Positions 1 through 64,000 of a DNA stretch of 64,000 nucleotides are shown in pieces. Each line of letters starts with the position of its first letter. Positions within the stretch are counted from its first letter, which is position 1. Both the position numbers and the translations under genes were made by a program. Below the pieces are notes generated by a model. It did not search any database. It was not told where the DNA came from and saw only the letters and a list, made by a program, of their open reading frames with translations. Origin of the DNA: Anaerococcus sp. Marseille-P3625 (GTDB lineage: Bacteria > Bacillota > Clostridia > Tissierellales > Peptoniphilaceae); NCBI RefSeq assembly GCF_900232825.1, contig NZ_OCTP01000010.1, positions 372,001 through 436,000 on the forward strand, given 5' to 3'.

Positions 1-870
1 AACTTAAATCCTGGAGATCTTGCACTTTTAGAAAATACAAGATTTGTAAAAGGCGAAACAAAAAATGATGAATCTTTTGCAAAAGAATTAGCTTCACTAG
101 CAGATATTTATGTTAATGATGCATTTGGCACAAGCCATAGAGCACATTCATCAAATGTAGGAGTTGCTAGTCTTTTACCATCAGCTGTTGGTTTGTTAAT
201 TGAAAAAGAAATTGACATTATGGGCAAAGCCTTAGAAGATCCTGAACATCCATTTGTAGCAATCCTTGGTGGTGCAAAAGTATCTGATAAGATTGGTGTA
301 ATCGATAATTTAATAAGTAAAGTTGATACCATTCTAATCGGTGGTGGTATGGCTTATACATTTTTAAAAGCTCAAGGCAAAGAAATAGGAAAATCACTTC
401 TTGAAGAAGACAAAATGGATTTATCTTTAGACTTAATCAAAAAAGCTAAAGCAAATAATGTTGAAATTCTTCTTCCAATTGATGCAGTAATTGCTGATGA
501 AATAAAGGCTGGAGCAGAAACTCAAATTGTTGATATCGACAATATTCCAGTAGATAAAGAAGCTTTAGACATTGGACCAAAGACAGCAGAAATGTTTGCT
601 GAAAAAATTAAAAATGCTAAAACAGTTGTTTGGAACGGACCTATGGGAGTATTTGAAATAAAAGAATTCTCAAATGGAACAAATGAAGTTGCAAAAGCTT
701 TAGCAGATTCTTCTGCTATAACAATTGTAGGTGGTGGTGATTCTGCACTAGCTATAGAAATGGCTGGATTAAAGGATAAAATAACTCACGTTTCAACAGG
801 TGGCGGTGCTAGCTTAGAATTTTTGGAAGGAAAAACTCTTCCAGGAATAGCAGCAATTGAAGATAAATAA
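1..870 (+). CDS. pgk: Phosphoglycerate kinase, 3' part (5' end outside window)
   Basis: Cytosolic glycolytic enzyme that transfers phosphate from 1,3-bisphosphoglycerate to ADP. The frame is open from base 1, giving 289 residues; the family is about 395, so roughly 105 N-terminal residues lie upstream of the window. Family motifs seen are LLENTRF and [13 protein letters not shown] near the start, NGPMGVFE and the nucleotide-loop [10 protein letters not shown] near the end. It is followed after 9 bases by tpiA and then eno, a glycolytic operon. The ATG at 193 is internal and is not the real start. Confidence 0.97.
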
Positions 871-879
871 GGAGATATT

Positions 880-1632
880 ATGCGTAAACCAGTAATTGTT
901 GGAAATTGGAAAATGAACAAGACTCCAAGTCAAGCTAAAGAACTATTAAATGCAATTAAAGAAAAAGAACTAGATTCAGAAGTAGAAGCAGGCGTTTGCG
1001 TACCAGCTATTGACTTAACTTTAGCATCAGAAATATTAGAGGGTACTAATATCAAATTTGGTGGACAAAATATGTATTTTGAAGAAGAAGGTGCCTTTAC
1101 AGGTGAAATTTCTCCACTAATGCTAAATGATATCAAAGCAAACTATGTAATATTAGGCCATAGCGAACGTCGTGATATTTTTGGCGAATGCGATAAACTT
1201 ATAAATAAAAAAGTTCTATCTGCTTTCGCTCATGATCTTACACCTATTCTATGCTGCGGTGAATCTTTAGAAGAAAGAGAAGCGAATAAGCAAGAAGAAA
1301 AGGTAAAATCACAAATTACAGCAGATCTTAAAGATGTAAGCGAAGATTTAGTAGAGAAGATGATCATTGCCTATGAACCAATTTGGGCTATAGGAACTGG
1401 AAAAACAGCATCTGCTGATGATGCAGAAGCAATGTGTGCTTACATTAGAAACTTAGTTGCTGATTTATATACAAAAGAAACAGCTGAAAAAGTTCGTATT
1501 CAATACGGTGGATCAGTAAAACCAGCAAACGTTAAAGAATTAATGGCAAAAGAAAATATCGATGGTGCATTAGTAGGCGGAGCAAGCTTAAAAGCAGATG
1601 ATTTTGCTGCTTTAGTAAATCATAGAAAATAA
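880..1632 (+). CDS. tpiA: Triosephosphate isomerase
   Basis: Interconverts dihydroxyacetone phosphate and glyceraldehyde 3-phosphate in the cytosol. The 250-residue length is normal. The catalytic set is complete: Lys11 in NWKMN, His94 in GHSERR, and Glu166 in YEPIWAIGTG; the phosphate-gripping IQYGGSVKP is near residue 208. An AAGGAG ribosome site sits just before the ATG and overlaps the pgk stop region, so it is translated with pgk. The gene lies between pgk and eno in the glycolytic operon. Confidence 0.97.
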   Translation: MRKPVIVGNWKMNKTPSQAKELLNAIKEKELDSEVEAGVCVPAIDLTLASEILEGTNIKFGGQNMYFEEEGAFTGEISPLMLNDIKANYVILGHSERRDIFGECDKLINKKVLSAFAHDLTPILCCGESLEEREANKQEEKVKSQITADLKDVSEDLVEKMIIAYEPIWAIGTGKTASADDAEAMCAYIRNLVADLYTKETAEKVRIQYGGSVKPANVKELMAKENIDGALVGGASLKADDFAALVNHRK

Positions 1633-1645
1633 ATAAAATTAATAA

Positions 1646-2953
<1,308 letters not shown>

Positions 2954-2962
2954 TAAAAAAAT

Positions 2963-3004
2963 AAAAATCTAAAAGCAGCTTAAATGCTGCCTTTAGATTT
3001 TTTT
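2963..3004 (+). terminator. Rho-independent terminator after eno
   Basis: Inverted repeat of about 14 paired bases (left arm 2963-2979, right arm 2986-3000, six-base loop, one unpaired base) followed by a T run. It lies 10 bases past the eno stop and should end the glycolytic transcript. Confidence 0.9.
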
Positions 3005-3053
3005 ATGAAAAATAAGCCTATTAAACGTTTATAAAATAATTAAAGGAGTTTTT

Positions 3054-3404
3054 ATGAAACTTATTTGCTATAAAAAATGTACAACCTGTAAATCAGTTGA
3101 AAAAATGCTAGAAGAAAAAGGAATTAGCTACGAATATAGAGATATTAAAGAAGAAAATCCTACTGCCAAAGAAATAAAAGATTGGCATGAAAAAACAGGT
3201 CTTGAGATAAAAAGATTTTTTAATACTTCTGGAAAAATTTATAGAGAAAATAACATTAAAGATAAATTAAAATCAATTACTTTGGACGAAGCATATCAAT
3301 TATTATCAACAGATGGAATGCTTGTAAAAAGACCGATACTTTTTACTGACGATGGGAAAATTTATATAGGACCAGATGTTAAAAAATATATAGAAAATTT
3401 ATAA
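3054..3404 (+). CDS. ArsC/Spx-family thioredoxin-fold protein
   Basis: Small (116 aa) cytosolic protein of the ArsC/YffB/Spx family. The N-terminal CxxC (Cys9-Thr-Thr-Cys12) is followed by the typical ArsC-like pattern (YEYRDIKEENPT, then RFFNTSGKIYRE) and a C-terminal KRPILF segment that carries the family's cis-proline region. The AAGGAG site 6 bases before the ATG fixes the start. It stands alone between two terminators. Family members are arsenate reductases, general thiol reductases or RNA-polymerase-binding Spx regulators; no ars genes are near, so the role is open. The two-cysteine motif would suit a redox-switched protein. Confidence 0.85.
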   Translation: MKLICYKKCTTCKSVEKMLEEKGISYEYRDIKEENPTAKEIKDWHEKTGLEIKRFFNTSGKIYRENNIKDKLKSITLDEAYQLLSTDGMLVKRPILFTDDGKIYIGPDVKKYIENL

Positions 3405-3423
3405 AGCCAAGGATTTTGCAAAT

Positions 3424-3468
3424 ATTGACTATTACAATAAATTTTACTTGTAATGGTCAATTTTTTTT
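3424..3468 (+). terminator. Rho-independent terminator after the ArsC-like gene
   Basis: A 14-bp stem (3424-3437 with 3448-3461, one G-T pair) with a 10-base loop, followed by eight T. It separates the ArsC-like gene from brnQ. Confidence 0.88.
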
Positions 3469-3519
3469 GTTTTATTTTTAATGATTTGATATAATTATCC
3501 AAATAAGAAAGGAATTATA

Positions 3520-4869
3520 ATGAAAAAGAAATTAGATTTTAAAGAAATTCTACTAATAGGATCCTTGCTTTTTGGCTTATATTTTGGGGCTGGAAATTTA
3601 ATTTTCCCACTAGAATTAGGACAAAAATCAGGCTATAACTTAACACCCGTAACGATTGGATTTTTAATATCTGGAGTAGGACTTCCTGTAATTGGAATTG
3701 TTGCAGCAGCACTTACAGATAGCGAATCTTTATTTGAAATGGTAAGGCCCGCTGGGGATAAATTTGCTTATTTTATGACGATTCTACTATATTTAACAAT
3801 TGGACCTGGTTTTGCAATTCCAAGAACTGCCACTGTCTCTTACGAAGTTTCACTAAAGGGAGTGTTAAATATTAGCGATGGAATTACACTCTTGCTTTTT
3901 TCCTTAGTATTTTTTGCTTTATCTTTATATTTCGCCTTAAATAAGGGTAAACTTGTAGATACCATAGGAAAGTATATGACGCCGATATTTTTAGTTTTAT
4001 TAGCAATTTTAGTAATATTATCTTTGATAAATCCTATGGGACCACTAAAAAGCATAGAGCCAACTAAAACTTATGCAAATAGTCCTTTTATAAAAGGAAT
4101 TGTTGATGGATACAATACACTGGATGCACCAGCATCTTTGGCTTTTGCAGTAATCATTATTGGAGCAGTTAAAGAATTAGGAATTAAAGAACCTTCAAGA
4201 GTTGCATCAGAAACATTTAAATCTGGTTTAGTTTGCCTGGTTGGAATGAGCTTGGTTTATGCTATGCTTGCAATTTTGGGATCTGAATCTACAGCAATTT
4301 TTCCAATACAAGAAAATGGTGCCTTGGTTTTAGCAAAAATATCTCATTATTATTTAGGAAAATATGGACATATTCTTCTTAGTTTAATTGTGACTTTAGC
4401 TTGTTTAAAAACTTGCATAGGATTGATATCTGCTTGTTCTGAAATGTTTAATAAATTATTAAAATTTGACATTTCTTATGAGAAGTATTGCTTTATTTTT
4501 GCTGGAGTTTCGTTTTTAATAGCAAACTTAGGCTTAAATAAAATAATTTCCTTATCAATACCAGTATTAATGTTTTTGTATCCACTATGTATTGTGTTGA
4601 TTATTCTTTCACTTTTATCAAAGAAATTGGGTAAAAACCAAATTATTTACAAGTGGACGCTAGGTTTTACATGTATAGCAGCATTTTTTGATTTTTTAAA
4701 AAATTCACCAGAAATAATTTCTAAGAGTAATATTGTAGAAAACTTTTTGGCTTTACCAAAGGGAATTTTACCAGGCTTTGATTTGGGATTTTCATGGATT
4801 AGTTTGGGATTAATAGGATTTATAATAGGCTTTATTATTGATAAATCAAAAAATAAAAGTAAAATTTGA
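3520..4869 (+). CDS. brnQ: Branched-chain amino acid:cation symporter (BrnQ/LIVCS)
   Basis: Integral membrane carrier that imports leucine, isoleucine and valine with Na+ or H+. It has 449 residues, about 12 hydrophobic segments, and the family's first-helix signature GLYFGAGNLIFP near residues 19-30, followed by a conserved SGVGLPVIG stretch. An AGAAAGGA site precedes the ATG. It is a single-gene unit flanked by terminators. The leader (about 50 bases after the previous terminator) is too short for a T-box, so I see no tRNA-sensing control. It fits an amino-acid fermenting organism. Confidence 0.93.
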   Translation: MKKKLDFKEILLIGSLLFGLYFGAGNLIFPLELGQKSGYNLTPVTIGFLISGVGLPVIGIVAAALTDSESLFEMVRPAGDKFAYFMTILLYLTIGPGFAIPRTATVSYEVSLKGVLNISDGITLLLFSLVFFALSLYFALNKGKLVDTIGKYMTPIFLVLLAILVILSLINPMGPLKSIEPTKTYANSPFIKGIVDGYNTLDAPASLAFAVIIIGAVKELGIKEPSRVASETFKSGLVCLVGMSLVYAMLAILGSESTAIFPIQENGALVLAKISHYYLGKYGHILLSLIVTLACLKTCIGLISACSEMFNKLLKFDISYEKYCFIFAGVSFLIANLGLNKIISLSIPVLMFLYPLCIVLIILSLLSKKLGKNQIIYKWTLGFTCIAAFFDFLKNSPEIISKSNIVENFLALPKGILPGFDLGFSWISLGLIGFIIGFIIDKSKNKSKI

Positions 4870-4876
4870 TATAGTG

Positions 4877-4902
4877 CTGGCAGCTAGACTGCCAGTTTTT
4901 TT
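4877..4902 (+). terminator. Rho-independent terminator after brnQ
   Basis: A perfect 7-bp GC-rich stem (ctggcag/ctgccag, 5-base loop) followed by seven T. It ends only six bases before the trmB ribosome site. Confidence 0.9.
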
Positions 4903-4914
4903 AAGAGGAGAATT

Positions 4915-5538
4915 ATGAGATTAAGATTTAAGGCAAATGCCATTCCAGAAATGAAAGAAAATCCAAAAATATTCTTCTATCCTAGAGATAAAAGAGGAAA
5001 GTGGAGTGAAGTTTTTGGCAATACCAATCCAATTTATCTAGAAGTGGGAGCTGGCAAAGGGGATTTCGTAATTGAAATGGCAAAAAAACATCCTGAAATA
5101 AATTTTATAGCTCTTGAGATGAATACAAATGCTTTTGTTATCGCTAGTAGGAAAATAAAAGAAGAGGAATTGGCAAATGTAATTGGATTAATAGATCACG
5201 CAGAAGATTTAAGAGATATTTTTGGTAAAAAAGAAATAGATAGGATTTTCATCAACTTTTCTACACCTTGGCCAAAAACCAAGCACCACAAAAGACGTCT
5301 AAGTCATCCAAGATTTTTAAATATTTATAAGGACATTATAAAAGATAGTGGAATTATTGAACAAAAAACTGATGATAAAGACTTTTTCTTAGATTCCTTA
5401 GAATATTACAAAGAATTCCCATTACAAATCTTAGAAATTGACTATAAATTAGATATGGAAAAATCAATAGTAACTGAATATGAGAAAAAATGGCGTGACA
5501 GGGGAAAAGATATTTATTATTGCAAAGTTAAATTATGA
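4915..5538 (+). CDS. trmB: tRNA (guanine-N7)-methyltransferase
   Basis: SAM-dependent enzyme that makes m7G46 in the tRNA variable loop. It has 207 residues, normal for TrmB. The SAM loop LEVGAGKGDF is near residue 42, FIALEMN follows as motif II, and the diagnostic NFSTPWPKTKHHKRRL is around residues 115-130. AAGAGGAG precedes the ATG. The gene sits immediately downstream of the brnQ terminator, so it either has a promoter inside that region or relies on read-through. Confidence 0.96.
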   Translation: MRLRFKANAIPEMKENPKIFFYPRDKRGKWSEVFGNTNPIYLEVGAGKGDFVIEMAKKHPEINFIALEMNTNAFVIASRKIKEEELANVIGLIDHAEDLRDIFGKKEIDRIFINFSTPWPKTKHHKRRLSHPRFLNIYKDIIKDSGIIEQKTDDKDFFLDSLEYYKEFPLQILEIDYKLDMEKSIVTEYEKKWRDRGKDIYYCKVKL

Positions 5539-5642
5539 AATTAAATAATCTTTATAATTTATATTAAAATTTCTTAAGTATTGACTTTATTTTATTAAGA
5601 AAACCCGTATAGTAACATTAAAATATATATAAAGGAATTAAT

Positions 5643-6260
5643 ATGACTAATAAAAAAAATAAAACAAATAAAAAAGTTTTTGGATTTTTGATTGCAATTA
5701 TTTTGATATTAGCTCTGGGAGCTTATATAATTTCTAATTTAAAATCCAAAGAAAAAATAAGCATATCTTCAGAAACTGTTGAATCTTCTTTAAAAGAAGC
5801 AAAAGAGCTAACAACTCTAAAATACAATTATAAAAATGTGGCATCTTACGAAAATAGTCAAGAATTTCACGGAATCACCCTTCCATTTACTACAAAAAAA
5901 TTCTTGTATACCTACCAAGGAGAGATTAATGCAGGTGTTGATCTTGACAAGGCAAAAGTTGATGTAAACGAAGCTTCAAAAATTATAAGTGTAACTTTAC
6001 CACAAGCAAGCATTTTAAGCCATGACATTGATGAAAATTCTGTTATGGTTTATGATGAGAAAAATTCTATCTTTAATCCATTGAAATTAGAAGATTACTC
6101 AGATTTTAGAAAAGAAGAAGAAGCAAAGGTCGAAAATGAAGCTATTGATAAAGGGCTTTTGGAAGAAGCCAAAGAAAAATCAGAAAAAGCAGTAAAAGAA
6201 ATTTTAGAAATAAATCCTATAATTTCAAAAGAATATACTATCAATATAAAGTTTGAATAA
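5643..6260 (+). CDS. DUF4230 family membrane-anchored protein
   Basis: 205-residue protein with one N-terminal membrane helix (about residues 12-32, preceded by a lysine-rich start) and an extracytoplasmic domain. The pattern of a YQGEINAGVDLDKAKV strand, then a VTLPQASILSHDID strand, then a long charged helix (about residues 150-185) matches what I know of DUF4230 proteins. The function of that family is unknown. An AAAGGAA site precedes the ATG, with an A/T-rich promoter-like TATAGT about 35 bases upstream. It is a monocistronic gene ended by a bidirectional terminator. Confidence 0.75.
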   Translation: MTNKKNKTNKKVFGFLIAIILILALGAYIISNLKSKEKISISSETVESSLKEAKELTTLKYNYKNVASYENSQEFHGITLPFTTKKFLYTYQGEINAGVDLDKAKVDVNEASKIISVTLPQASILSHDIDENSVMVYDEKNSIFNPLKLEDYSDFRKEEEAKVENEAIDKGLLEEAKEKSEKAVKEILEINPIISKEYTINIKFE

Positions 6261-6263
6261 AAT

Positions 6264-6300
6264 ATAAAACCTCTTTACTAATAAAGTAAGGAGGTTTTAT
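6264..6300. terminator. Bidirectional terminator between convergent genes
   Basis: A 16-bp inverted repeat (6264-6279 with 6285-6300, one G-T pair, 5-base loop) with A-rich and T-rich flanks. It sits between the stops of the DUF4230 gene and the minus-strand acyltransferase-like gene and should serve both. Confidence 0.88.
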
Positions 6301-7004
6301 TTTATTAAAGAAAATATGAATGTGACTAAAGGGTAGAGAATTATTTGATGACTTAGATAGATTGGCATAGCTAATCTGCCAATTTTTGCTAAAATATTAT
6401 CTTTTCCTTTATTTAAAAGCAAGTTTTCCTTATTTAAGTATTTTCCAAGACAAAATCCTGTTAAATAAATAAAAATCCGAGGTAATATTGGGAAATAATC
6501 ACTTGAATTGAAATTATTGGATGGGAAACCTAAAAAAAATAGATTTTTATCGTAAATGCTTCTAAAAAATTCAATATTATAGAGACTTCCCCTAGGAATA
6601 TTGTAAGTTATTACAAATAAAATAAAAAACAAATAGAAAAAATTATTTTTAATATATTTTTGAAATACACCAGTAATTACCATAGAAATTCCTAGACCAT
6701 TTAATACTCCCCACAAAATAAATTGCTCAGGAGCTAGGAGGTAGGTTGCAATAGTTATTGCAAAGCCAATTAAGCTTGTAAAAATTCCCCTTTTTATATT
6801 TTTTTCTGGACTTAAAAAATTAGAAGTTATGCCAGAAATGATAAAAAAAGAACCAGCTATTGAAAATTGCCATATTCTATTTAATAATGTCCCATCATAC
6901 CAGGATACTTGATGGTAAAAGTTTATATTGTAAATTAGATGAAAAAGCACCATAGATATTATAGTAAATCCACGGAACTTATCGATATTATAATTTCTTT
7001 TCAT
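6297..7004 (-). CDS. Heparan-alpha-glucosaminide acetyltransferase-like membrane protein (DUF1624)
   Basis: 235-residue polytopic membrane protein with about seven hydrophobic segments. The opening, NIDKFRGFTIISMVLFH, followed by a FIISG segment, is the hallmark of the DUF1624/HGSNAT-like acyltransferase group, which use a membrane histidine to pass acyl groups to sugars. The bacterial substrate is unknown. It is transcribed alone, opposite to the DUF4230 gene, and its stop lies inside the shared terminator. Confidence 0.72.
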   Translation of the reverse strand: MKRNYNIDKFRGFTIISMVLFHLIYNINFYHQVSWYDGTLLNRIWQFSIAGSFFIISGITSNFLSPEKNIKRGIFTSLIGFAITIATYLLAPEQFILWGVLNGLGISMVITGVFQKYIKNNFFYLFFILFVITYNIPRGSLYNIEFFRSIYDKNLFFLGFPSNNFNSSDYFPILPRIFIYLTGFCLGKYLNKENLLLNKGKDNILAKIGRLAMPIYLSHQIILYPLVTFIFSLIK

Positions 7005-7062
7005 GGTTTAATTATAACACTTTTAATAAAATATTAAATTAAATCCAATGAATAAAAATCAA

Positions 7063-7116
7063 TAAAAAATACTGTTTAAAATAATGGTTTAGAAAAATAT
7101 CATTATTTCAAACAGT
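7063..7116 (-). terminator. Rho-independent terminator for the PfpI gene
   Basis: A 16-bp stem with one mismatch (7071-7086 with 7101-7116) followed, on the minus strand, by a T run (7063-7069). It lies directly after the stop of the DJ-1/PfpI gene. Confidence 0.82.
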
Positions 7117-7124
7117 TATTAGAA

Positions 7125-7634
7125 TTATTTAGAAAGTTCTTCAATAATTTTTTTAATCTGTGCTGGTAGGTCTTTTGGAGTTCTTGCAGTGATTATTTTA
7201 TTATCAACTACTGTTTCCTCATCAACCCAAATTGCTCCTGCATTTTTTAGATCGGTTGAAATTTGTTTTACAGATGTTGCTTTAACACCATCAAGAATTC
7301 CTGCTTCCACCAATAGCCAAGGACCATGGCAAATTGCAGCAACTATTTTACCATCATCGTGCATTTTTTTTACAAAATCAATTGTAGCTTGGCATTTTCT
7401 CATTGCATCTGGAGAATAACCACCTGGAACATAAACTGCTTCATAATCGCTAGCTTTTACTTCTGAGCTTGCAATATCAGATTTTACTTTTAGTCCACCA
7501 GATTTTCCTATATATTCCTTATCTTTTTCGCTTCCTACTAAATCAACTTCAAAATCTTCTCTAAATCTATGGTAAGGATAAAGTAATTCGCTTTCTTCAA
7601 AATTATTTTCAATTAAAACTGCTATTTTTTTCAT
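7125..7634 (-). CDS. DJ-1/PfpI family protein (class I glutamine amidotransferase-like)
   Basis: Cytosolic 169-residue protein of the DJ-1/PfpI superfamily, whose members act as proteases, glyoxalases or protein/nucleotide deglycases. The nucleophile elbow AICHGPW (Cys about residue 102, followed by His) and the upstream glutamate in the NNFEESE region give the family's Cys-His-Glu set. PGGYSPD and the C-terminal ITARTPKDLP are also typical of PfpI. An AAAGGAAA site precedes the ATG. It is a single-gene unit with its own terminator. A stress or carbonyl detoxification role is likely but unproven. Confidence 0.88.
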   Translation of the reverse strand: MKKIAVLIENNFEESELLYPYHRFREDFEVDLVGSEKDKEYIGKSGGLKVKSDIASSEVKASDYEAVYVPGGYSPDAMRKCQATIDFVKKMHDDGKIVAAICHGPWLLVEAGILDGVKATSVKQISTDLKNAGAIWVDEETVVDNKIITARTPKDLPAQIKKIIEELSK

Positions 7635-7676
7635 TAAATTTCCTTTCTTTTTTATCTGTCTATTAATTCTTACCCA

Positions 7677-9476
7677 TTATTGATTTCTTATATCTAAATA
7701 GAAAGGTGAAGCTTCTACTTTCTTACCAATTCTCTTTTTTAAGCTTAGTAAATAGAGATTTTCTTTAGCTCTAGTCATTGCCACATAAAAAACTCTTCTT
7801 TCTTCTTCAAGATTATTTTCATCATCTCTAAGCATTGGGAACTCATTTTTCACTAAATCTATAATAAAGACATTGTCATACTCTAAGCCTTTAGATCTAT
7901 GAATTGTCGATAAAATTAAATTAGATGAAGTTAACTTTTGATTCATTTTTTCATATTTTCTTATTTTTTCGTGAAATTCGTCTAAACTTTTGAGATCTTT
8001 TGTAAAATTAATAAGACTTTCAATATACAAATCTTTGTTATAAATCAATTCATAATATTTTTTTGAGAATGTATCTATATAAGTTCCATATCCCAAATAA
8101 GTGTAAATATAGGATATTTTTTTATCTAAGTGAAGTTTTCGCAAATGAATTAATTTTCGTTTTACATTAGCTAGATGATAAGATTTTTCATCATCGACTA
8201 TTTCTTCAAGATAAGAAAAAACATCTAGATTTTTTGGCTTGTAAACTAGTTTTTTTATTTCTTCTTTGTTAAGATAAGTATTTATCTTATAATAAATTTC
8301 AGAAAATAGGTCAACATTATAAAAATCATTAGAAAATTCAATAATATTTTCCAAATCTCTAATGATTTTGGAATTAAAATAATCATATGATGGAAAATTT
8401 ATTGTAAAATCCCTATCATCTTCAATTAAAAAGCTTATTAAATTTAAGCAAGAAATATTATTTCTATATAAAATAGCATTAGATACTTTAGGATCCATAT
8501 GATCAATTATATATTTGTAGGCTTCTTTGCTATCACTGAGATTTGCCAAATGGACTTTATTTCCCAAATCTTTTTTTGTAAAAATATTTTTTTCATATCT
8601 ATTAGTATTTTGTTTTATAAACTTATGGCAAACTTCTACAATATTTCCACTAGATCTATGATTTTCATCCATACTAATAAATTTTGCATTGGGATAATTT
8701 TCTCTAAAATTTAGCAAATAAGATGGTTCTGCAGCTCTAAAGCCGTAAATTGATTGATCATCATCAGCAACTATCATTAGATTATTATTAGGAGCTACAA
8801 TTTTTTCAATAATTTTAAATTGGAGAATTGAGGTATCCTGACCCTCATCTAATTGAATATATTTATACTTATTTCTGATTGATTTTAATAAGTTTGGATA
8901 AGTATTTATTAATTCTAGGGCTAAAGTTTGCATATCATCATAATCTATGTAAAAATTATCTTTTTTAAATTTTTCATAAGATTGATAAATTAAATTTATA
9001 TTTTTTATTTGAGAATTTTTAAGATAGCTAAGGCCAGAAAGAGAATTTCTCATATAACCAACTACAGAAAAAAAGTTTTTCATATCTTCATCTGACATGA
9101 TTCTTTTATTTGTCTTATAATAAATTTCTTTAATTAAATTATATTTGTTGTAAGAATCATCGGCTTCTAAAATTTTTAGCTCCAAGTTGTGTTTTTTGTA
9201 GAAATTTCTTATTACAAGATAGCAAAAAGCATGGATTGTCATAAAATTAGTATTTAACTTATCCCTTTGACTTTCTTTTAGATATCTATTTTTCATATCA
9301 ACAGCTTGGCTTCTACTGAAAGTTAGATTTAGGATTTTATTTGGATCAATATCATTTGATAAATTTTTAATTCTTTCTAAAAGCATTGTAGTTTTTCCTG
9401 AACCAGGGACAGCAAGTACCAAACAAGGTCCATCTTTGTGATTAGCAGCAAGCTTTTGTTTTTCCGTTAGTTTCAT
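7677..9476 (-). CDS. UvrD/Rep-type superfamily 1A DNA helicase (short)
   Basis: ATP-dependent 3'-5' helicase family. Walker A VPGSGKTT is at residues 24-31, QLDEGQD (motif II) near 210, VADDDQSIYGFRAA (motif III) near 237-250, STIHRSKGLEYD (motif V) near 528-539, and RVFYVAMTRAK (motif VI) near 569. At 599 residues it is shorter than PcrA (731 aa, at 53.9 kb) and lacks the C-terminal extension, so it is a paralogue rather than the housekeeping helicase. Motif II reads DEGQD instead of DEYQD. No convincing ribosome site precedes the ATG. Its job may be repair, but this is not shown. Confidence 0.88.
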   Translation of the reverse strand: MKLTEKQKLAANHKDGPCLVLAVPGSGKTTMLLERIKNLSNDIDPNKILNLTFSRSQAVDMKNRYLKESQRDKLNTNFMTIHAFCYLVIRNFYKKHNLELKILEADDSYNKYNLIKEIYYKTNKRIMSDEDMKNFFSVVGYMRNSLSGLSYLKNSQIKNINLIYQSYEKFKKDNFYIDYDDMQTLALELINTYPNLLKSIRNKYKYIQLDEGQDTSILQFKIIEKIVAPNNNLMIVADDDQSIYGFRAAEPSYLLNFRENYPNAKFISMDENHRSSGNIVEVCHKFIKQNTNRYEKNIFTKKDLGNKVHLANLSDSKEAYKYIIDHMDPKVSNAILYRNNISCLNLISFLIEDDRDFTINFPSYDYFNSKIIRDLENIIEFSNDFYNVDLFSEIYYKINTYLNKEEIKKLVYKPKNLDVFSYLEEIVDDEKSYHLANVKRKLIHLRKLHLDKKISYIYTYLGYGTYIDTFSKKYYELIYNKDLYIESLINFTKDLKSLDEFHEKIRKYEKMNQKLTSSNLILSTIHRSKGLEYDNVFIIDLVKNEFPMLRDDENNLEEERRVFYVAMTRAKENLYLLSLKKRIGKKVEASPFYLDIRNQ

Positions 9477-9569
9477 ATAATAATAATACCATAATAAAGA
9501 ATGAAAATATATTACTTTTATATTAATAAAAAAATAACGTTTTTATTTTATTTAATTATAATATATGTT

Positions 9570-9596
9570 TACTTTTTGGCAATTCTTGGCAAAGTA
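9570..9596. promoter_or_regulatory. Direct-repeat candidate operator upstream of the hydrogenase operon
   Basis: Two TTGGCA copies start at 9576 and 9586, exactly 10 bp (one helical turn) apart, and are enclosed by an inverted tacttt/aaagta pair. They lie about 80 bases before the TTG start at 9671; a TATAAT is at 9646-9651. The arrangement suggests a protein-binding site, but no cognate regulator can be named. Confidence 0.4.
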
Positions 9597-9670
9597 ATTT
9601 TTCGATGTATGATTATTAGGAAAATATTTTCTTTTATCTATATTATATAATCGTAAATAGGGGGATTAAT

Positions 9671-11500
9671 TTGAATCGATTAGAACTAGAAAGTCTAAGC
9701 AAAGCTGATTTGGTTATTAACGATATTTACAATAACCTAGCTAGTCGCATAAAAGCAAGTCCACTTGGCTTATGCCCAGTTGAAGTAACTAAATCATTTC
9801 TTGAATTGTGTTTAGCTCAATCATGTGGAAAATGTATTCCTTGTAGAATTGGACTCTTACAATTAAAAAATTTGATGGATGATGTTTTAGAAGGTAGAGC
9901 AAATGACAATACTTTGGATTTAATAGAGCAAACTTCTAAAATGATTTCTGAAACAGCTGATTGTGCAATTGGAACTGAAGCCAGTCACATGGTTTATGTC
10001 AGCATAACAAGTGCTAGAGAAGAATATGAATATCATGTACATAATAATCGTTGCCTAAGCAAAACATCTACACCAGTTCCTTGCGTTGGATTATGCCCGG
10101 CTCATGTTGACGTTCCAGGTTATCTTGCCATGATTAAAGAAGGCCGTTACCAAGATGCAGTTAGAGTAATTAGAAAAGATAATCCGTTTCCAACTACTTG
10201 TAGTTTTATCTGTGAGCATCCTTGCGAGGCAAGATGTCGTAGAAATATGATAGATAGCTCTATAAATATTAGAGGACTAAAAAGATATGCCGCAGATAAG
10301 GCAGGATTTGTAAAACCGCCTGAAGTTGGGTCATCAACTGGTAAAAAAGTTGCTATAGTTGGAGGAGGACCAGCTGGTTTATCAGCAGCTTATTATCTTC
10401 AACTTATGGGTCATCAGACTACCGTATTTGAAATGTTACCAGAATTAGGTGGTATGCTTAGATATGGAATACCAAATTATAGATTGCCAAAAGAAAGACT
10501 TGATGAAGACATAAAAGCAATCTTAGATACAGGCGTTGAAGTTAAATATGGCATTAAGATTAGTAGAGATTTGACTTTAAATGATCTTAGAAATAATTAT
10601 GATGCAACGTTAATTACAATTGGAGCGTCTACTGATAAGAAACTAGGCTTGGAAGGCGAAGATGCAGACGGAGTAATTTCTGCAGTAGATTTTCTTCGTG
10701 GAGTAGGTTTAGGCAAAAAAATGGACTTAAAAGGCAAAAAAGCTGCTGTTATTGGTGGTGGAAATGTTGCCATGGATGCTTTAAGAACTTTAGTAAGGCT
10801 TAATGCAGAAAAAGTAACTTGTGTATACAGAAGAAGAGTTTCTGACATGACAGCTTTGCCAGTTGAAATTGAAGGTGCCGTAGCTGAAGGATGTGAAATG
10901 TTAACCTTAAAATCTCCTTCAAGGCTAGAAATAGAAGATGGAAAATTAAAAGGCATTTGGGTAAGTCCTCAAATGATTTCAAATATTAAAAATAACAGAG
11001 CTTCAGTAAAATCTAACGGTATGGAAGATGAATTTATTCCTTGCGAAGTTTTGGTCGTTGCAATCGGTCAAGATATTGAAAGTTCTTATTATGAAAAAGA
11101 AGGCATACCAGTTGAAAGAGGAAAAATTTTTACCTTAGCTAATGGTGGTTTTAGAGGAATTCCTGGATTATATGCTGGTGGAGATTGCCAATCAGGACCT
11201 GCAACGGTTATAAAAGCAATTGCAGCAGCAAAAGTAATGGCAGCAAATATTGACCAATACTTAGGATACAATCATCAGATTACTTGTGATGTTGAAATTC
11301 CAGATGTTGATCTTGAGGATAAGTTTTCTTGTGGCAGAAGTGAACTACCAGAAAGAGAAGCAAGTATAAGAATTAGAGACTTTGAATCTGTCGAACTAAA
11401 TATGGAAGATGGTGCAGCTATGCAAGAAGTTTCTAGATGTTTAAGATGCGATAAAAATGGATTTGGTATTTTTAGGGGAGGACGTATAGAACAATGGTAA
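9671..11500 (+). CDS. NuoF-type Fe-S/GltD-type NAD(P)-flavin oxidoreductase fusion, hydrogenase partner
   Basis: 609-residue soluble redox protein. Residues about 30-110 form the C-terminal 4Fe-4S domain of NuoF/HydB (Cys52, Cys55, Cys58 in CGKCIPCR, and a fourth Cys near 99). Residues about 135-200 form the GltD-type Fe-S domain (CPAHVDVPG, CEHPCEARC). From about 225 there are FAD and NAD(P) Rossmann motifs (VGGGPAG, then IGGGNVAMDALR near 360) and YAGGDC near 500. It lacks the NuoF FMN/NADH domain. It begins with TTG behind AGGGGG and overlaps hydA by 7 bases. It most likely exchanges electrons between NAD(P)H and the hydrogenase; which nucleotide, and whether it bifurcates, is unknown. Confidence 0.85.
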   Translation: MNRLELESLSKADLVINDIYNNLASRIKASPLGLCPVEVTKSFLELCLAQSCGKCIPCRIGLLQLKNLMDDVLEGRANDNTLDLIEQTSKMISETADCAIGTEASHMVYVSITSAREEYEYHVHNNRCLSKTSTPVPCVGLCPAHVDVPGYLAMIKEGRYQDAVRVIRKDNPFPTTCSFICEHPCEARCRRNMIDSSINIRGLKRYAADKAGFVKPPEVGSSTGKKVAIVGGGPAGLSAAYYLQLMGHQTTVFEMLPELGGMLRYGIPNYRLPKERLDEDIKAILDTGVEVKYGIKISRDLTLNDLRNNYDATLITIGASTDKKLGLEGEDADGVISAVDFLRGVGLGKKMDLKGKKAAVIGGGNVAMDALRTLVRLNAEKVTCVYRRRVSDMTALPVEIEGAVAEGCEMLTLKSPSRLEIEDGKLKGIWVSPQMISNIKNNRASVKSNGMEDEFIPCEVLVVAIGQDIESSYYEKEGIPVERGKIFTLANGGFRGIPGLYAGGDCQSGPATVIKAIAAAKVMAANIDQYLGYNHQITCDVEIPDVDLEDKFSCGRSELPEREASIRIRDFESVELNMEDGAAMQEVSRCLRCDKNGFGIFRGGRIEQW

Positions 11501-13269
11501 AGGTAACTATAGATAATAAAAATATAGAAGTTGACGAAGGAACTACCATTATTGAAACTGCAAAACTTGCTGGAATAGAGATACCACATCTATGTTACTT
11601 AAAAGGCATAAATCAAATTGCGTCTTGTAAAGTTTGTTCAGTTGAAGTAGAGGGTATAAATAATCTAGTTACAGCTTGCAATACTCCTGTTAGTGAAAAT
11701 ATGGTCATTCATACAAATTCTCCAAAAGCTATTCTAAATAGAAAAAAAGCAGTTGAATTAATATTATCCGAACATGATGCAAGATGCCCAATGTGTATAA
11801 GAAGTGGAAATTGCTCTTTACAAAAATTATCTAACGATTTAAATATAAGGCAATTGCCTTTTACAGAATACATAATTAAACAAGATTGGGATGAGAATTT
11901 CCCACTAATAAGAAATTCAGCTAAGTGTATAAGATGCATGAGATGCGTACAGATTTGTGATAAGGTTCAGGATTTAAATATTTGGGAGCTTAGTGGCACT
12001 GGTCTTAGAGCTAACATTGATGTTTCTGGCTATAACTCAATAAATGAATCTTCATGCTCACTTTGTGGCCAATGCATAACTCACTGTCCGGTTGGAGCTT
12101 TGGTAGAAAGAGATGATACAGATTTATTACGGGAGGCAATTTTTGATCCTAACAAAACTGTGGTAGTACAAGTTGCACCAGCTGTAAGAACAGCTTGGGG
12201 AGAGGAGATGGGTCTAGCTAGAGAAGAGGCTACTGTAAATAAAATTTTCGATGGACTAAAACAAATAGGAGTTGATTATGTTTTTGATACAACATTTTCT
12301 GCAGACCTAACAATAATGGAAGAAGCAACAGAATTTTTAGAAAGATATACAAAAGGTGAACTTAAAGATAGGCCAATGTTTACATCTTGCTGTCCTGGAT
12401 GGGTTAGATTCATCAAGGGTCAATATCCACATTTAGTAGGTCAATTATCCACAGCTAAATCTCCAATGCAAATGTTTGGTTCAGTAATGAAGTCATATTT
12501 CGCTGAAACATTGAACAAAGATCCTTCAGAAATATTTTCAGTAGCTGTAATGCCATGCCTTGCCAAAAAAAGTGAAAGAGAAAGAGATTTATATTACAAA
12601 GAATTTGCAGGTCATGATACAGATTGCGTTATAACAACAAGAGAACTTATAAGAATGTTTAAAATAGCAAATATCAATCCAAAGACATTAATAGATGCTG
12701 ATCCTGACGATTTATTTAAAGATGGATCTGGTGCAGGTGTTATCTTTGGATCAACTGGTGGAGTAATGGAAGCAGCTTTAAGAACTGCCTATCATTCATT
12801 AACTGGAGAAAATCCTTCAGCCGATGCATTTAAAGTTGTAAGAAGAGATTCTGAAAAAACTGGATTAGTAGAAGCTAATTTCAAAATTAATGATATAGAT
12901 TTACACATAGCAGTTGTAAATGGTTTGGCCAATACAAGAAAACTTATAAATGATCTAGAAAATAGTAAAAAACATTTTGATTTTGTTGAAGTAATGGCTT
13001 GCCCTGGCGGTTGCGTAGGTGGAGGAGGTCAACCAATTCATGATGGAGAAGAACTTGCTTTTACAAGAAGCAAGAATTTATATTTCTTAGATAAAAATGC
13101 AAATCCAAGATTTTCTCACGAAAATCAAGATATAATAAATCTTTATGAAAATTTCTTTGGAGAACCTAATAGCCATCTTGCTCATCAACTATTGCATACT
13201 GATCATTATAGTTGGCAAATGCCAAATGTTTCAAAAAACGAAGAACTATATTATTCAACAATTGACTAA
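11494..13269 (+). CDS. hydA: [FeFe] hydrogenase, group A, large catalytic protein
   Basis: Catalyses 2H+ + 2e- to H2 in the cytosol. Its 591 residues hold, in order, a 2Fe-2S plant-type domain (Cys about 34, 45, 48, 63), a His-ligated cluster (HDARCPMCIRSGNC), two 4Fe-4S clusters (CIRCMRCVQIC, CSLCGQCITHC), and the H-cluster domain. All three H-cluster signatures are intact: TSCCPGW at 297-303, MPCLAKK at 353-359 and MACPGGC at 501-507. A small-subunit-like tail follows. It is translationally coupled to the preceding flavoprotein. The complete modular relay suggests electrons arrive from that partner and/or ferredoxin. Maturases HydE, HydF and HydG are not in the window. Confidence 0.97.
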   Translation: MVKVTIDNKNIEVDEGTTIIETAKLAGIEIPHLCYLKGINQIASCKVCSVEVEGINNLVTACNTPVSENMVIHTNSPKAILNRKKAVELILSEHDARCPMCIRSGNCSLQKLSNDLNIRQLPFTEYIIKQDWDENFPLIRNSAKCIRCMRCVQICDKVQDLNIWELSGTGLRANIDVSGYNSINESSCSLCGQCITHCPVGALVERDDTDLLREAIFDPNKTVVVQVAPAVRTAWGEEMGLAREEATVNKIFDGLKQIGVDYVFDTTFSADLTIMEEATEFLERYTKGELKDRPMFTSCCPGWVRFIKGQYPHLVGQLSTAKSPMQMFGSVMKSYFAETLNKDPSEIFSVAVMPCLAKKSERERDLYYKEFAGHDTDCVITTRELIRMFKIANINPKTLIDADPDDLFKDGSGAGVIFGSTGGVMEAALRTAYHSLTGENPSADAFKVVRRDSEKTGLVEANFKINDIDLHIAVVNGLANTRKLINDLENSKKHFDFVEVMACPGGCVGGGGQPIHDGEELAFTRSKNLYFLDKNANPRFSHENQDIINLYENFFGEPNSHLAHQLLHTDHYSWQMPNVSKNEELYYSTID

Positions 13270-13288
13270 TAAAAATAATTATTACTTC

Positions 13289-13319
13289 TTAAAACTACCA
13301 GCTAAGCTGGTAGTTTTAA
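13289..13319 (+). terminator. Terminator after hydA
   Basis: A perfect 14-bp inverted repeat (13289-13302 with 13306-13319) with a three-base loop, 19 bases past the hydA stop. The following T tract is interrupted by A, so strength is uncertain. Confidence 0.75.
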
Positions 13320-13397
13320 TTTATACTTAATTTGTTGTATAAAAAGTCTTAGAAATATGATAAAATAATAGTAAAGTATAGATATACGGGGGTTATA

Positions 13398-14198
13398 ATG
13401 CTTACAACAAATTTTTTAAAATCTAGAACATCTACTAGAGAGTATAAAGATGAAAAACTTGATGAAACAATTACAAAAAAAGTGTTTGACTTAGTTGATG
13501 AAGAATCAAAAAAATTAGGAAAAGAAAATCTTGACTTTATTTTTAATACAGATGGTAAGAAAGTTTACGATGCATTAAATGGTATTGCAGGATATAAAGG
13601 AGTAATGATTAAAGCTCCAGCTTATATAGCAGTTGATGCTAAAAATAATGACCCTATTACAATAGTAAAAGGCGCTTATGGAGTTGAAGAGCTAATAACT
13701 CATCTAAATAAATTAGGACTTGGTACTTGTTGGATAACAGTTAGTGATGTTGACGAAAAGATTAAACAAAGAGCTTTTGACTATGAAAAAGGAGATATTA
13801 ATATTCTTCTATCAGTAGGTTATCCAGCTGATCCAGAAGTTAGAGAACATAAGTATGATGATAGAATTGCAACAGAAGAATTAGTATTCTTTGGTGATTT
13901 TGATACACCAGCTACAGATGAAGAATTAGAGCAAAGAGGCCTTAATAACATCTTTGATTATGCCAAATTTGCACCATCAACTAATAATGCTCAACCATGG
14001 AGATTTTTGATTGTTGATGATGAAATTCAATTGTATATAGAAAACTATAAGGGTTATATTAACCTTATAGATGCTGGAATTATGATGTATTATATAGATG
14101 AATTAAGCAGAGCTTATTCAATGCCAATAGGATTTGATATCGATCCTAAGATAACATCAACAGAAAAATATACTTATATAGGAAAGACAAAAATGTAG
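13398..14198 (+). CDS. Nitroreductase family protein (TM1586-like)
   Basis: 266-residue flavoprotein of the nitroreductase superfamily. SRTSTREY at residues 9-16 is the N-terminal FMN-phosphate-binding arginine motif. A second, similar motif (AKFAPSTNNAQPWRF near 192-206) comes after the middle helices, so the chain resembles the fused or permuted TM1586-type nitroreductases rather than a simple dimeric enzyme. GLGTCWI near 110 is also typical. GGGGG precedes the ATG. It is followed by a weak hairpin and then map. The substrate is unknown; it would use NAD(P)H to reduce nitro groups or quinones. Confidence 0.8.
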   Translation: MLTTNFLKSRTSTREYKDEKLDETITKKVFDLVDEESKKLGKENLDFIFNTDGKKVYDALNGIAGYKGVMIKAPAYIAVDAKNNDPITIVKGAYGVEELITHLNKLGLGTCWITVSDVDEKIKQRAFDYEKGDINILLSVGYPADPEVREHKYDDRIATEELVFFGDFDTPATDEELEQRGLNNIFDYAKFAPSTNNAQPWRFLIVDDEIQLYIENYKGYINLIDAGIMMYYIDELSRAYSMPIGFDIDPKITSTEKYTYIGKTKM

Positions 14199-14239
14199 AT
14201 AGGGCGCTTTGGCGTCTTATTTACTTAGAGAAGGTAATA

Positions 14240-15046
14240 ATGATTAGATTATACACTGAAAATGATTTTGAAAAAATGAGAGCTGCTGCTGAAATATTAT
14301 GTCAAACTCATTTAGCAATAAAAAAAGTTATAAAAGCAGGTATTTCTACAAAAGCTTTAGATGACTTTGCCAATAAATTTATAGTAGACCACAAAAAAGC
14401 AATACCTGCACAATTGGGTTATGGAGATTTTCCATACACTTTATGTATATCAGTAAACGATGAGATATGCCATGGATTTCCATCAGATTATATCTTAAAA
14501 GATGGCGATTTAGTATCAATTGATAATGTAATTAATCTAAATGGAGGTTTAGCTGATTCTTGTTGGTCATACAAAATTGGAGATTTATCTGATAGAAATC
14601 AAGAACTAATGGATACGACCCTCTTTGCCTTAAATGAAGCTATAAAAGAAGCAATTCCAGGAAATAGGATTGGTGATATTGGAAATAGAATACAAACTAT
14701 AGCAGAAATCGACCATGATTTTTCTGTAATCCGTGACTTTATAGGCCATGGCATAGGTAAAGAAATGCACGAAGATCCACAAGTACCGCATTATGGCAAA
14801 GCTCACAGAGGACCACGAATTCAAAAAGGCATGGTATTTACCATTGAGCCTATGATAGCTAGTGGCAATTGGCAAAGTAAAATAGATGATAATGGTTGGG
14901 TAGCAAGAACTGTTGATGGCTCCACTTGTTGCCAATTTGAACACCAATTAATAATTCATGAAGATGGGCCAGAAGTAATTACAGATCAAAGTAAGTATCA
15001 ACTAACTGATGATGATCTAGCTTTTATTGATGCTTACAAATTTTAG
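14240..15046 (+). CDS. map: Methionine aminopeptidase, type I
   Basis: Removes the N-terminal methionine from nascent proteins. Its 268 residues contain all five metal ligands: the two Asp of SIDNVI and LADSCW (residues about 94 and 105), His in GHGIGKEMHE near 170, Glu in FTIEPM and Glu in QFEHQL. There is no N-terminal SEC-C zinc extension. AGAAGG precedes the ATG. It lies 12 bases before a GNAT gene and the two probably share a transcript. Unlike most Firmicutes, it is not in the ribosomal protein/adk cluster, so a second map may exist elsewhere. Confidence 0.92.
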   Translation: MIRLYTENDFEKMRAAAEILCQTHLAIKKVIKAGISTKALDDFANKFIVDHKKAIPAQLGYGDFPYTLCISVNDEICHGFPSDYILKDGDLVSIDNVINLNGGLADSCWSYKIGDLSDRNQELMDTTLFALNEAIKEAIPGNRIGDIGNRIQTIAEIDHDFSVIRDFIGHGIGKEMHEDPQVPHYGKAHRGPRIQKGMVFTIEPMIASGNWQSKIDDNGWVARTVDGSTCCQFEHQLIIHEDGPEVITDQSKYQLTDDDLAFIDAYKF

Positions 15047-15058
15047 AAAAGGAAGTTT

Positions 15059-15592
15059 ATGGATTTAGTTTCGGTAAATAATGAAAAAACTAAAGATTAT
15101 TTTGAATATTTATATGATGAAGCCTTTCCAGAATATGAACAGGTTGAAATACAAAAGCTATACAAACTAGCAAATAAAGAACTAATAGACATTAATTTGA
15201 TAGCTCACAATGATGAATACACGGGACTTGCAGTAATTTTCCTAAATGATGATATCAATCTATTATCATATTTTGCAATTGATCCGGAATATAGGGGAGA
15301 AGGACTTGGAAGTAAGTCTCTGGATGTGCTTTTAGATTCTTATGATGACTTGATGATAGAAATAGAAAGCACAAAAGAACACCAGGCTTCAGACATTATG
15401 ACCAGAAAAAAACGCAAGAATTTCTATATTAGAAACGGATTTTATAATATGGATAAAGATATAAACTATTTTGGAACTGATATGGAACTTATGGTAACAA
15501 ATGAAGATGCTTCAATTAATGATTATTTTAACACATATCAAAATATTTTTGATAAAGACTATATAAAAGAAAACATAAAAGTTCTTGCTTGA
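15059..15592 (+). CDS. GNAT family N-acetyltransferase
   Basis: 177-residue protein with a GNAT core: the strand-loop LLSYFAIDPEYRGEGLGSKSL (pyrophosphate-binding R/Q-x-x-G-x-G as YRGEGLG) around residues 75-95, and a C-terminal FYIRNGFY that forms the last conserved strand. It would move an acetyl group from acetyl-CoA to an amine; the substrate cannot be predicted. AAAAGGAAG precedes the ATG, 12 bases after map, which suggests co-transcription. Confidence 0.8.
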   Translation: MDLVSVNNEKTKDYFEYLYDEAFPEYEQVEIQKLYKLANKELIDINLIAHNDEYTGLAVIFLNDDINLLSYFAIDPEYRGEGLGSKSLDVLLDSYDDLMIEIESTKEHQASDIMTRKKRKNFYIRNGFYNMDKDINYFGTDMELMVTNEDASINDYFNTYQNIFDKDYIKENIKVLA

Positions 15593-15692
15593 TAATAAAT
15601 AGATTTAAATTATATTTTAAATTATAAACATTGAAAAAAATTTAACTCAAAGTAAAGTGGCTATGTAGAAATATAATTAAAAAGGAGAAGTT

Positions 15693-16463
15693 ATGAAAAA
15701 TTATAAATCATTAATTTTAGGATTATTCCTAACGGGAGCTATTTTAACAGCTTGTGGTAACCAAAAAGAGGATGCAAAAACAGACGATTCTGCTAAAACT
15801 GAAACAACTGAAACAACAGAAGCTGATACAAGCAACGAAGAAGCTACAACAGAAGATAGCAAAGAAGAAGAAAACACAGAAACTGAAAATGCTGACGAAA
15901 TCAAAGGCGTTAGCAAAGAAAACAATATAGTTGTTGACAAAGAAAATAAAACTGTAACTATTTACACAACATTCAACGGTAAATTCTTAACAGAATCAAC
16001 AAGACACTTAGTAGTTTCTGAATCTGGTAAATTTGGTGATAAACCAGTATTTATTTCTTATGTATCACCAGCAGATTTCCACCAAGCACTATTAGATATT
16101 GGTGCTGAAGCAGGAAATAACATGACACCAGAAAATGCAGAAGAAACAACATCAGAAGGATCACACCTTGACATCACAGCTTATTGGGCTGGAAATGAAG
16201 ATGGTAAAAATGTAAATGAAATTGTTAAAGATTCTAATGGAAAAGATTTAGATATTAGATTTACAGGAAACTTAGATCGTTCAAACGAATTTAAAACAGG
16301 TTGTATTTCTTGTCTAGATTCTTGTACAGTTGGAATTACTTCAAATGCTAACTATCCACTTGGTTCTGTTGAAAAAACAAAAATTGTAGAATATAGCATT
16401 GATAAAGACAATGCTCCAGAAGATGGAACACCAGTAGCTCTAGTATATTCAATTAGAGATTAA
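15693..16463 (+). CDS. YdjY-domain lipoprotein
   Basis: 256-residue secreted lipoprotein. The signal peptide ends in the lipobox LTAC (Cys at about 21), followed by a roughly 50-residue Thr/Glu/Asp-rich linker that holds the domain away from the membrane. The folded part (about 70-256) has the pattern of YdjY domains: a TRHLVVS strand, then DFHQALLDIGAEAG, then a cysteine pair in GCISCLDSC near 209-215. E. coli YdjY lies between two TVP38-family genes in the ydj-ynj locus, relatives of which occur here at 27-39 kb. AAAAGGAG precedes the ATG. The stop overlaps the next gene by one base. The function is unknown; the cysteines could hold a metal or disulfide. Confidence 0.65.
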   Translation: MKNYKSLILGLFLTGAILTACGNQKEDAKTDDSAKTETTETTEADTSNEEATTEDSKEEENTETENADEIKGVSKENNIVVDKENKTVTIYTTFNGKFLTESTRHLVVSESGKFGDKPVFISYVSPADFHQALLDIGAEAGNNMTPENAEETTSEGSHLDITAYWAGNEDGKNVNEIVKDSNGKDLDIRFTGNLDRSNEFKTGCISCLDSCTVGITSNANYPLGSVEKTKIVEYSIDKDNAPEDGTPVALVYSIRD

Positions 16464-16849
16464 TGAGGCTTATAGATAAAGTTTCCAGATATATCATAAG
16501 TTCGATCATACTATTTACGCTAGCATCAAGCTTAATAAGCCTAAGTGTCTGGCTTGATATGAGATTACACGCAAGGCATGTAGTTTATGTATGCTTTGCC
16601 ATAATGCTCTTATTTATAATTTTAAAAGATTTTAAAAATCCAAAGCCATTATTAATTGGCGAGCTTGCTATGATTATCATATTTTTTCTAGGCAAGTTTA
16701 ATAGGGTTGCTTATGAGTTAAGAGAAGCTTTTAAAATAGGATTAAAAATTTATGATTTTAAGATTGTTTTGATAGTAGTAATCATAATTACAAGCTTTAT
16801 AACTTTTTACAATTACTACAAAAATCTTAGAAACATAGAAAATAGTTAA
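16463..16849 (+). CDS. Small four-helix membrane protein, unknown function
   Basis: 128 residues with four hydrophobic segments (about 11-30, 40-58, 64-78, 98-115) and short polar loops. I do not recognise the family. The ATG overlaps the stop of the YdjY-domain lipoprotein (TAATG), so the two are translationally coupled and probably act together, for example as a membrane anchor or electron conduit for the lipoprotein. A bidirectional terminator follows. A similar-sized four-helix protein follows a rhodanese lipoprotein at 36.5 kb, although I cannot show homology. Confidence 0.7.
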   Translation: MRLIDKVSRYIISSIILFTLASSLISLSVWLDMRLHARHVVYVCFAIMLLFIILKDFKNPKPLLIGELAMIIIFFLGKFNRVAYELREAFKIGLKIYDFKIVLIVVIIITSFITFYNYYKNLRNIENS

Positions 16850-16851
16850 TA

Positions 16852-16883
16852 AAAAGCAGATGAAAATAAATTCATCTGCTTTT
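16852..16883. terminator. Bidirectional terminator between the membrane protein gene and tdk
   Basis: A perfect 13-bp stem (16852-16864 with 16871-16883) with a 6-base loop and A-rich/T-rich sides, between two convergent stops. Confidence 0.88.
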
Positions 16884-16887
16884 AAAT

Positions 16888-17499
16888 TTACTGATTTAGA
16901 CCATCCATAGCTATTTGATTTTTGGTTTTTTCTCTTTCACTCATTTTCTTTGTATAACATTCTCTGCATAAGGGTTCATAAACGTCTTTTGATCCTATTT
17001 GAATTCTTGAATCGTCAGATGATTTTCTATAAGAAGCCCAAGCGTCTTCTCCACAGCTAGCACAAATTGCGTGGTGTTTTGTAAGTTCATCTGCTATTGG
17101 CATAATTTCTTTGATTATTTCAAAAGGTCTTGTTTTAAAATCCATATCCAATCCAGAGACAACTATTGTAATTCGTTTTTTCATCAACTTTGTAAATATA
17201 TCTATAACTTCACTTGGGTCATTTGGGAAAAATTGGACTTCATCAATTCCAATAGCATCAAGTTCATGGTTTTCTGCGTAATCAACTATTTCATTTAAGT
17301 CTGATATTTTGATGGCATCTATCTCTAGCTTATCATGAGAAACAATTTTTCTTTCATCATCTCTATTATCAACTGACGGTTTAAAAGCTGCAATTTTATA
17401 ATTTGCAATTTTCATTCTATAAAGTTCACGCCATAATGAAGTGGTCTTGCCAGAAAACATTGAACCAGTGTGAACAATTAATTTTCCTTGTTTTTTCAT
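16888..17499 (-). CDS. tdk: Thymidine kinase (type II)
   Basis: Salvage enzyme phosphorylating thymidine to dTMP. It is about 203 residues, with P-loop GSMFSGKT near the start, the DEVQFFP motif (general base Glu and Walker B) near 90, and a C-terminal zinc site formed by CASC and CREC. I place the start at the ATG ending at 17499 because an AGG lies 7 bases upstream; an in-frame ATG five codons earlier (17514) has no ribosome site and lies inside the ychF end. The gene is downstream of ychF and probably co-transcribed. Confidence 0.93.
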   Translation of the reverse strand: MKKQGKLIVHTGSMFSGKTTSLWRELYRMKIANYKIAAFKPSVDNRDDERKIVSHDKLEIDAIKISDLNEIVDYAENHELDAIGIDEVQFFPNDPSEVIDIFTKLMKKRITIVVSGLDMDFKTRPFEIIKEIMPIADELTKHHAICASCGEDAWASYRKSSDDSRIQIGSKDVYEPLCRECYTKKMSEREKTKNQIAMDGLNQ

Positions 17500-17506
17500 A
17501 ATTAAC

Positions 17507-18604
17507 CTAAACATTAAAGCGGAAGTTTACAACATCGCCATCTTTCATTATATAATCTTTTCCTTCCATCCTTAGAAGTCCTTTCTCACGAGCAGATAGA
17601 AGAGAACCTGAATTAATCAAATCATCATAGGAAACAATTTCTGCTTTAATAAAGCCTCTAGAAATATCACTGTGAATCTTTCCAGCTGCATCGACAGCTT
17701 TTGTACCAGCTTTGATGGTCCAAGCGCGTGATTCCATTTCTCCAGTTGTTAAAAATGAGATTAAATTTAAAGTTCTATAAGAATCTCTAATAACTTTATC
17801 TGTCCCAGATTCTTCAAGACCAATCATTGAAAGAAATTCAATTTTTTCTTCATCACTTTCTAAATGAGAAATTTCCTCTTCAATTTTTGCAGAAACTACA
17901 GAAACTTCCGCATTTTCATTTTTTGCATATTTTCTTACATCACTTACATAAGAATTATTATCACCATCATTTGCAGCGTCTTCTTCGTTGACATTGCAAA
18001 CATAAATTATAGGTTTTGAAGAAAGTAACTGATAAGATTTAAGTAATTTTTTTTCATCTTCTGATAAATCAAGACTTCTGGCTGATTTTCCACTTGCCAA
18101 AACATCTCTTACTTTATCTAGTACTTCAACTTCTTTTAAAATTTCTTTGTCATTTCTCGCCATTTTTCTGCGTTTTTCTAAAACTTTATCAATCATATCA
18201 AAATCAGCGAAAACTAATTCCAAATCTATAGTTTCAATATCACGTAAAGGATCGACAGATCCATCAACGTGAGTTACATTTGGATCATCAAAACACCTTA
18301 AAACTTCAACAATCGCATCAGTTTCTCTTATATTTGACAAAAATTTATTTCCTAGACCTTCGCCCTTGCTAGCTCCCTTAACCAAACCAGCAATATCATA
18401 GAATTCTATGACAGCTGGAACAATTCTTTTTGAATTATTCATATCACTTAATACTTTTAATCTTGGATCAGGAACATTAACAAGGCCAACATTTGGATCG
18501 ATTGTTGCAAAAGGGTAGTTCGCTATAAGCGCGCCAGCCTTAGTTATTGCATTAAATAAAGTGGATTTTCCAACATTTGGCAAACCGACTATACCAAGTT
18601 TCAT
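17507..18604 (-). CDS. ychF: Redox-regulated/ribosome-binding ATPase YchF (OLA1 family)
   Basis: Obg-family P-loop protein that prefers ATP and associates with ribosomes. It is 365 residues, the normal length. The G1 loop GLPNVGKST is at residues 6-14, G3 is DIAGLVKGAS near 69, the noncanonical G4 region YVCNVNEED replaces NKxD, and the C-terminal TGS-like domain ends in FRFNV. GAGGTGA precedes the ATG. It is the first gene of a two-gene minus-strand unit with tdk. Confidence 0.96.
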   Translation of the reverse strand: MKLGIVGLPNVGKSTLFNAITKAGALIANYPFATIDPNVGLVNVPDPRLKVLSDMNNSKRIVPAVIEFYDIAGLVKGASKGEGLGNKFLSNIRETDAIVEVLRCFDDPNVTHVDGSVDPLRDIETIDLELVFADFDMIDKVLEKRRKMARNDKEILKEVEVLDKVRDVLASGKSARSLDLSEDEKKLLKSYQLLSSKPIIYVCNVNEEDAANDGDNNSYVSDVRKYAKNENAEVSVVSAKIEEEISHLESDEEKIEFLSMIGLEESGTDKVIRDSYRTLNLISFLTTGEMESRAWTIKAGTKAVDAAGKIHSDISRGFIKAEIVSYDDLINSGSLLSAREKGLLRMEGKDYIMKDGDVVNFRFNV

Positions 18605-18764
18605 AAACTATTTCACCTCAAATTTCTTTTCTTAACGATGTTAATATTATAATTGTTTTAAGATAAAAATCAATTGAAAAATTTCCTACCAAATATTTGC
18701 CAATTAAGTATAGTTATTTTAAGTACATTTTTACTTAAAAAATATATGTAAAAAGGGAGAAGTT

Positions 18765-20534
18765 ATGAATATTAACCAAAGAATAGAAAATTTAAGAAAA
18801 TTAATGAAAGATAGAAAAATTGAAGCTTACATTGTACCAACTTCTGATCCGCACCAATCAGAATATTTACCAGACCATTACAAAGAAAGAGAATTTATAT
18901 CTGGATTTACTGGTTCTGCCGGAACAGCAGTTGTGACAATGGATCAAGCAAAATTATGGACGGATTCTAGATACTTTCTTCAAGCTGCTAGTGAATTAGA
19001 AAATTCAGAGTTTGAACTTATGAAAATTGGAGATGAAGATTATCCTACAATTGAAGAATATCTTGAAGATGTAGTTTCTGAATTTGGCAAAATTGCCTTT
19101 AATGGAAATTTGTTTTCCGTAAAAGAATATAAAAAACTTAGCGAATCTATGGGAGCTAGAACTTTAATTTCTGATTTAGATTATATATCAAAACTATGGC
19201 ATGATAGGCCAAGTCTTCGCACTGATAAGGTTTGGCTTATGGATGAGAAATACACTGGTGAAAGCTGTAGTTCAAAAATCACTCGTCTTCGCGATATAAT
19301 GGAAGTAAATGACTACGACTACTATTTTCTTGGAGCAATTGAAGATATTTGTTGGTTATTAAATATAAGAGGTAATGATATTGACTATTGCCCAGTAACC
19401 CTATCTTATATACTAATAAGCAAAGATAAAGTAAATCTTTGTATAGACGAAAATAAACTTGATGATAAGATAAGAGCTTATTTGGAAGAAAATGAAATAA
19501 AAGTTTATCCTTATGATCATATCTTTACTTTAATAAAAAATATTCCAGGCAAAAATAGAATTTTCCTAGATCCAGAAAGAACAAATGTAGCAATTTATGA
19601 CTCAATTAATTCTAATGTCAAAATTTCTATGGGAATTAATATAACAGAAAATATGAAAGCCATAAAAAGCCAAAAAGAAATAGAAAATAACAAAAATGCT
19701 TATATCAAAGATGGTGTTACTTTGGTTAAATTTTTCAATTGGCTAGAAATTGGAGCTTCTACAGGAACTCTTAATGAATATGTGGCAAGCAAGAAATTAC
19801 ACGAAATGAGAGCGGAAAATGAAGGATTTATCGATGATTCTTTTGAAGCGATCATCGGTTATAAAGATAATGCAGCAATAGTTCACTATGAGCCATCACA
19901 ACTAGGATCAAAAACTTTTAAAAATGAATCAATGGTATTAATAGATTCTGGAGCTCATTATATGGAGGGAACTACTGATATTACAAGAACAATTGCTTTG
20001 GGAAATTTAACCGAAGATGAAAAAATAGATTACACTCTAGTTTTAAAATCTCACATAGATTTATTCCTTGCAAAATTTAAAAATAAAACAACTGGTCAAA
20101 GACTAGATGCCATTGCCAAATATCCATTGTGGAAAGCTGGTAAAGACTTCTTCCATGGAACAGGTCATGGAGTTGGTTATGTCCTATCTGTTCATGAAGG
20201 ACCACAAAGAATTGCCCAAGGGTCAAGCATTGAATTTAAAGAAAATATGTTTACATCTATCGAGCCAGGACTTTATATAGCTAATAGCCATGGAATTAGG
20301 ATAGAAAGCCAAGCACGTGTTAAATTTGCATTTAAGAATGAATTTGGAAAATTCTTAGAATTTGAAAATTTAACATATGTGCCAATAGATACTAGACCTA
20401 TAAAAGTTGAAATGCTAACAAATGAAGAATACGAATGGATAAATGCTTATAATAAAAAATGCCAAGAACTACTAAGTCCTTACTTAGAAGGCTCTGATCT
20501 TGAATATTTGAAAGAGAGTTGTAAAGAAATTTGA
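18765..20534 (+). CDS. pepP: Xaa-Pro aminopeptidase (M24B)
   Basis: Metallopeptidase that removes an N-terminal residue preceding proline. The 589 residues include two creatinase-type N-terminal domains (about 1-300), the M24 catalytic domain (about 310-530) and an M24 C-terminal extension, as in the long eukaryote-like aminopeptidase P type. Metal ligands are visible: Asp in LIDSGAHYMEGTTD (both), His in HGTGHGVGY, Glu in SIEPGLY and Glu in IESQAR. GGGAG precedes the ATG. A perfect 8-bp inverted repeat (tttaagta/tacttaaa, 18718-18739) lies in the leader. It overlaps uvrC by 4 bases. It suits a peptide-degrading lifestyle. Confidence 0.93.
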   Translation: MNINQRIENLRKLMKDRKIEAYIVPTSDPHQSEYLPDHYKEREFISGFTGSAGTAVVTMDQAKLWTDSRYFLQAASELENSEFELMKIGDEDYPTIEEYLEDVVSEFGKIAFNGNLFSVKEYKKLSESMGARTLISDLDYISKLWHDRPSLRTDKVWLMDEKYTGESCSSKITRLRDIMEVNDYDYYFLGAIEDICWLLNIRGNDIDYCPVTLSYILISKDKVNLCIDENKLDDKIRAYLEENEIKVYPYDHIFTLIKNIPGKNRIFLDPERTNVAIYDSINSNVKISMGINITENMKAIKSQKEIENNKNAYIKDGVTLVKFFNWLEIGASTGTLNEYVASKKLHEMRAENEGFIDDSFEAIIGYKDNAAIVHYEPSQLGSKTFKNESMVLIDSGAHYMEGTTDITRTIALGNLTEDEKIDYTLVLKSHIDLFLAKFKNKTTGQRLDAIAKYPLWKAGKDFFHGTGHGVGYVLSVHEGPQRIAQGSSIEFKENMFTSIEPGLYIANSHGIRIESQARVKFAFKNEFGKFLEFENLTYVPIDTRPIKVEMLTNEEYEWINAYNKKCQELLSPYLEGSDLEYLKESCKEI

Positions 20535-22381
20535 GCAAAAAAGAGCTTAAGGAAAAACTAAAAGAACTTCCTGACTTGCCTGGCGTATATATAATGAGAG
20601 ATGAAGAAGATGAAATAATTTATGTGGGAAAAGCCATATCTCTTAAAAAAAGAGTACGCCAATATTTCGATAATAACAAAAACAAGGGAGCCAAGGTACT
20701 TGCCATGGTCTCCCATATTGATCATTTTGAGTATATCATAGTTGAAAATGAAGTAGAGGCCTTAGTCCTTGAGTCTAATCTCATAAAGAAAAATAGACCA
20801 AAATATAACATCGTATTGCGTGATGATAAGCAATATCCTTATATAAAAATTACTAGTGAAAAATTTCCAAGAATTCAAAAAGTTAGACAGATTATAGATG
20901 ATGGTGCCTGGTATTTTGGACCATATCCTGATGCCTATGCAGTAAATGACTCAATTGATTTATTTCACATCTACTATCCTTTTAGAACTTGTAATTTAGA
21001 TTTTTCTAAGGGTCAAAAATTAAAAAGACCTTGTCTGAACTTTTTTATTAGAAAATGCAAGGGACCTTGTATAGACAAGGAAGATGAAAAAATTTATGAC
21101 CAAGCAATTCTTGATGTAAAAGAATTTTTGGAAAATAAATCAAATAAAATCCCGGATTGGATTTCACTAAAGATGAATGAAGAAAGTGGAAAATTAAACT
21201 TTGAAATGGCAGCAATCTATAGAGATTATTATAAGGCTTTACAAACTATAGCTCAAAGGCAAAAGGTTACAGATTCTACTAAAGAAGATATGGATATAAT
21301 TGCTATGAGCAAGGGTTCAAGTCTAATAATTATGCAAGTTTTCTTTATGAGAGATGGGAAAATTGTAGATAGGGAGCATTTTGTAATAAAAAATGACTAT
21401 AGAGAAAACGATAATGAAATTTTTTCATCATTTTTAAAACAATTTTATCTTGATATCATCTATGTTCCAAAAGAAATATTAATTGAAAGCGAGCCAGATG
21501 ATTTGGATACCATTAACGAATTTCTTAACCAAAAAAAGAAAAGCAAAGTTTATATTCACAAACCAAAACTTGGCAAGAAAAAAGATCTGATCAATATGGC
21601 CTTTACCAATGCTAATGATATGCGAGTTAAATATGAAAAACGCTTAGAAAGAAAAGATCGTAAGAAAAATGCAAGCGTGAATTATCTAAAAGAGATGCTT
21701 GGATTAAAAGAGATTAATCGAATAGAAGCTTATGATATTTCTAATACATCCGGGGTTTTATCTGTTGGATCTATGGTGGTTTTTGAAGATGGTTTTCCAG
21801 CAAAAAAAGAATATAGGAAATTCAAAATAAAAACAGTAGAAGGACCAAATGACTACGAATCTTTAAAGGAAGTGATTAGTAGAAGATTTAACCAAGGTCT
21901 TAAACAAAGAGAAAATTCAAATACCACTACTGGTTTTGGCAAATTTCCTGATCTAATATTGATGGATGGGGGAAAGGGTCAAGTAAATGCGGCAGAAGAA
22001 ATTCTTAATAAACTCAATTTGGATATTGCAGTAGCTGGTCTTGTAAAAGATGATTTTCACAAGGTAAGAGGCATTATTTATAAAGATATAGAAATTCCTA
22101 TAAATGCACGTCATCCTTTGTATAAACTAATTTATGAGATTGATGAAGAAGCTCATAGATTTGCTATAAATTATCATAGAAAACTAATGAGCAATACTAT
22201 GAAAACTAGCCAGCTTGACCAAATAAAAGGTGTTGGAGAAAAAACAAAAACAAATCTATATAAGCATTTCAAAAGCATTGAGAATATTAAAAAAGCTAGC
22301 GTAGAGGAACTTATGGAAGTTCCATTGGTAGGCAAGAAACAAGCACTTGAAATTTATAAATACTTTAAGCTGAAAGGTTAG
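20531..22381 (+). CDS. uvrC: Excinuclease ABC subunit C
   Basis: Makes both incisions in nucleotide excision repair within the UvrBC complex. It is 616 residues, containing an N-terminal GIY-YIG nuclease (GVYIMRD and IIYVGKA, residues 14-36), a UVR motif (about 195-235), the RNase H-like UvrC domain (AYDISN near 395), and tandem helix-hairpin-helix motifs at the end (IKGVGEKT, VPLVGKK). It starts with TTG, overlapping the pepP stop by 4 bases, so translation is coupled. Confidence 0.96.
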   Translation: MSKKELKEKLKELPDLPGVYIMRDEEDEIIYVGKAISLKKRVRQYFDNNKNKGAKVLAMVSHIDHFEYIIVENEVEALVLESNLIKKNRPKYNIVLRDDKQYPYIKITSEKFPRIQKVRQIIDDGAWYFGPYPDAYAVNDSIDLFHIYYPFRTCNLDFSKGQKLKRPCLNFFIRKCKGPCIDKEDEKIYDQAILDVKEFLENKSNKIPDWISLKMNEESGKLNFEMAAIYRDYYKALQTIAQRQKVTDSTKEDMDIIAMSKGSSLIIMQVFFMRDGKIVDREHFVIKNDYRENDNEIFSSFLKQFYLDIIYVPKEILIESEPDDLDTINEFLNQKKKSKVYIHKPKLGKKKDLINMAFTNANDMRVKYEKRLERKDRKKNASVNYLKEMLGLKEINRIEAYDISNTSGVLSVGSMVVFEDGFPAKKEYRKFKIKTVEGPNDYESLKEVISRRFNQGLKQRENSNTTTGFGKFPDLILMDGGKGQVNAAEEILNKLNLDIAVAGLVKDDFHKVRGIIYKDIEIPINARHPLYKLIYEIDEEAHRFAINYHRKLMSNTMKTSQLDQIKGVGEKTKTNLYKHFKSIENIKKASVEELMEVPLVGKKQALEIYKYFKLKG

Positions 22382-22394
22382 GTTTTAGATAAAT

Positions 22395-23396
22395 ATGGAA
22401 GTTAATGAAAATCAAATATCAGAAAATAATATAAAAGAAATAAAACTACTTAAAGAAATAAGAAGTTTAAAGCTACAAACAGTAGTTGAAAATTTAGGTT
22501 TGGAAGTAGTTCATCAATCATCTGATTATCACGATATAACTCTTACTAGCGCAGATGTAAATAGACCTGGTCTTCAGTTAACTGGTTATTTGGTGGAATT
22601 TCCTTACAAAAGATTACAGATAATTGGGGCGGTTGAATATACCTATCTTACAAGTCTTGATAGTAAGCTCCAGTATGAAAGATTTAGAGGAATTTTGTCA
22701 TATGATATACCAGCATGTATTTTTTCCTATAATGCTGATATAAATCAAGATATACTCGATCTAGCAGATTATTATGATAAGACACTTCTAAGATCTCCTG
22801 CAAAAACCACCAAGTTGATTTCTGATATATCTGATGAGCTAGAGTATCAGCTAGCTCCAAGAAGCAATGTCCATGGAGAATTGTTAGAAGTATTTGGATT
22901 AGGAGTTCTAATAATAGGCAAATCATCAATAGGAAAATCAGAAACAGCCTTAGATTTAGTAAATAGAGGCCATAGGTTGGTAGCCGATGATATGGTAGAT
23001 ATAGTGGCTATTGATAATAAAATTACTGGAGCATCTCCTGACAATATACGCCATTATATGGAAATTAGAGGTCTTGGTATTGTAAATGTGCGTAGGCTTT
23101 ATGGAACAGGTTCTGTAAAAAAATCTACGGAAATAGATTTAGTTATTGAATTAGAGCAATGGAAAGAAGATTATGAGTATGATAGGCTAGGTATTGATGA
23201 TCATTATATTAAATTACTAGATGTAGCTGTTCCACATATTGTTTTGCCAGTTAGAGCGGGTAGAAACTTAGCTTTAATAGTTGAAGTTGCAGCAAAAAAT
23301 CAAAGAGAGAAGAATTTTGGTTATAATGCTGCAAGATATATGACAAATAATATATTTCACAAAGAGTTAGTAAAGCCAGAAGATGACTTTATTTAG
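22395..23396 (+). CDS. hprK: HPr kinase/phosphorylase
   Basis: Bifunctional enzyme that phosphorylates HPr on Ser46 and reverses it, the sensor for carbon catabolite control in Firmicutes. It is 333 residues with Walker A GKSSIGKS near 174-181, the following HRLVADD, and the family signature EIRGLGIVNVRRLYG near 220-234. The N-terminal domain (about 1-145) is typical. It follows uvrC by 13 bases; the ribosome site AGGTTTT is weak. No PTS gene is in the window. The PFOR gene downstream has its own promoter. Confidence 0.95.
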   Translation: MEVNENQISENNIKEIKLLKEIRSLKLQTVVENLGLEVVHQSSDYHDITLTSADVNRPGLQLTGYLVEFPYKRLQIIGAVEYTYLTSLDSKLQYERFRGILSYDIPACIFSYNADINQDILDLADYYDKTLLRSPAKTTKLISDISDELEYQLAPRSNVHGELLEVFGLGVLIIGKSSIGKSETALDLVNRGHRLVADDMVDIVAIDNKITGASPDNIRHYMEIRGLGIVNVRRLYGTGSVKKSTEIDLVIELEQWKEDYEYDRLGIDDHYIKLLDVAVPHIVLPVRAGRNLALIVEVAAKNQREKNFGYNAARYMTNNIFHKELVKPEDDFI

Positions 23397-23440
23397 AAGT
23401 AAAAAGAATGTTAAAAATTTTACATATTTTTCCGTAACTA

Positions 23441-23469
23441 TTGACTTTTTAAGCAATTTTAATTATACT
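23441..23469 (+). promoter_or_regulatory. Sigma-A promoter of the PFOR gene
   Basis: TTGACT (23441-23446) and TATACT (23464-23469) separated by 17 bases, one mismatch to consensus in each. The transcript would begin near 23476, about 40 bases before the PFOR ATG. Confidence 0.75.
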
Positions 23470-23477
23470 TAAAATAG

Positions 23478-23491
23478 TGTTAACGATAATG
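23478..23491 (+). promoter_or_regulatory. Possible cre-like/inverted TAAC-GTTA operator in the PFOR leader
   Basis: Directly at the predicted start of transcription, tgttaacgataatg resembles the CcpA cre consensus with about three mismatches, and also contains TAAC and GTTA half-sites 6 bases apart. Either reading is tentative; position +3 to +16 would suit repression. Confidence 0.25.
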
Positions 23492-23516
23492 TTATTATTA
23501 ATTTTAGGAGGTCTAA

Positions 23517-26500
23517 ATGACAATTACTAGAGCAATGAAGACTATGGATGGTAATACAGCTGCAGCTCATGTATCATACGCATTTACTGATGTTGCAACA
23601 ATTTACCCAATTACCCCATCTTCACCAATGCCAGAAGCTGTAGATGTTTGGGCAGCTAATGGTAGAAAAAATGTTTTCGGAAGAGAAGTTATTGTAAAAG
23701 AGATGCAATCTGAAGCAGGAGCAGCAGCAGCAGTTCACGGTTCACTTGCAGCAGGAGCACTTACTACTACATATACAGCAAGCCAAGGATTATTATTAAT
23801 GATCCCAAATATGTATAAAATTGCTGGAGAAAGATTACCTGGTGTATTCCATGTTGCAGCTAGAACTATAGCTACTCAAGCACTTTCTATCTATGGAGAT
23901 CATTCAGATGTTATGGCAACAAGACAAACAGGTTGTGCTATGCTATGCTCAAACTCTGTTCAAGAAGTAATGGACTTATCACCAGTAGCTCATGCAGCTG
24001 CAATCAAAGGTAGATTACCATTTGTTAACTTCTTTGATGGATTTAGAACAAGCCATGAAGTTTCAAAGATAGAAGTTTGGGACTACGATACATTAAAAGA
24101 AATGGTAGATTTTGATGCTGTAGATGAATTTAAAAATCATTCACTTAACCCAGAAAGACCAAAACACATGGGTACAGCTGAGAAAAATACTTTCTTTCAA
24201 AGAACTATTGCTTCAAACAAAGCTTATGAAGAAATAGTTGGAATAGTTGAAAGCTACATGAACCAAGTAAATGAACTAATCGGTACAAACTACGGACTAT
24301 TCAATTACTACGGTGCTGATGATGCAGAAAATGTTATAGTTGCTATGGGTTCATTCTGCCAAGCAGCAAGAGAAACAATAGATGTATTATTAGAAGATGG
24401 TTACAAAGTAGGTTTAATAGAAGTTCATCTATATAGACCATTCTCAAATGAACATTTACTAAAAGCACTACCAAAAACAGTTAAGAAAATTGCTGTTCTT
24501 GATAGAACAAAGGAAAAAGGTGCTGAAGGACAACCTCTATACTTAGATGTCAAAGCAGCGTTCTACGGCAAAGAAAATGCACCAGAAATATTCGGTGGTG
24601 TATATGGTTTAGCTGGAAAAGATACAATTCCTGCAGATGTTAAGGCAGTATTTGATAATCTTGCTAAAGAAGATACAAAAGATAACTTCACTCTAGCAAT
24701 TACAGATGATGTTACAAATTCTTCTTTAGAAAGAGAAGATTTCAAAGTACGCCAAGAAGGTACATCTAGATGTAAATTCTGGGGCTTTGGATCTGATGGT
24801 ACAGTTGGAGCTAACAAACAAGCAATCAAAATTATCGGTGACAATACAGATATGTATGCTCAAGGATATTTTGACTATGACTCTAAGAAATCTGGTGGTC
24901 TAACAGTTTCTCACTTAAGATTTGGTAAATCTCCAATTAGATCAACATATTTATTAGACGAAGCAGACTTTATTTCTTGCTCAAAACAAGCTTACGTTCA
25001 CCAATATGATATTCTAGCTGGTCTTAAAGATGGCGGAACATTCCTATTAAACTGCGTATGGAGTGAAGAAGAATTAGAAGAACACTTACCTGCAAGTATT
25101 AAAAATTATATAGCAAAACATAACATTGATTTCTATATTATTGATGCAAGTCACATTGCTCAACAATTAGGACTTGGTTCAAGAACCAACATGATCATGC
25201 AAGCAGCATTCTTTAAACTTTCTGAAGTACTTCCAATTGACGATGCTGTTAAATATCTAAAAGATTCTATTGTTAAATCTTATGGTCATAAGGGTGACGA
25301 TATTGTAAATATGAACTACTCAGCAGTAGATTCAGGTTTGACAGCTGCAAAGAAAATCGAAGTTCCTGAAAGCTGGGCAAATGCAACAGATCCTGTTAAA
25401 GAAGAAAAAGAATTACCGGAATTTGTAAAGACAATACTAAAACCAATGATCGAACAAAAAGAAGATCAAATCCCAGTATCTGCATTTACAAATCTTAATC
25501 TTGAAAATGGTGAATTTCCATCAGGAACAACTGCTTATGAAAAACGTGGTATAGCACTAAATGTTCCACAATGGCAAATTGAAAATTGTATACAATGTAA
25601 CCAATGTTCATACGTTTGTCCTCATGCAGTAATTAGACCATTCTTAATAACAGAAGAAGAAAAAGCTAAAGCTCCAGAAGGATTTGAAAGCAAAAAAGCT
25701 ATTGGTAAAGGTATGGAAGGCTATGAATTTAGAATTCAAGTTTCACCACTTGATTGTACAGGCTGTGGAAACTGTGCTGATATCTGCCCTGCTCCAAAGA
25801 AAGCTCTATTAATGAAACCTTTTGAAGAAGAAATAGCAAAAGAAAAAGATAATTGGATATTTGCAAATGATGAAGTTGGATACAAAGAAGATGTTATGGA
25901 TCCAATGACACTAAAAGGCAGCCAATTTAAACAACCATTACTAGAATTCTCTGGTGCTTGTGCAGGCTGTGGAGAAACTCCATATGCAAAACTAGTTACT
26001 CAATTATTTGGTGACAGAATGTATATAGCAAATGCTACTGGTTGTTCATCAATTTGGGGCGCTAGTGCACCATCTATGGCTTATACTAAAAATCTAGCTA
26101 CAGGTAAAGGTCCAGCTTGGGGCAACTCATTATTTGAAGATGCAGCAGAATACGGATATGGTATGAAACTTGCAGCAGATTCTAATGCTCTATTACTAGA
26201 AAATCACATGAATGATTTCTTAGATCTAAACATCGAATCACCATTTAACGAAGCATTCAAGATGTGGATTGATGGAAAAGATGATGTTAAATCATCTAAA
26301 GAAGCAACAGCAAAGATTTTAAGTCTTAAAGATGAAAAAATCGATAACGAACAAGCTTCTGATTTGGTAAATAAAATTCTAAACTTAAAAGATTACATGA
26401 TCAAAAAATCATTATGGATCTTTGGTGGTGACGGTTGGAGTTACGATATAGGATTTGGTGGAGTAGACCATGTTCTTGCAAGCGGTGAAAACATCAATAT

Positions 26501-27053
26501 TTTAGTATTTGATACTGAAGTTTATTCAAATACAGGTGGACAATCATCTAAAGCTACACCACTTTCAGCAGTAGCACAATTTGCTGCTTCAGGTAAGAAA
26601 GTACGTAAAAAAGATTTAGGATTAATGATGACATCTTATGGTTATGTATATGTAGCACAAGTTGCTATGGGTGCTAACCAAAATCAAACTCTAAAAGCAA
26701 TCAAAGAAGCTGAAAGCTATGATGGACCATCTCTAGTAATAGCATACGCACCATGTATCAACCACGGTATTAGAATGGGTATGGGTAAATCTCAATATAG
26801 AGAAAAACAAGCAGTAAATGCTGGTTACTGGCACTTATGGAGATTTGATCCAAGACTAGCTGATGAAGGAAAGAATCCATTTACTTTAGATTCAAAAGAA
26901 CCTAGCGAATCATTCCAAGAATTTATTCAAGGAGAAGTTAGATACTCATCACTTAAGAGATCATTCCCAGAAACAGCAGATGAATTATATCAAGAAGCAG
27001 AAAAAGCTGCTAACGATAGATATGAAACATACAAGAGATTAGCTGGAAAATAA
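23517..27053 (+). CDS. nifJ: Pyruvate:ferredoxin (flavodoxin) oxidoreductase
   Basis: Homodimeric single-chain PFOR converting pyruvate and CoA to acetyl-CoA, CO2 and reduced ferredoxin. Its 1178 residues match the family. Domains in order: pyrimidine-binding domain I (TITRAMKTMDGN start, YPITPSSPMPE), domain II, the gamma domain, a 2x4Fe-4S domain (CIQCNQCSYVC near 688 and CTGCGNCADIC near 745), the CAGCGETPY cysteine pair near 820, and the TPP-binding stretch GDGWSYDIGFGG to SNTGGQSSK near 970-1010. AGGAGG precedes the ATG. Codons are the most optimised in the window, implying high expression. Its ferredoxin would feed the hydrogenase at 9.7-13.3 kb. Confidence 0.97.
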   Translation: MTITRAMKTMDGNTAAAHVSYAFTDVATIYPITPSSPMPEAVDVWAANGRKNVFGREVIVKEMQSEAGAAAAVHGSLAAGALTTTYTASQGLLLMIPNMYKIAGERLPGVFHVAARTIATQALSIYGDHSDVMATRQTGCAMLCSNSVQEVMDLSPVAHAAAIKGRLPFVNFFDGFRTSHEVSKIEVWDYDTLKEMVDFDAVDEFKNHSLNPERPKHMGTAEKNTFFQRTIASNKAYEEIVGIVESYMNQVNELIGTNYGLFNYYGADDAENVIVAMGSFCQAARETIDVLLEDGYKVGLIEVHLYRPFSNEHLLKALPKTVKKIAVLDRTKEKGAEGQPLYLDVKAAFYGKENAPEIFGGVYGLAGKDTIPADVKAVFDNLAKEDTKDNFTLAITDDVTNSSLEREDFKVRQEGTSRCKFWGFGSDGTVGANKQAIKIIGDNTDMYAQGYFDYDSKKSGGLTVSHLRFGKSPIRSTYLLDEADFISCSKQAYVHQYDILAGLKDGGTFLLNCVWSEEELEEHLPASIKNYIAKHNIDFYIIDASHIAQQLGLGSRTNMIMQAAFFKLSEVLPIDDAVKYLKDSIVKSYGHKGDDIVNMNYSAVDSGLTAAKKIEVPESWANATDPVKEEKELPEFVKTILKPMIEQKEDQIPVSAFTNLNLENGEFPSGTTAYEKRGIALNVPQWQIENCIQCNQCSYVCPHAVIRPFLITEEEKAKAPEGFESKKAIGKGMEGYEFRIQVSPLDCTGCGNCADICPAPKKALLMKPFEEEIAKEKDNWIFANDEVGYKEDVMDPMTLKGSQFKQPLLEFSGACAGCGETPYAKLVTQLFGDRMYIANATGCSSIWGASAPSMAYTKNLATGKGPAWGNSLFEDAAEYGYGMKLAADSNALLLENHMNDFLDLNIESPFNEAFKMWIDGKDDVKSSKEATAKILSLKDEKIDNEQASDLVNKILNLKDYMIKKSLWIFGGDGWSYDIGFGGVDHVLASGENINILVFDTEVYSNTGGQSSKATPLSAVAQFAASGKKVRKKDLGLMMTSYGYVYVAQVAMGANQNQTLKAIKEAESYDGPSLVIAYAPCINHGIRMGMGKSQYREKQAVNAGYWHLWRFDPRLADEGKNPFTLDSKEPSESFQEFIQGEVRYSSLKRSFPETADELYQEAEKAANDRYETYKRLAGK

Positions 27054-27065
27054 AAAAGAAAATTA

Positions 27066-27095
27066 AATCGCCATAGTACTATGGCGATTTTTTTT
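27066..27095 (+). terminator. Rho-independent terminator after PFOR
   Basis: A perfect 12+12 palindrome (27066-27089; about 10 bp stem and a 4-base loop) followed by T to 27095, 12 bases after the PFOR stop. It ends only 18 bases before the next ATG, so the next operon may depend on partial read-through. Confidence 0.92.
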
Positions 27096-27113
27096 AAGAT
27101 TAATAGAGAAAAA

Positions 27114-28571
27114 ATGGACAAATTAATATTTTTTACTAAAGCACCTAATCTAAATAATTGCAAGACTAGAATGAGTAATTTTTTATCCCCAAAAGAAAGA
27201 TATGAATTAATGCTTACATTAATTAATGAAAATTATAAGAAAATAAAACGAACAAATAAAGATCTTATAATTTATTATGATGGGGATATTAAGGATATTG
27301 AATTTTTAAATGAAAAAAAACATAGGCAAAATGGAACGGATTTAGGCTATAAAATGAGAAATGCCATTTTTGACCACTTAGATGGTGCCAACAAAGTCGT
27401 TCTTTTAGGTTCAGATTTAGCAAATTTAGAAAGCTCTCACATTATTGATGCTTTTAAGAAACTAGATGATTATGATTTTGTTATTTCTCCAACATTTGAT
27501 GGAGGATTTGGCTTAATAGGGATGAAAGAAAAATTTGATATTTTCACAGGAATAGAATATTCTAATGAGTCAGTACTTAATAATATTATTGAAAAAATTA
27601 AATCTTTTAATAAGTCATATTATTTACTTCCTAGAATTAGAGATATAGATAATATGCAAGATCTTGTTGCCTGTGAATTTTCTGATGATAGTGTAAAACT
27701 ATTAGGAGCTGGTGAATATAACTTAAATTACAGATTAGACGATAAAGTTATTAGAATTAACTTAGCAAGTCAGATAAATTTAGCTGGTAAACAGTTAAAA
27801 TATGAATATGATGCCCTAAAAACTCTAGAAAAATCAGAAGTCACACCAAAAGTTTTCGATTATTACGATATGGGAAGACTAATACCTAAAAGTTTTTTAA
27901 CCATGGAATATGTTGAGGGTCAAGCACTTGATTATAGTAAGGATATGGAAATTGCAGCAAAACTTTTAAGCTCAGTTCATAATCTAAAGGCAGATTTTTC
28001 TAAATTTATTTATGCTAAAAAACCCTTTCAAGCCATGTATGATGAATTTGTTAGTATGTTTAGCCATTATCAAGCCTTTGAAAAAAAAGATAGGAATGTT
28101 GAAGAGAAAATTTTATATTTCTTAACCTTTGCAAAAAAATCTGGATTAGATGAGAATATTTCAAATCCATGCATAATAAACACCGAATTAAATAATAGAA
28201 ATTTTATTATTGGAGAAAAGTCCGTAATTATTGATTGGGAAAAGCCGATAATTGGAGAATGCGAGCAAGATTTAGCACATTTTCTTGTTCCAACAACCAC
28301 TAATTGGAAAACAGACACAATTCTTAGCGAAGATGAAATGTTAGAATTTTTAAAAATCTATGAAAAATATCGAAAGATTGATTACAATAAATTCTATAAA
28401 TATTTGATGTTTAATTCTCTTAGAGGAGTGACCTGGTGTTCTATGGCAAAAGTTCAATATGAAGAAGATAGATTTATCAAAAATGCTGATACTTACAATA
28501 AAATCAATAAGTTTTTATCTTATGATTTTTTGAATATGCTAGAAAAATTTTATAGGAGATTTGATGGATGA
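27114..28571 (+). CDS. TIGR04282-like glycosyltransferase fused to an aminoglycoside/choline-kinase-like domain
   Basis: 485-residue two-domain cytosolic protein. Residues 1-175 resemble the DUF2064/TIGR04282 transferases: FFTKAP at the start, CKTRM, LGYKMRNA, LLGSDLANL and SPTFDGGFGLIG (a GT-A-like fold). Residues about 190-485 resemble APH/choline kinases: NLNYRL, TMEYVEG, INTELNNRNF in the catalytic-loop position and IIDWEKP as the Mg-binding motif. The catalytic loop lacks the usual His-x-Asp (it reads Asn-Thr-Glu), so activity is doubtful. I reject the ATG at 27081, which is inside the terminator, in favour of 27114. It heads a seven-gene overlapping operon. The label 'arsenosugar' used for this family should not be transferred. 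Confidence 0.75.
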   Translation: MDKLIFFTKAPNLNNCKTRMSNFLSPKERYELMLTLINENYKKIKRTNKDLIIYYDGDIKDIEFLNEKKHRQNGTDLGYKMRNAIFDHLDGANKVVLLGSDLANLESSHIIDAFKKLDDYDFVISPTFDGGFGLIGMKEKFDIFTGIEYSNESVLNNIIEKIKSFNKSYYLLPRIRDIDNMQDLVACEFSDDSVKLLGAGEYNLNYRLDDKVIRINLASQINLAGKQLKYEYDALKTLEKSEVTPKVFDYYDMGRLIPKSFLTMEYVEGQALDYSKDMEIAAKLLSSVHNLKADFSKFIYAKKPFQAMYDEFVSMFSHYQAFEKKDRNVEEKILYFLTFAKKSGLDENISNPCIINTELNNRNFIIGEKSVIIDWEKPIIGECEQDLAHFLVPTTTNWKTDTILSEDEMLEFLKIYEKYRKIDYNKFYKYLMFNSLRGVTWCSMAKVQYEEDRFIKNADTYNKINKFLSYDFLNMLEKFYRRFDG

Positions 28572-29001
28572 AGAAAAATTAATAGAATACGGAAAAAAAG
28601 GTTATAATTGTTCCCAAACAGTTTTTTGCTATTTTGCAAGCCTTATGGGTATGGACGAAAATACTGCAGCAAAAATAGCAACTCCATTTGAGATGGGCAT
28701 GTATAAGTCAGATATATGCGGAGCATTAACAGCATCATATATGGCCTTAGGCTTAAAATATGGATCAACTGATATGGAGGAAAAATTAGAACTTATAAAA
28801 AAAGTACTTAAGCTTGATAGTGAGTTTGAAAAAAGAATGGCTAATACTAAGTGTGCCGAACTATTAAAAGTCGATGTAAATACTGATTCTGGTATGAATT
28901 ATGCCATAGAAAATAACTTATTAACAAGCGTTTGTGGGAAATGTATTACAAATGCAATAGACATTACTGAAGAAATTTTGGGAGAAAGTAATGAAAATTA
29001 A
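28564..29001 (+). CDS. C-GCAxxG-C-C family protein
   Basis: 145-residue cytosolic protein with the family's spaced cysteines: GYNCSQ near 14-19, ICGALTAS near 52 (the family's GCAxxG core reads CGALTAS), KCAELL near 98, and VCGKC near 122-126. The family is thought to be redox or metal active and is repeatedly found near selenium- or arsenic-linked transferases; its function is unknown. The start at 28564 is set by AGGAG six bases upstream; it overlaps the fusion gene by 8 bases and the lipoprotein gene by 11. Confidence 0.8.
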   Translation: MDEEKLIEYGKKGYNCSQTVFCYFASLMGMDENTAAKIATPFEMGMYKSDICGALTASYMALGLKYGSTDMEEKLELIKKVLKLDSEFEKRMANTKCAELLKVDVNTDSGMNYAIENNLLTSVCGKCITNAIDITEEILGESNEN

Positions 29002-30319
29002 AAATTTATTTATTACTGGAGCTTTATGTTTAGGATTATTAACTGGATGTGGGAATAATTCAAATGTAGATACCGATAAAGATACCAAAGAAGAAACAAA
29101 AGTTGAAACTAGTGATAATACAGACGATACTGCAAAAAATGAAGAAAGCAAAGTGGAAAAATCAGAAGAAACATCTAGCGATGATTTGTCAAATCTTTCC
29201 TTTGAAGAAATAGCTGAAAAAGCAAAAGGTTCCAGCGTAAACTTCTACGGTTGGGGTGGAGATGATAAAAGAAATCAATGGATAGATACTTATGTAATTC
29301 CAAAAGTTAAAGAACAATATGACGTTACTGTAAATAGAGTTCCTATGGATATTGATGAGATTAATAACCTTATGCTAGCAGAAAAAGATTCAACTGACGG
29401 AAATATTGACGTTGTTTGGATAAACGGAGAAAACTTTGCTAATGCTAAAGAAAATGGAATGCTTTATGGACCATTTACTAAACAATTGCCAAATTACAAC
29501 GATTATGTAGATGAAAATAGTTCATCTGTTAATAGCGATTTTGGTGAGCCTGTTGAAAATATGGAAGCTCCTTATGGTGGAGCACAATTTGTATTTATTT
29601 ATGACAGTTCAAAAATAGATACACCACCTAAAAATGCTCAAGAATTACTAGAGCTTGCAAAAGCTAATCCTGGTAAAATCACCTACGCTTCTTTACCAGA
29701 TTTTACAGGCTCTGCATTTATTAGAAATATAATCTCTGATATCCAAGGCTATGAAGATTTTATGGATAAAAATTTAACCAAAGATCAATTAAAAGAAATG
29801 CTAAAACCAACAATTGATTATCTAAATGAACTTAAACCTTATTTGTGGAATGAAGGAAAATCTTACCCACCAGATAACCCAACACTTGCAAATATGTTTG
29901 CTGATGGAGAAGTAATAATGGCTATGAGCTATAATCCTAACAACGCTTCAATAGGTTATGCTGATGGACTTTATGACGAAAATGTAAGAACATTTGTATT
30001 TGACAAGGGAAATATTGCTAATACACACTTCTTAGCTATAAGTAAGGGGGCTAAAAATAAGGCTGGTGCTATGGTTTTAATTAACTTTATTTTATCACCA
30101 GAAGCACAAATTTCTAAGGCTTACCCTGAAACACTCGGCGATCTACCAATCATTTCTTATGATAAATTAACTGATGAACAAAAGAAGATGTATGATGAAA
30201 TTCCAACAGGTGAATTAACTTTATCAAACAAAGTTTTAGAAGAACACAAGATTCCAGAAATGCCAGCTCAAATAGTACCATTAATTGAAGAGATATGGGA
30301 AGAAGAAGTTCTAAATTAG
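28991..30319 (+). CDS. YnjB-like ABC transporter substrate-binding lipoprotein
   Basis: 442-residue extracellular solute receptor. It has a signal peptide with lipobox LTGC (Cys near 20), an acidic/Thr linker to about 75, then the binding domain. Segments such as DVVWINGENF, PYGGAQF, ELLELAKANPG, PDFTGSAFI and PYLWNEGKS correspond closely to what I recall of E. coli YnjB. The substrate of YnjBCD is not established; distant relatives bind thiamine, polyamines or iron. GGGAG precedes the ATG inside the previous gene. It is followed by two permeases and an ATPase, making a complete importer. Confidence 0.88.
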   Translation: MKIKNLFITGALCLGLLTGCGNNSNVDTDKDTKEETKVETSDNTDDTAKNEESKVEKSEETSSDDLSNLSFEEIAEKAKGSSVNFYGWGGDDKRNQWIDTYVIPKVKEQYDVTVNRVPMDIDEINNLMLAEKDSTDGNIDVVWINGENFANAKENGMLYGPFTKQLPNYNDYVDENSSSVNSDFGEPVENMEAPYGGAQFVFIYDSSKIDTPPKNAQELLELAKANPGKITYASLPDFTGSAFIRNIISDIQGYEDFMDKNLTKDQLKEMLKPTIDYLNELKPYLWNEGKSYPPDNPTLANMFADGEVIMAMSYNPNNASIGYADGLYDENVRTFVFDKGNIANTHFLAISKGAKNKAGAMVLINFILSPEAQISKAYPETLGDLPIISYDKLTDEQKKMYDEIPTGELTLSNKVLEEHKIPEMPAQIVPLIEEIWEEEVLN

Positions 30320-31152
30320 AAAGTTTCTTAGCCTATCAAGGATTAATTTTAATTATAATCTTAATCCTTATAGGCTTAGGAAAATCTTTACTTATAAGTT
30401 TTGGAATTTATGATGAAATTGGCATAAACACTTTTACTACAAGCTATTATTCTAATATATTTAACGATAAAACTTTTATTGAAAGTTTAATTTTTTCATT
30501 AAAAATATCCGTAATTTCTAGTGCAATAGCTTTGGTATTAGGTGTTTTTTTATCTTATGGAATCTTTAATAGCAAAATATTTGACATTTATCTTAAAATA
30601 CCTGTAATAATCCCTCATATAATTATTGCGATTAGTCTTGTTAATTTGTTTAGTCAAACTGGAATAATTTCAAGAGTTTTATATAATTTTGGACTTTTAT
30701 CTAATAGCAGTGATTTTTACCAAATGTTTTATGATAAGAATGCTATAGGAGTTATATTTACCTATGCCTTCAAAGGAGCAGCTTATGCTGCTATGGTATT
30801 TTTGGAAATTTATAGAAAGATTTCGATAAATCAACTCTATGCTGCCAAGAATTTAGGAGCTAGTGATTTGAAAGAATTTTATTATGTAATTTTTCCTTAT
30901 ATTAAAAGAGAAATGTTAGAAATTTTCCTAATTTTATTTAATTTTTCTATTAGTTCTTATGAAGTTCCACTATTGATTGGGCCAACGGTACCAAGAACTC
31001 TTGCCATAAAGTCTTACGTTGAATTTTCTAAGAATAGTTTTATTTATAAACCTAATGCCTTTGCTATAAATATAATACTAACTTTAATTGGCTTATTATC
31101 AATTATTTTGTTGTTAGTTTTTGGAGTAAAAAATGATGAAAAAGATCTCTAA
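30295..31152 (+). CDS. ABC transporter permease (YnjC N-terminal-half-like)
   Basis: 285-residue inner-membrane permease with about six helices. The cytoplasmic loop AAKNLGASDLKEFYYVIFPYIK (about 182-203) is the EAA motif that contacts the ATPase. In E. coli YnjC is one long protein of two fused permease halves; here the halves are separate genes. The start overlaps the receptor gene by 25 bases and the end overlaps the second permease by 20. Confidence 0.85.
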   Translation: MGRRSSKLESFLAYQGLILIIILILIGLGKSLLISFGIYDEIGINTFTTSYYSNIFNDKTFIESLIFSLKISVISSAIALVLGVFLSYGIFNSKIFDIYLKIPVIIPHIIIAISLVNLFSQTGIISRVLYNFGLLSNSSDFYQMFYDKNAIGVIFTYAFKGAAYAAMVFLEIYRKISINQLYAAKNLGASDLKEFYYVIFPYIKREMLEIFLILFNFSISSYEVPLLIGPTVPRTLAIKSYVEFSKNSFIYKPNAFAINIILTLIGLLSIILLLVFGVKNDEKDL

Positions 31153-31924
31153 AATTTTATTATATATCTATATTATCCTATTAATTTTAGGTGGAATTGA
31201 CATTATTTTTACAAGTTTTAGGCAAAATTATCCCTATCCAAACTTAATTAATGCAAATTACTCTTTAAGAAGCTATTCATATTTATTAAAGGAAATGAAA
31301 CTAAGAACTGGCACTATTAATTCTTTTATTATCGGCATTGGATCTTCCATTTTTTCCTTGATATTAGCTTATCCTATAGCAAAAAAAATTTATGACAAGG
31401 ATAAAAATTATAAAGCTATAAATTTTTTGGTTTTTTTGCCATTTTTGATTGCTGCAACGACAATAGGCCTTGGTTTGCAAACTTTTTTATTAAGCATTGG
31501 CATAAAAAATTCAAAAATAGTCATTGGTTTGGTTCAATCTATATATATAATTCCTTATTGCGTTAGAATTATAAAACCTGGTTTTGGATTTCTTTCAGAA
31601 AATATTTTATCATCAGCTTATATGCTAGGAGCGAATCACAAAGCTGTTATAAAAAATATTGCCTTACCTATTATGGCTCCTTTTATAAAAACTGCTTTTA
31701 TCATGGGCTTTATTTTATCTGTTAGTCAATATTATATTACCTTGGTTTTAGGATCTGGATTGGTTGATACATTTATAACCGTTGCTTTTCCTTTCTTTGC
31801 ATCAAGAGATAGAGCTATTTCATCAGCTTTAATTATATTATTTTTATTGATAAATATTTTATTGATTTTGTTTGTAGAACTTATTTTTAGACAGATATTT
31901 AGGAGAAAAAAATGGCAGATATAA
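31133..31924 (+). CDS. ABC transporter permease (YnjC C-terminal-half-like)
   Basis: 263-residue second permease of the importer, with six hydrophobic segments and the EAA loop SSAYMLGANHKAVIKNIALP near residues 160-179. GGAG precedes the ATG by 6 bases, within the end of the first permease. It overlaps the ATPase gene by 13 bases. It would form a heterodimer with the product of 30295-31152. Confidence 0.85.
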   Translation: MMKKISKILLYIYIILLILGGIDIIFTSFRQNYPYPNLINANYSLRSYSYLLKEMKLRTGTINSFIIGIGSSIFSLILAYPIAKKIYDKDKNYKAINFLVFLPFLIAATTIGLGLQTFLLSIGIKNSKIVIGLVQSIYIIPYCVRIIKPGFGFLSENILSSAYMLGANHKAVIKNIALPIMAPFIKTAFIMGFILSVSQYYITLVLGSGLVDTFITVAFPFFASRDRAISSALIILFLLINILLILFVELIFRQIFRRKKWQI

Positions 31925-32835
31925 AAGCAATTGACATTAGTAAGAAATTTAATGATAAGCTCATTTTAGATAATATAAGTTTTAAATTAAATAAGGGAGA
32001 AGTTTTATCAATTGTAGGTCGTAGTGGATCTGGTAAAAGCACTTTGCTTAAAATCCTTGCAGGAATTATCAATAATTATGAAGGTGATGTATTTTTTGAT
32101 GCTAATAATATAAAATCTTTAGATATTAGAAAAAGAAAGTTTATTTTAATGTTTCAGGATGCTGAATTATTTCCTCACATGAATATCCTTGATAATGTGG
32201 CTTTTGGCTTAAAAATGCAAGGTGAAAAATCAGACTTTATAGAAAAAGAAACAAATAGATATCTAGACCTTGTAGGACTTATTGATCATAAAGATAAGTA
32301 TCCTAATCAAATATCTGGAGGAGAGAGGCAAAGAGTTTCACTAATAAGAAGTCTTATAGTAAAGCCAAATATGCTTTTGTTAGATGAGCCTTTTTCTGCC
32401 TTAGATGAAAGTCTAAGAGCAAATTTAAGAAATGAAACCTTTAAGATTATAAAAGAGCATAATATTCCAACTTTATTTGTTACCCACGATATTAATGAAG
32501 CTGTTGAGGTTTCTGATAAGATGGCCATATTAAAAAATGGAAAATTTATTGCCTATGATAAGCCTAGAAACATTTATGAAAATCCAAAAAATCTAGCAAC
32601 TGCTAAATTTATTTTTAAAGATAATATCATTGATAATATGCTAATAAAAAAATCCGATATAGATATAGTTGCTGGTGATTCTTATCAAATACTTGAAAAG
32701 ATTTATAGGGGAGATTATTACTCCTATAAAATTCATGGTAAATATAGCCTAATTGTCGATTCAAGGGATGAATATGATATTAATGATAGAATAGATATAA
32801 GAATTAAAAATAAAATAATTTTGGAGGAAGAGTGA
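31912..32835 (+). CDS. ABC transporter ATP-binding protein (YnjD-like)
   Basis: 307-residue ATPase of the importer: Walker A GRSGSGKST near 37-45, Q-loop MFQDAELFP near 80, signature SGGERQRVS near 137, Walker B LLLDEP near 160, and switch His in FVTHD near 193. The core ends near 225. An extra C-terminal region of about 80 residues follows, a small beta domain like the regulatory TOBE-type domains of other importers; E. coli YnjD lacks such a tail as far as I recall. AGGAG precedes the ATG. Confidence 0.88.
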   Translation: MADIKAIDISKKFNDKLILDNISFKLNKGEVLSIVGRSGSGKSTLLKILAGIINNYEGDVFFDANNIKSLDIRKRKFILMFQDAELFPHMNILDNVAFGLKMQGEKSDFIEKETNRYLDLVGLIDHKDKYPNQISGGERQRVSLIRSLIVKPNMLLLDEPFSALDESLRANLRNETFKIIKEHNIPTLFVTHDINEAVEVSDKMAILKNGKFIAYDKPRNIYENPKNLATAKFIFKDNIIDNMLIKKSDIDIVAGDSYQILEKIYRGDYYSYKIHGKYSLIVDSRDEYDINDRIDIRIKNKIILEEE

Positions 32836-33659
32836 AAAAAGTAATAATTGATACAGACTGCACCATAGATGTTAAGGGCTGTGACCTAGACGATGCCTTT
32901 GCAATCTTATATATGATTGCTAATCCAAATATAGAAGTAAAACTAGTAACAACAACATATGGAAATAACAACGAAGATGTGACTTATAAGGCTACTAAAA
33001 AAATGTTTGATGATCTATCCATAGATATTCCGCTGGTAAAAGGCGGTCTTTACACTAATGATGGGGGAGCTGCCATAAAGAAAACAGCTGAAGAAAATGA
33101 AGATATGACTATTCTTTCTTTAGGTTCAACAACGAATACTCAAAAGGCACTTTCACTTGGCCTAGATACTAAAAAAATAAATTCTTTTGTAGCCATGGGT
33201 GGAATAACTGAAGAACTTAAGTTTAAGAAAAAAAATATGCGTGAATTAAATTTAAGTATAGATTATCTTTCAACAAATTATGTATTAAATAAAGTTAAAA
33301 ATGTCGATATAATAACAGGAAATAACTGTATGAGCCATACTTATAGAGTTAACGATCATCCAACTTATAAAAGTCCATATATGAATTATCTAAAAAAATC
33401 TTTAATTCGACTTACTGATGAATTTTTAGATGAATTTGGTCAAAGAGAGCTTGTAGTTTGGGATGCTTTAGCTGCTTTGTATATTACAAATCCAGAATTT
33501 TTCATAGACCATAAAAAAAATATTTGCCTTGATGAGAATCTTTTGAATGGATATTTAGTAAAGGGAAATGATAAAAAAGTTAATTTACCTGAGCTTAAAG
33601 ATGGTATTGATGCAATGGATTATATTGTAAACGTAATTGAAAAAGAGGCTTTTATCTAA
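32832..33659 (+). CDS. Inosine/uridine-preferring nucleoside hydrolase-like protein
   Basis: 275-residue protein of the nucleoside hydrolase (N-ribohydrolase) fold. It opens with VIIDTD and the Asp cluster CDLDDAFAIL, the calcium-binding motif, here stretched by a few residues relative to the classical DTDPGIDDA. FVAMGG near 115, the ELNLSIDYLS segment near 138 (classical EFN) and the late VWDALAALY near 215 complete the site. It would split an N-glycosidic bond. It starts with GTG overlapping the ATPase stop and is the last gene of the import operon, so its substrate may be the imported compound. Confidence 0.8.
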   Translation: MKKVIIDTDCTIDVKGCDLDDAFAILYMIANPNIEVKLVTTTYGNNNEDVTYKATKKMFDDLSIDIPLVKGGLYTNDGGAAIKKTAEENEDMTILSLGSTTNTQKALSLGLDTKKINSFVAMGGITEELKFKKKNMRELNLSIDYLSTNYVLNKVKNVDIITGNNCMSHTYRVNDHPTYKSPYMNYLKKSLIRLTDEFLDEFGQRELVVWDALAALYITNPEFFIDHKKNICLDENLLNGYLVKGNDKKVNLPELKDGIDAMDYIVNVIEKEAFI

Positions 33660-33683
33660 AAGATAAGAGCCTCAAATTTTTTT
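33645..33683. terminator. Bidirectional terminator built into the 3' ends of two convergent genes
   Basis: A 13-bp stem (33645-33657 with 33661-33673, one G-T pair) with a three-base loop, followed by T on the plus strand and by T5 on the minus strand (33640s). The left arm encodes the last codons of the nucleoside hydrolase gene, and the right arm carries the stop of the minus-strand glycosyltransferase gene. Confidence 0.85.
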
Positions 33684-34337
33684 GTAAATTTCTGCGATTT
33701 TTTCTATATCGTAGCCTTCTCTGTATTTTTTTTGTAGTTTTTTCATCCTATAACCTGTAATAAATTCCTTGCCCAATAATTTCCTTGATGAAGTATAAAT
33801 TGGATAAGAAATTTGTTTAATAGGATTTCCACTTTCTATCAAATCTAAGGAAAGTTGGTAATCTTCCATTAGTGGTATGGATTTATAACCTCCAATTTTT
33901 TCAAATAAATCTTTTTTTATAAAAATCCCTTGATCCCCAAAAGCTATATTTCTTTTTCTAACTCTCTTATTTGAATAATAAGCGATAATTTTAAGTTTTA
34001 AATTATTAGGGGTAAAACTCATTTTAAAGCAACCAGCTGCAAGCTTTGAAGAATTTATAATATTTATACAATCAGGGCCAATAATAGAATCTGCATGGAG
34101 AAAGAATAGATAATCTCCTTTGGCATATTTTGCAGCTCTATTCATTTGATTTGCCCTAAATTTGCTTTCTCTAATTTTAGGATATTTTATTAAATCAAAG
34201 GTATCATCTGTTGAAAAACCATCTGAAAATATTACCTCAAAATTACCTTTGATATTACTAAGAACTTCTTCAATTTTGCTAATATTATCAGCTTCATTGT
34301 ATGTCGGAATTATTATCGTTACCATGTTTTTTATCAT
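33672..34337 (-). CDS. Family 2 glycosyltransferase, TIGR04283-like
   Basis: 221-residue GT-A glycosyltransferase. Motifs: TIIIPTYNEADNI at the start, VIFSDGFSTDDT near 35, LFFLHADS (metal-binding D-x-D position) near 73, GCFKMSF near 97, and a late IPLMEDYQLSLDL near 155 (catalytic base ED). The short length without a membrane tail fits the TIGR04283 'transferase 2' group, which often occurs near TIGR04282 proteins such as the fusion at 27.1 kb. It is the last gene of a seven-gene minus operon and overlaps the preceding gene by 44 bases if translation starts at 34337 (an alternative Met is at 34325). Confidence 0.82.
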   Translation of the reverse strand: MIKNMVTIIIPTYNEADNISKIEEVLSNIKGNFEVIFSDGFSTDDTFDLIKYPKIRESKFRANQMNRAAKYAKGDYLFFLHADSIIGPDCINIINSSKLAAGCFKMSFTPNNLKLKIIAYYSNKRVRKRNIAFGDQGIFIKKDLFEKIGGYKSIPLMEDYQLSLDLIESGNPIKQISYPIYTSSRKLLGKEFITGYRMKKLQKKYREGYDIEKIAEIYKKI

Positions 34338-34968
34338 AAATTTTCTTTGCTAACAAGGTTAATACTGTAAAAGCAAGTAAAAGGATGACAGAAAAAATAA
34401 AATTTTCTTTATTTTGACTTCCAATATTAGTACCAACATTTAAATATATCATCATTCCGGGAATAACGCCGATAACGGTAGTTAGTACATAAGGCAACAA
34501 TTTGATTTCAGTTAGCCCAGCTAGATAATTTTCAAAAATGTATGGTATAGCAGGGATTAGCCTTGAAATGAAGAATGTTGTTATTAGTTTTTTTTGATTC
34601 TTAGTGTAAATCAAATTAAAATATTGTGGAGATAATTTATCTTTTAATCTATCATATATTTTATCCTTAGCAAATTTATTAGAAATAAAATACATAAGTG
34701 TAGTATTTGTAATTACTCCGATTAAAGTTAAAGTAATACCTTCATAAAAACCAAATAAAGTACCTGCAACTACAACTATTGTTAGAGTTGGTACAAATAT
34801 GGCTGGTAAAATAGTAAAACTAATTATATATACAATTGGAGCTAAAGAGCCAAAAGAGTCGATTCTTGCTTGTAGAGATTCTATATTAATAGATTTATTT
34901 ATCCAAATTATAAAAGCTATCACTAGGATAGCTTTTAATACATTAAAAATTCGTTTTGTGTTTGGCAT
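34294..34968 (-). CDS. TVP38/TMEM64 family membrane protein (YdjZ-like)
   Basis: 224-residue integral membrane protein of the VTT (SNARE-associated/DedA-like) family, with about six hydrophobic segments. The core FVPTLTIVVVAGTLFGFYEG near residues 57-76 and FFISRLIPAIPY near 130 are the conserved re-entrant elements. Members are linked to lipid scrambling or small-molecule transport; bacterial roles are mostly unknown. It overlaps its upstream paralogue by 26 bases. E. coli carries the same kind of pair, ydjX and ydjZ, next to ynj genes. Confidence 0.85.
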   Translation of the reverse strand: MPNTKRIFNVLKAILVIAFIIWINKSINIESLQARIDSFGSLAPIVYIISFTILPAIFVPTLTIVVVAGTLFGFYEGITLTLIGVITNTTLMYFISNKFAKDKIYDRLKDKLSPQYFNLIYTKNQKKLITTFFISRLIPAIPYIFENYLAGLTEIKLLPYVLTTVIGVIPGMMIYLNVGTNIGSQNKENFIFSVILLLAFTVLTLLAKKIYDKKHGNDNNSDIQ

Positions 34969-35674
34969 TATATCTTTTCCTTAACAATGCTACAATTACA
35001 GCAAGGACTGATATACCAATTACAAAGAAGAATATTCCACGAATTCCTCCGTCGAGTTCTCCACCTGTGTAAGAATAAACTATAGTAGCTGGTAATTGTC
35101 CAATTCCTGTGGCTATAAAAAATCCCCAGAAACCCATTGATGTTAGACCAGCTGCATAGCTTACAACATCAAAAGATACAAATGGAAGCAAACGAGCAAT
35201 AAGTATTGTGTAATTACCATACCTATTGAAAAACTCTTCTATACTTTCTAAGGCTCCCTTGCCACTTAATTTTATAACAACATCTCTTCCCAAAGCTCTT
35301 GCAATGAAAAAGCAGATTGCTGCACCAACCATAGCTGATGACCAGGATAATATTGCTCCTTTTACCCAACCAAATATTGCAGCATTTGCAAGTGTTATCA
35401 TAACCGCTGGGATAGGTGAGATAATTGATTGAAGGATCATTAATAGAAATGAAATTACAGCAGCTTGTTTACCATAACCTCTAATGTATTCAATAACTGA
35501 ATTTATACCACCAGATTTTAGTGCTGTAATAGCGCTATTAACACCATTTTTAAATGGTGGAATTAAAAAGTAGGCTAAAATCAAAGCAACAAGTGGTATC
35601 AAAACAATTAATTTGGAAGATTTATTTAGTTTTTCCTCGTTAGGATTTGTTTTATCTACTTGTGTATTTTTCAT
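34943..35674 (-). CDS. TVP38/TMEM64 family membrane protein (YdjX-like)
   Basis: 243-residue VTT-family membrane protein with a polar N-terminal tail of about 20 residues, then about six membrane segments. Conserved pieces are PIPAVMITLANAAIFG near 88-103 and ILIARLLPFVSFDVVSYAAGLT near 156-177, the typical R-x-x-P-x-x-x-D/N family motif. The two tandem TVP38 proteins differ enough to suggest a heteromeric pair. It lies 12 bases after a rhodanese lipoprotein gene in the same operon. Confidence 0.87.
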   Translation of the reverse strand: MKNTQVDKTNPNEEKLNKSSKLIVLIPLVALILAYFLIPPFKNGVNSAITALKSGGINSVIEYIRGYGKQAAVISFLLMILQSIISPIPAVMITLANAAIFGWVKGAILSWSSAMVGAAICFFIARALGRDVVIKLSGKGALESIEEFFNRYGNYTILIARLLPFVSFDVVSYAAGLTSMGFWGFFIATGIGQLPATIVYSYTGGELDGGIRGIFFFVIGISVLAVIVALLRKRYNAKHKTNF

Positions 35675-35685
35675 TTATTACTCTT

Positions 35686-36489
35686 TTATTTTTCAGATAG
35701 GTCAAATTCTTCGTATTCTTTTGTTCCGTCGAATGCGTTTATAACTTCATGACCGTCTTCAGCAAGTTTATTTGCTATTACAAAAGATTTATTACCAGAA
35801 TAGCAGTAAGTTAAGAATTGCTTATCTGTTGGAAGTGTTGGATAAATTTCATCAATTTTATCAGATGGAATATTTATTGCTCCAGGCATATGTCCTGCAT
35901 CATAATCTTTAGCATCTCTTGCATCGATTATTGTATAATCTCCACTAGCTGCTAAATCTTTAAATTCTTTTCCTAAAACTGTTTTTACTTTTGTAACTGT
36001 TGTATATGTGAAATCTTCTAAACCAGCTGCGTTATAAAGATCTGTAAATCCATTGGCAGCTAATGTTTTGTAAGCTTCTTTAGAATCATCTGCTTTATTT
36101 GCATATACTACAACTGATTTATCTTTCCAGCCTTCAATTTCAGCTAATCTTGATTCAAGATCTTCTGCTGGAATAGAAATTGCGTGTTTAATATGACCAT
36201 TTTTATAATCATCTTCACTTCTAACATCGATTACTAGATATTTTTCTTTTTGCTTGTTATCTTCTTCTATTTTGTCAAGATCCTCACCTGTCATTTCTTT
36301 TACTTCAACTTCTTCAGTTTCAGTTTTTTCTTCAGCAGGTTTTTCTTCTTTATTATCTTCTGTTGTTGCAGAATCTTCAGTTGTAGTTGCTGGTTCATCT
36401 TTTTTTGTTTCATCAGTTTTGTTGCCACAAGCTTGTAGAGCTAATGTACCTACTAATAATAGTGCCAATAATTTATTTGATTTTTTCAT
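35686..36489 (-). CDS. Lipoprotein with two rhodanese domains, first inactive
   Basis: 267-residue exported lipoprotein: lipobox LQAC (Cys near 21), a Thr/Glu/Lys linker to about 60, then two rhodanese domains. The first (about 65-155) has YANKADD in the active-loop position, so its catalytic Cys is missing. The second (about 170-265) has TYCYSGNKS with the Cys present and the usual DARDAKDYDAGHMPGAINIP start. Rhodaneses carry a persulfide and transfer sulfur or selenium. It overlaps the upstream membrane protein gene by 17 bases. Confidence 0.88.
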   Translation of the reverse strand: MKKSNKLLALLLVGTLALQACGNKTDETKKDEPATTTEDSATTEDNKEEKPAEEKTETEEVEVKEMTGEDLDKIEEDNKQKEKYLVIDVRSEDDYKNGHIKHAISIPAEDLESRLAEIEGWKDKSVVVYANKADDSKEAYKTLAANGFTDLYNAAGLEDFTYTTVTKVKTVLGKEFKDLAASGDYTIIDARDAKDYDAGHMPGAINIPSDKIDEIYPTLPTDKQFLTYCYSGNKSFVIANKLAEDGHEVINAFDGTKEYEEFDLSEK

Positions 36490-36859
36490 TTACTTTCTCC
36501 TCTTTAATAAATTGAAGTATATTAATAATGCTAAGCATTACGAATATAGCATACTTTGTTAACTTAAATTTTTGAATATCTAAAAATAATAATCCAATAA
36601 TTACCGTAGTAATTATAAAAGAAATAGGGGGTATACTCTTAGATTTTCTTAAATTTAAGATGATCCTTAAAAGAAACAATATAATTAAAATTATAAAAAC
36701 TAATTTGTATTTGTTTTCTATAAGGTAATTATAGTACATGAGAGTTCTTTGAACGCCCATTTTTTTATTTACAAAGTATTGAATTAGAAAAATTCCTAAT
36801 AGTCCAATACTCTGTATTATATTGATTGTAATAATTTTATTCTTTTTTTGCTTTATCAT
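36473..36859 (-). CDS. Small four-helix membrane protein between two rhodanese genes
   Basis: 128-residue hydrophobic protein with four membrane segments (about 10-30, 53-70, 80-97, 104-118), strongly basic at the N-terminus. I do not recognise the family. I use the ATG at 36859 rather than the TTG five codons upstream; neither has a strong ribosome site, and the gene overlaps the preceding rhodanese gene by 23 bases, so translational coupling is likely. Its place between two exported sulfurtransferases suggests a membrane partner for them. Confidence 0.7.
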   Translation of the reverse strand: MIKQKKNKIITINIIQSIGLLGIFLIQYFVNKKMGVQRTLMYYNYLIENKYKLVFIILIILFLLRIILNLRKSKSIPPISFIITTVIIGLLFLDIQKFKLTKYAIFVMLSIINILQFIKEEKVNEKIK

Positions 36860-37997
36860 TTGATAATTCGCCAACTGTAGTCATCTTAACATCAGTTTTT
36901 GGATCGCCTAATTGAACTGGAAGTTCATCATGCATTTGCCATTCGTTCCATCCGCCATCAAATAGCTTTACATTAAATCCTTTTTCATAGAATTTTAATA
37001 GAGGAATAGCAGCTCTCCAACCAGTTCCACAGTAAAATATCATTTCTTTTGATAGGTGAACACCTTCTTTTTTCAACATTTCAACCATGTCATCATAGCT
37101 AATATATGTTCCATCTGCATTCTTATAATCAGCTTCATCATGGCCATAAATTGCACCTGGAAGTTCTCCTGCTTTTGGAATATAAGTATAACCACTAGTT
37201 TCGCCAATATATTCTTCATAGGTTCTTGTTGTTATATATTGCTTATTTTCGTCTTTACTTTCTATATCTTTTTTAGCTTGTTCTAGACTAACTATCAAAT
37301 CAGGATGAGCAGGATATTCGCCTTTAAAATCAGTTTTTGCAACTGCTTTGTTAGCTTTGCTTTCAGTTTCATAACCTTTATCCATCCAAGCTTTTATACC
37401 GCCGTCGATAATTTTAATGTTTTCGACACCTTCTATAAGATAAGCCAAAGCAACTCTTGCAACACCAGAATTAGGTCCATATAAAAATACTGTTGTATCT
37501 TTATCTATTCCATAATTAAGGATTGACTTTACAATTTCTTCATCACTTTTAAAATTCCAAACAGGACCTTCTTCCACAGTATCAGTATTTATGTGGATAG
37601 CTCCTGGAATGTGATTTTTAAGATAATCAGGACTTGCATCGTCCTCACCCCAAGTAACTTCAGCTATGACATAATCTTTTATATCGTTTTTACCATCAAT
37701 TACATCCTTTAGATAATCGGCAGTAACAAAAATTTCCTTGCTTATTGGACTACAACAATCACCGACTGGTTTAGCTTCCTCTTTAGAATCAACTTTGTCT
37801 TGATCCTCTTTGTCAGCATCAGTGTTTGTTTTACTAACTTCTTTTTCATTATCGCTTTTTACTTCTTCACTTGCCTCGTTATTAGCCTTTGTATCGGAAT
37901 TTTCATTTTTACTTTGGCAGGAAGCAAAAGATAAGCTTATCAAGATAGCAAATAATGAAAAGCTAATTTTTTTTGTTAATTTGTTTAATTTAAACAT
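36837..37997 (-). CDS. YnjE-like sulfurtransferase lipoprotein (tandem rhodanese)
   Basis: 386-residue exported lipoprotein. The signal peptide ends with FASC (Cys near 27), an Asp/Lys/Glu linker runs to about 75, then GDCCSPIS, then two rhodanese domains. Domain one (about 90-205) has LYGPNSG in place of the active-site loop, so it is not catalytic. Domain two (about 225-370) has YCGTGWRA, the distinctive active loop of E. coli YnjE. The product would hold a persulfide on the outer face of the membrane. It lies 14 bases after the Fe-S protein gene and overlaps the small membrane gene. Confidence 0.88.
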   Translation of the reverse strand: MFKLNKLTKKISFSLFAILISLSFASCQSKNENSDTKANNEASEEVKSDNEKEVSKTNTDADKEDQDKVDSKEEAKPVGDCCSPISKEIFVTADYLKDVIDGKNDIKDYVIAEVTWGEDDASPDYLKNHIPGAIHINTDTVEEGPVWNFKSDEEIVKSILNYGIDKDTTVFLYGPNSGVARVALAYLIEGVENIKIIDGGIKAWMDKGYETESKANKAVAKTDFKGEYPAHPDLIVSLEQAKKDIESKDENKQYITTRTYEEYIGETSGYTYIPKAGELPGAIYGHDEADYKNADGTYISYDDMVEMLKKEGVHLSKEMIFYCGTGWRAAIPLLKFYEKGFNVKLFDGGWNEWQMHDELPVQLGDPKTDVKMTTVGELSNDKAKKE

Positions 37998-38011
37998 TTC
38001 TTACCTCTAAT

Positions 38012-38938
38012 TTAAGATAAGAATTTTCCTTTGACCGCATTTTTAAAGAAGTTATTATTAACTTCTTCATCCATTCCTAAAAAAGCAGAAATTAGGTGGT
38101 GAACCTTGTTATATTTAGAAAAATTCATTGAGCAAGTTGCACAATATGTGTAAATCTCATCATCTTTTATTGAAGATATCATATCATTTGCAAGCTTACT
38201 TTCGCACTTGCTTGCAAGACCTCCTGCACCACAACAATTAGTAGATGTAAATTTGTCATTCCATTTTGGAGCGTGCTTTTTAATAACTTCGAAGATTTCT
38301 CGATTATATCTATCTGAACAGGGGAAGAAAATATTTATAGGTTCATTTATATCGTTAATATAATCGTACTCTTCAAGCCACTGAAAAATAGATATTACAT
38401 CTGCCATGTATTTGTTTTTTAAAAAATGGTAGCAATTAGGGCAAGCTGTTACTATTCTTTTTATATCCTTATCTCTAATTTGCTTTTCTAAACTTTTACT
38501 TGTTGTTACATCAAAACCTGTACTTGCAACAGGTTTTCTACAACAATCTATTGAAAAATCAAAGTCTTTAGAACTAAATATCTCTACTAATTTCCTTGAA
38601 GTTTCAGGATAAAATGCTGGAAAATTACAGCCTAAATATAACAAATCTTTTGAATATTTATTTTTTCTAGCTAAATTTCTATAGGGGTAGAAATCTTTAG
38701 TTATTTTTATAAATTTATATTTAGGATTCTTTTTCCTCAAAAGTTCAGATACATATTTTCCATTTAAGTCTTTAGGACATACACTTTGACACTTGTTGCA
38801 TTCAAAGCATGAAAATGCTAAATCTTCTCTTTTTATAAAATCTTTTAGATTTATGGAATATTTTTCTAAGAACGTACAATTTTTAGTACAAAGTCCACAT
38901 TCTATGCAATTATCTTCTACGTTTTTAAGGTAATCCAT
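38012..38938 (-). CDS. HdrB/GlpC-like (Fe-S)-binding oxidoreductase subunit
   Basis: 308-residue cytosolic redox protein. The N-terminus has two 4Fe-4S motifs (CIECGLCTKNC near 11-21; CFECNKCQSVC near 44-54). The rest has two CCG-type repeats of the heterodisulfide reductase B kind: first DCCRKP with CPNC, then NCCGAGG with YCATC. Such proteins bind noncubane or ordinary clusters and reduce disulfides, persulfides or quinones. It is the first gene of the minus-strand operon, with AAGGAT before the ATG, and probably supplies electrons for the exported sulfurtransferase system. Confidence 0.87.
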   Translation of the reverse strand: MDYLKNVEDNCIECGLCTKNCTFLEKYSINLKDFIKREDLAFSCFECNKCQSVCPKDLNGKYVSELLRKKNPKYKFIKITKDFYPYRNLARKNKYSKDLLYLGCNFPAFYPETSRKLVEIFSSKDFDFSIDCCRKPVASTGFDVTTSKSLEKQIRDKDIKRIVTACPNCYHFLKNKYMADVISIFQWLEEYDYINDINEPINIFFPCSDRYNREIFEVIKKHAPKWNDKFTSTNCCGAGGLASKCESKLANDMISSIKDDEIYTYCATCSMNFSKYNKVHHLISAFLGMDEEVNNNFFKNAVKGKFLS

Positions 38939-39218
38939 TTAAAATCCTTATCAATAATAATTTTGCTAATTCTAAGTGTGTACTAAAGCTAAAAGGCTAT
39001 CTTAGAATTGTGGTTAATTTATTTTATATATGTATAAATATTTCATAGTGTACTTATTGCATTTGCAAATATGAAGCTATCTTACATATATACTTGCAAT
39101 ATATCATAAATTTATTTTTTGTCAATTTTAATATTTATTTCAATTTATGGTATAATATTAACATTTGTTATAGTATAATAGATATGATATAACATTCCAA
39201 AAATCAATGGAGGAAGAT
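38939..39218. promoter_or_regulatory. Divergent intergenic region between the sulfur operon and the asp23-like operon
   Basis: 280 A/T-rich bases without a gene. On the minus-operon side there is an inverted repeat AATTCTAAG (38968-38976) / CTTAGAATT (39001-39009) in the presumed leader, and a palindrome TTGCA-tt-TGCAA (39057-39068) with another TTGCAA at 39093. These are candidate operator or leader-hairpin sites for the minus operon; I could not place a convincing minus-strand promoter. The plus-strand promoter is listed separately. Confidence 0.5.
39148..39156 (+). promoter_or_regulatory. Extended -10 promoter of the asp23-like operon
   Basis: TGGTATAAT (TATAAT at 39151-39156) is a perfect extended -10 element without a clear -35, about 60 bases before the start. 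A second TATAAT lies at 39174. Confidence 0.6.
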
Positions 39219-39572
39219 ATGCCAGTTAAATATGTTAATAATTATGGAAAAGTAACTATTGATGATTCAGTAATATCAAATATTATTGCAGCAACAGTGA
39301 TGCAATCTTATGGTGTCGTTGGTCTTGCTAGTAGATCAACCAAAGATGATATCTACGAACTTTTAAGACTTGAAAATATGAACAAGGGTGTAGAAATTTA
39401 TAAACGTGATAATGGCACCATAGATATTTATGTTTCAATATTTATTTTATATGGTATTAGAATACCAGTAGTAAGTCAAAATATTATAGACAATGTAAAA
39501 TACAAAGTAGAAAAATCCTTAAATGTTAGAGTAAATTCAGTTAATATTTTAGTCCAAGGAATTGGTAAGTAG
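39219..39572 (+). CDS. Asp23/Gls24 family protein (YloU-like)
   Basis: 117-residue cytosolic protein of the alkaline-shock Asp23 family. Its GKVTIDDSVISNIIA start and AVM-to-GVVGL segment match YloU, the small partner usually encoded next to the FakA-like DAK protein. GGAGGAAG lies directly before the ATG at 39219; the ATG at 39207 has no ribosome site and is rejected. It is first in a six-gene operon with fakA-like, recG, rsmD and coaD, the usual Firmicute order. Confidence 0.9.
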   Translation: MPVKYVNNYGKVTIDDSVISNIIAATVMQSYGVVGLASRSTKDDIYELLRLENMNKGVEIYKRDNGTIDIYVSIFILYGIRIPVVSQNIIDNVKYKVEKSLNVRVNSVNILVQGIGK

Positions 39573-39578
39573 GTGAAT

Positions 39579-41153
39579 ATGAGAGAAATTGATGCAAATA
39601 AACTTCAGCAAATGATTGTTGGGGCTTATGAATTGTTAAATGAAAATAAAGAATTAGTAAATGAATTAAATGTTTTTCCAGTACCAGACGGTGATACTGG
39701 GACAAATATGACTATGACAATGAGATCTGGAGTTGATAGAGCTAACGAGATCAATACTAATAATGTAGCTGATATAACTAAAGCCTTATCTCAAGGAACT
39801 TTAATGGGAGCTCGTGGTAATTCCGGTGTAATTTTATCACAACTTGTAAGAGGCTTATCCAAAGCAACTAAAGACAAAACGTTAATCAAAGTTTCCGATA
39901 TTAAAGAAATATTTAATCTTGCTAATAAAACTGCATATAAAGCAGTTATGAAGCCAACAGAAGGAACTATTCTTACTGTTAGCCAAAAGATGACTGATAA
40001 AGCAAGTGAAATTTATACTGATGAAATTGAAATAGATAAGTATTTATATGAAATAATTTCAGCAGGACAAATAGCTTTGGATAATACGCCAAATCAATTA
40101 CCAGTTCTAAAAGAAGCTGGTGTAGTAGATTCAGGTGGACAAGGCTTGATGATTCTTCTTAAAGGGGCTTTTGCTGCCTTAAATAGTGATTATCAGATAG
40201 AAAATATAAAAAGTGAAAGCAATAAAAAAACTGATGATTTGCCGTACACTTTAAAAGCAGAATTAGCACTTAGTGAAGATTCGTATCAAAAATCAATAGA
40301 TTCAATTAAATCAATGGCAGAAATTATTGACCAATCTTATGAAGAAAATATCTTAAAGATCAAAGTAAGAACTGACTCAGCTGTTGGTCTTATTCAAATG
40401 CTTTCTGTAGATGGAATAATATTAAAATTAGATTTAGAAAATACAAAAGCAGATCTTAGTTTGATAGAAAAAGCAAGCGAAAAACCTCTAAAAAAATACG
40501 GTTTTATTGCTGTTAGCCGAGGGGAAGGATATGATGCAATTTTAAAAAGCATGGAAATAGATGAAATTATTTCAGGCGGTCAAACTATGAATCCTTCTAC
40601 TGAAGATATATATAATTCTCTAGATAGAATTAAAGCTGAGAATATAATAATCTTCCCTAATAATAAAAACATTATTATGAGTGCAAAACAAGCTTGTCAA
40701 ATCACTGATAAAAATGCAGTTGTAGTAGAAACTAGATCAATACCAGAAACTTTTTCTGCAATGCTAGAATTTGATGAAGATAGCGACATTAATGAAAATG
40801 TCAAAAATATGAATCAAGCAATAAAAGACTTGCATATAGCTGAATTTTCAATTTCTATAAGAGATACCTCAGTAGGTGGAATTGAAATTAAAAAAGACGA
40901 CTATCTAGGAATTCTTGATGGAAAAATTGTAAAGTCCGAGAGAAAACTAGAAGTATCTGTAATTGAGACTTTAAACAAAGCTATCGAAGAATACGATGAT
41001 ATCTCCTTAATGACCATATATTATGGTAAGGATATAGATAAAAAAGATGCTAACAACTTAGCAAAAAAACTTGAGAAAAAATTCAAAGACATAGATACAG
41101 AATTAATTTATGGCGGTCAGCCAGTATATTATTACACAATAACTTTAGAATAA
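39579..41153 (+). CDS. fakA: DAK2-domain fatty acid kinase-like protein (FakA/YloV)
   Basis: 524-residue protein whose N-terminal DhaL domain (about 1-200) has the nucleotide and Mg motifs NVFPVPDGDTGTNM, GARGNSG and VVDSGGQG. The C-terminal half is the FakA domain, which works with a fatty-acid-binding FakB protein to make acyl phosphates from exogenous fatty acids. No fakB is near. I start at the ATG at 39579, 5 bases after AGG of an AAGTAGG site; a GTG at 39573 is the alternative. It is coupled to recG by a one-base overlap. Confidence 0.9.
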   Translation: MREIDANKLQQMIVGAYELLNENKELVNELNVFPVPDGDTGTNMTMTMRSGVDRANEINTNNVADITKALSQGTLMGARGNSGVILSQLVRGLSKATKDKTLIKVSDIKEIFNLANKTAYKAVMKPTEGTILTVSQKMTDKASEIYTDEIEIDKYLYEIISAGQIALDNTPNQLPVLKEAGVVDSGGQGLMILLKGAFAALNSDYQIENIKSESNKKTDDLPYTLKAELALSEDSYQKSIDSIKSMAEIIDQSYEENILKIKVRTDSAVGLIQMLSVDGIILKLDLENTKADLSLIEKASEKPLKKYGFIAVSRGEGYDAILKSMEIDEIISGGQTMNPSTEDIYNSLDRIKAENIIIFPNNKNIIMSAKQACQITDKNAVVVETRSIPETFSAMLEFDEDSDINENVKNMNQAIKDLHIAEFSISIRDTSVGGIEIKKDDYLGILDGKIVKSERKLEVSVIETLNKAIEEYDDISLMTIYYGKDIDKKDANNLAKKLEKKFKDIDTELIYGGQPVYYYTITLE

Positions 41154-43141
41154 TGGATTTATTAGATCTTAAAGGGGTTGGTCCTAAGAAAAAAGAACTT
41201 TTAAATAAATTGGATATAAATTCAATTTCTGATCTTTACAATTATTATCCAAATTCTTTTGAAGATAGGAGAAATAAAGCCATATGTTCTAAGGCCAATA
41301 TTGGTGTTAAGTATTATTTCCAATGGATAATTACTAGTAAAGCCAAGCTCATTAGGACAAAAAATGGATTAATTACTTATCTTTATGCTAAAGAAGAAAA
41401 TTCTCTTGATAAAATTAAAATAATTTGGTTTAACGATAGATTTTCAGCTAGCAAACTTATTGTGGGTAAAACTTATAAATTCTATACAAAAATTGATTAT
41501 GAAAATGGCATTTATCTTGCCTATAATCCAATGTTTGCAGAACTTGATGATGAATCTATTGGCTCAATAATTCCCGTTTATGGACTCACAGCAGGTTTAA
41601 ATCAAAAAAATATCTCGAATTTCATAAACGAAGCACTTGATTATTATGATAAGAGCGAAGAAATATTTGACAAACTCTTGCTTGATAGATTTAACTTAGA
41701 AAGTAAATATGATAATTTACTAGAAGTTCACAAACCTACAAGCAAGGAAAAGCTCCTAAAAGCTAAATCTCAGCTTAAAATTCTTGATTTTACCAAAGAA
41801 TTAATTTTTCTTGATTGTTTAAATAAAGAATATAATTATAAGGATGATATAAATTTGATCTACAATTTGGATGAAATTTTAGAAAAAATCCCCTTTGAAT
41901 TGACCAGATCACAATTAATTGCCCTAAAAGAAATTTTAGAAGATGCAAATGATAGTAAACTTATGAATAGGCTATTAATAGGAGATGTAGGTTCTGGCAA
42001 AACAATTATTGCTATTATAGTAATGATTGTTTTTGCTATTAATTCTTATCAATCTGCTATGATGGTACCAACAGAAGTTTTAGCAATCCAACAATTTGAA
42101 AAAAATAGAGAATTTGTTGAATCTTTTGGATTAAAATTAGAGTTACTAACAGGATCAAGTAAAAATAAAGATAAGGTAAAAAATGATTTGCTCAATGGAA
42201 AAATTGATATAGTCATTGGAACTCATGCCTTAATTCAAGATGATGTTAAATATAAAAATTTAAAGCTTGTTATTAATGATGAGCAACAGAGATTTGGAGT
42301 TTTTCAAAGACAAGATTTAGCTTTAAAAGCAAAAAAAGTAAATTATTTGTCTATGACAGCAACTCCAATCCCTAGAACTTTAAGTTTAAAAATTGCAAAA
42401 ATTTTGGATCTTTCAATGATAACAGAACTTCCAAAAGGAAGAAAGCCAATAAATACAAAAGTTATTAGCATTTCTTTAGAAAAATTACTTGTTGAAAAAC
42501 TTAAAGAAAATATAAAAGTAGGAAGACAAATTTATATTGTAACCAATAATATAAATTCTTGCGATAATAATAGCTTGGAAAATTTATTTAAGAGATATAA
42601 AGAGTACTTTAAAAATTTTACAGTAAAAAAACTTCATGGTGAGATGAAAGCCGCAGATAAAGAAAAAACTCTAAAAGATTTTTCTGATGGAAAAATTGAT
42701 ATTTTGATTTCTACAACTGTAATTGAAGTAGGGATTGATATTAAAAACGCAAATACCATGGTAATTTATAATGCCATTAATTTTGGACTTTCAACTCTTC
42801 ATCAACTTCGAGGTAGAGTTGGCAGGGGAAATTATGAATCTTTTTGCTATCTTGTAAGCAACGATACTAATAAAAATTCTAAGTTAAATATTTTAGTTAA
42901 TAGTCAAGATGGATTTGAGATTGCAAGAAAAGATTACGACCTAAGAGGTGGGGGCAAAATATTATCATCAATTCAACATGGAAGAAATTTAGATCAAATA
43001 GAATATTTAACTATGACAAAAAAAGAAATCGATAAAAGTTTTGAGATACTAGATTTCACTAAGAAAACTAATTATGAAAATGTTAATTTATCAGAAATTG
43101 AAAAGTTTTTTGATGAAGATAAAAGGATTATATTAAATTAA
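41153..43141 (+). CDS. recG: ATP-dependent DNA helicase RecG
   Basis: Branch-migration helicase acting on stalled forks and Holliday junctions. It is 662 residues: an N-terminal wedge/OB domain (about 1-180, starting with LLDLKGVGPKKKELL), Walker A LLIGDVGSGKT near 275, DEQQRF in place of the usual DEQHRF motif II, SMTATPIPRTL (motif III), and motif VI QLRGRVGRG near 560. The ATG overlaps the stop of the preceding gene (TAATG). Confidence 0.95.
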   Translation: MDLLDLKGVGPKKKELLNKLDINSISDLYNYYPNSFEDRRNKAICSKANIGVKYYFQWIITSKAKLIRTKNGLITYLYAKEENSLDKIKIIWFNDRFSASKLIVGKTYKFYTKIDYENGIYLAYNPMFAELDDESIGSIIPVYGLTAGLNQKNISNFINEALDYYDKSEEIFDKLLLDRFNLESKYDNLLEVHKPTSKEKLLKAKSQLKILDFTKELIFLDCLNKEYNYKDDINLIYNLDEILEKIPFELTRSQLIALKEILEDANDSKLMNRLLIGDVGSGKTIIAIIVMIVFAINSYQSAMMVPTEVLAIQQFEKNREFVESFGLKLELLTGSSKNKDKVKNDLLNGKIDIVIGTHALIQDDVKYKNLKLVINDEQQRFGVFQRQDLALKAKKVNYLSMTATPIPRTLSLKIAKILDLSMITELPKGRKPINTKVISISLEKLLVEKLKENIKVGRQIYIVTNNINSCDNNSLENLFKRYKEYFKNFTVKKLHGEMKAADKEKTLKDFSDGKIDILISTTVIEVGIDIKNANTMVIYNAINFGLSTLHQLRGRVGRGNYESFCYLVSNDTNKNSKLNILVNSQDGFEIARKDYDLRGGGKILSSIQHGRNLDQIEYLTMTKKEIDKSFEILDFTKKTNYENVNLSEIEKFFDEDKRIILN

Positions 43142-43683
43142 TGAGAGTTGTATCGGGAAATTTTAAGGGTCTAAAACTAAAAGCACCAAAAAATAATTTA
43201 ACTAGACCTACAGAAAATAAAGTAAAGGAAGCAATCTTTGACATGCTTTATCCAATAAACCCTCAATCAACAGCCCTAGATTTGTTTGCTGGTTCTGGTC
43301 AAATTGGTATAGAATTTTTGTCAAGAGGATTAAAAAAAGTTTATCTTAATGATTTTGATAGAGCAAGTTTTAGAATTCTAAAAGAAAATACATATAAATT
43401 CGACAAAAACACTTATATGCTAACTAATAAGGATTTCAAAAAAGCTCTTAAATTTTATAAAGAAAATGATATAACATTTGATTATGTATACCTAGATCCA
43501 CCTTTTGATTCAGATTATTATAAAATTTCAATTCAATTAATAAATGATTATGAATTATTAAATGAGGATGGTATAGTAATAACAGAATCTGATAAAAAAT
43601 TAAACTTAGATGAAAAATACAAGCTTTTTTTGATAAAAGAAAAAGTCTATGGAAGGAAAATTGTTAATATTTACCAAAAATGA
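43141..43683 (+). CDS. rsmD: 16S rRNA (guanine966-N2)-methyltransferase
   Basis: SAM-dependent methylase of G966 in 16S rRNA. The 180 residues include the RsmD start RVVSGNFKGLKLKAP, TRPTENKVKEAIFDML near 21-36, the SAM loop LDLFAGSGQIGIE near 48, and catalytic YLDPPFD near 120. Its ATG overlaps the recG stop by one base and its stop overlaps coaD by 4, so the whole run is one operon. Confidence 0.96.
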   Translation: MRVVSGNFKGLKLKAPKNNLTRPTENKVKEAIFDMLYPINPQSTALDLFAGSGQIGIEFLSRGLKKVYLNDFDRASFRILKENTYKFDKNTYMLTNKDFKKALKFYKENDITFDYVYLDPPFDSDYYKISIQLINDYELLNEDGIVITESDKKLNLDEKYKLFLIKEKVYGRKIVNIYQK

Positions 43684-44162
43684 AAGTAATATATCCGGGA
43701 AGTTTTGATCCACTGACTTATGGGCATATTGATATAATAAAAAGATTAAATGATATGTTTGATGAAGTGGTTGTAGCTATTCTAATAAATGAAGAAAAAA
43801 AATCTCTTTTTACTTTAGATGAAAGAGAAGAGATGATTAGAGAAGTAATAAAAGAAAATAATTTAAGTCATGTTAAAATCAAATCTTTCGATGGTCTTTT
43901 AGTAAATTTTGCGAAAGAAGAAAATTGCAAGATAATAGCAAGAGGTCTAAGGCTTGTTGCAGATTATGAATATGAAAAAAATATAGCAAGGATTAATGCG
44001 TCTTTATTTGAAGGCTTAGAAACAATTTTTTTATTAGCAAATTCTAATTATTCCTTTATAAGCTCAAGTGGTGTAAAAGAAGTAGCTAGTTTTAAAGGTG
44101 ACATATCACCATTTGTAAGTAAGAATGTTGAATTAAAATTAAAAGAAAAATATAAATACTAG
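43680..44162 (+). CDS. coaD: Phosphopantetheine adenylyltransferase
   Basis: Fourth step of coenzyme A synthesis, adenylating 4'-phosphopantetheine. Its 160 residues carry the nucleotidyltransferase motif YPGSFDPLTYGH at 5-16 and ISSSGVKEV near 128 at the ATP site. It overlaps the rsmD stop; the rsmD-coaD pair is conserved across Firmicutes. Confidence 0.97.
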   Translation: MKVIYPGSFDPLTYGHIDIIKRLNDMFDEVVVAILINEEKKSLFTLDEREEMIREVIKENNLSHVKIKSFDGLLVNFAKEENCKIIARGLRLVADYEYEKNIARINASLFEGLETIFLLANSNYSFISSSGVKEVASFKGDISPFVSKNVELKLKEKYKY

Positions 44163-44171
44163 GGGGAAAAA

Positions 44172-44657
44172 ATGGCAAGTACAATAACACAATTGATCAA
44201 TGAAATGGAAGATGTAATGGATGAGGCAAGCGCAGTACCTTTTTCAAGAAAAGTATCAGTAGATCCAGATGAAATTTACGAAATTTTAACAGAGATGAAA
44301 GACTCACTTCCTCAAGAAATCAAACAAGCAGAATGGACAATAGCAGAAAAAGATAGAATAATCGGAGAAGCAGAAGCTGCTGCAAATCAAAGACTTGAAA
44401 ATGCAGACAAAGAAATTCAAAAGTTTAAAGAACAAGCAAAAGATCAATATCAAAGAATGATTTCTGAACATGAAATAACGCTACAAGCTAGAACAGAAGC
44501 TGATAGAATTTTGCAAGAAGCTGCAACAGAAGCAAATAAACTTCGCCAACAATCTTATGAGTATATAGATAAATTATTCTCATCTTCATCAGAAAATTTC
44601 TCACAACTAGCAAGTCAGTTAGAAAAAAACAGAAGATCTATATTAGAATCTAGATAA
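44172..44657 (+). CDS. Coiled-coil protein downstream of coaD, unknown function
   Basis: 161-residue soluble protein, mostly long alpha helix. From about residue 50 to 150 it shows heptad-like spacing with many Glu, Gln, Lys and Ala, similar in style to ATP synthase b/DivIVA-type helices; the first 40 residues (VSVDPDEIYEILTEMKDSLPQE) look like a small separate domain. It has no membrane segment or signal. GGGGG precedes the ATG. Genes of this type commonly follow coaD in clostridial relatives; the role is unknown, possibly in division or envelope organisation. Confidence 0.75.
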   Translation: MASTITQLINEMEDVMDEASAVPFSRKVSVDPDEIYEILTEMKDSLPQEIKQAEWTIAEKDRIIGEAEAAANQRLENADKEIQKFKEQAKDQYQRMISEHEITLQARTEADRILQEAATEANKLRQQSYEYIDKLFSSSSENFSQLASQLEKNRRSILESR

Positions 44658-44665
44658 AAATATTT

Positions 44666-44697
44666 AAAGTAGGTAAGTAATTTACCTACTTTTTTTG
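44666..44697 (+). terminator. Rho-independent terminator of the recG-coaD operon
   Basis: A perfect 11-bp stem (44666-44676 with 44682-44692) with a five-base loop and a T run to 44696. Confidence 0.92.
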
Positions 44698-44699
44698 CA

Positions 44700-44730
44700 A
44701 AAAAATATGTTATAGAAAACTATAACATAT
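44700..44730 (-). terminator. Terminator downstream of tRNA-Lys
   Basis: On the minus strand a perfect 11-bp A/T-rich stem (44720-44730 with 44705-44715, four-base loop) is followed by T, 30 bases past the tRNA 3' end. Confidence 0.75.
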
Positions 44731-44760
44731 AAGAAAATACTATTAAATAATAAAAAATAT

Positions 44761-44836
44761 TGGTGCACCATCAGAGACTCGAACTCTGGACACCCTGATT
44801 AAGAGTCAGGTGCTCTACCGACTGAGCTAATGGTGC
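44761..44836 (-). tRNA. tRNA-Lys(CTT)
   Basis: A 76-base cloverleaf reading on the minus strand from GCACCATTAGCTCAG to the encoded CCA. Acceptor GCACCAT pairs with ATGGTGC, the T arm contains GTTCGAGTC, and the anticodon loop CTCTTAA between CCTGA and TCAGG gives anticodon CTT, lysine. A consensus promoter precedes it and a hairpin terminator follows, so it is an independent unit. Confidence 0.97.
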
Positions 44837-44852
44837 AAAACAATACTTTGTT

Positions 44853-44881
44853 ATTATATATTATAAGCATGTGTTTGTCAA
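44853..44881 (-). promoter_or_regulatory. Consensus sigma-A promoter of tRNA-Lys
   Basis: On the minus strand TTGACA (44881-44876), a 17-base spacer, and TATAAT (44858-44853): a perfect consensus. The start would be about 10 bases before the mature tRNA. It directly follows the stop codon region of the C39 peptidase lipoprotein gene. Confidence 0.88.
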
Positions 44882-44882
44882 G

Positions 44883-45779
44883 TTAATAAATAGACCAAAT
44901 ATGTATAATCTGATCCTTTATTTCATCAAAAGACCATTCTCTTTTTGAATTTTTTATGCTATTTGGATCATTAATTAAGAATTTACCATCTTTATAAGAA
45001 TCTATAACAAATAAATGTCCATACAAGGTAAAATAACCCTTTTTTACAGATACAAGTAAGGGACCTTTTTCTAGAGCCTTCTTCATCAAATTTTCATCAA
45101 GGTTTACATTTTCTATGTTGTAATTATACTTATTTTTGTAGTCATTAAAGAAATTCCAAGAAATTCCTTCAGCTACCATATAGGTTTTAGCATCTTCTGC
45201 TACCTTATCTGGCGTAATAGAAGGATCATCTTTTAGTCTTGAAAGGATCATGGCCATAGAAGTAGGACCACAACCGTTAACTCCAATATTCCTATCACCT
45301 AATTTATTATAAGCCCAGCGATTATCCCATTGAAGATACATAGGAGTTTTCCTATTTAGCTTAAGTGATTCGCCTTCTGAATAAGGAAATTTAGTAATGT
45401 TGTTATTCATGTTATAGACAAATTCTATTGTATCTAAATCGTTTCCAGATAAGTAAGCATCAACATCATTTATTTTATAAAAGTTATCATAAACCCATTT
45501 TGCTTTTGGATTATTATTTATTTCTTTTTTAATATTAAGAATTAGTTCTGATTTATTATCTGATTTGTAATTAGTAGACAAATCTGTCTTTAAATTATCA
45601 TTACTTACAGGATTATCTTTTGCCTTTGCAATGAAAGTATCTATAGCTAAGTCATTGATGTTTGTTAAAATATTCAAATTTTCTTCATTGTCCAAACCTT
45701 TTTTTAACTTTTCTTTTTTGCCAGTGCAAGAAGTAAGAATTAGGATAATAAGTATTAGACATAAAAAATTCTTTTTCAT
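44883..45779 (-). CDS. C39-family cysteine peptidase lipoprotein
   Basis: 298-residue exported lipoprotein. The lipobox LTSC is at about residues 15-18 after a very hydrophobic signal. An N-terminal helical region (to about 140) precedes a papain-like C39_2 domain: LQWDNRWAYNKLG, then NGCGPTSMAMIL with the catalytic Cys near 170, GHLFVIDSY with the catalytic His near 255, and INDPNS with the Asp. Members cleave peptides or act on cell-wall-linked substrates. It is a single gene divergent from queT. Confidence 0.85.
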   Translation of the reverse strand: MKKNFLCLILIILILTSCTGKKEKLKKGLDNEENLNILTNINDLAIDTFIAKAKDNPVSNDNLKTDLSTNYKSDNKSELILNIKKEINNNPKAKWVYDNFYKINDVDAYLSGNDLDTIEFVYNMNNNITKFPYSEGESLKLNRKTPMYLQWDNRWAYNKLGDRNIGVNGCGPTSMAMILSRLKDDPSITPDKVAEDAKTYMVAEGISWNFFNDYKNKYNYNIENVNLDENLMKKALEKGPLLVSVKKGYFTLYGHLFVIDSYKDGKFLINDPNSIKNSKREWSFDEIKDQIIHIWSIY

Positions 45780-45836
45780 AAGGATATTCTACGCTTAAAA
45801 AAATTTGCTTCAATATGGGGACACTTATTAATTTTG

Positions 45837-45845
45837 TGGTATAAT
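45837..45845 (+). promoter_or_regulatory. Extended -10 promoter of queT
   Basis: TGGTATAAT with TATAAT at 45840-45845, the same extended -10 found before the asp23-like operon and pcrA. The transcript would start near 45851, at the 5' edge of the riboswitch. Confidence 0.65.
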
Positions 45846-45848
45846 AAC

Positions 45849-45890
45849 TTGGTAATGTTTCTTGGCACCCATTATAAAAAAATCAAGGAG
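45849..45890 (+). promoter_or_regulatory. preQ1-I riboswitch controlling queT
   Basis: A compact H-type pseudoknot. P1 is taatg (45853-45857) with catta (45870-45874); the loop holds cttg, which pairs with caag (45884-45887) after an A-rich strand; the loop also carries the conserved C-rich cacc. The caag arm overlaps the AAGGAG ribosome site of queT (45885-45890), so ligand-bound RNA should block translation. The downstream gene is a queuosine precursor transporter, which fits. Confidence 0.85.
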
Positions 45891-45896
45891 AGTAAA

Positions 45897-46391
45897 ATGA
45901 ATAATAACTATTTTAAGGACACTAATTTTTTAGTAAAATCCGCAGCTATAGCAGCTTTGTATGCTGTATTAACTTTAGTTGTGCCAATGCCACAATATGG
46001 ACCAATTCAATTTAGGTTTTCAGAAATTTTGGTACTATTGGTTTTCTACAACAAAAAGTATATACCAGGTCTTTTGCTAGGCTGTGCAATTGCTAATATT
46101 TTTAGTCCTATGGCATGGTTTGATGTTATTTTTGGAACTTTGTCTTCATATATTGCTTTTAGGCTAATGAGAAAGACAGATAATATTTTTATAGCATCTT
46201 TATTTCCAGTAATAATGACTTCTGTTCCAGCTTTAGGAACCTATTTTATTTTAGATAATTCCACAAGCTTTATAATGATGTTAGCATCATTTATGGCTAG
46301 TGAATTTGTTATGGTTAGCATAATTGGAATTATAATTTTTAAAATAATCGAAAAAAATTCTTTCTTAATTAATTTCATTAAAGAATTTTAA
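45897..46391 (+). CDS. queT: Queuosine precursor transporter QueT
   Basis: 164-residue membrane protein, the substrate-binding S component of an ECF transporter for queuosine precursors such as preQ1 or queuine. The QueT pattern AALYAVLTLVVPMPQYGPIQFRFSE near residues 17-41 (split here only by description) and LLGCAIANIFSPMAWFDV near 60-77 are visible, with about five to six helices. The start at 45897 follows AAGGAG; in-frame upstream codons from 45834 overlap the promoter and riboswitch and are rejected. ECF energising genes are not in the window. Confidence 0.93.
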   Translation: MNNNYFKDTNFLVKSAAIAALYAVLTLVVPMPQYGPIQFRFSEILVLLVFYNKKYIPGLLLGCAIANIFSPMAWFDVIFGTLSSYIAFRLMRKTDNIFIASLFPVIMTSVPALGTYFILDNSTSFIMMLASFMASEFVMVSIIGIIIFKIIEKNSFLINFIKEF

Positions 46392-46467
46392 AAGCTCCCT
46401 AGTAAACGGATTCATAATCTTGGTAATACAATTTTATGAAATCCGTTTAAAATAGGAAGCTTTTTTT
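46391..46467. terminator. Long bidirectional terminator between queT and csoR
   Basis: A two-part hairpin: outer arms 46391-46401 with 46453-46463, inner arms 46403-46417 with 46434-46449, and a 16-base loop, followed by seven T. It spans the whole gap between the queT stop and the csoR stop. Confidence 0.85.
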
Positions 46468-46741
46468 ATATTTTATTTAATTTATCCATAATTTGTTCAA
46501 TTTCTTTTATTTTTTCTATTTTTTCATCTTTTTTGCCATTTTCAAGGGCATCATAGACACAATGCTCAAGATGAGCTCCTAAGATATCCTTGTTAATATT
46601 TTTTAAAATTGAAATTGAAGCCATAAGTTGATTACTTATATCGATACAATATCTATCATCTTCAATCATTTTTATCAAACCGTCAATTTGCCCGCTTACA
46701 GTTTTTAATTTTCTAATTGTCTTTGCCTTATCAGCCCTCAT
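46466..46741 (-). CDS. csoR: Copper-sensing repressor CsoR
   Basis: 91-residue helical DNA-binding protein of the CsoR/RcnR family that releases operators when it binds Cu(I). The copper ligands are visible as Cys in RYC near 32 and the His/Cys pair in HLEHC near 57-61. Its ATG shares a base with the copA stop, so it is co-translated after copA and controls its own operon through the operator at 49.3 kb. Confidence 0.92.
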   Translation of the reverse strand: MRADKAKTIRKLKTVSGQIDGLIKMIEDDRYCIDISNQLMASISILKNINKDILGAHLEHCVYDALENGKKDEKIEKIKEIEQIMDKLNKI

Positions 46742-46968
46742 TATTTATAGTCAATTCCTTTAAATTCGTAGCCTGCATCTTTTATTGCATTCTCAATTGC
46801 TTCTTCATTAGCTAAATCAGAATAAGTTACTTCTGCTATTTTATTTTTCAAATCAACTTCTGCTTTTTCAACAAAGTCTAGAGAATTTAGTGCCTTTTCT
46901 ACATTAGCTTTGCAATGTTCGCATGACATACCATAAACATTTACGATTAATTTTTTGTTTTCTTTCAT
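46741..46968 (-). CDS. copZ: Probable CopZ-like copper chaperone from an internal start in copA
   Basis: In frame with copA, codon 777 is an ATG preceded by AAAAGGAG (46984-46977) at 8 bases, as good a ribosome site as any in the window. Translation from there gives a 75-residue soluble HMA protein (MKENKK, GMSCEHC, then the beta-alpha-beta core), the size of CopZ. Chaperones of this kind hand Cu(I) to CopA. The full-length fusion and the free chaperone could both be made. This is inference from the sequence; expression is unproven. Confidence 0.65.
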   Translation of the reverse strand: MKENKKLIVNVYGMSCEHCKANVEKALNSLDFVEKAEVDLKNKIAEVTYSDLANEEAIENAIKDAGYEFKGIDYK

Positions 46969-49296
46969 TGATTTTTCTCCTTTTATATTTTCTTCTAATT
47001 TTTCTTCAATTGAATCTTTAATAATTTCTTGGTTCTCAAATTTTGCTTTAAATGATCTAAGTCTTAATGAGTTAAGGCAGACAAATATTGAAGACATACT
47101 CATAGCAAAAGCGGCAAACATTGGATTTAATTTTATTCCGAAAGCTGGGTATAAAATTCCACTGGCAACAGGGATTAAAATTACATTGTAAAAAAATGCC
47201 CAGAATAGATTTTCTTTTATAATTTTTATAGTTTCTTTGGAAAGATTTATTGAATTAACTATGTCCAATAAAGAATTTCTCATCAGTACAATATCTGCAG
47301 AATCAATTGCAACATCAGTTCCATTTCCTATAGCAATTCCAATATCACTTCTAGCTAGGGCAGGGGCATCGTTTATTCCATCTCCAACCATCGCTACTTT
47401 TTTACCCAAATCTTGTAGATTCTTTACAACCTTATTCTTATCTTTAGGTAAGACTTCGGCAAATTTTTTGTCTATGGATAATTTTTTTCTAATTGCTTCA
47501 GCAGTTTTTTCATTATCACCAGTTAGCATAATGACTTCATAAGAAAGTTTTTTTAACTCTTCTATGGCTAATTTTGAGGTGGATTTTGGAGTATCCATAA
47601 CTGCAATAATACCTAAAACTTTTTTGTCGTCAGAAAAATACATAGCAGTTTTTCCATCAGAAGAATATTTTTCAGCTAAATTTTTGTAAGAATTTAGATC
47701 GATATCATTATCTACCATCAATTTTTCATTTCCTCCATAATAAGTTGTGGAGTTTAGTTTTCCAATAATTCCCTTGCCGGAAATTGCAGAAAAGTCATCA
47801 ATTTTTTCAAGATCTATATTTTTCTCTTTGGCATATAAAACTATTGCATTACTTAATGGATGTTCTGAAGAATTTTCTATGCTGGCTGCAATTTTAATAA
47901 ATTCATCTTCATCTAAAATCGTATCAATATCTGTGACAATAGGTTTACCATTGGTAATGGTTCCTGTTTTATCTAGTAAAATGCTATCAACTTTGTGTAA
48001 ATTTTCTAATGCTTCCGCATTTTTAAATAAAAGACCAAGTTCTGCGGATTTTCCAGTTGCGACCATTATTGCCATTGGCGTTGCAAGTCCTAAAGCACAA
48101 GGACAAGAAATTACAAGTACTGAAATCATCATATTTAGAGCAAATTCAAAGTTATAACCCAATATTTTCCAAATTATAAATGTAATAATCGAAATTATTA
48201 TAACAGTAGGTACAAATATTGCGGCAATTTTATCGGCTATCCTTGCAATAGGTGCTTTGGTTTCATTAGCTTCATTAACAAGGTTAATTATTTGAGAAAG
48301 AGTTGTATAATCTCCAACTTCAGTTGCGATAAATTTAAAACTACCTTGTTTATTTATAGTAGCAGAAATAACTCTGTCATTTATATTTTTTGCTATAGGA
48401 ATTGATTCTCCAGTTATAGCAGACTCATCAACTAAAGAAGATCCTTCTATGACTTTTCCATCTACTGGTATAGAGTCACCTGGTTTAATTAAAACAATGT
48501 CTCCTTTTTCAATTTGATCTACACTAACAATAATTTCTTCATTGTCTTTAATAATTGTTGCTTGTTTTGGTGCTAAATTTATTAAATGTTCTAAAGATGC
48601 TTTAGTTTGTCCTTTAGATCTTGCTTCAAAATATTTTCCCAAGGTAATTAGGGTTAATATCATAGCTGAGGATTCAAAATATAAATTGTGCATGTATTGA
48701 TTAATTATTTCTTCATTGCCAAAAGAAAAACCATAGGCGATTCTTAAAATTGCAAAAACTCCATAAATAAATGCCGAACTGGAACCTAAAGCTATAAGCG
48801 TATCCATATTAAAAGCTCTATTAATCAATCCTTTAAATCCATTTATAAAAAACTTTCTATTAACTATAAGAACTGGCAAAGTCAATAAAAATTGAACAAT
48901 TGCATTAAGTAAAGATCCCTTATAACCAATTAAATAATAGGGAAGTGGTAGTCCAAACATGGGACCCATAGATACATACATCAAAGGAATTAAAAATAAA
49001 AATGATATTTTTAATCTAAATTTTGTATTATCTTCATCTTTTGCTAATTCCTTATCTTCAGGACTTTTTGTAATTATTTTATTCTCATCAGATTTTAGTC
49101 TTGCGCCATAGCCAATTTTTTCAACGGCAGTAATAATATCTTCATCAGAAATCATATCTGGATTATAATCAACACTCATGCTTTGACTTATGAGATTTAC
49201 ATTTACTTCGTTTACTCCAAGTTTTTCAACGGCTCTTGTAACATTGGCCTGACAAGCTGAACAAGACATTCCACTCACGTCGAAACGCTTTTTCAT
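46741..49296 (-). CDS. copA: Copper-exporting P1B-type ATPase with an extra C-terminal HMA domain
   Basis: 851-residue copper pump. An N-terminal HMA domain (GMSCSAC, Cys12 and Cys15) is followed by eight membrane helices with the CPC motif in SCPCALGLATP, the phosphorylation site DKTGT, the TGES actuator loop, and the GDGINDAPAL hinge. After the last helix there is a Lys/Glu linker and a second HMA domain (GMSCEHC, Cys792 and Cys795). A C-terminal HMA on CopA is unusual; see the internal CopZ entry. AGGAGG precedes the ATG. It forms an operon with csoR. Confidence 0.96.
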   Translation of the reverse strand: MKKRFDVSGMSCSACQANVTRAVEKLGVNEVNVNLISQSMSVDYNPDMISDEDIITAVEKIGYGARLKSDENKIITKSPEDKELAKDEDNTKFRLKISFLFLIPLMYVSMGPMFGLPLPYYLIGYKGSLLNAIVQFLLTLPVLIVNRKFFINGFKGLINRAFNMDTLIALGSSSAFIYGVFAILRIAYGFSFGNEEIINQYMHNLYFESSAMILTLITLGKYFEARSKGQTKASLEHLINLAPKQATIIKDNEEIIVSVDQIEKGDIVLIKPGDSIPVDGKVIEGSSLVDESAITGESIPIAKNINDRVISATINKQGSFKFIATEVGDYTTLSQIINLVNEANETKAPIARIADKIAAIFVPTVIIISIITFIIWKILGYNFEFALNMMISVLVISCPCALGLATPMAIMVATGKSAELGLLFKNAEALENLHKVDSILLDKTGTITNGKPIVTDIDTILDEDEFIKIAASIENSSEHPLSNAIVLYAKEKNIDLEKIDDFSAISGKGIIGKLNSTTYYGGNEKLMVDNDIDLNSYKNLAEKYSSDGKTAMYFSDDKKVLGIIAVMDTPKSTSKLAIEELKKLSYEVIMLTGDNEKTAEAIRKKLSIDKKFAEVLPKDKNKVVKNLQDLGKKVAMVGDGINDAPALARSDIGIAIGNGTDVAIDSADIVLMRNSLLDIVNSINLSKETIKIIKENLFWAFFYNVILIPVASGILYPAFGIKLNPMFAAFAMSMSSIFVCLNSLRLRSFKAKFENQEIIKDSIEEKLEENIKGEKSMKENKKLIVNVYGMSCEHCKANVEKALNSLDFVEKAEVDLKNKIAEVTYSDLANEEAIENAIKDAGYEFKGIDYK

Positions 49297-49304
49297 ATTA
49301 CCTC

Positions 49305-49360
49305 CTTAACACCCATAGGGGGTGTCAATAATATTGAACTTGAAAGCTTTAAATTGTCAA
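49305..49360 (-). promoter_or_regulatory. copA-csoR promoter with CsoR operator
   Basis: On the minus strand, TTGACA (49360-49355) and CAATAT (49336-49331, 18-base spacing) form a promoter. The predicted start overlaps the inverted repeat ACACCC-ataggGGGTGT (49309-49325), a G/C tract palindrome of the CsoR-operator type, which lies just before the AGGAGG of copA. Binding there would block transcription until Cu(I) is bound. Confidence 0.75.
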
Positions 49361-49387
49361 GTAAAACTAAAATAAGAGGATACTTTT

Positions 49388-49657
49388 ATGAAGCGATATA
49401 AATTGATATTTAAAGGCAGAGTCCAAGGAGTCGGATTTAGGTACACAGCAAGAATTTTGGCCAATCAACTTAATTTAACTGGAAGTGTAAGAAATCTTTA
49501 TAATTATGATGTAGAATGCATTGTTCAAGGAAAAGTCAATGCTATAGATGGATTTATAGAAAAATTAGAAAATCAAAGATTTATTAGAGTTGATCATGTA
49601 GAAAAATATGAGCTTAAAATTGTAGACGATGAAGATGATTTTATAATTACATATTAA
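49388..49657 (+). CDS. acyP: Acylphosphatase
   Basis: Small 89-residue enzyme hydrolysing acyl phosphates. The catalytic loop GRVQGVGFRYTA has the phosphate-binding Arg near 20, and the catalytic Asn is in GSVRNLYN near 36. AAGAGGA precedes the ATG. It is divergent from copA and separated by 38 bases from murT; it may be monocistronic or lead into the murT-gatD unit. Confidence 0.93.
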   Translation: MKRYKLIFKGRVQGVGFRYTARILANQLNLTGSVRNLYNYDVECIVQGKVNAIDGFIEKLENQRFIRVDHVEKYELKIVDDEDDFIITY

Positions 49658-49695
49658 TCATTGGATATAATAAAAATTTATGATATATTAAAAAT

Positions 49696-51024
49696 ATGAG
49701 TTTAAAAAGTAAAATTACAAAAATTATAGCTAAAGCCATAAGAGGAGGTCTAAAAATTACCAACCATAATGCGACCTCGCTTCCTGGTTATGTAGCTTAC
49801 AAGTTAGATAAAAATATACTAGATGAGTTATCAAAGAATACAAAATTTATTTTCGTTACAGGTACTAATGGAAAGACAATGACAACTCATTTTCTAGTAA
49901 GCATACTAAAAGAAAAATATGATAAGGTATATACCAATGAATCTGGTTCTAATATGGTTCAAGGAATTATTACTACTTTGTTAGACAATCCAAGTAATGA
50001 AGAAACTATAGCAGTGCTTGAAGTCGATGAGGCCAATATTTTACGAATTGGAAAAAACATTAAAGCAGATTATATAGTTTTTACCAATATTTTTAGAGAT
50101 CAAATGGATAGATTTGGAGAAATATATAACATATTTAAAAAAATAATTTCTGGTGTAAAAATTATGCCTAAGGCAAAAATTATAGCAAATGGCGATTTGC
50201 CGATTTTCTCTTACCCACAAATGGATGAATTTGATAAAGTCTATTTTGCAATTAGAGATAAAAAAGATGAGGCTTATGATTATTCTCTAGATCCTGAATT
50301 AAATTCTGATGGGATACTTTGCCCTAAATGCCAGCATATATTAAAATATAAATTAAATAATTATTCTTCTTTGGGAGATTTTGCTTGTCCTAATTGTGAC
50401 TTTAAATCTCCTAAAATAACTTATAAATTAGATAAAAAAGATAGATTAGAAGCAAATTATTCTAGCTTTTACTTGGGAAATGAGTTTTATGAAATAAATG
50501 TTGGTGGACTTTATAACATCTACAATGCTCTTGCAGCAATAAGTTGTGCTAAAGAATTAGGTCTTTCTTATGATGAAATTTATAGAGGATTAAAAAATCA
50601 AAAAAACGTTTTTGGTAGACAAGAAAATATACAAATCTATAATAAAAATTTAATAATCAATCTTGTAAAAAACCCTACTGGATTAAATCAAATTATAGAT
50701 CTTATGCTACTCGAAAAAGAACCAATAAGCCTTATATGTCTATTAAACGATAATTATGCTGATGGGACAGATGTTAGCTGGATTTACGATTCTTATTATG
50801 AGAAACTAAAAGATTTAGATATTAAGGATGTATATGTATCTGGGAAAAGAAAAGAAGATATGAAAAGAAGGCTAGAAATAGCTGAAATATTTAAGGGCGA
50901 GATCAGTGAATTTGATTACGAAAATGATATTAATGATATTATTTCAAATACAAAATCCAATAATATATACATTTTATCAACCTACACCGCAATGCTTAGA
51001 TTAAGGGAGTTACTAAAATTATGA
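49696..51024 (+). CDS. murT: Lipid II isoglutaminyl synthase, Mur-ligase-like subunit MurT
   Basis: With GatD, amidates the D-Glu of the stem peptide in lipid II. Its 442 residues include the Mur-ligase P-loop VTGTNGKT near 55-62, a Cys4 zinc ribbon inserted near 210-240 (CPKCQ and CPNCDF) that is specific to MurT, and the C-terminal DUF1727 domain. The ribosome site is weak. It overlaps gatD by 4 bases. Confidence 0.95.
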   Translation: MSLKSKITKIIAKAIRGGLKITNHNATSLPGYVAYKLDKNILDELSKNTKFIFVTGTNGKTMTTHFLVSILKEKYDKVYTNESGSNMVQGIITTLLDNPSNEETIAVLEVDEANILRIGKNIKADYIVFTNIFRDQMDRFGEIYNIFKKIISGVKIMPKAKIIANGDLPIFSYPQMDEFDKVYFAIRDKKDEAYDYSLDPELNSDGILCPKCQHILKYKLNNYSSLGDFACPNCDFKSPKITYKLDKKDRLEANYSSFYLGNEFYEINVGGLYNIYNALAAISCAKELGLSYDEIYRGLKNQKNVFGRQENIQIYNKNLIINLVKNPTGLNQIIDLMLLEKEPISLICLLNDNYADGTDVSWIYDSYYEKLKDLDIKDVYVSGKRKEDMKRRLEIAEIFKGEISEFDYENDINDIISNTKSNNIYILSTYTAMLRLRELLKL

Positions 51025-51665
51025 AAAAATTAAAAATCTGTCATCTTTATGGGAACCTCCTTAATACATATGGTGATGTAGGAAATATAATGGCCTTTGC
51101 TCATGAAGCAAAGAAAAGAGGCTATGAAGTTGAAACTGAGATTATAAGTCTTGGAGATACTTTTGATGAGAAAAAATATGATTTTGTATTTTTTGGAGGT
51201 GGTCAAGATTACGAACAAAGTATTGTTCAATTAGATTTAAAAGAAAAAAAAGATGCAATACAAAGGTATATTGAAAATTCAGGTTTATTTTTAGCCATTT
51301 GCGGAGGTTATCAATTATTAGGTAAATATTATTATGATGCCTATAATAATAAAATTGAAGGCTTAAAAATATTTGATCATTATACGAAAAATCAGGAAGA
51401 AGGTAAAAGATTTACAGGTAATATTAGGATAAAAGATTCTATTAATGGTTCAATCTATAATGGATTTGAAAATCATGGTGGCGTTACATATTTAGCAGAT
51501 AATCAAAAGCCATTTGGAATTGTAGAAGAGGGTAATGGCAATAATGGAATCGATAAAACAGAGGGATTTCGTTATAAAAATACTATTGGTACTTATTTGC
51601 ATGGTCCGCTTTTAGCTAGAAATAATGAATTGTGCAATGAATTTTTGAATATCTTAGAAAGGTAG
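51021..51665 (+). CDS. gatD: Lipid II isoglutaminyl synthase, glutamine amidotransferase subunit GatD
   Basis: 214-residue class I glutaminase that supplies ammonia to MurT. CGGYQLLG near residue 93-100 carries the nucleophile Cys, and the partner His is in YLHGPLLARN near 192; FFGGGQDYEQ is the CobB/CobQ-like oxyanion region. Its ATG overlaps the murT stop (ATGA-type). It is followed after 5 bases by fhs. Confidence 0.95.
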   Translation: MKKLKICHLYGNLLNTYGDVGNIMAFAHEAKKRGYEVETEIISLGDTFDEKKYDFVFFGGGQDYEQSIVQLDLKEKKDAIQRYIENSGLFLAICGGYQLLGKYYYDAYNNKIEGLKIFDHYTKNQEEGKRFTGNIRIKDSINGSIYNGFENHGGVTYLADNQKPFGIVEEGNGNNGIDKTEGFRYKNTIGTYLHGPLLARNNELCNEFLNILER

Positions 51666-51670
51666 AAGTA

Positions 51671-53326
51671 ATGAAAACAGATATAGAAATAGCAAAAGAA
51701 GTTAAACTAAAAGATATTGATGAGATTTGTAAAGATCTTGGGATAGAAAAATACGAGAAATTAGGAAACTACAAGGCAAAAATTGATTTATCATACGCCA
51801 ATCAAAAAAAAGAAAATTCTAAACTAATCTTAGTAACAGCAACAAACCCTACTCCAAGTGGAGAAGGAAAAACAACCTTAAATATTGGTTTATCAATGGC
51901 TCTTAATAAAATTGGCAAAAAAGCTATCACGGTTTTAAGAGAACCTTCTATGGGTCCATCCTTTGGTAAAAAAGGAGGAGCAACTGGTGGAGGATATAGC
52001 CAAGTTCTTCCTATGGAAGAAATAAATCTTCACTTTACAGGAGACTTTCACGCTATAACTAGTGCAGTAAATCTCGTAGCTGCTATTTTAGATAACCATA
52101 TTTATCAAGGAAATGAAAAAAATATCGATCCTAAACGTATAGTTTGGAGAAGATGCTTAGATATTAATGATAGAGCTTTAAGAAATATAGTAATTGGTTT
52201 GGGAAATAGAACTGATGGTGTGACAAGAGAAGATAAATTTGATATAACCGTTGCAACAGAAATGATGGCAGTTTTGTGTCTAGCAACAAGTGTTGAAGAT
52301 TTCACAAATAGAGTAAGTAAAATGATAGTTGCTTATGACATAGAAAATAATCCAGTAACTATAGAAGATATAAAAGCAACAGGATCTGTTGCAGTAGTTA
52401 TGAAAGAAGCTTTAAAAGCAAATCTTGTACAAACTATAGAAAATACGCCAGCACTTATCCACGGTGGTCCTTTTGCAAATATTGCGCATGGTTGTAACTC
52501 CTTGCTAGCAACAAAAACAGCCTTAGGATTAGCTGATTATGTTGTTACAGAAGCAGGTTTTGGTGCAGATTTAGGGGCTGAGAAATTTAACGATATCAAA
52601 TGTAGATTAGGTGGATTAAAACCAGATGCAACTGTAATTGTAACATCTATAAGATCCTTAAAATATCACGCAGGAATGCCATTATCAGACCTTCAAGAAG
52701 AAAATTTAGAATATTTAAAAACTGGATTTAAAAATTTGAGAATTCATATAGAAAATATGAAAAAGTTTGGTAAAAATATTGTTGTTGCAATAAATAAATT
52801 TGCTACCGATACTGACAATGAAGTTAAATTATTAAAAGAATTAACTGAAAAAGCTGATGCCAAAGCAATTGAAACATCTGTATTTAGCGATGGTGGCAGT
52901 GGCGCGATTGAACTTGCTAATTATGTAGTAGAATTATGTGAAAAAGATAATGAATTCAAATTCTTGTATGATACTAATTTATCTATTAAAGAAAAAATAG
53001 AAATTATTTGCAAAGAAATATATAGGGCAAAGGATGTTGTTTATACAGATAAGGCCAACAAAGAAATAAAAAGAATAGAAAGTTTATCTTATTCAAATTT
53101 ACCAATCTGTATAGCAAAAACTCCATATTCTCTATCAGACGATCCTAATGTTAAAATAACTGATGATGATTATAAAATTACTATTAGAGATATGAGAATA
53201 AACGCTGGTGCTGGATTCTTAGTAGCTTACACAGCAAATATTTTGACAATGCCGGGTCTTCCAAAATCACCTATGGCTTATGAAATAAAATTAGATAACA
53301 ATAATAATATTGTTGGTTTATCTTAG
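51671..53326 (+). CDS. fhs: Formate--tetrahydrofolate ligase
   Basis: Makes 10-formyl-THF from formate, THF and ATP. Its 551 residues are normal. The nucleotide loop TPTPSGEGKTT is near 57-67, REPSMGPSFGKKGGATGGG near 95-113, and FTGDFHAIT near 122. The product feeds purine synthesis and initiator tRNA formylation, and may run in reverse to make ATP in amino-acid fermenters. AGGTAGAAG precedes the ATG, directly after gatD. Confidence 0.97.
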   Translation: MKTDIEIAKEVKLKDIDEICKDLGIEKYEKLGNYKAKIDLSYANQKKENSKLILVTATNPTPSGEGKTTLNIGLSMALNKIGKKAITVLREPSMGPSFGKKGGATGGGYSQVLPMEEINLHFTGDFHAITSAVNLVAAILDNHIYQGNEKNIDPKRIVWRRCLDINDRALRNIVIGLGNRTDGVTREDKFDITVATEMMAVLCLATSVEDFTNRVSKMIVAYDIENNPVTIEDIKATGSVAVVMKEALKANLVQTIENTPALIHGGPFANIAHGCNSLLATKTALGLADYVVTEAGFGADLGAEKFNDIKCRLGGLKPDATVIVTSIRSLKYHAGMPLSDLQEENLEYLKTGFKNLRIHIENMKKFGKNIVVAINKFATDTDNEVKLLKELTEKADAKAIETSVFSDGGSGAIELANYVVELCEKDNEFKFLYDTNLSIKEKIEIICKEIYRAKDVVYTDKANKEIKRIESLSYSNLPICIAKTPYSLSDDPNVKITDDDYKITIRDMRINAGAGFLVAYTANILTMPGLPKSPMAYEIKLDNNNNIVGLS

Positions 53327-53382
53327 TATAATAATTTAATTAATTAATAGTAGAAATATATAAAGTAATGAAGTAAAATATA

Positions 53383-53418
53383 CCATAAGAACAAATATAA
53401 TAAAAAATATTCTTATGG
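53383..53418 (+). repeat. Inverted repeat overlapping the ribosome site of the TrpR-like gene
   Basis: CCATAAGAA (53383-53391) and TTCTTATGG (53410-53418) with an 18-base spacer. The right arm runs into the GGGGG ribosome site of the gene starting at 53426, so it could be an autoregulatory operator or an RNA hairpin that hides the site. Confidence 0.55.
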
Positions 53419-53425
53419 GGGTAAT

Positions 53426-53749
53426 ATGTCAGAATCAAAATTAAAAAATGCGCAAATTGATGAATTATTTGAAGCAATATTAATGCTAGAAGATATAGAT
53501 CAATGCTATAACTTTTTTACAGATATTTGTACAGCTAGAGAAATCCAATCTATAGCTCAAAGACTTCACGTTGCAAAATTACTAAAAATTAGAAAAACTT
53601 ACAACGTTATTGAAGAAGAAACAGGTGCATCTACAGCTACTATATCTAGGGTAAATAGATCTTTAAATTATGGTTCAAGCGGATATGATCTTGTACTTGA
53701 AAAACTTATCGAAAAAGATCTAAAAAAACAAAAAAAATCCGAAAAGTAA
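53426..53749 (+). CDS. YerC/YecD family TrpR-like DNA-binding protein
   Basis: 107-residue helix-turn-helix protein of the TrpR superfamily, YerC/YecD group. CTAREIQSIAQRLHVAKLL near 32-50 and the recognition part TGASTATISRVNRSLNYG near 63-80 match the family. Targets are not established. It typically sits beside pcrA-ligA in Firmicutes, as it does here. It has a long hairpin leader and its own terminator. Confidence 0.92.
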   Translation: MSESKLKNAQIDELFEAILMLEDIDQCYNFFTDICTAREIQSIAQRLHVAKLLKIRKTYNVIEEETGASTATISRVNRSLNYGSSGYDLVLEKLIEKDLKKQKKSEK

Positions 53750-53764
53750 TTGTTATTTAATAAT

Positions 53765-53823
53765 AAAAGGATCTGTTGTAAAATAAACTAATAGTTTATA
53801 GATTTACAACGGCTCCTTTTTTT
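53765..53823 (+). terminator. Long-stem terminator after the YerC-like gene
   Basis: Outer arms 53765-53782 with 53803-53820 (a small internal mismatch block) and inner arms ataaact/agtttat, followed by seven T. It immediately precedes the pcrA promoter. Confidence 0.85.
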
Positions 53824-53826
53824 GTA

Positions 53827-53835
53827 TGGTATAAT
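53827..53835 (+). promoter_or_regulatory. Extended -10 promoter of pcrA
   Basis: TGGTATAAT with TATAAT at 53830-53835, right after the T tract of the previous terminator and about 24 bases before the pcrA ATG. Confidence 0.65.
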
Positions 53836-53858
53836 ATTTAGGTAGGAAGGATGTATCA

Positions 53859-58056
<4,198 letters not shown>

Positions 58057-58057
58057 G

Positions 58058-58336
58058 ATGAATCAAAAAGAAGTAGAAAAAATATACAATCTTTCAAATC
58101 TTAGCCTCGAAGGTAAAGATATTGATGTTTTGACCTACAAATTTAATAAAGTATTGGATTTTGTTGAAGATATTTTTGATATTGATACTGATGGTGTTGA
58201 AATAACTGAAGAAATTTTTAACCATAAGGCAATTTTTAGAGATGATGAAGTAGAAGGATCAATAAAAAGAGAAGAGGCCCTAAAAAATGCTAAAGATACT
58301 GAATTTGGTTATTTCAGATTGGATTGGAAATTATAG
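58058..58336 (+). CDS. gatC: Asp/Glu-tRNA(Asn/Gln) amidotransferase subunit C
   Basis: 92-residue belt subunit that holds GatA and GatB together. The N-terminal KIYNLSNLSL and the central ILDFV-like VLDFVEDIFDIDTDGVE segment fit GatC, and the tail FGYFRLDWKL resembles the usual F-x-V-P-x-V end although the proline is missing. It lies 1 base after ligA and overlaps the spacer before gatA. Confidence 0.9.
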   Translation: MNQKEVEKIYNLSNLSLEGKDIDVLTYKFNKVLDFVEDIFDIDTDGVEITEEIFNHKAIFRDDEVEGSIKREEALKNAKDTEFGYFRLDWKL

Positions 58337-58344
58337 GAGTTTTT

Positions 58345-59751
58345 ATGAATATAGAAGAATTAGTAAATAAATTTAAGTCAGGTGAAATTTCCGTAATCGA
58401 ATATACAAAAGAAACTCTAGCAAAAATCAAAGCCAATGAATATAACGCTTATATTAGTTACAACGAAGAAGATAGCATTAAAAGAGCTGAGTTTTTGGAA
58501 GAAAAGTTAAAAAATGGCGAAAAATTAGGAAAATTATTTGGATTACCAATTTCTGTAAAAGATAATATTTCTTATAAAAACATGAGAATGACTTGCGCTT
58601 CAAAAATGCTAGAAGATTTTACGCCAGTTTATAATGCAACTGTAGTAGAAAATCTACTAAATGAAGATGCAATAATTATTGCTAAAACCAACATGGACGA
58701 ATTTGCCATGGGATCAAGCTCCAGAACATCTTACTTTGGCGTTGTAAAAAATAATTTGGATACAGAAAGAATAGCAGGTGGTTCATCATCTGGGTCAGCA
58801 GTTTCAGTTTCCAATGGTGATGTTTTAGTTTCTCTTGGTACAGATACAGGTGGTTCTGTAAGAGGACCAGCTTCCTATACAAATATACTAGGCTATAAAC
58901 CAACTTATTCTTTAATGAGTCGATACGGTGTAGTTTCAATGGCAAATACCCTTGATCAAGTATCAATATTTGCTAAAAACATTGAAGACATGAAATTATT
59001 AGCTAGTATCACTTCATCAACAGACTCTAAAGATATGACTTCGATTTTGGAAAATTATGAATTTAAAAATGAAGATTATGATTTTGCCGGCAAAAAAATT
59101 GGTGTTATTAGTACAGATGCCGATATATATAAAGGTATAGAAGACATAGTAAAAGAAGATTATAAATTAGCCATAGAAAGATTAGAAAAATTAGGTGCTG
59201 AAATTCACACTGTTGATTTTAAATACGCCAAATTTGCCAACCCAGTTTATAATGTAGTTATGAGTAGCGAAGTTTCCTCAAATATGAGTAGATTTGATGG
59301 TATAAGATTTGGTCATCAAACTGAAAATTATGATAACTTAAATTATTTATTTATAAAATCAAGATCAGAAGGTTTTGGTGAAGAAGTTCAAAGAAGAATT
59401 GCTCTTGGAACAATGTATTTATCAGCAAGTGATAACCAAAGAGTTTATAAAAAAGGTCTGCAATTAAGAACACTAATCAAAAAAGAACTTGAAAGCTTAT
59501 TAGAAGAATACGACTTAATTATTACACCAACTACTACAAATTTACCAACTAAAATCACAGAAAATAACGATAATCCACTTAGTGATTTTAAAGCTGATGG
59601 TTTTAATGTAATTGTAAATCTTGCCGGTATGTGTGGAATATCTGTACCTGTAAGAGATGGCATATCAGGATCTGTTCAATTTATAGGCAATAGATTTGAC
59701 GATAATAAAATATTAAATGCAGCACAAAGATTTATCAAGGAGGCAAAATGA
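58345..59751 (+). CDS. gatA: Asp/Glu-tRNA(Asn/Gln) amidotransferase subunit A
   Basis: 468-residue amidase-signature glutaminase that frees ammonia for GatB. The catalytic triad is visible: Lys in ISVKDN near 73, the cis-Ser in GSSSGSA near 148, and Ser in TGGSVRGPA near 172. The start at 58345 follows AGGAG; an upstream in-frame ATG at 58324 lies in gatC and is rejected. It overlaps gatB by 4 bases. Confidence 0.97.
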   Translation: MNIEELVNKFKSGEISVIEYTKETLAKIKANEYNAYISYNEEDSIKRAEFLEEKLKNGEKLGKLFGLPISVKDNISYKNMRMTCASKMLEDFTPVYNATVVENLLNEDAIIIAKTNMDEFAMGSSSRTSYFGVVKNNLDTERIAGGSSSGSAVSVSNGDVLVSLGTDTGGSVRGPASYTNILGYKPTYSLMSRYGVVSMANTLDQVSIFAKNIEDMKLLASITSSTDSKDMTSILENYEFKNEDYDFAGKKIGVISTDADIYKGIEDIVKEDYKLAIERLEKLGAEIHTVDFKYAKFANPVYNVVMSSEVSSNMSRFDGIRFGHQTENYDNLNYLFIKSRSEGFGEEVQRRIALGTMYLSASDNQRVYKKGLQLRTLIKKELESLLEEYDLIITPTTTNLPTKITENNDNPLSDFKADGFNVIVNLAGMCGISVPVRDGISGSVQFIGNRFDDNKILNAAQRFIKEAK

Positions 59752-61172
59752 ACACGAAAACTATAATAGGTCTTGAAATCCACGTTGAATTAGCAACAAA
59801 AACAAAAATGTTTTGTGGATGTGCTAATGAGTTTGGAGCAATACCAAATACGAATGTTTGCCCAGTTTGTTTAGGCCATCCTGGAGCATTACCAGTAATG
59901 AATAAAAGAGCAGTTGAACTAGCTTTGACAGCTGGTATGGCTTTTAATTGTCAAATAGATAGAAATCAAAAAATGGATAGGAAGAAATATTTTTATCCAG
60001 ATCTTACAAAAGGCTATCAAATAACTCAATATGACAAACCATTTGCAAAAGAAGGTTACATAGAACTATCAAATGGCAAGAAAATTGGCTTAATAGAAAT
60101 TCATATGGAAGAAGATACCGGTAAATCTAACCACGATGAAGATGGAAAAGTTTTGATGGATTATAACAGAGCTGGCGTCCCTTTAATAGAAATAGTAACC
60201 AAACCAGAAATGAATTCACCAGAAGAAGCGCGTGAATTTGTTGAAACCTTAGCATCAAATCTAAGATTTTTGGGAGTTTCTGATTGCATTATGGCCGAAG
60301 GATCTATGCGCTGTGATGTAAATATAAATATAGTTGATTTAGATAATAATATCAAAACCAATATAGCAGAAATTAAAAATATAAACTCCATCAAAGCTAT
60401 CGAAAATGCCTTGGAATACGAACAAAAAAGGCAAATCGAATTATTAGCTAAGGGAGAAAGAGGAGTAAAAGAAACAAGACGTTGGGATGATGAATTGCTT
60501 GAAACTGTTCATATGCGTTTAAAAGAAACTGGAAATGATTATAGATTTGCAATCGAAGGAGATATTCCAGAAATTTCTATTAGTGAAGAATATTTAAAAG
60601 AAATTAAAGATAAAATCCCAGAACTTCCAAAAGATAAATTACAAAGATATATAAATGACTATAAAATGAGCGAATATGATGCAAGTCAACTAGCTAATGA
60701 TAGAGAACTTGCAGGATTGTTTGAAAAAACTAACCAGATAGTAAATGATCCAAAAATTACAGCAAACTGGATATTAAGTGAATTATCAAGAAGATTAAAT
60801 GAAACTGAAAAAACTCCTTCAACAATGCAATTATCAGTAGAAAATTTTGCAAAACTAATAAATCTAGCTAAAGATAATAAAATTAACAATAATGTTGCAA
60901 AAAAACTTCTTAGAGATATCTTTGAAAGTAATGAGGATCCAGAAAAATTAGCCAAAGAAAGAAATTTATTGCAAATTTCTGATTCTAATTTTTTGGCAAG
61001 TATTGTTGATGAAGTTTTAAGCGAGAATAAAGAATCTATTGATGACATTAAAAATGGAAAAGATAGGGCTTTCGGATATCTTGTTGGTCAAGCTATGAAG
61101 AAAACAAAAGGCAAGGGAAATCCACAAGAAATTAATGCTTTATTGAAAGAAAAAATAGGAGAATTGGAGTGA
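59748..61172 (+). CDS. gatB: Asp/Glu-tRNA(Asn/Gln) amidotransferase subunit B
   Basis: 474-residue subunit that phosphorylates and amidates mischarged Glu-tRNA(Gln) or Asp-tRNA(Asn). The family start TIIGLEIHVELATKTKMFCGC, the zinc cysteines CGC and CPVCLGHPG, and DYNRAGVPLIEIVT near 140 are visible; the C-terminal YqeY-like domain ends the chain. AAGGAGG precedes the ATG inside gatA. The presence of the complex suggests an indirect route for Gln- and/or Asn-tRNA. Confidence 0.97.
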   Translation: MNTKTIIGLEIHVELATKTKMFCGCANEFGAIPNTNVCPVCLGHPGALPVMNKRAVELALTAGMAFNCQIDRNQKMDRKKYFYPDLTKGYQITQYDKPFAKEGYIELSNGKKIGLIEIHMEEDTGKSNHDEDGKVLMDYNRAGVPLIEIVTKPEMNSPEEAREFVETLASNLRFLGVSDCIMAEGSMRCDVNINIVDLDNNIKTNIAEIKNINSIKAIENALEYEQKRQIELLAKGERGVKETRRWDDELLETVHMRLKETGNDYRFAIEGDIPEISISEEYLKEIKDKIPELPKDKLQRYINDYKMSEYDASQLANDRELAGLFEKTNQIVNDPKITANWILSELSRRLNETEKTPSTMQLSVENFAKLINLAKDNKINNNVAKKLLRDIFESNEDPEKLAKERNLLQISDSNFLASIVDEVLSENKESIDDIKNGKDRAFGYLVGQAMKKTKGKGNPQEINALLKEKIGELE

Positions 61173-61188
61173 ATTTCACTCCTTTTTT
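61166..61188 (+). terminator. Hairpin terminator overlapping the gatB stop
   Basis: An 8-bp stem ggagtgaa/ttcactcc (61166-61173 with 61175-61182) and six T. The left arm contains the gatB stop codon, and the T run ends 5 bases before the next ATG. Confidence 0.75.
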
Positions 61189-61193
61189 AAAAA

Positions 61194-62456
61194 ATGAATA
61201 TATTAATTAAAAACACTTCTATTTTGTCTATGGAAGATGAAAAAATAAATATTTCTAATATTTACATAGAAAATGACCTAATAAAAGCCATAGGTCATTT
61301 AGATGATTTTAAGGCAGATAGAATAATTGACGGGAGCAATTACTTAACCATGCCAGGCTTCATTAACTCTCATACTCATGTTGCAATGAGCCATTTTAGA
61401 AATTATGGCAATGATACTGATTTGATGACCTGGTTAAATGATTATATCTTCCCAGCAGAAGAAAAATTAAATGAAGACATAGTTTACAGTGCTTCGCTTT
61501 TATCTTTTGTAGAAATGATAAAATCTGGTACTACAAGTTTCGCTGATATGTATTTTTTTGAAGAAGAAACTATAAAAGCTTTAGAAAATTCAAAACTCAG
61601 AGCTCTAATTGCGAGAGGTTTAACTTTTCCTGATGAAAATTTTTCAAAATTAAAAGAAAACATTGATCTTTTTAAAAAATATAATGGTAAAGATGATAAA
61701 TTATTTATAGCTTTAGGCCCTCATGCTATTTATACAAACACTATAAATTATCTAAAGGAAATTAGTAAAGTAGCTAAAGAATTTAATATGCCTATTCATA
61801 TTCACCTATCAGAAACAAAAATAGAAAATGATGAATGTATAAAAAAATATGGCAAAACTCCAACAGAAGTTTTTGATGAATGTGGTATATTTGATCAAAA
61901 AACAATAGCAGCTCATGGCGTTTATCTTACCGATAATGATCTTTCTATACTAAAAGAAAAAAATGTTTCAATTGTTCATAATCCATCTAGCAATTTAAAA
62001 TTATCTTCTGGAATTTTAGATGTTACAAGACTTTTAGATTATGGAATTAACGTGTGTTTAGGCACAGATTCTGCGGCTAGTAATAATAAACAGTCTATGT
62101 TAAAAGAAATTGAGATTTGCGCTCTCTTATCCAAATTAAAAGATGCTTCTAATTTAAAAGCTTTCGATGTATTAAAAATGGCTACAATTAATGGTGCAAA
62201 GGCACTTGGAATTGATAAGCTTGTTGGCACAATAAAAGCTGGCAAAAAAGCAGATTTAATTATGATAAATACTAACAATGTACATCATTTTCCAACTGAT
62301 GAGCTTATTGCTTCAGTATGTTATTCGACATACGAAAGAGATATAGAATATGTTTTTGTTGATGGCGATTTATTACTTGATAAGGGAAAATTGACCTATT
62401 TAGATGAGGATGAAATACTCAAAAAAGCAAAAAGTATTCATAAAGAGTTATTATGA
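61194..62456 (+). CDS. mtaD: S-adenosylhomocysteine/5'-methylthioadenosine deaminase-like amidohydrolase
   Basis: 420-residue zinc amidohydrolase of the SAH/MTA deaminase group, converting SAH to S-inosylhomocysteine. Metal ligands: the HxH of NSHTHVAMSH near 58-67, His in HIHLSET near 200, His in AAHGVYL near 240, and Asp in CLGTDSAASNN near 285. No ribosome site precedes the ATG, which follows the terminator of gatB closely; the family start MNILIKN supports this ATG. It overlaps the next gene by 4 bases. Other amidohydrolase substrates remain possible. Confidence 0.85.
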   Translation: MNILIKNTSILSMEDEKINISNIYIENDLIKAIGHLDDFKADRIIDGSNYLTMPGFINSHTHVAMSHFRNYGNDTDLMTWLNDYIFPAEEKLNEDIVYSASLLSFVEMIKSGTTSFADMYFFEEETIKALENSKLRALIARGLTFPDENFSKLKENIDLFKKYNGKDDKLFIALGPHAIYTNTINYLKEISKVAKEFNMPIHIHLSETKIENDECIKKYGKTPTEVFDECGIFDQKTIAAHGVYLTDNDLSILKEKNVSIVHNPSSNLKLSSGILDVTRLLDYGINVCLGTDSAASNNKQSMLKEIEICALLSKLKDASNLKAFDVLKMATINGAKALGIDKLVGTIKAGKKADLIMINTNNVHHFPTDELIASVCYSTYERDIEYVFVDGDLLLDKGKLTYLDEDEILKKAKSIHKELL

Positions 62457-63628
62457 TTGGTATAGATATTGTAGAAATAAAAAGATTTTCTTTTAAAAAA
62501 AATATTATAAAAATTTTCACTAAAGAAGAATTAGACTATGCAAGTTCAAAAGCAAACTATTGTCAAAGCTTAGCTGGTATTTTTGCTGCCAAGGAAGCAT
62601 GCCTAAAAGCTTATGGACTTAAAATTTCTAGTATTATTAGAAAAAAAATAGAAATTAGACATATAAATAATATTCCAATTCTTTATATAGATTCAGTCAA
62701 AACAAATGCCTCAATTTCAATAAGCCATGATGGAGATTATGCAGTAGCAGTATGCCAAATCAGTGACTTATATTCTTTTGATATAGATAAAAATATTAGG
62801 TCTTTATTGAAAAAAAGAAAGTCTGATACTCATAAAGGAACTTACGGAAGGATTGGCATCTTAGGTGGAAGTCCTGGAATGGCTGGATCAATTTATCTAT
62901 CAAGCCTTGCATCAATGCGCTCTGGTGCAGGGCTGAGCTATCTAATTGCACCTAAATCCATAAGCACTATTTTGCAAATAAAAGCAAATGAACAGATTAT
63001 AAAATCTATTGACTGTGAAAATTTTTATTATAGCAAAGAAATATTTAATGAGATTTTAGAAAAAATCAAAGACTTAGATGTATTAGCGATCGGCCCTGGT
63101 ATGGGCAAAGGCGATGGATTAAACAAACTAATAGATGAAATAATTCAAAATACAAAAATAAATTTAGTCATAGATGCTGATGGATTAAATGCTTTAAGCA
63201 AAGATTTAAGTATAATAAAAAAAAGAAATAATATTATCTTAACGCCACATTTTGGAGAATTTTCACGACTTACCAATATGAGTATCGATGAAATAAATAA
63301 AGATAGGGAAAATATTGCAAAAGAATTTGCAAAAGAGCATAAAATAGTTTTAGTTTTAAAGAGCAATCATACCATTGTTACTGATGGCAATAAAATTTAC
63401 ATAAATAAAATTGGAAATCCAGGTATGGCAACAGCAGGAAGTGGTGATGTCCTAACTGGAATAATAGCTTCATTTATGAAAAATTTAGATCCTTATAATG
63501 CTGCAATTTTAGGAGTATATATTCATTCTTTAGCTGGAGATATAGCAAAAATTAAATTGGGAGAAGAATCTTTAATGGCTAGCGATATAATAAATAATAT
63601 AGCAGAAGCAATAAAACTTTTGAGGTGA
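62453..63628 (+). CDS. Holo-ACP synthase fused to ADP-dependent NAD(P)H-hydrate dehydratase
   Basis: 391-residue fusion. Residues 1 to about 105 are AcpS: MIGIDIVEIKRF (metal-binding Asp5), FAAKEACLKAYG with the catalytic Glu near 48, and SISHDGDYAVAV. Residues about 120-391 are NnrD (CARKD ribokinase-like): GILGGSPGMAGS near 134-145, AIGPGMG near 213, DADGLNAL near 240, and ATAGSGDVLTG near 326-336 with the catalytic Asp. The usual NnrE epimerase partner domain is absent and is replaced by AcpS. It links acyl-carrier activation with repair of damaged NAD(P)H. It precedes alr. Confidence 0.9.
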   Translation: MIGIDIVEIKRFSFKKNIIKIFTKEELDYASSKANYCQSLAGIFAAKEACLKAYGLKISSIIRKKIEIRHINNIPILYIDSVKTNASISISHDGDYAVAVCQISDLYSFDIDKNIRSLLKKRKSDTHKGTYGRIGILGGSPGMAGSIYLSSLASMRSGAGLSYLIAPKSISTILQIKANEQIIKSIDCENFYYSKEIFNEILEKIKDLDVLAIGPGMGKGDGLNKLIDEIIQNTKINLVIDADGLNALSKDLSIIKKRNNIILTPHFGEFSRLTNMSIDEINKDRENIAKEFAKEHKIVLVLKSNHTIVTDGNKIYINKIGNPGMATAGSGDVLTGIIASFMKNLDPYNAAILGVYIHSLAGDIAKIKLGEESLMASDIINNIAEAIKLLR

Positions 63629-63631
63629 TAG

Positions 63632-64000
63632 ATGGAAACATATTTAACTATTAATTTAGATGCTATAAAAGAAAATGTAATAAAAATAAAAGAATTAAAT
63701 AAAAATTCTATGTTTTGTGCTGTTGTAAAAGCTAACGCATATGGTTTAGGATCAGTTGAAATTGCTCAATATATAGAAAATGAAGTAGATTATTTTGCTG
63801 TAGCTAAAGTTAGTGAAGCTTTAATTTTAAGAAAAAACGGAATAAAAAAACCAATTATTATCCTAGGCTATGTTTCTTATAAAGATGTTGATTTATGCAT
63901 AAAATATCATATTGATATTCCTATTTACGATCTAGAATATGCTAAAAAAATAAATTTAAACATAAAAAATAAAATAGACGTTCATATAGCTTTAGATACA
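63632..64000 (+). CDS. alr: Alanine racemase, 5' part (runs off the window)
   Basis: Interconverts L- and D-alanine for peptidoglycan. The first 123 residues are visible: TYLTINLDAIKENV at the start and AVVKANAYGLG near residues 31-41, with the PLP-binding Lys. GAGGTGAT precedes the ATG, 3 bases after the AcpS-NnrD stop, so it continues the same operon; acpS-nnr-alr is a frequent order in Firmicutes. The rest lies beyond base 64000. Confidence 0.95.
   Translation, partial: METYLTINLDAIKENVIKIKELNKNSMFCAVVKANAYGLGSVEIAQYIENEVDYFAVAKVSEALILRKNGIKKPIIILGYVSYKDVDLCIKYHIDIPIYDLEYAKKINLNIKNKIDVHIALDT

Follow-up and report, generated by a model that had tools for sequence, protein, structure and literature searches.

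The window, a stretch of 64,000 nucleotides, contains a cluster of 14 genes organised as two convergent operons, within which consecutive genes overlap or are separated by at most 14 nt. The coordinates, order, near-continuous packing and one common terminator given for these 14 genes in the preliminary description were all found again. The genes and the signals flanking them are as follows:

27065..27090, plus strand: hairpin that terminates the pyruvate:ferredoxin oxidoreductase gene upstream; the first gene of the plus operon lies 24 nt further on
27114..28571, plus strand: fusion of TIGR04282 (CofC/DUF2064-like nucleotidyl- or glycosyltransferase) with a choline-kinase fold, NTE replacing the catalytic HGD (profiles, alignment)
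28561..29001, plus strand: C-GCAxxG-C-C redox-type protein (profile match)
28991..30319, plus strand: YnjB-family substrate-binding lipoprotein (profile and structure comparison)
30295..31152, plus strand: ABC permease, YnjC, first half (profile match)
31133..31924, plus strand: ABC permease, YnjC, second half (profile match)
31912..32835, plus strand: ABC ATPase, YnjD (profile match)
32832..33659, plus strand: member of the nucleoside-hydrolase family that keeps the metal and ribose residues and has Trp ahead of the last catalytic Asp
33645-33673, both strands: bidirectional terminator common to both operons, 13-bp stem (fold)
33672..34337, minus strand: TIGR04283 glycosyltransferase, GT2 (profile match)
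34294..34968, minus strand: VTT/TVP38 membrane protein a (profile match)
34943..35674, minus strand: VTT/TVP38 membrane protein b, 50% identity with E. coli YdjZ
35686..36489, minus strand: rhodanese lipoprotein B, two domains (profile match)
36473..36874, minus strand: small membrane protein, found again in relatives
36837..37997, minus strand: rhodanese lipoprotein A, two domains, 3-mercaptopyruvate-sulfurtransferase-like
38012..38938, minus strand: 4Fe-4S/CCG (HdrB-like) protein, related to the C-terminal part of NF045663 'diclust_near_Sec'
38968..39009, minus strand: leader hairpin 2, AGUACAC bulge
39042..39075, minus strand: leader hairpin 1, AAGUACAC bulge
39098..39125, minus strand: promoter-like TTGACA-16-TATATT, 11/12, extended -10

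The gene families named in the preliminary description proved correct. The fusion protein of the plus operon scored 145.6 bits with TIGR04282 (cut-off 134), the glycosyltransferase of the minus operon 188.8 bits with TIGR04283 (cut-off 182), the C-GCAxxG-C-C protein 54.7 (cut-off 47.4) and YnjB 455.8 bits with NF008633 (cut-off 203). The nucleoside hydrolase was assigned to PF01156, and the small membrane protein matched no family above cut-off. Selenoproteins within the cluster were rejected as a source of a selenium link, as the 14 open frames are complete and, judged by eye, carry cysteines at the expected sites.

An ATG at 27081 falls inside the terminator hairpin of the upstream gene, so 27114, the start already preferred, is the likelier beginning of the first gene. 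No promoter-like site of at least 10/12 was listed in the 24-nt gap after this hairpin, and the plus operon is therefore likely expressed by read-through. For the minus operon, a strong promoter-like site (39125-39098) precedes a leader of about 150 nt. The stem of the common terminator is followed by a T-run on the plus strand and preceded by an A-run, which is the T-run of the minus transcript.

The kinase-fold domain is near LicA choline kinase and N-acetylhexosamine 1-kinase, but it lacks the HGD that is catalytic there and throughout the APH/choline kinase family, and has an invariant NTE instead (24/24 aligned sequences). In the hydrolase, the metal and ribose residues D9, D20, D21, N45, E138, N140 and D211 are invariant in 21 sequences, as is a Trp, not His, before the last Asp; the His at this place is the general acid of nucleoside hydrolases of the inosine-uridine type. 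The structure comparison of YnjB gave polyamine, iron and sugar-phosphate receptors at the top with Foldseek and glycoside receptors with VIA-align. As these rows were tied, no ligand was assigned.

YnjB was over its cut-off in 13 of the 130 genomes of the family to which the window genome belongs. The exact layout of the window was present in two congeners (L050, L051), while in two other genera the genes form a single co-directional operon. The order in one of these (L046) is rhodanese, kinase/TIGR04282, TVP, TVP, TIGR04283, Fe-S protein, YnjBCCD and hydrolase, and the other (L047) has the same gene set plus the C-GCAxxG-C-C gene. Rearranged versions were found at L045, L048 and L054, reduced ones at L044, L049, L052, L053 and L055, and in several loci the hydrolase was the sole listed partner of YnjBCCD. 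The wider analysis covered 131 profiled loci from further genomes, GTDB genome contigs (at least 80 loci), plasmid records and E. coli. YnjB was present in 129 of them. Grouping at 70% identity gave 84 clusters, and the 73 with at least 4.5 kb upstream and at least 5 kb downstream were kept. Within 9 kb of YnjB these 73 non-redundant loci contained TVP38 (48 loci), a CDP-alcohol transferase (36), the Fe-S/CCG protein (33), rhodanese (31), hydrolase (27), kinase (23), TIGR04283 (16) and TIGR04282 (15). Moreover, the Fe-S protein, YnjBCD, TIGR04283, kinase, TIGR04282 and TVP38 are co-directional in all 17 Enterococcaceae YnjB loci, 16 of which also have the hydrolase and rhodanese. The same profiles applied to 40 tiles of 20 kb from a related genome found TVP in one tile, a TIGR04283-like gene in one tile, and no YnjB, kinase, TIGR04282, hydrolase, CDP-alcohol transferase, rhodanese or Fe-S protein. 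The gene set thus recurs across genera and phyla beyond chance, and the two halves are one system, as had been proposed; the rare co-occurrence that the preliminary description had set as its refutation was not seen. It is very improbable that two unrelated operons converged by accident in this genus: their opposite strands and separate control, and the leader element found only ahead of the minus operon, would fit such an origin, but the single co-directional operons (L046, L047, Enterococcaceae) contradict it.

YnjBCD, which is always an importer-type ABC system, is accompanied by one of two alternative cassettes. Like the leader RNA described below, they go beyond the preliminary description. 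Cassette A consists of an inositol-phosphate-synthase-like CDP-alcohol phosphotransferase, and cassette B, the type present in the window, of the nucleoside hydrolase, the kinase-fold protein, TIGR04282 and TIGR04283. The cassette-A transferase most resembles the synthases of archaetidylinositol phosphate and phosphatidylinositol phosphate but reaches neither cut-off; the best curated match, to archaetidylinositol phosphate synthase, gave 108 bits vs cut-off 180. The catalytic motif D..DG..AR..(8)..G...D...D is intact in the protein of L133. Among the 73 loci, the CDP-alcohol transferase never occurred together with the kinase, TIGR04282 or hydrolase, and in one locus (L078) it occurred with a TIGR04283-like gene. 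Both full cassettes were found in one of the 129 loci (L066, removed at dereplication and so outside the 73-locus set), so that the exclusivity, though strong, has an exception. A quick YnjB tree (73 rows, LG+G4, SH-aLRT) requires 11 changes of cassette, at least six of which are imposed by starred branches; even so, the labels are more clustered than in shuffles. These approximately 11 swaps suggest that the cassettes probably serve the same imported compound, on which both may act so that an alcohol or sugar ends on a lipid or similar acceptor. The swap thus narrows the possible identity of that compound.

The proposed kinship to the ydj-ynj locus of E. coli was borne out by YnjB over its cut-off and by two TVP38 proteins and rhodanese beside YnjBCD. 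The E. coli genes ydjXYZ-ynjABCD, ynjE and ynjF share with the window YnjB, YnjC, YnjD, two TVP38 proteins and a rhodanese. They differ in having YdjY, YnjA and the CDP-alcohol transferase YnjF, none of which is among the 14 genes; the window is set apart by the hydrolase/kinase/TIGR04282/TIGR04283 cassette, the CCG Fe-S protein and the leader element. The gene ynjF, missed in the preliminary description, adjoins ynjE. According to a passage of PMC3688515, the ydjXYZ-ynjABCD operon and ynjE are directly activated by FNR; no assigned pathway for ydjXYZ-ynjABCDEF was found in the literature.

Conservation of the minus-operon leader extends to all three cluster-bearing genomes of the genus. Both hairpins of this leader are built of two stems, outer and inner, with (A)AGUACAC as a 3' bulge. 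A structured exact-core scan of 3.58 Mb gave 11 hits, all in cluster leaders and in the selD-operon leaders of the sister species G020, G031 and G016, and none in two Markov-shuffled copies. Tandem pairs defined by the core only were seen six times vs approximately 0.4 expected by chance. In an additional 0.8 Mb of G020, one more structured tandem pair was found ahead of a Sao/NitT-like ABC importer (L234). The best models for the permease and ATPase of this importer are SaoP and SaoA, and its receptor matches SsuA-type and SaoX models, all under cut-off (SaoA, SaoP and SaoX 267.1/360, 110.5/295 and 59.6/300 bits, respectively). In the MFE fold of this leader, ACACACUUU of the second hairpin pairs with the downstream AAAGUGUG, followed by a T-run, which gives an alternative terminator; it was seen in this one leader and not as such in that of the window. 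Across 14 hairpins from seven leaders, two to four pair types occur at each of the six outer pairs closest to the bulge, whereas the bulge itself does not vary. The leader is thus a conserved structured RNA with covariation and a candidate riboswitch, as judged from comparison of the sequences. Taken by itself, hairpin 1 of the window has no better fold than its shuffles (z 0.20), and the advantage of the whole leader over shuffles is only modest (z -1.33). The motif loosened by one mismatch gave no additional tandem pair in the 3.58 Mb, and eight scattered single hits and one unstructured pair (L233) in the extra 0.8 Mb; an earlier, looser descriptor gave one extra single hit (L157) that looks like chance. 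In the sequence scanned, all occurrences of the element lay within one genus. At the gathering score, Rfam identified only tRNA-Lys in the window, and a known RNA family for the leader was rejected, since two chance-level Rfam matches were all that appeared at the thresholds used. No description of such an element was found in the literature, so the leader, if responsive to selenium, would be a sensor for which neither the literature nor Rfam yielded a description.

The selenium link proposed in the preliminary description is supported by this leader, common to the minus operon and selD operons, and by the distribution of SelD. With kinship ignored, SelD was over cut-off in 13/13 YnjB-bearing genomes vs 73/117 others of the window family (Fisher 0.0044), in 28/30 vs 232/368 in a draw from the phylum (4.7e-4) and in 16/17 vs 28/88 Enterococcaceae (1.6e-6). 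Among 50 loci from the at least 80 named-genome loci, SelD accompanied 22/24 of kinase/TIGR type, 5/7 with the hydrolase only and 13/19 with cassette A; it was missing from two of the 24 kinase-bearing hosts and from six of the 19 cassette-A hosts tested, Planococcus and some Bacillus among them. Where TIGR04282 lies beside YnjB, 42 of 43 tested genomes have SelD, a tally in which kinship is ignored and a few genomes are possibly counted twice (family 8/8, phylum 5/5, named 14/14, Enterococcaceae 15/16 with G537 left out). The sole exception, G589, has an intact operon (L199). The window genome itself has SelD (343.4 bits vs cut-off 125) and SelA, while YqeB and MnmH were not found in it. SelA was present in 8/8 genomes of the family with a full cassette B vs 41/122 others, and in 12/14 named genomes bearing TIGR04282. 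However, tRNA-Sec, as represented by SelA, was rejected as the common denominator because Agrilactobacillus (G541) and G539 have no SelA, which leaves SelD as the common factor. By eye, SelA of the window genome adjoins genes resembling a glycine-reductase operon.

Several neighbours of YnjB belong to or resemble families with a selenium connection in name or literature. A split YedE/FdhT-like pair occurs in ten loci from six clusters (112.4 and 106 bits for one half tested in each of two loci), YedF is over cut-off at L108, and LysR-type genes adjoin some YnjB loci, which recalls the YedE/YedF/DUF3343/LysR_Se selenium genes treated in PMC5322559. The passages concerned in that paper name neither YnjBCD, TVP38 nor the present cluster; its STRING table pairs a glycosyltransferase with YedE. 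A gene at L115 is a relative of TIGR03169 ('Nterm_to_SelD') slightly below cut-off, a flavoprotein/Fe-S fusion at L062 reaches 528.4 vs 530 for 'diclust_near_Sec', and L131 has a fragment-length GRDB-domain protein.

Our preferred reading, put forward tentatively and with a little less than even confidence, is that the 14 genes form one selenium-linked (or selenium/sulfur) acquisition and handling system with a candidate selenium-responsive leader RNA. The import-and-modify scheme suggested earlier agrees with the importer-type YnjBCD and the cytoplasmic cassettes, every chemical step being a deduction. The gene set, its modularity, the sharing of the leader and the SelD association are observed, and we infer the ligand, direction of flow and chemistry as follows. 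The compound imported by YnjBCD would be small and resemble a glycoside or a glycerophosphodiester. With cassette B, the hydrolase may release a sugar from it, the kinase-fold/TIGR04282 fusion may activate this sugar as a nucleotide derivative, and TIGR04283 may transfer the activated sugar, the acceptor probably being in the membrane. With cassette A, the CDP-alcohol phosphotransferase would join the compound to a lipid in one step. The TVP38 proteins could carry the lipid-linked product, or selenium/sulfur species, across the membrane, and the persulfide cysteines of the outer rhodanese lipoproteins could be the carriers of sulfane sulfur or selenium. The Fe-S/CCG protein, which in some relatives is fused to an NAD(P)H flavoprotein, would reduce this sulfane sulfur or selenium so that selenide reaches SelD, and the tandem-hairpin leader would set the expression of the minus operon in answer to selenium status. 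A more specific version, dedicated selenium acquisition, is doubtful: here YnjBCD and the cassette would serve to produce or recover a glycoside or lipid that carries selenium, while tandem-hairpin RNAs with AGUACAC bulges, as a new class, would sense selenium status and control selD, the minus operon and the second ABC importer. Against a selenium system stand the selD leaders of the window genome (L171) and G021 and the 12 SDMH-type selD loci of the genus, from all of which the element is absent, as well as the SelD-less hosts described above, G589, the six with cassette A and the two with the kinase. The restriction of the element to one genus in the sequence scanned, the modest folding of the window leader, the TIGR04282-bearing genomes without SelA and the two cassettes of L066 also count against it.

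G589 and the six cassette-A hosts favour the strongest rival, sulfur chemistry with selenium as a by-effect, in which thiosulfate or sulfane sulfur would be imported, trafficked and conjugated and SelD would co-occur through anaerobic Stickland-type metabolism. The rhodaneses, TVP38 and the TsuA/YeeE similarity of the split transporter also fit it, but the same leader RNA on selD operons and the retention of SelD in Agrilactobacillus and Enterococcus hosts do not, and we consider it unlikely, if still a serious contender. Defence against metalloids or organometallics, SAO- or arsenosugar-like, with the compound imported, glycosylated or lipid-linked and made harmless, is improbable. TIGR04282 and TIGR04283, both over cut-off in the window, are curated as arsenosugar glycosyltransferases (NCBIfam), and the G020 importer with the same leader is nearest to SaoP and SaoA. 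However, the Sao cut-offs are not reached, and the window genome has no radical SAM ArsS (TIGR04167) over cut-off. The best match, 42.6 bits vs 300, led us to reject strict arsenosugar biosynthesis, and the arsenic association of the preliminary description was not supported. Slightly less probable again is salvage of nucleosides or glycosides for surface glycolipid synthesis with no selenium role; the conserved ribose and metal residues of the hydrolase, the LicA-like and N-acetylhexosamine 1-kinase-like domain with the nucleotidyl- and glycosyltransferases, and the loci listing the hydrolase as the only YnjBCCD partner all suit it, but it leaves the rhodaneses, Fe-S reductase, SelD counts and leader unexplained.

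The SAO (Sec-assisted organometallic) operon of Haft and Gwadz 2023, as described in PMC13188914, is approached by the G020 importer, below the curated cut-offs, and differs from the window, which has no Sao gene. In PMC10418091, other clostridial clusters are connected with Sao genes and the methylation of selenide. DedA-rhodanese fusions of unclear meaning exist, and DedA has been linked to selenite resistance, according to passages of PMC10127716, the latter citing 2005 work. No paper joining TVP38, rhodanese and selenium, and none on the function of TIGR04282/TIGR04283, was found in the literature; part of the neighbourhood may already be described in Haft and Tolstoy 2025 and Haft and Gwadz 2023. 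According to PMC11097638, PMC13188914 and PMC9312934, neither a dedicated transporter for selenium nor a specific system for its high-affinity uptake is known. For the question of selenium uptake, the cluster supplies named genes, the E. coli K-12 relatives ydjXYZ-ynjABCDEF included.

The plus operon is separated from the upstream pyruvate:ferredoxin oxidoreductase gene by an interval that holds a terminator (window 27065-27113), and because this interval has no space for an obvious promoter, transcription of the operon likely involves read-through or attenuation at the terminator. The tandem AGUACAC leader was also located 5' of a NitT/TauT/Sao-like ABC importer in the sister species G020 (L234:15178-15460), where the predicted fold contains a putative alternative terminator.

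SelD, the marker for selenium use, had no match in the Enterococcaceae genome G589, whose locus L199 is an intact cassette-B operon. There was likewise no SelD match in the Planococcus genome of L115, a locus in which a TIGR03169-like oxidoreductase (5396-6490) adjoins cassette A. Both cassettes occur together in locus L066, along with a YedE-like half. The short protein adjoining YnjB in L131 (8994-9503) has a C-terminal match to the GRDB (glycine reductase selenoprotein B) domain; an ORF in L142 (8981-9499) resembles this protein, the domain match itself coming from the L131 protein.

In one of the two congeners with the window's layout, the reading frame of rhodanese lipoprotein A is apparently broken in two (L051:17377-18564). 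Elsewhere, the window encodes an NADH-type flavoprotein paired with an [FeFe]-hydrogenase (9671-13269) and a P-type ATPase that gives two matches to the heavy-metal-associated domain (46741-49296).
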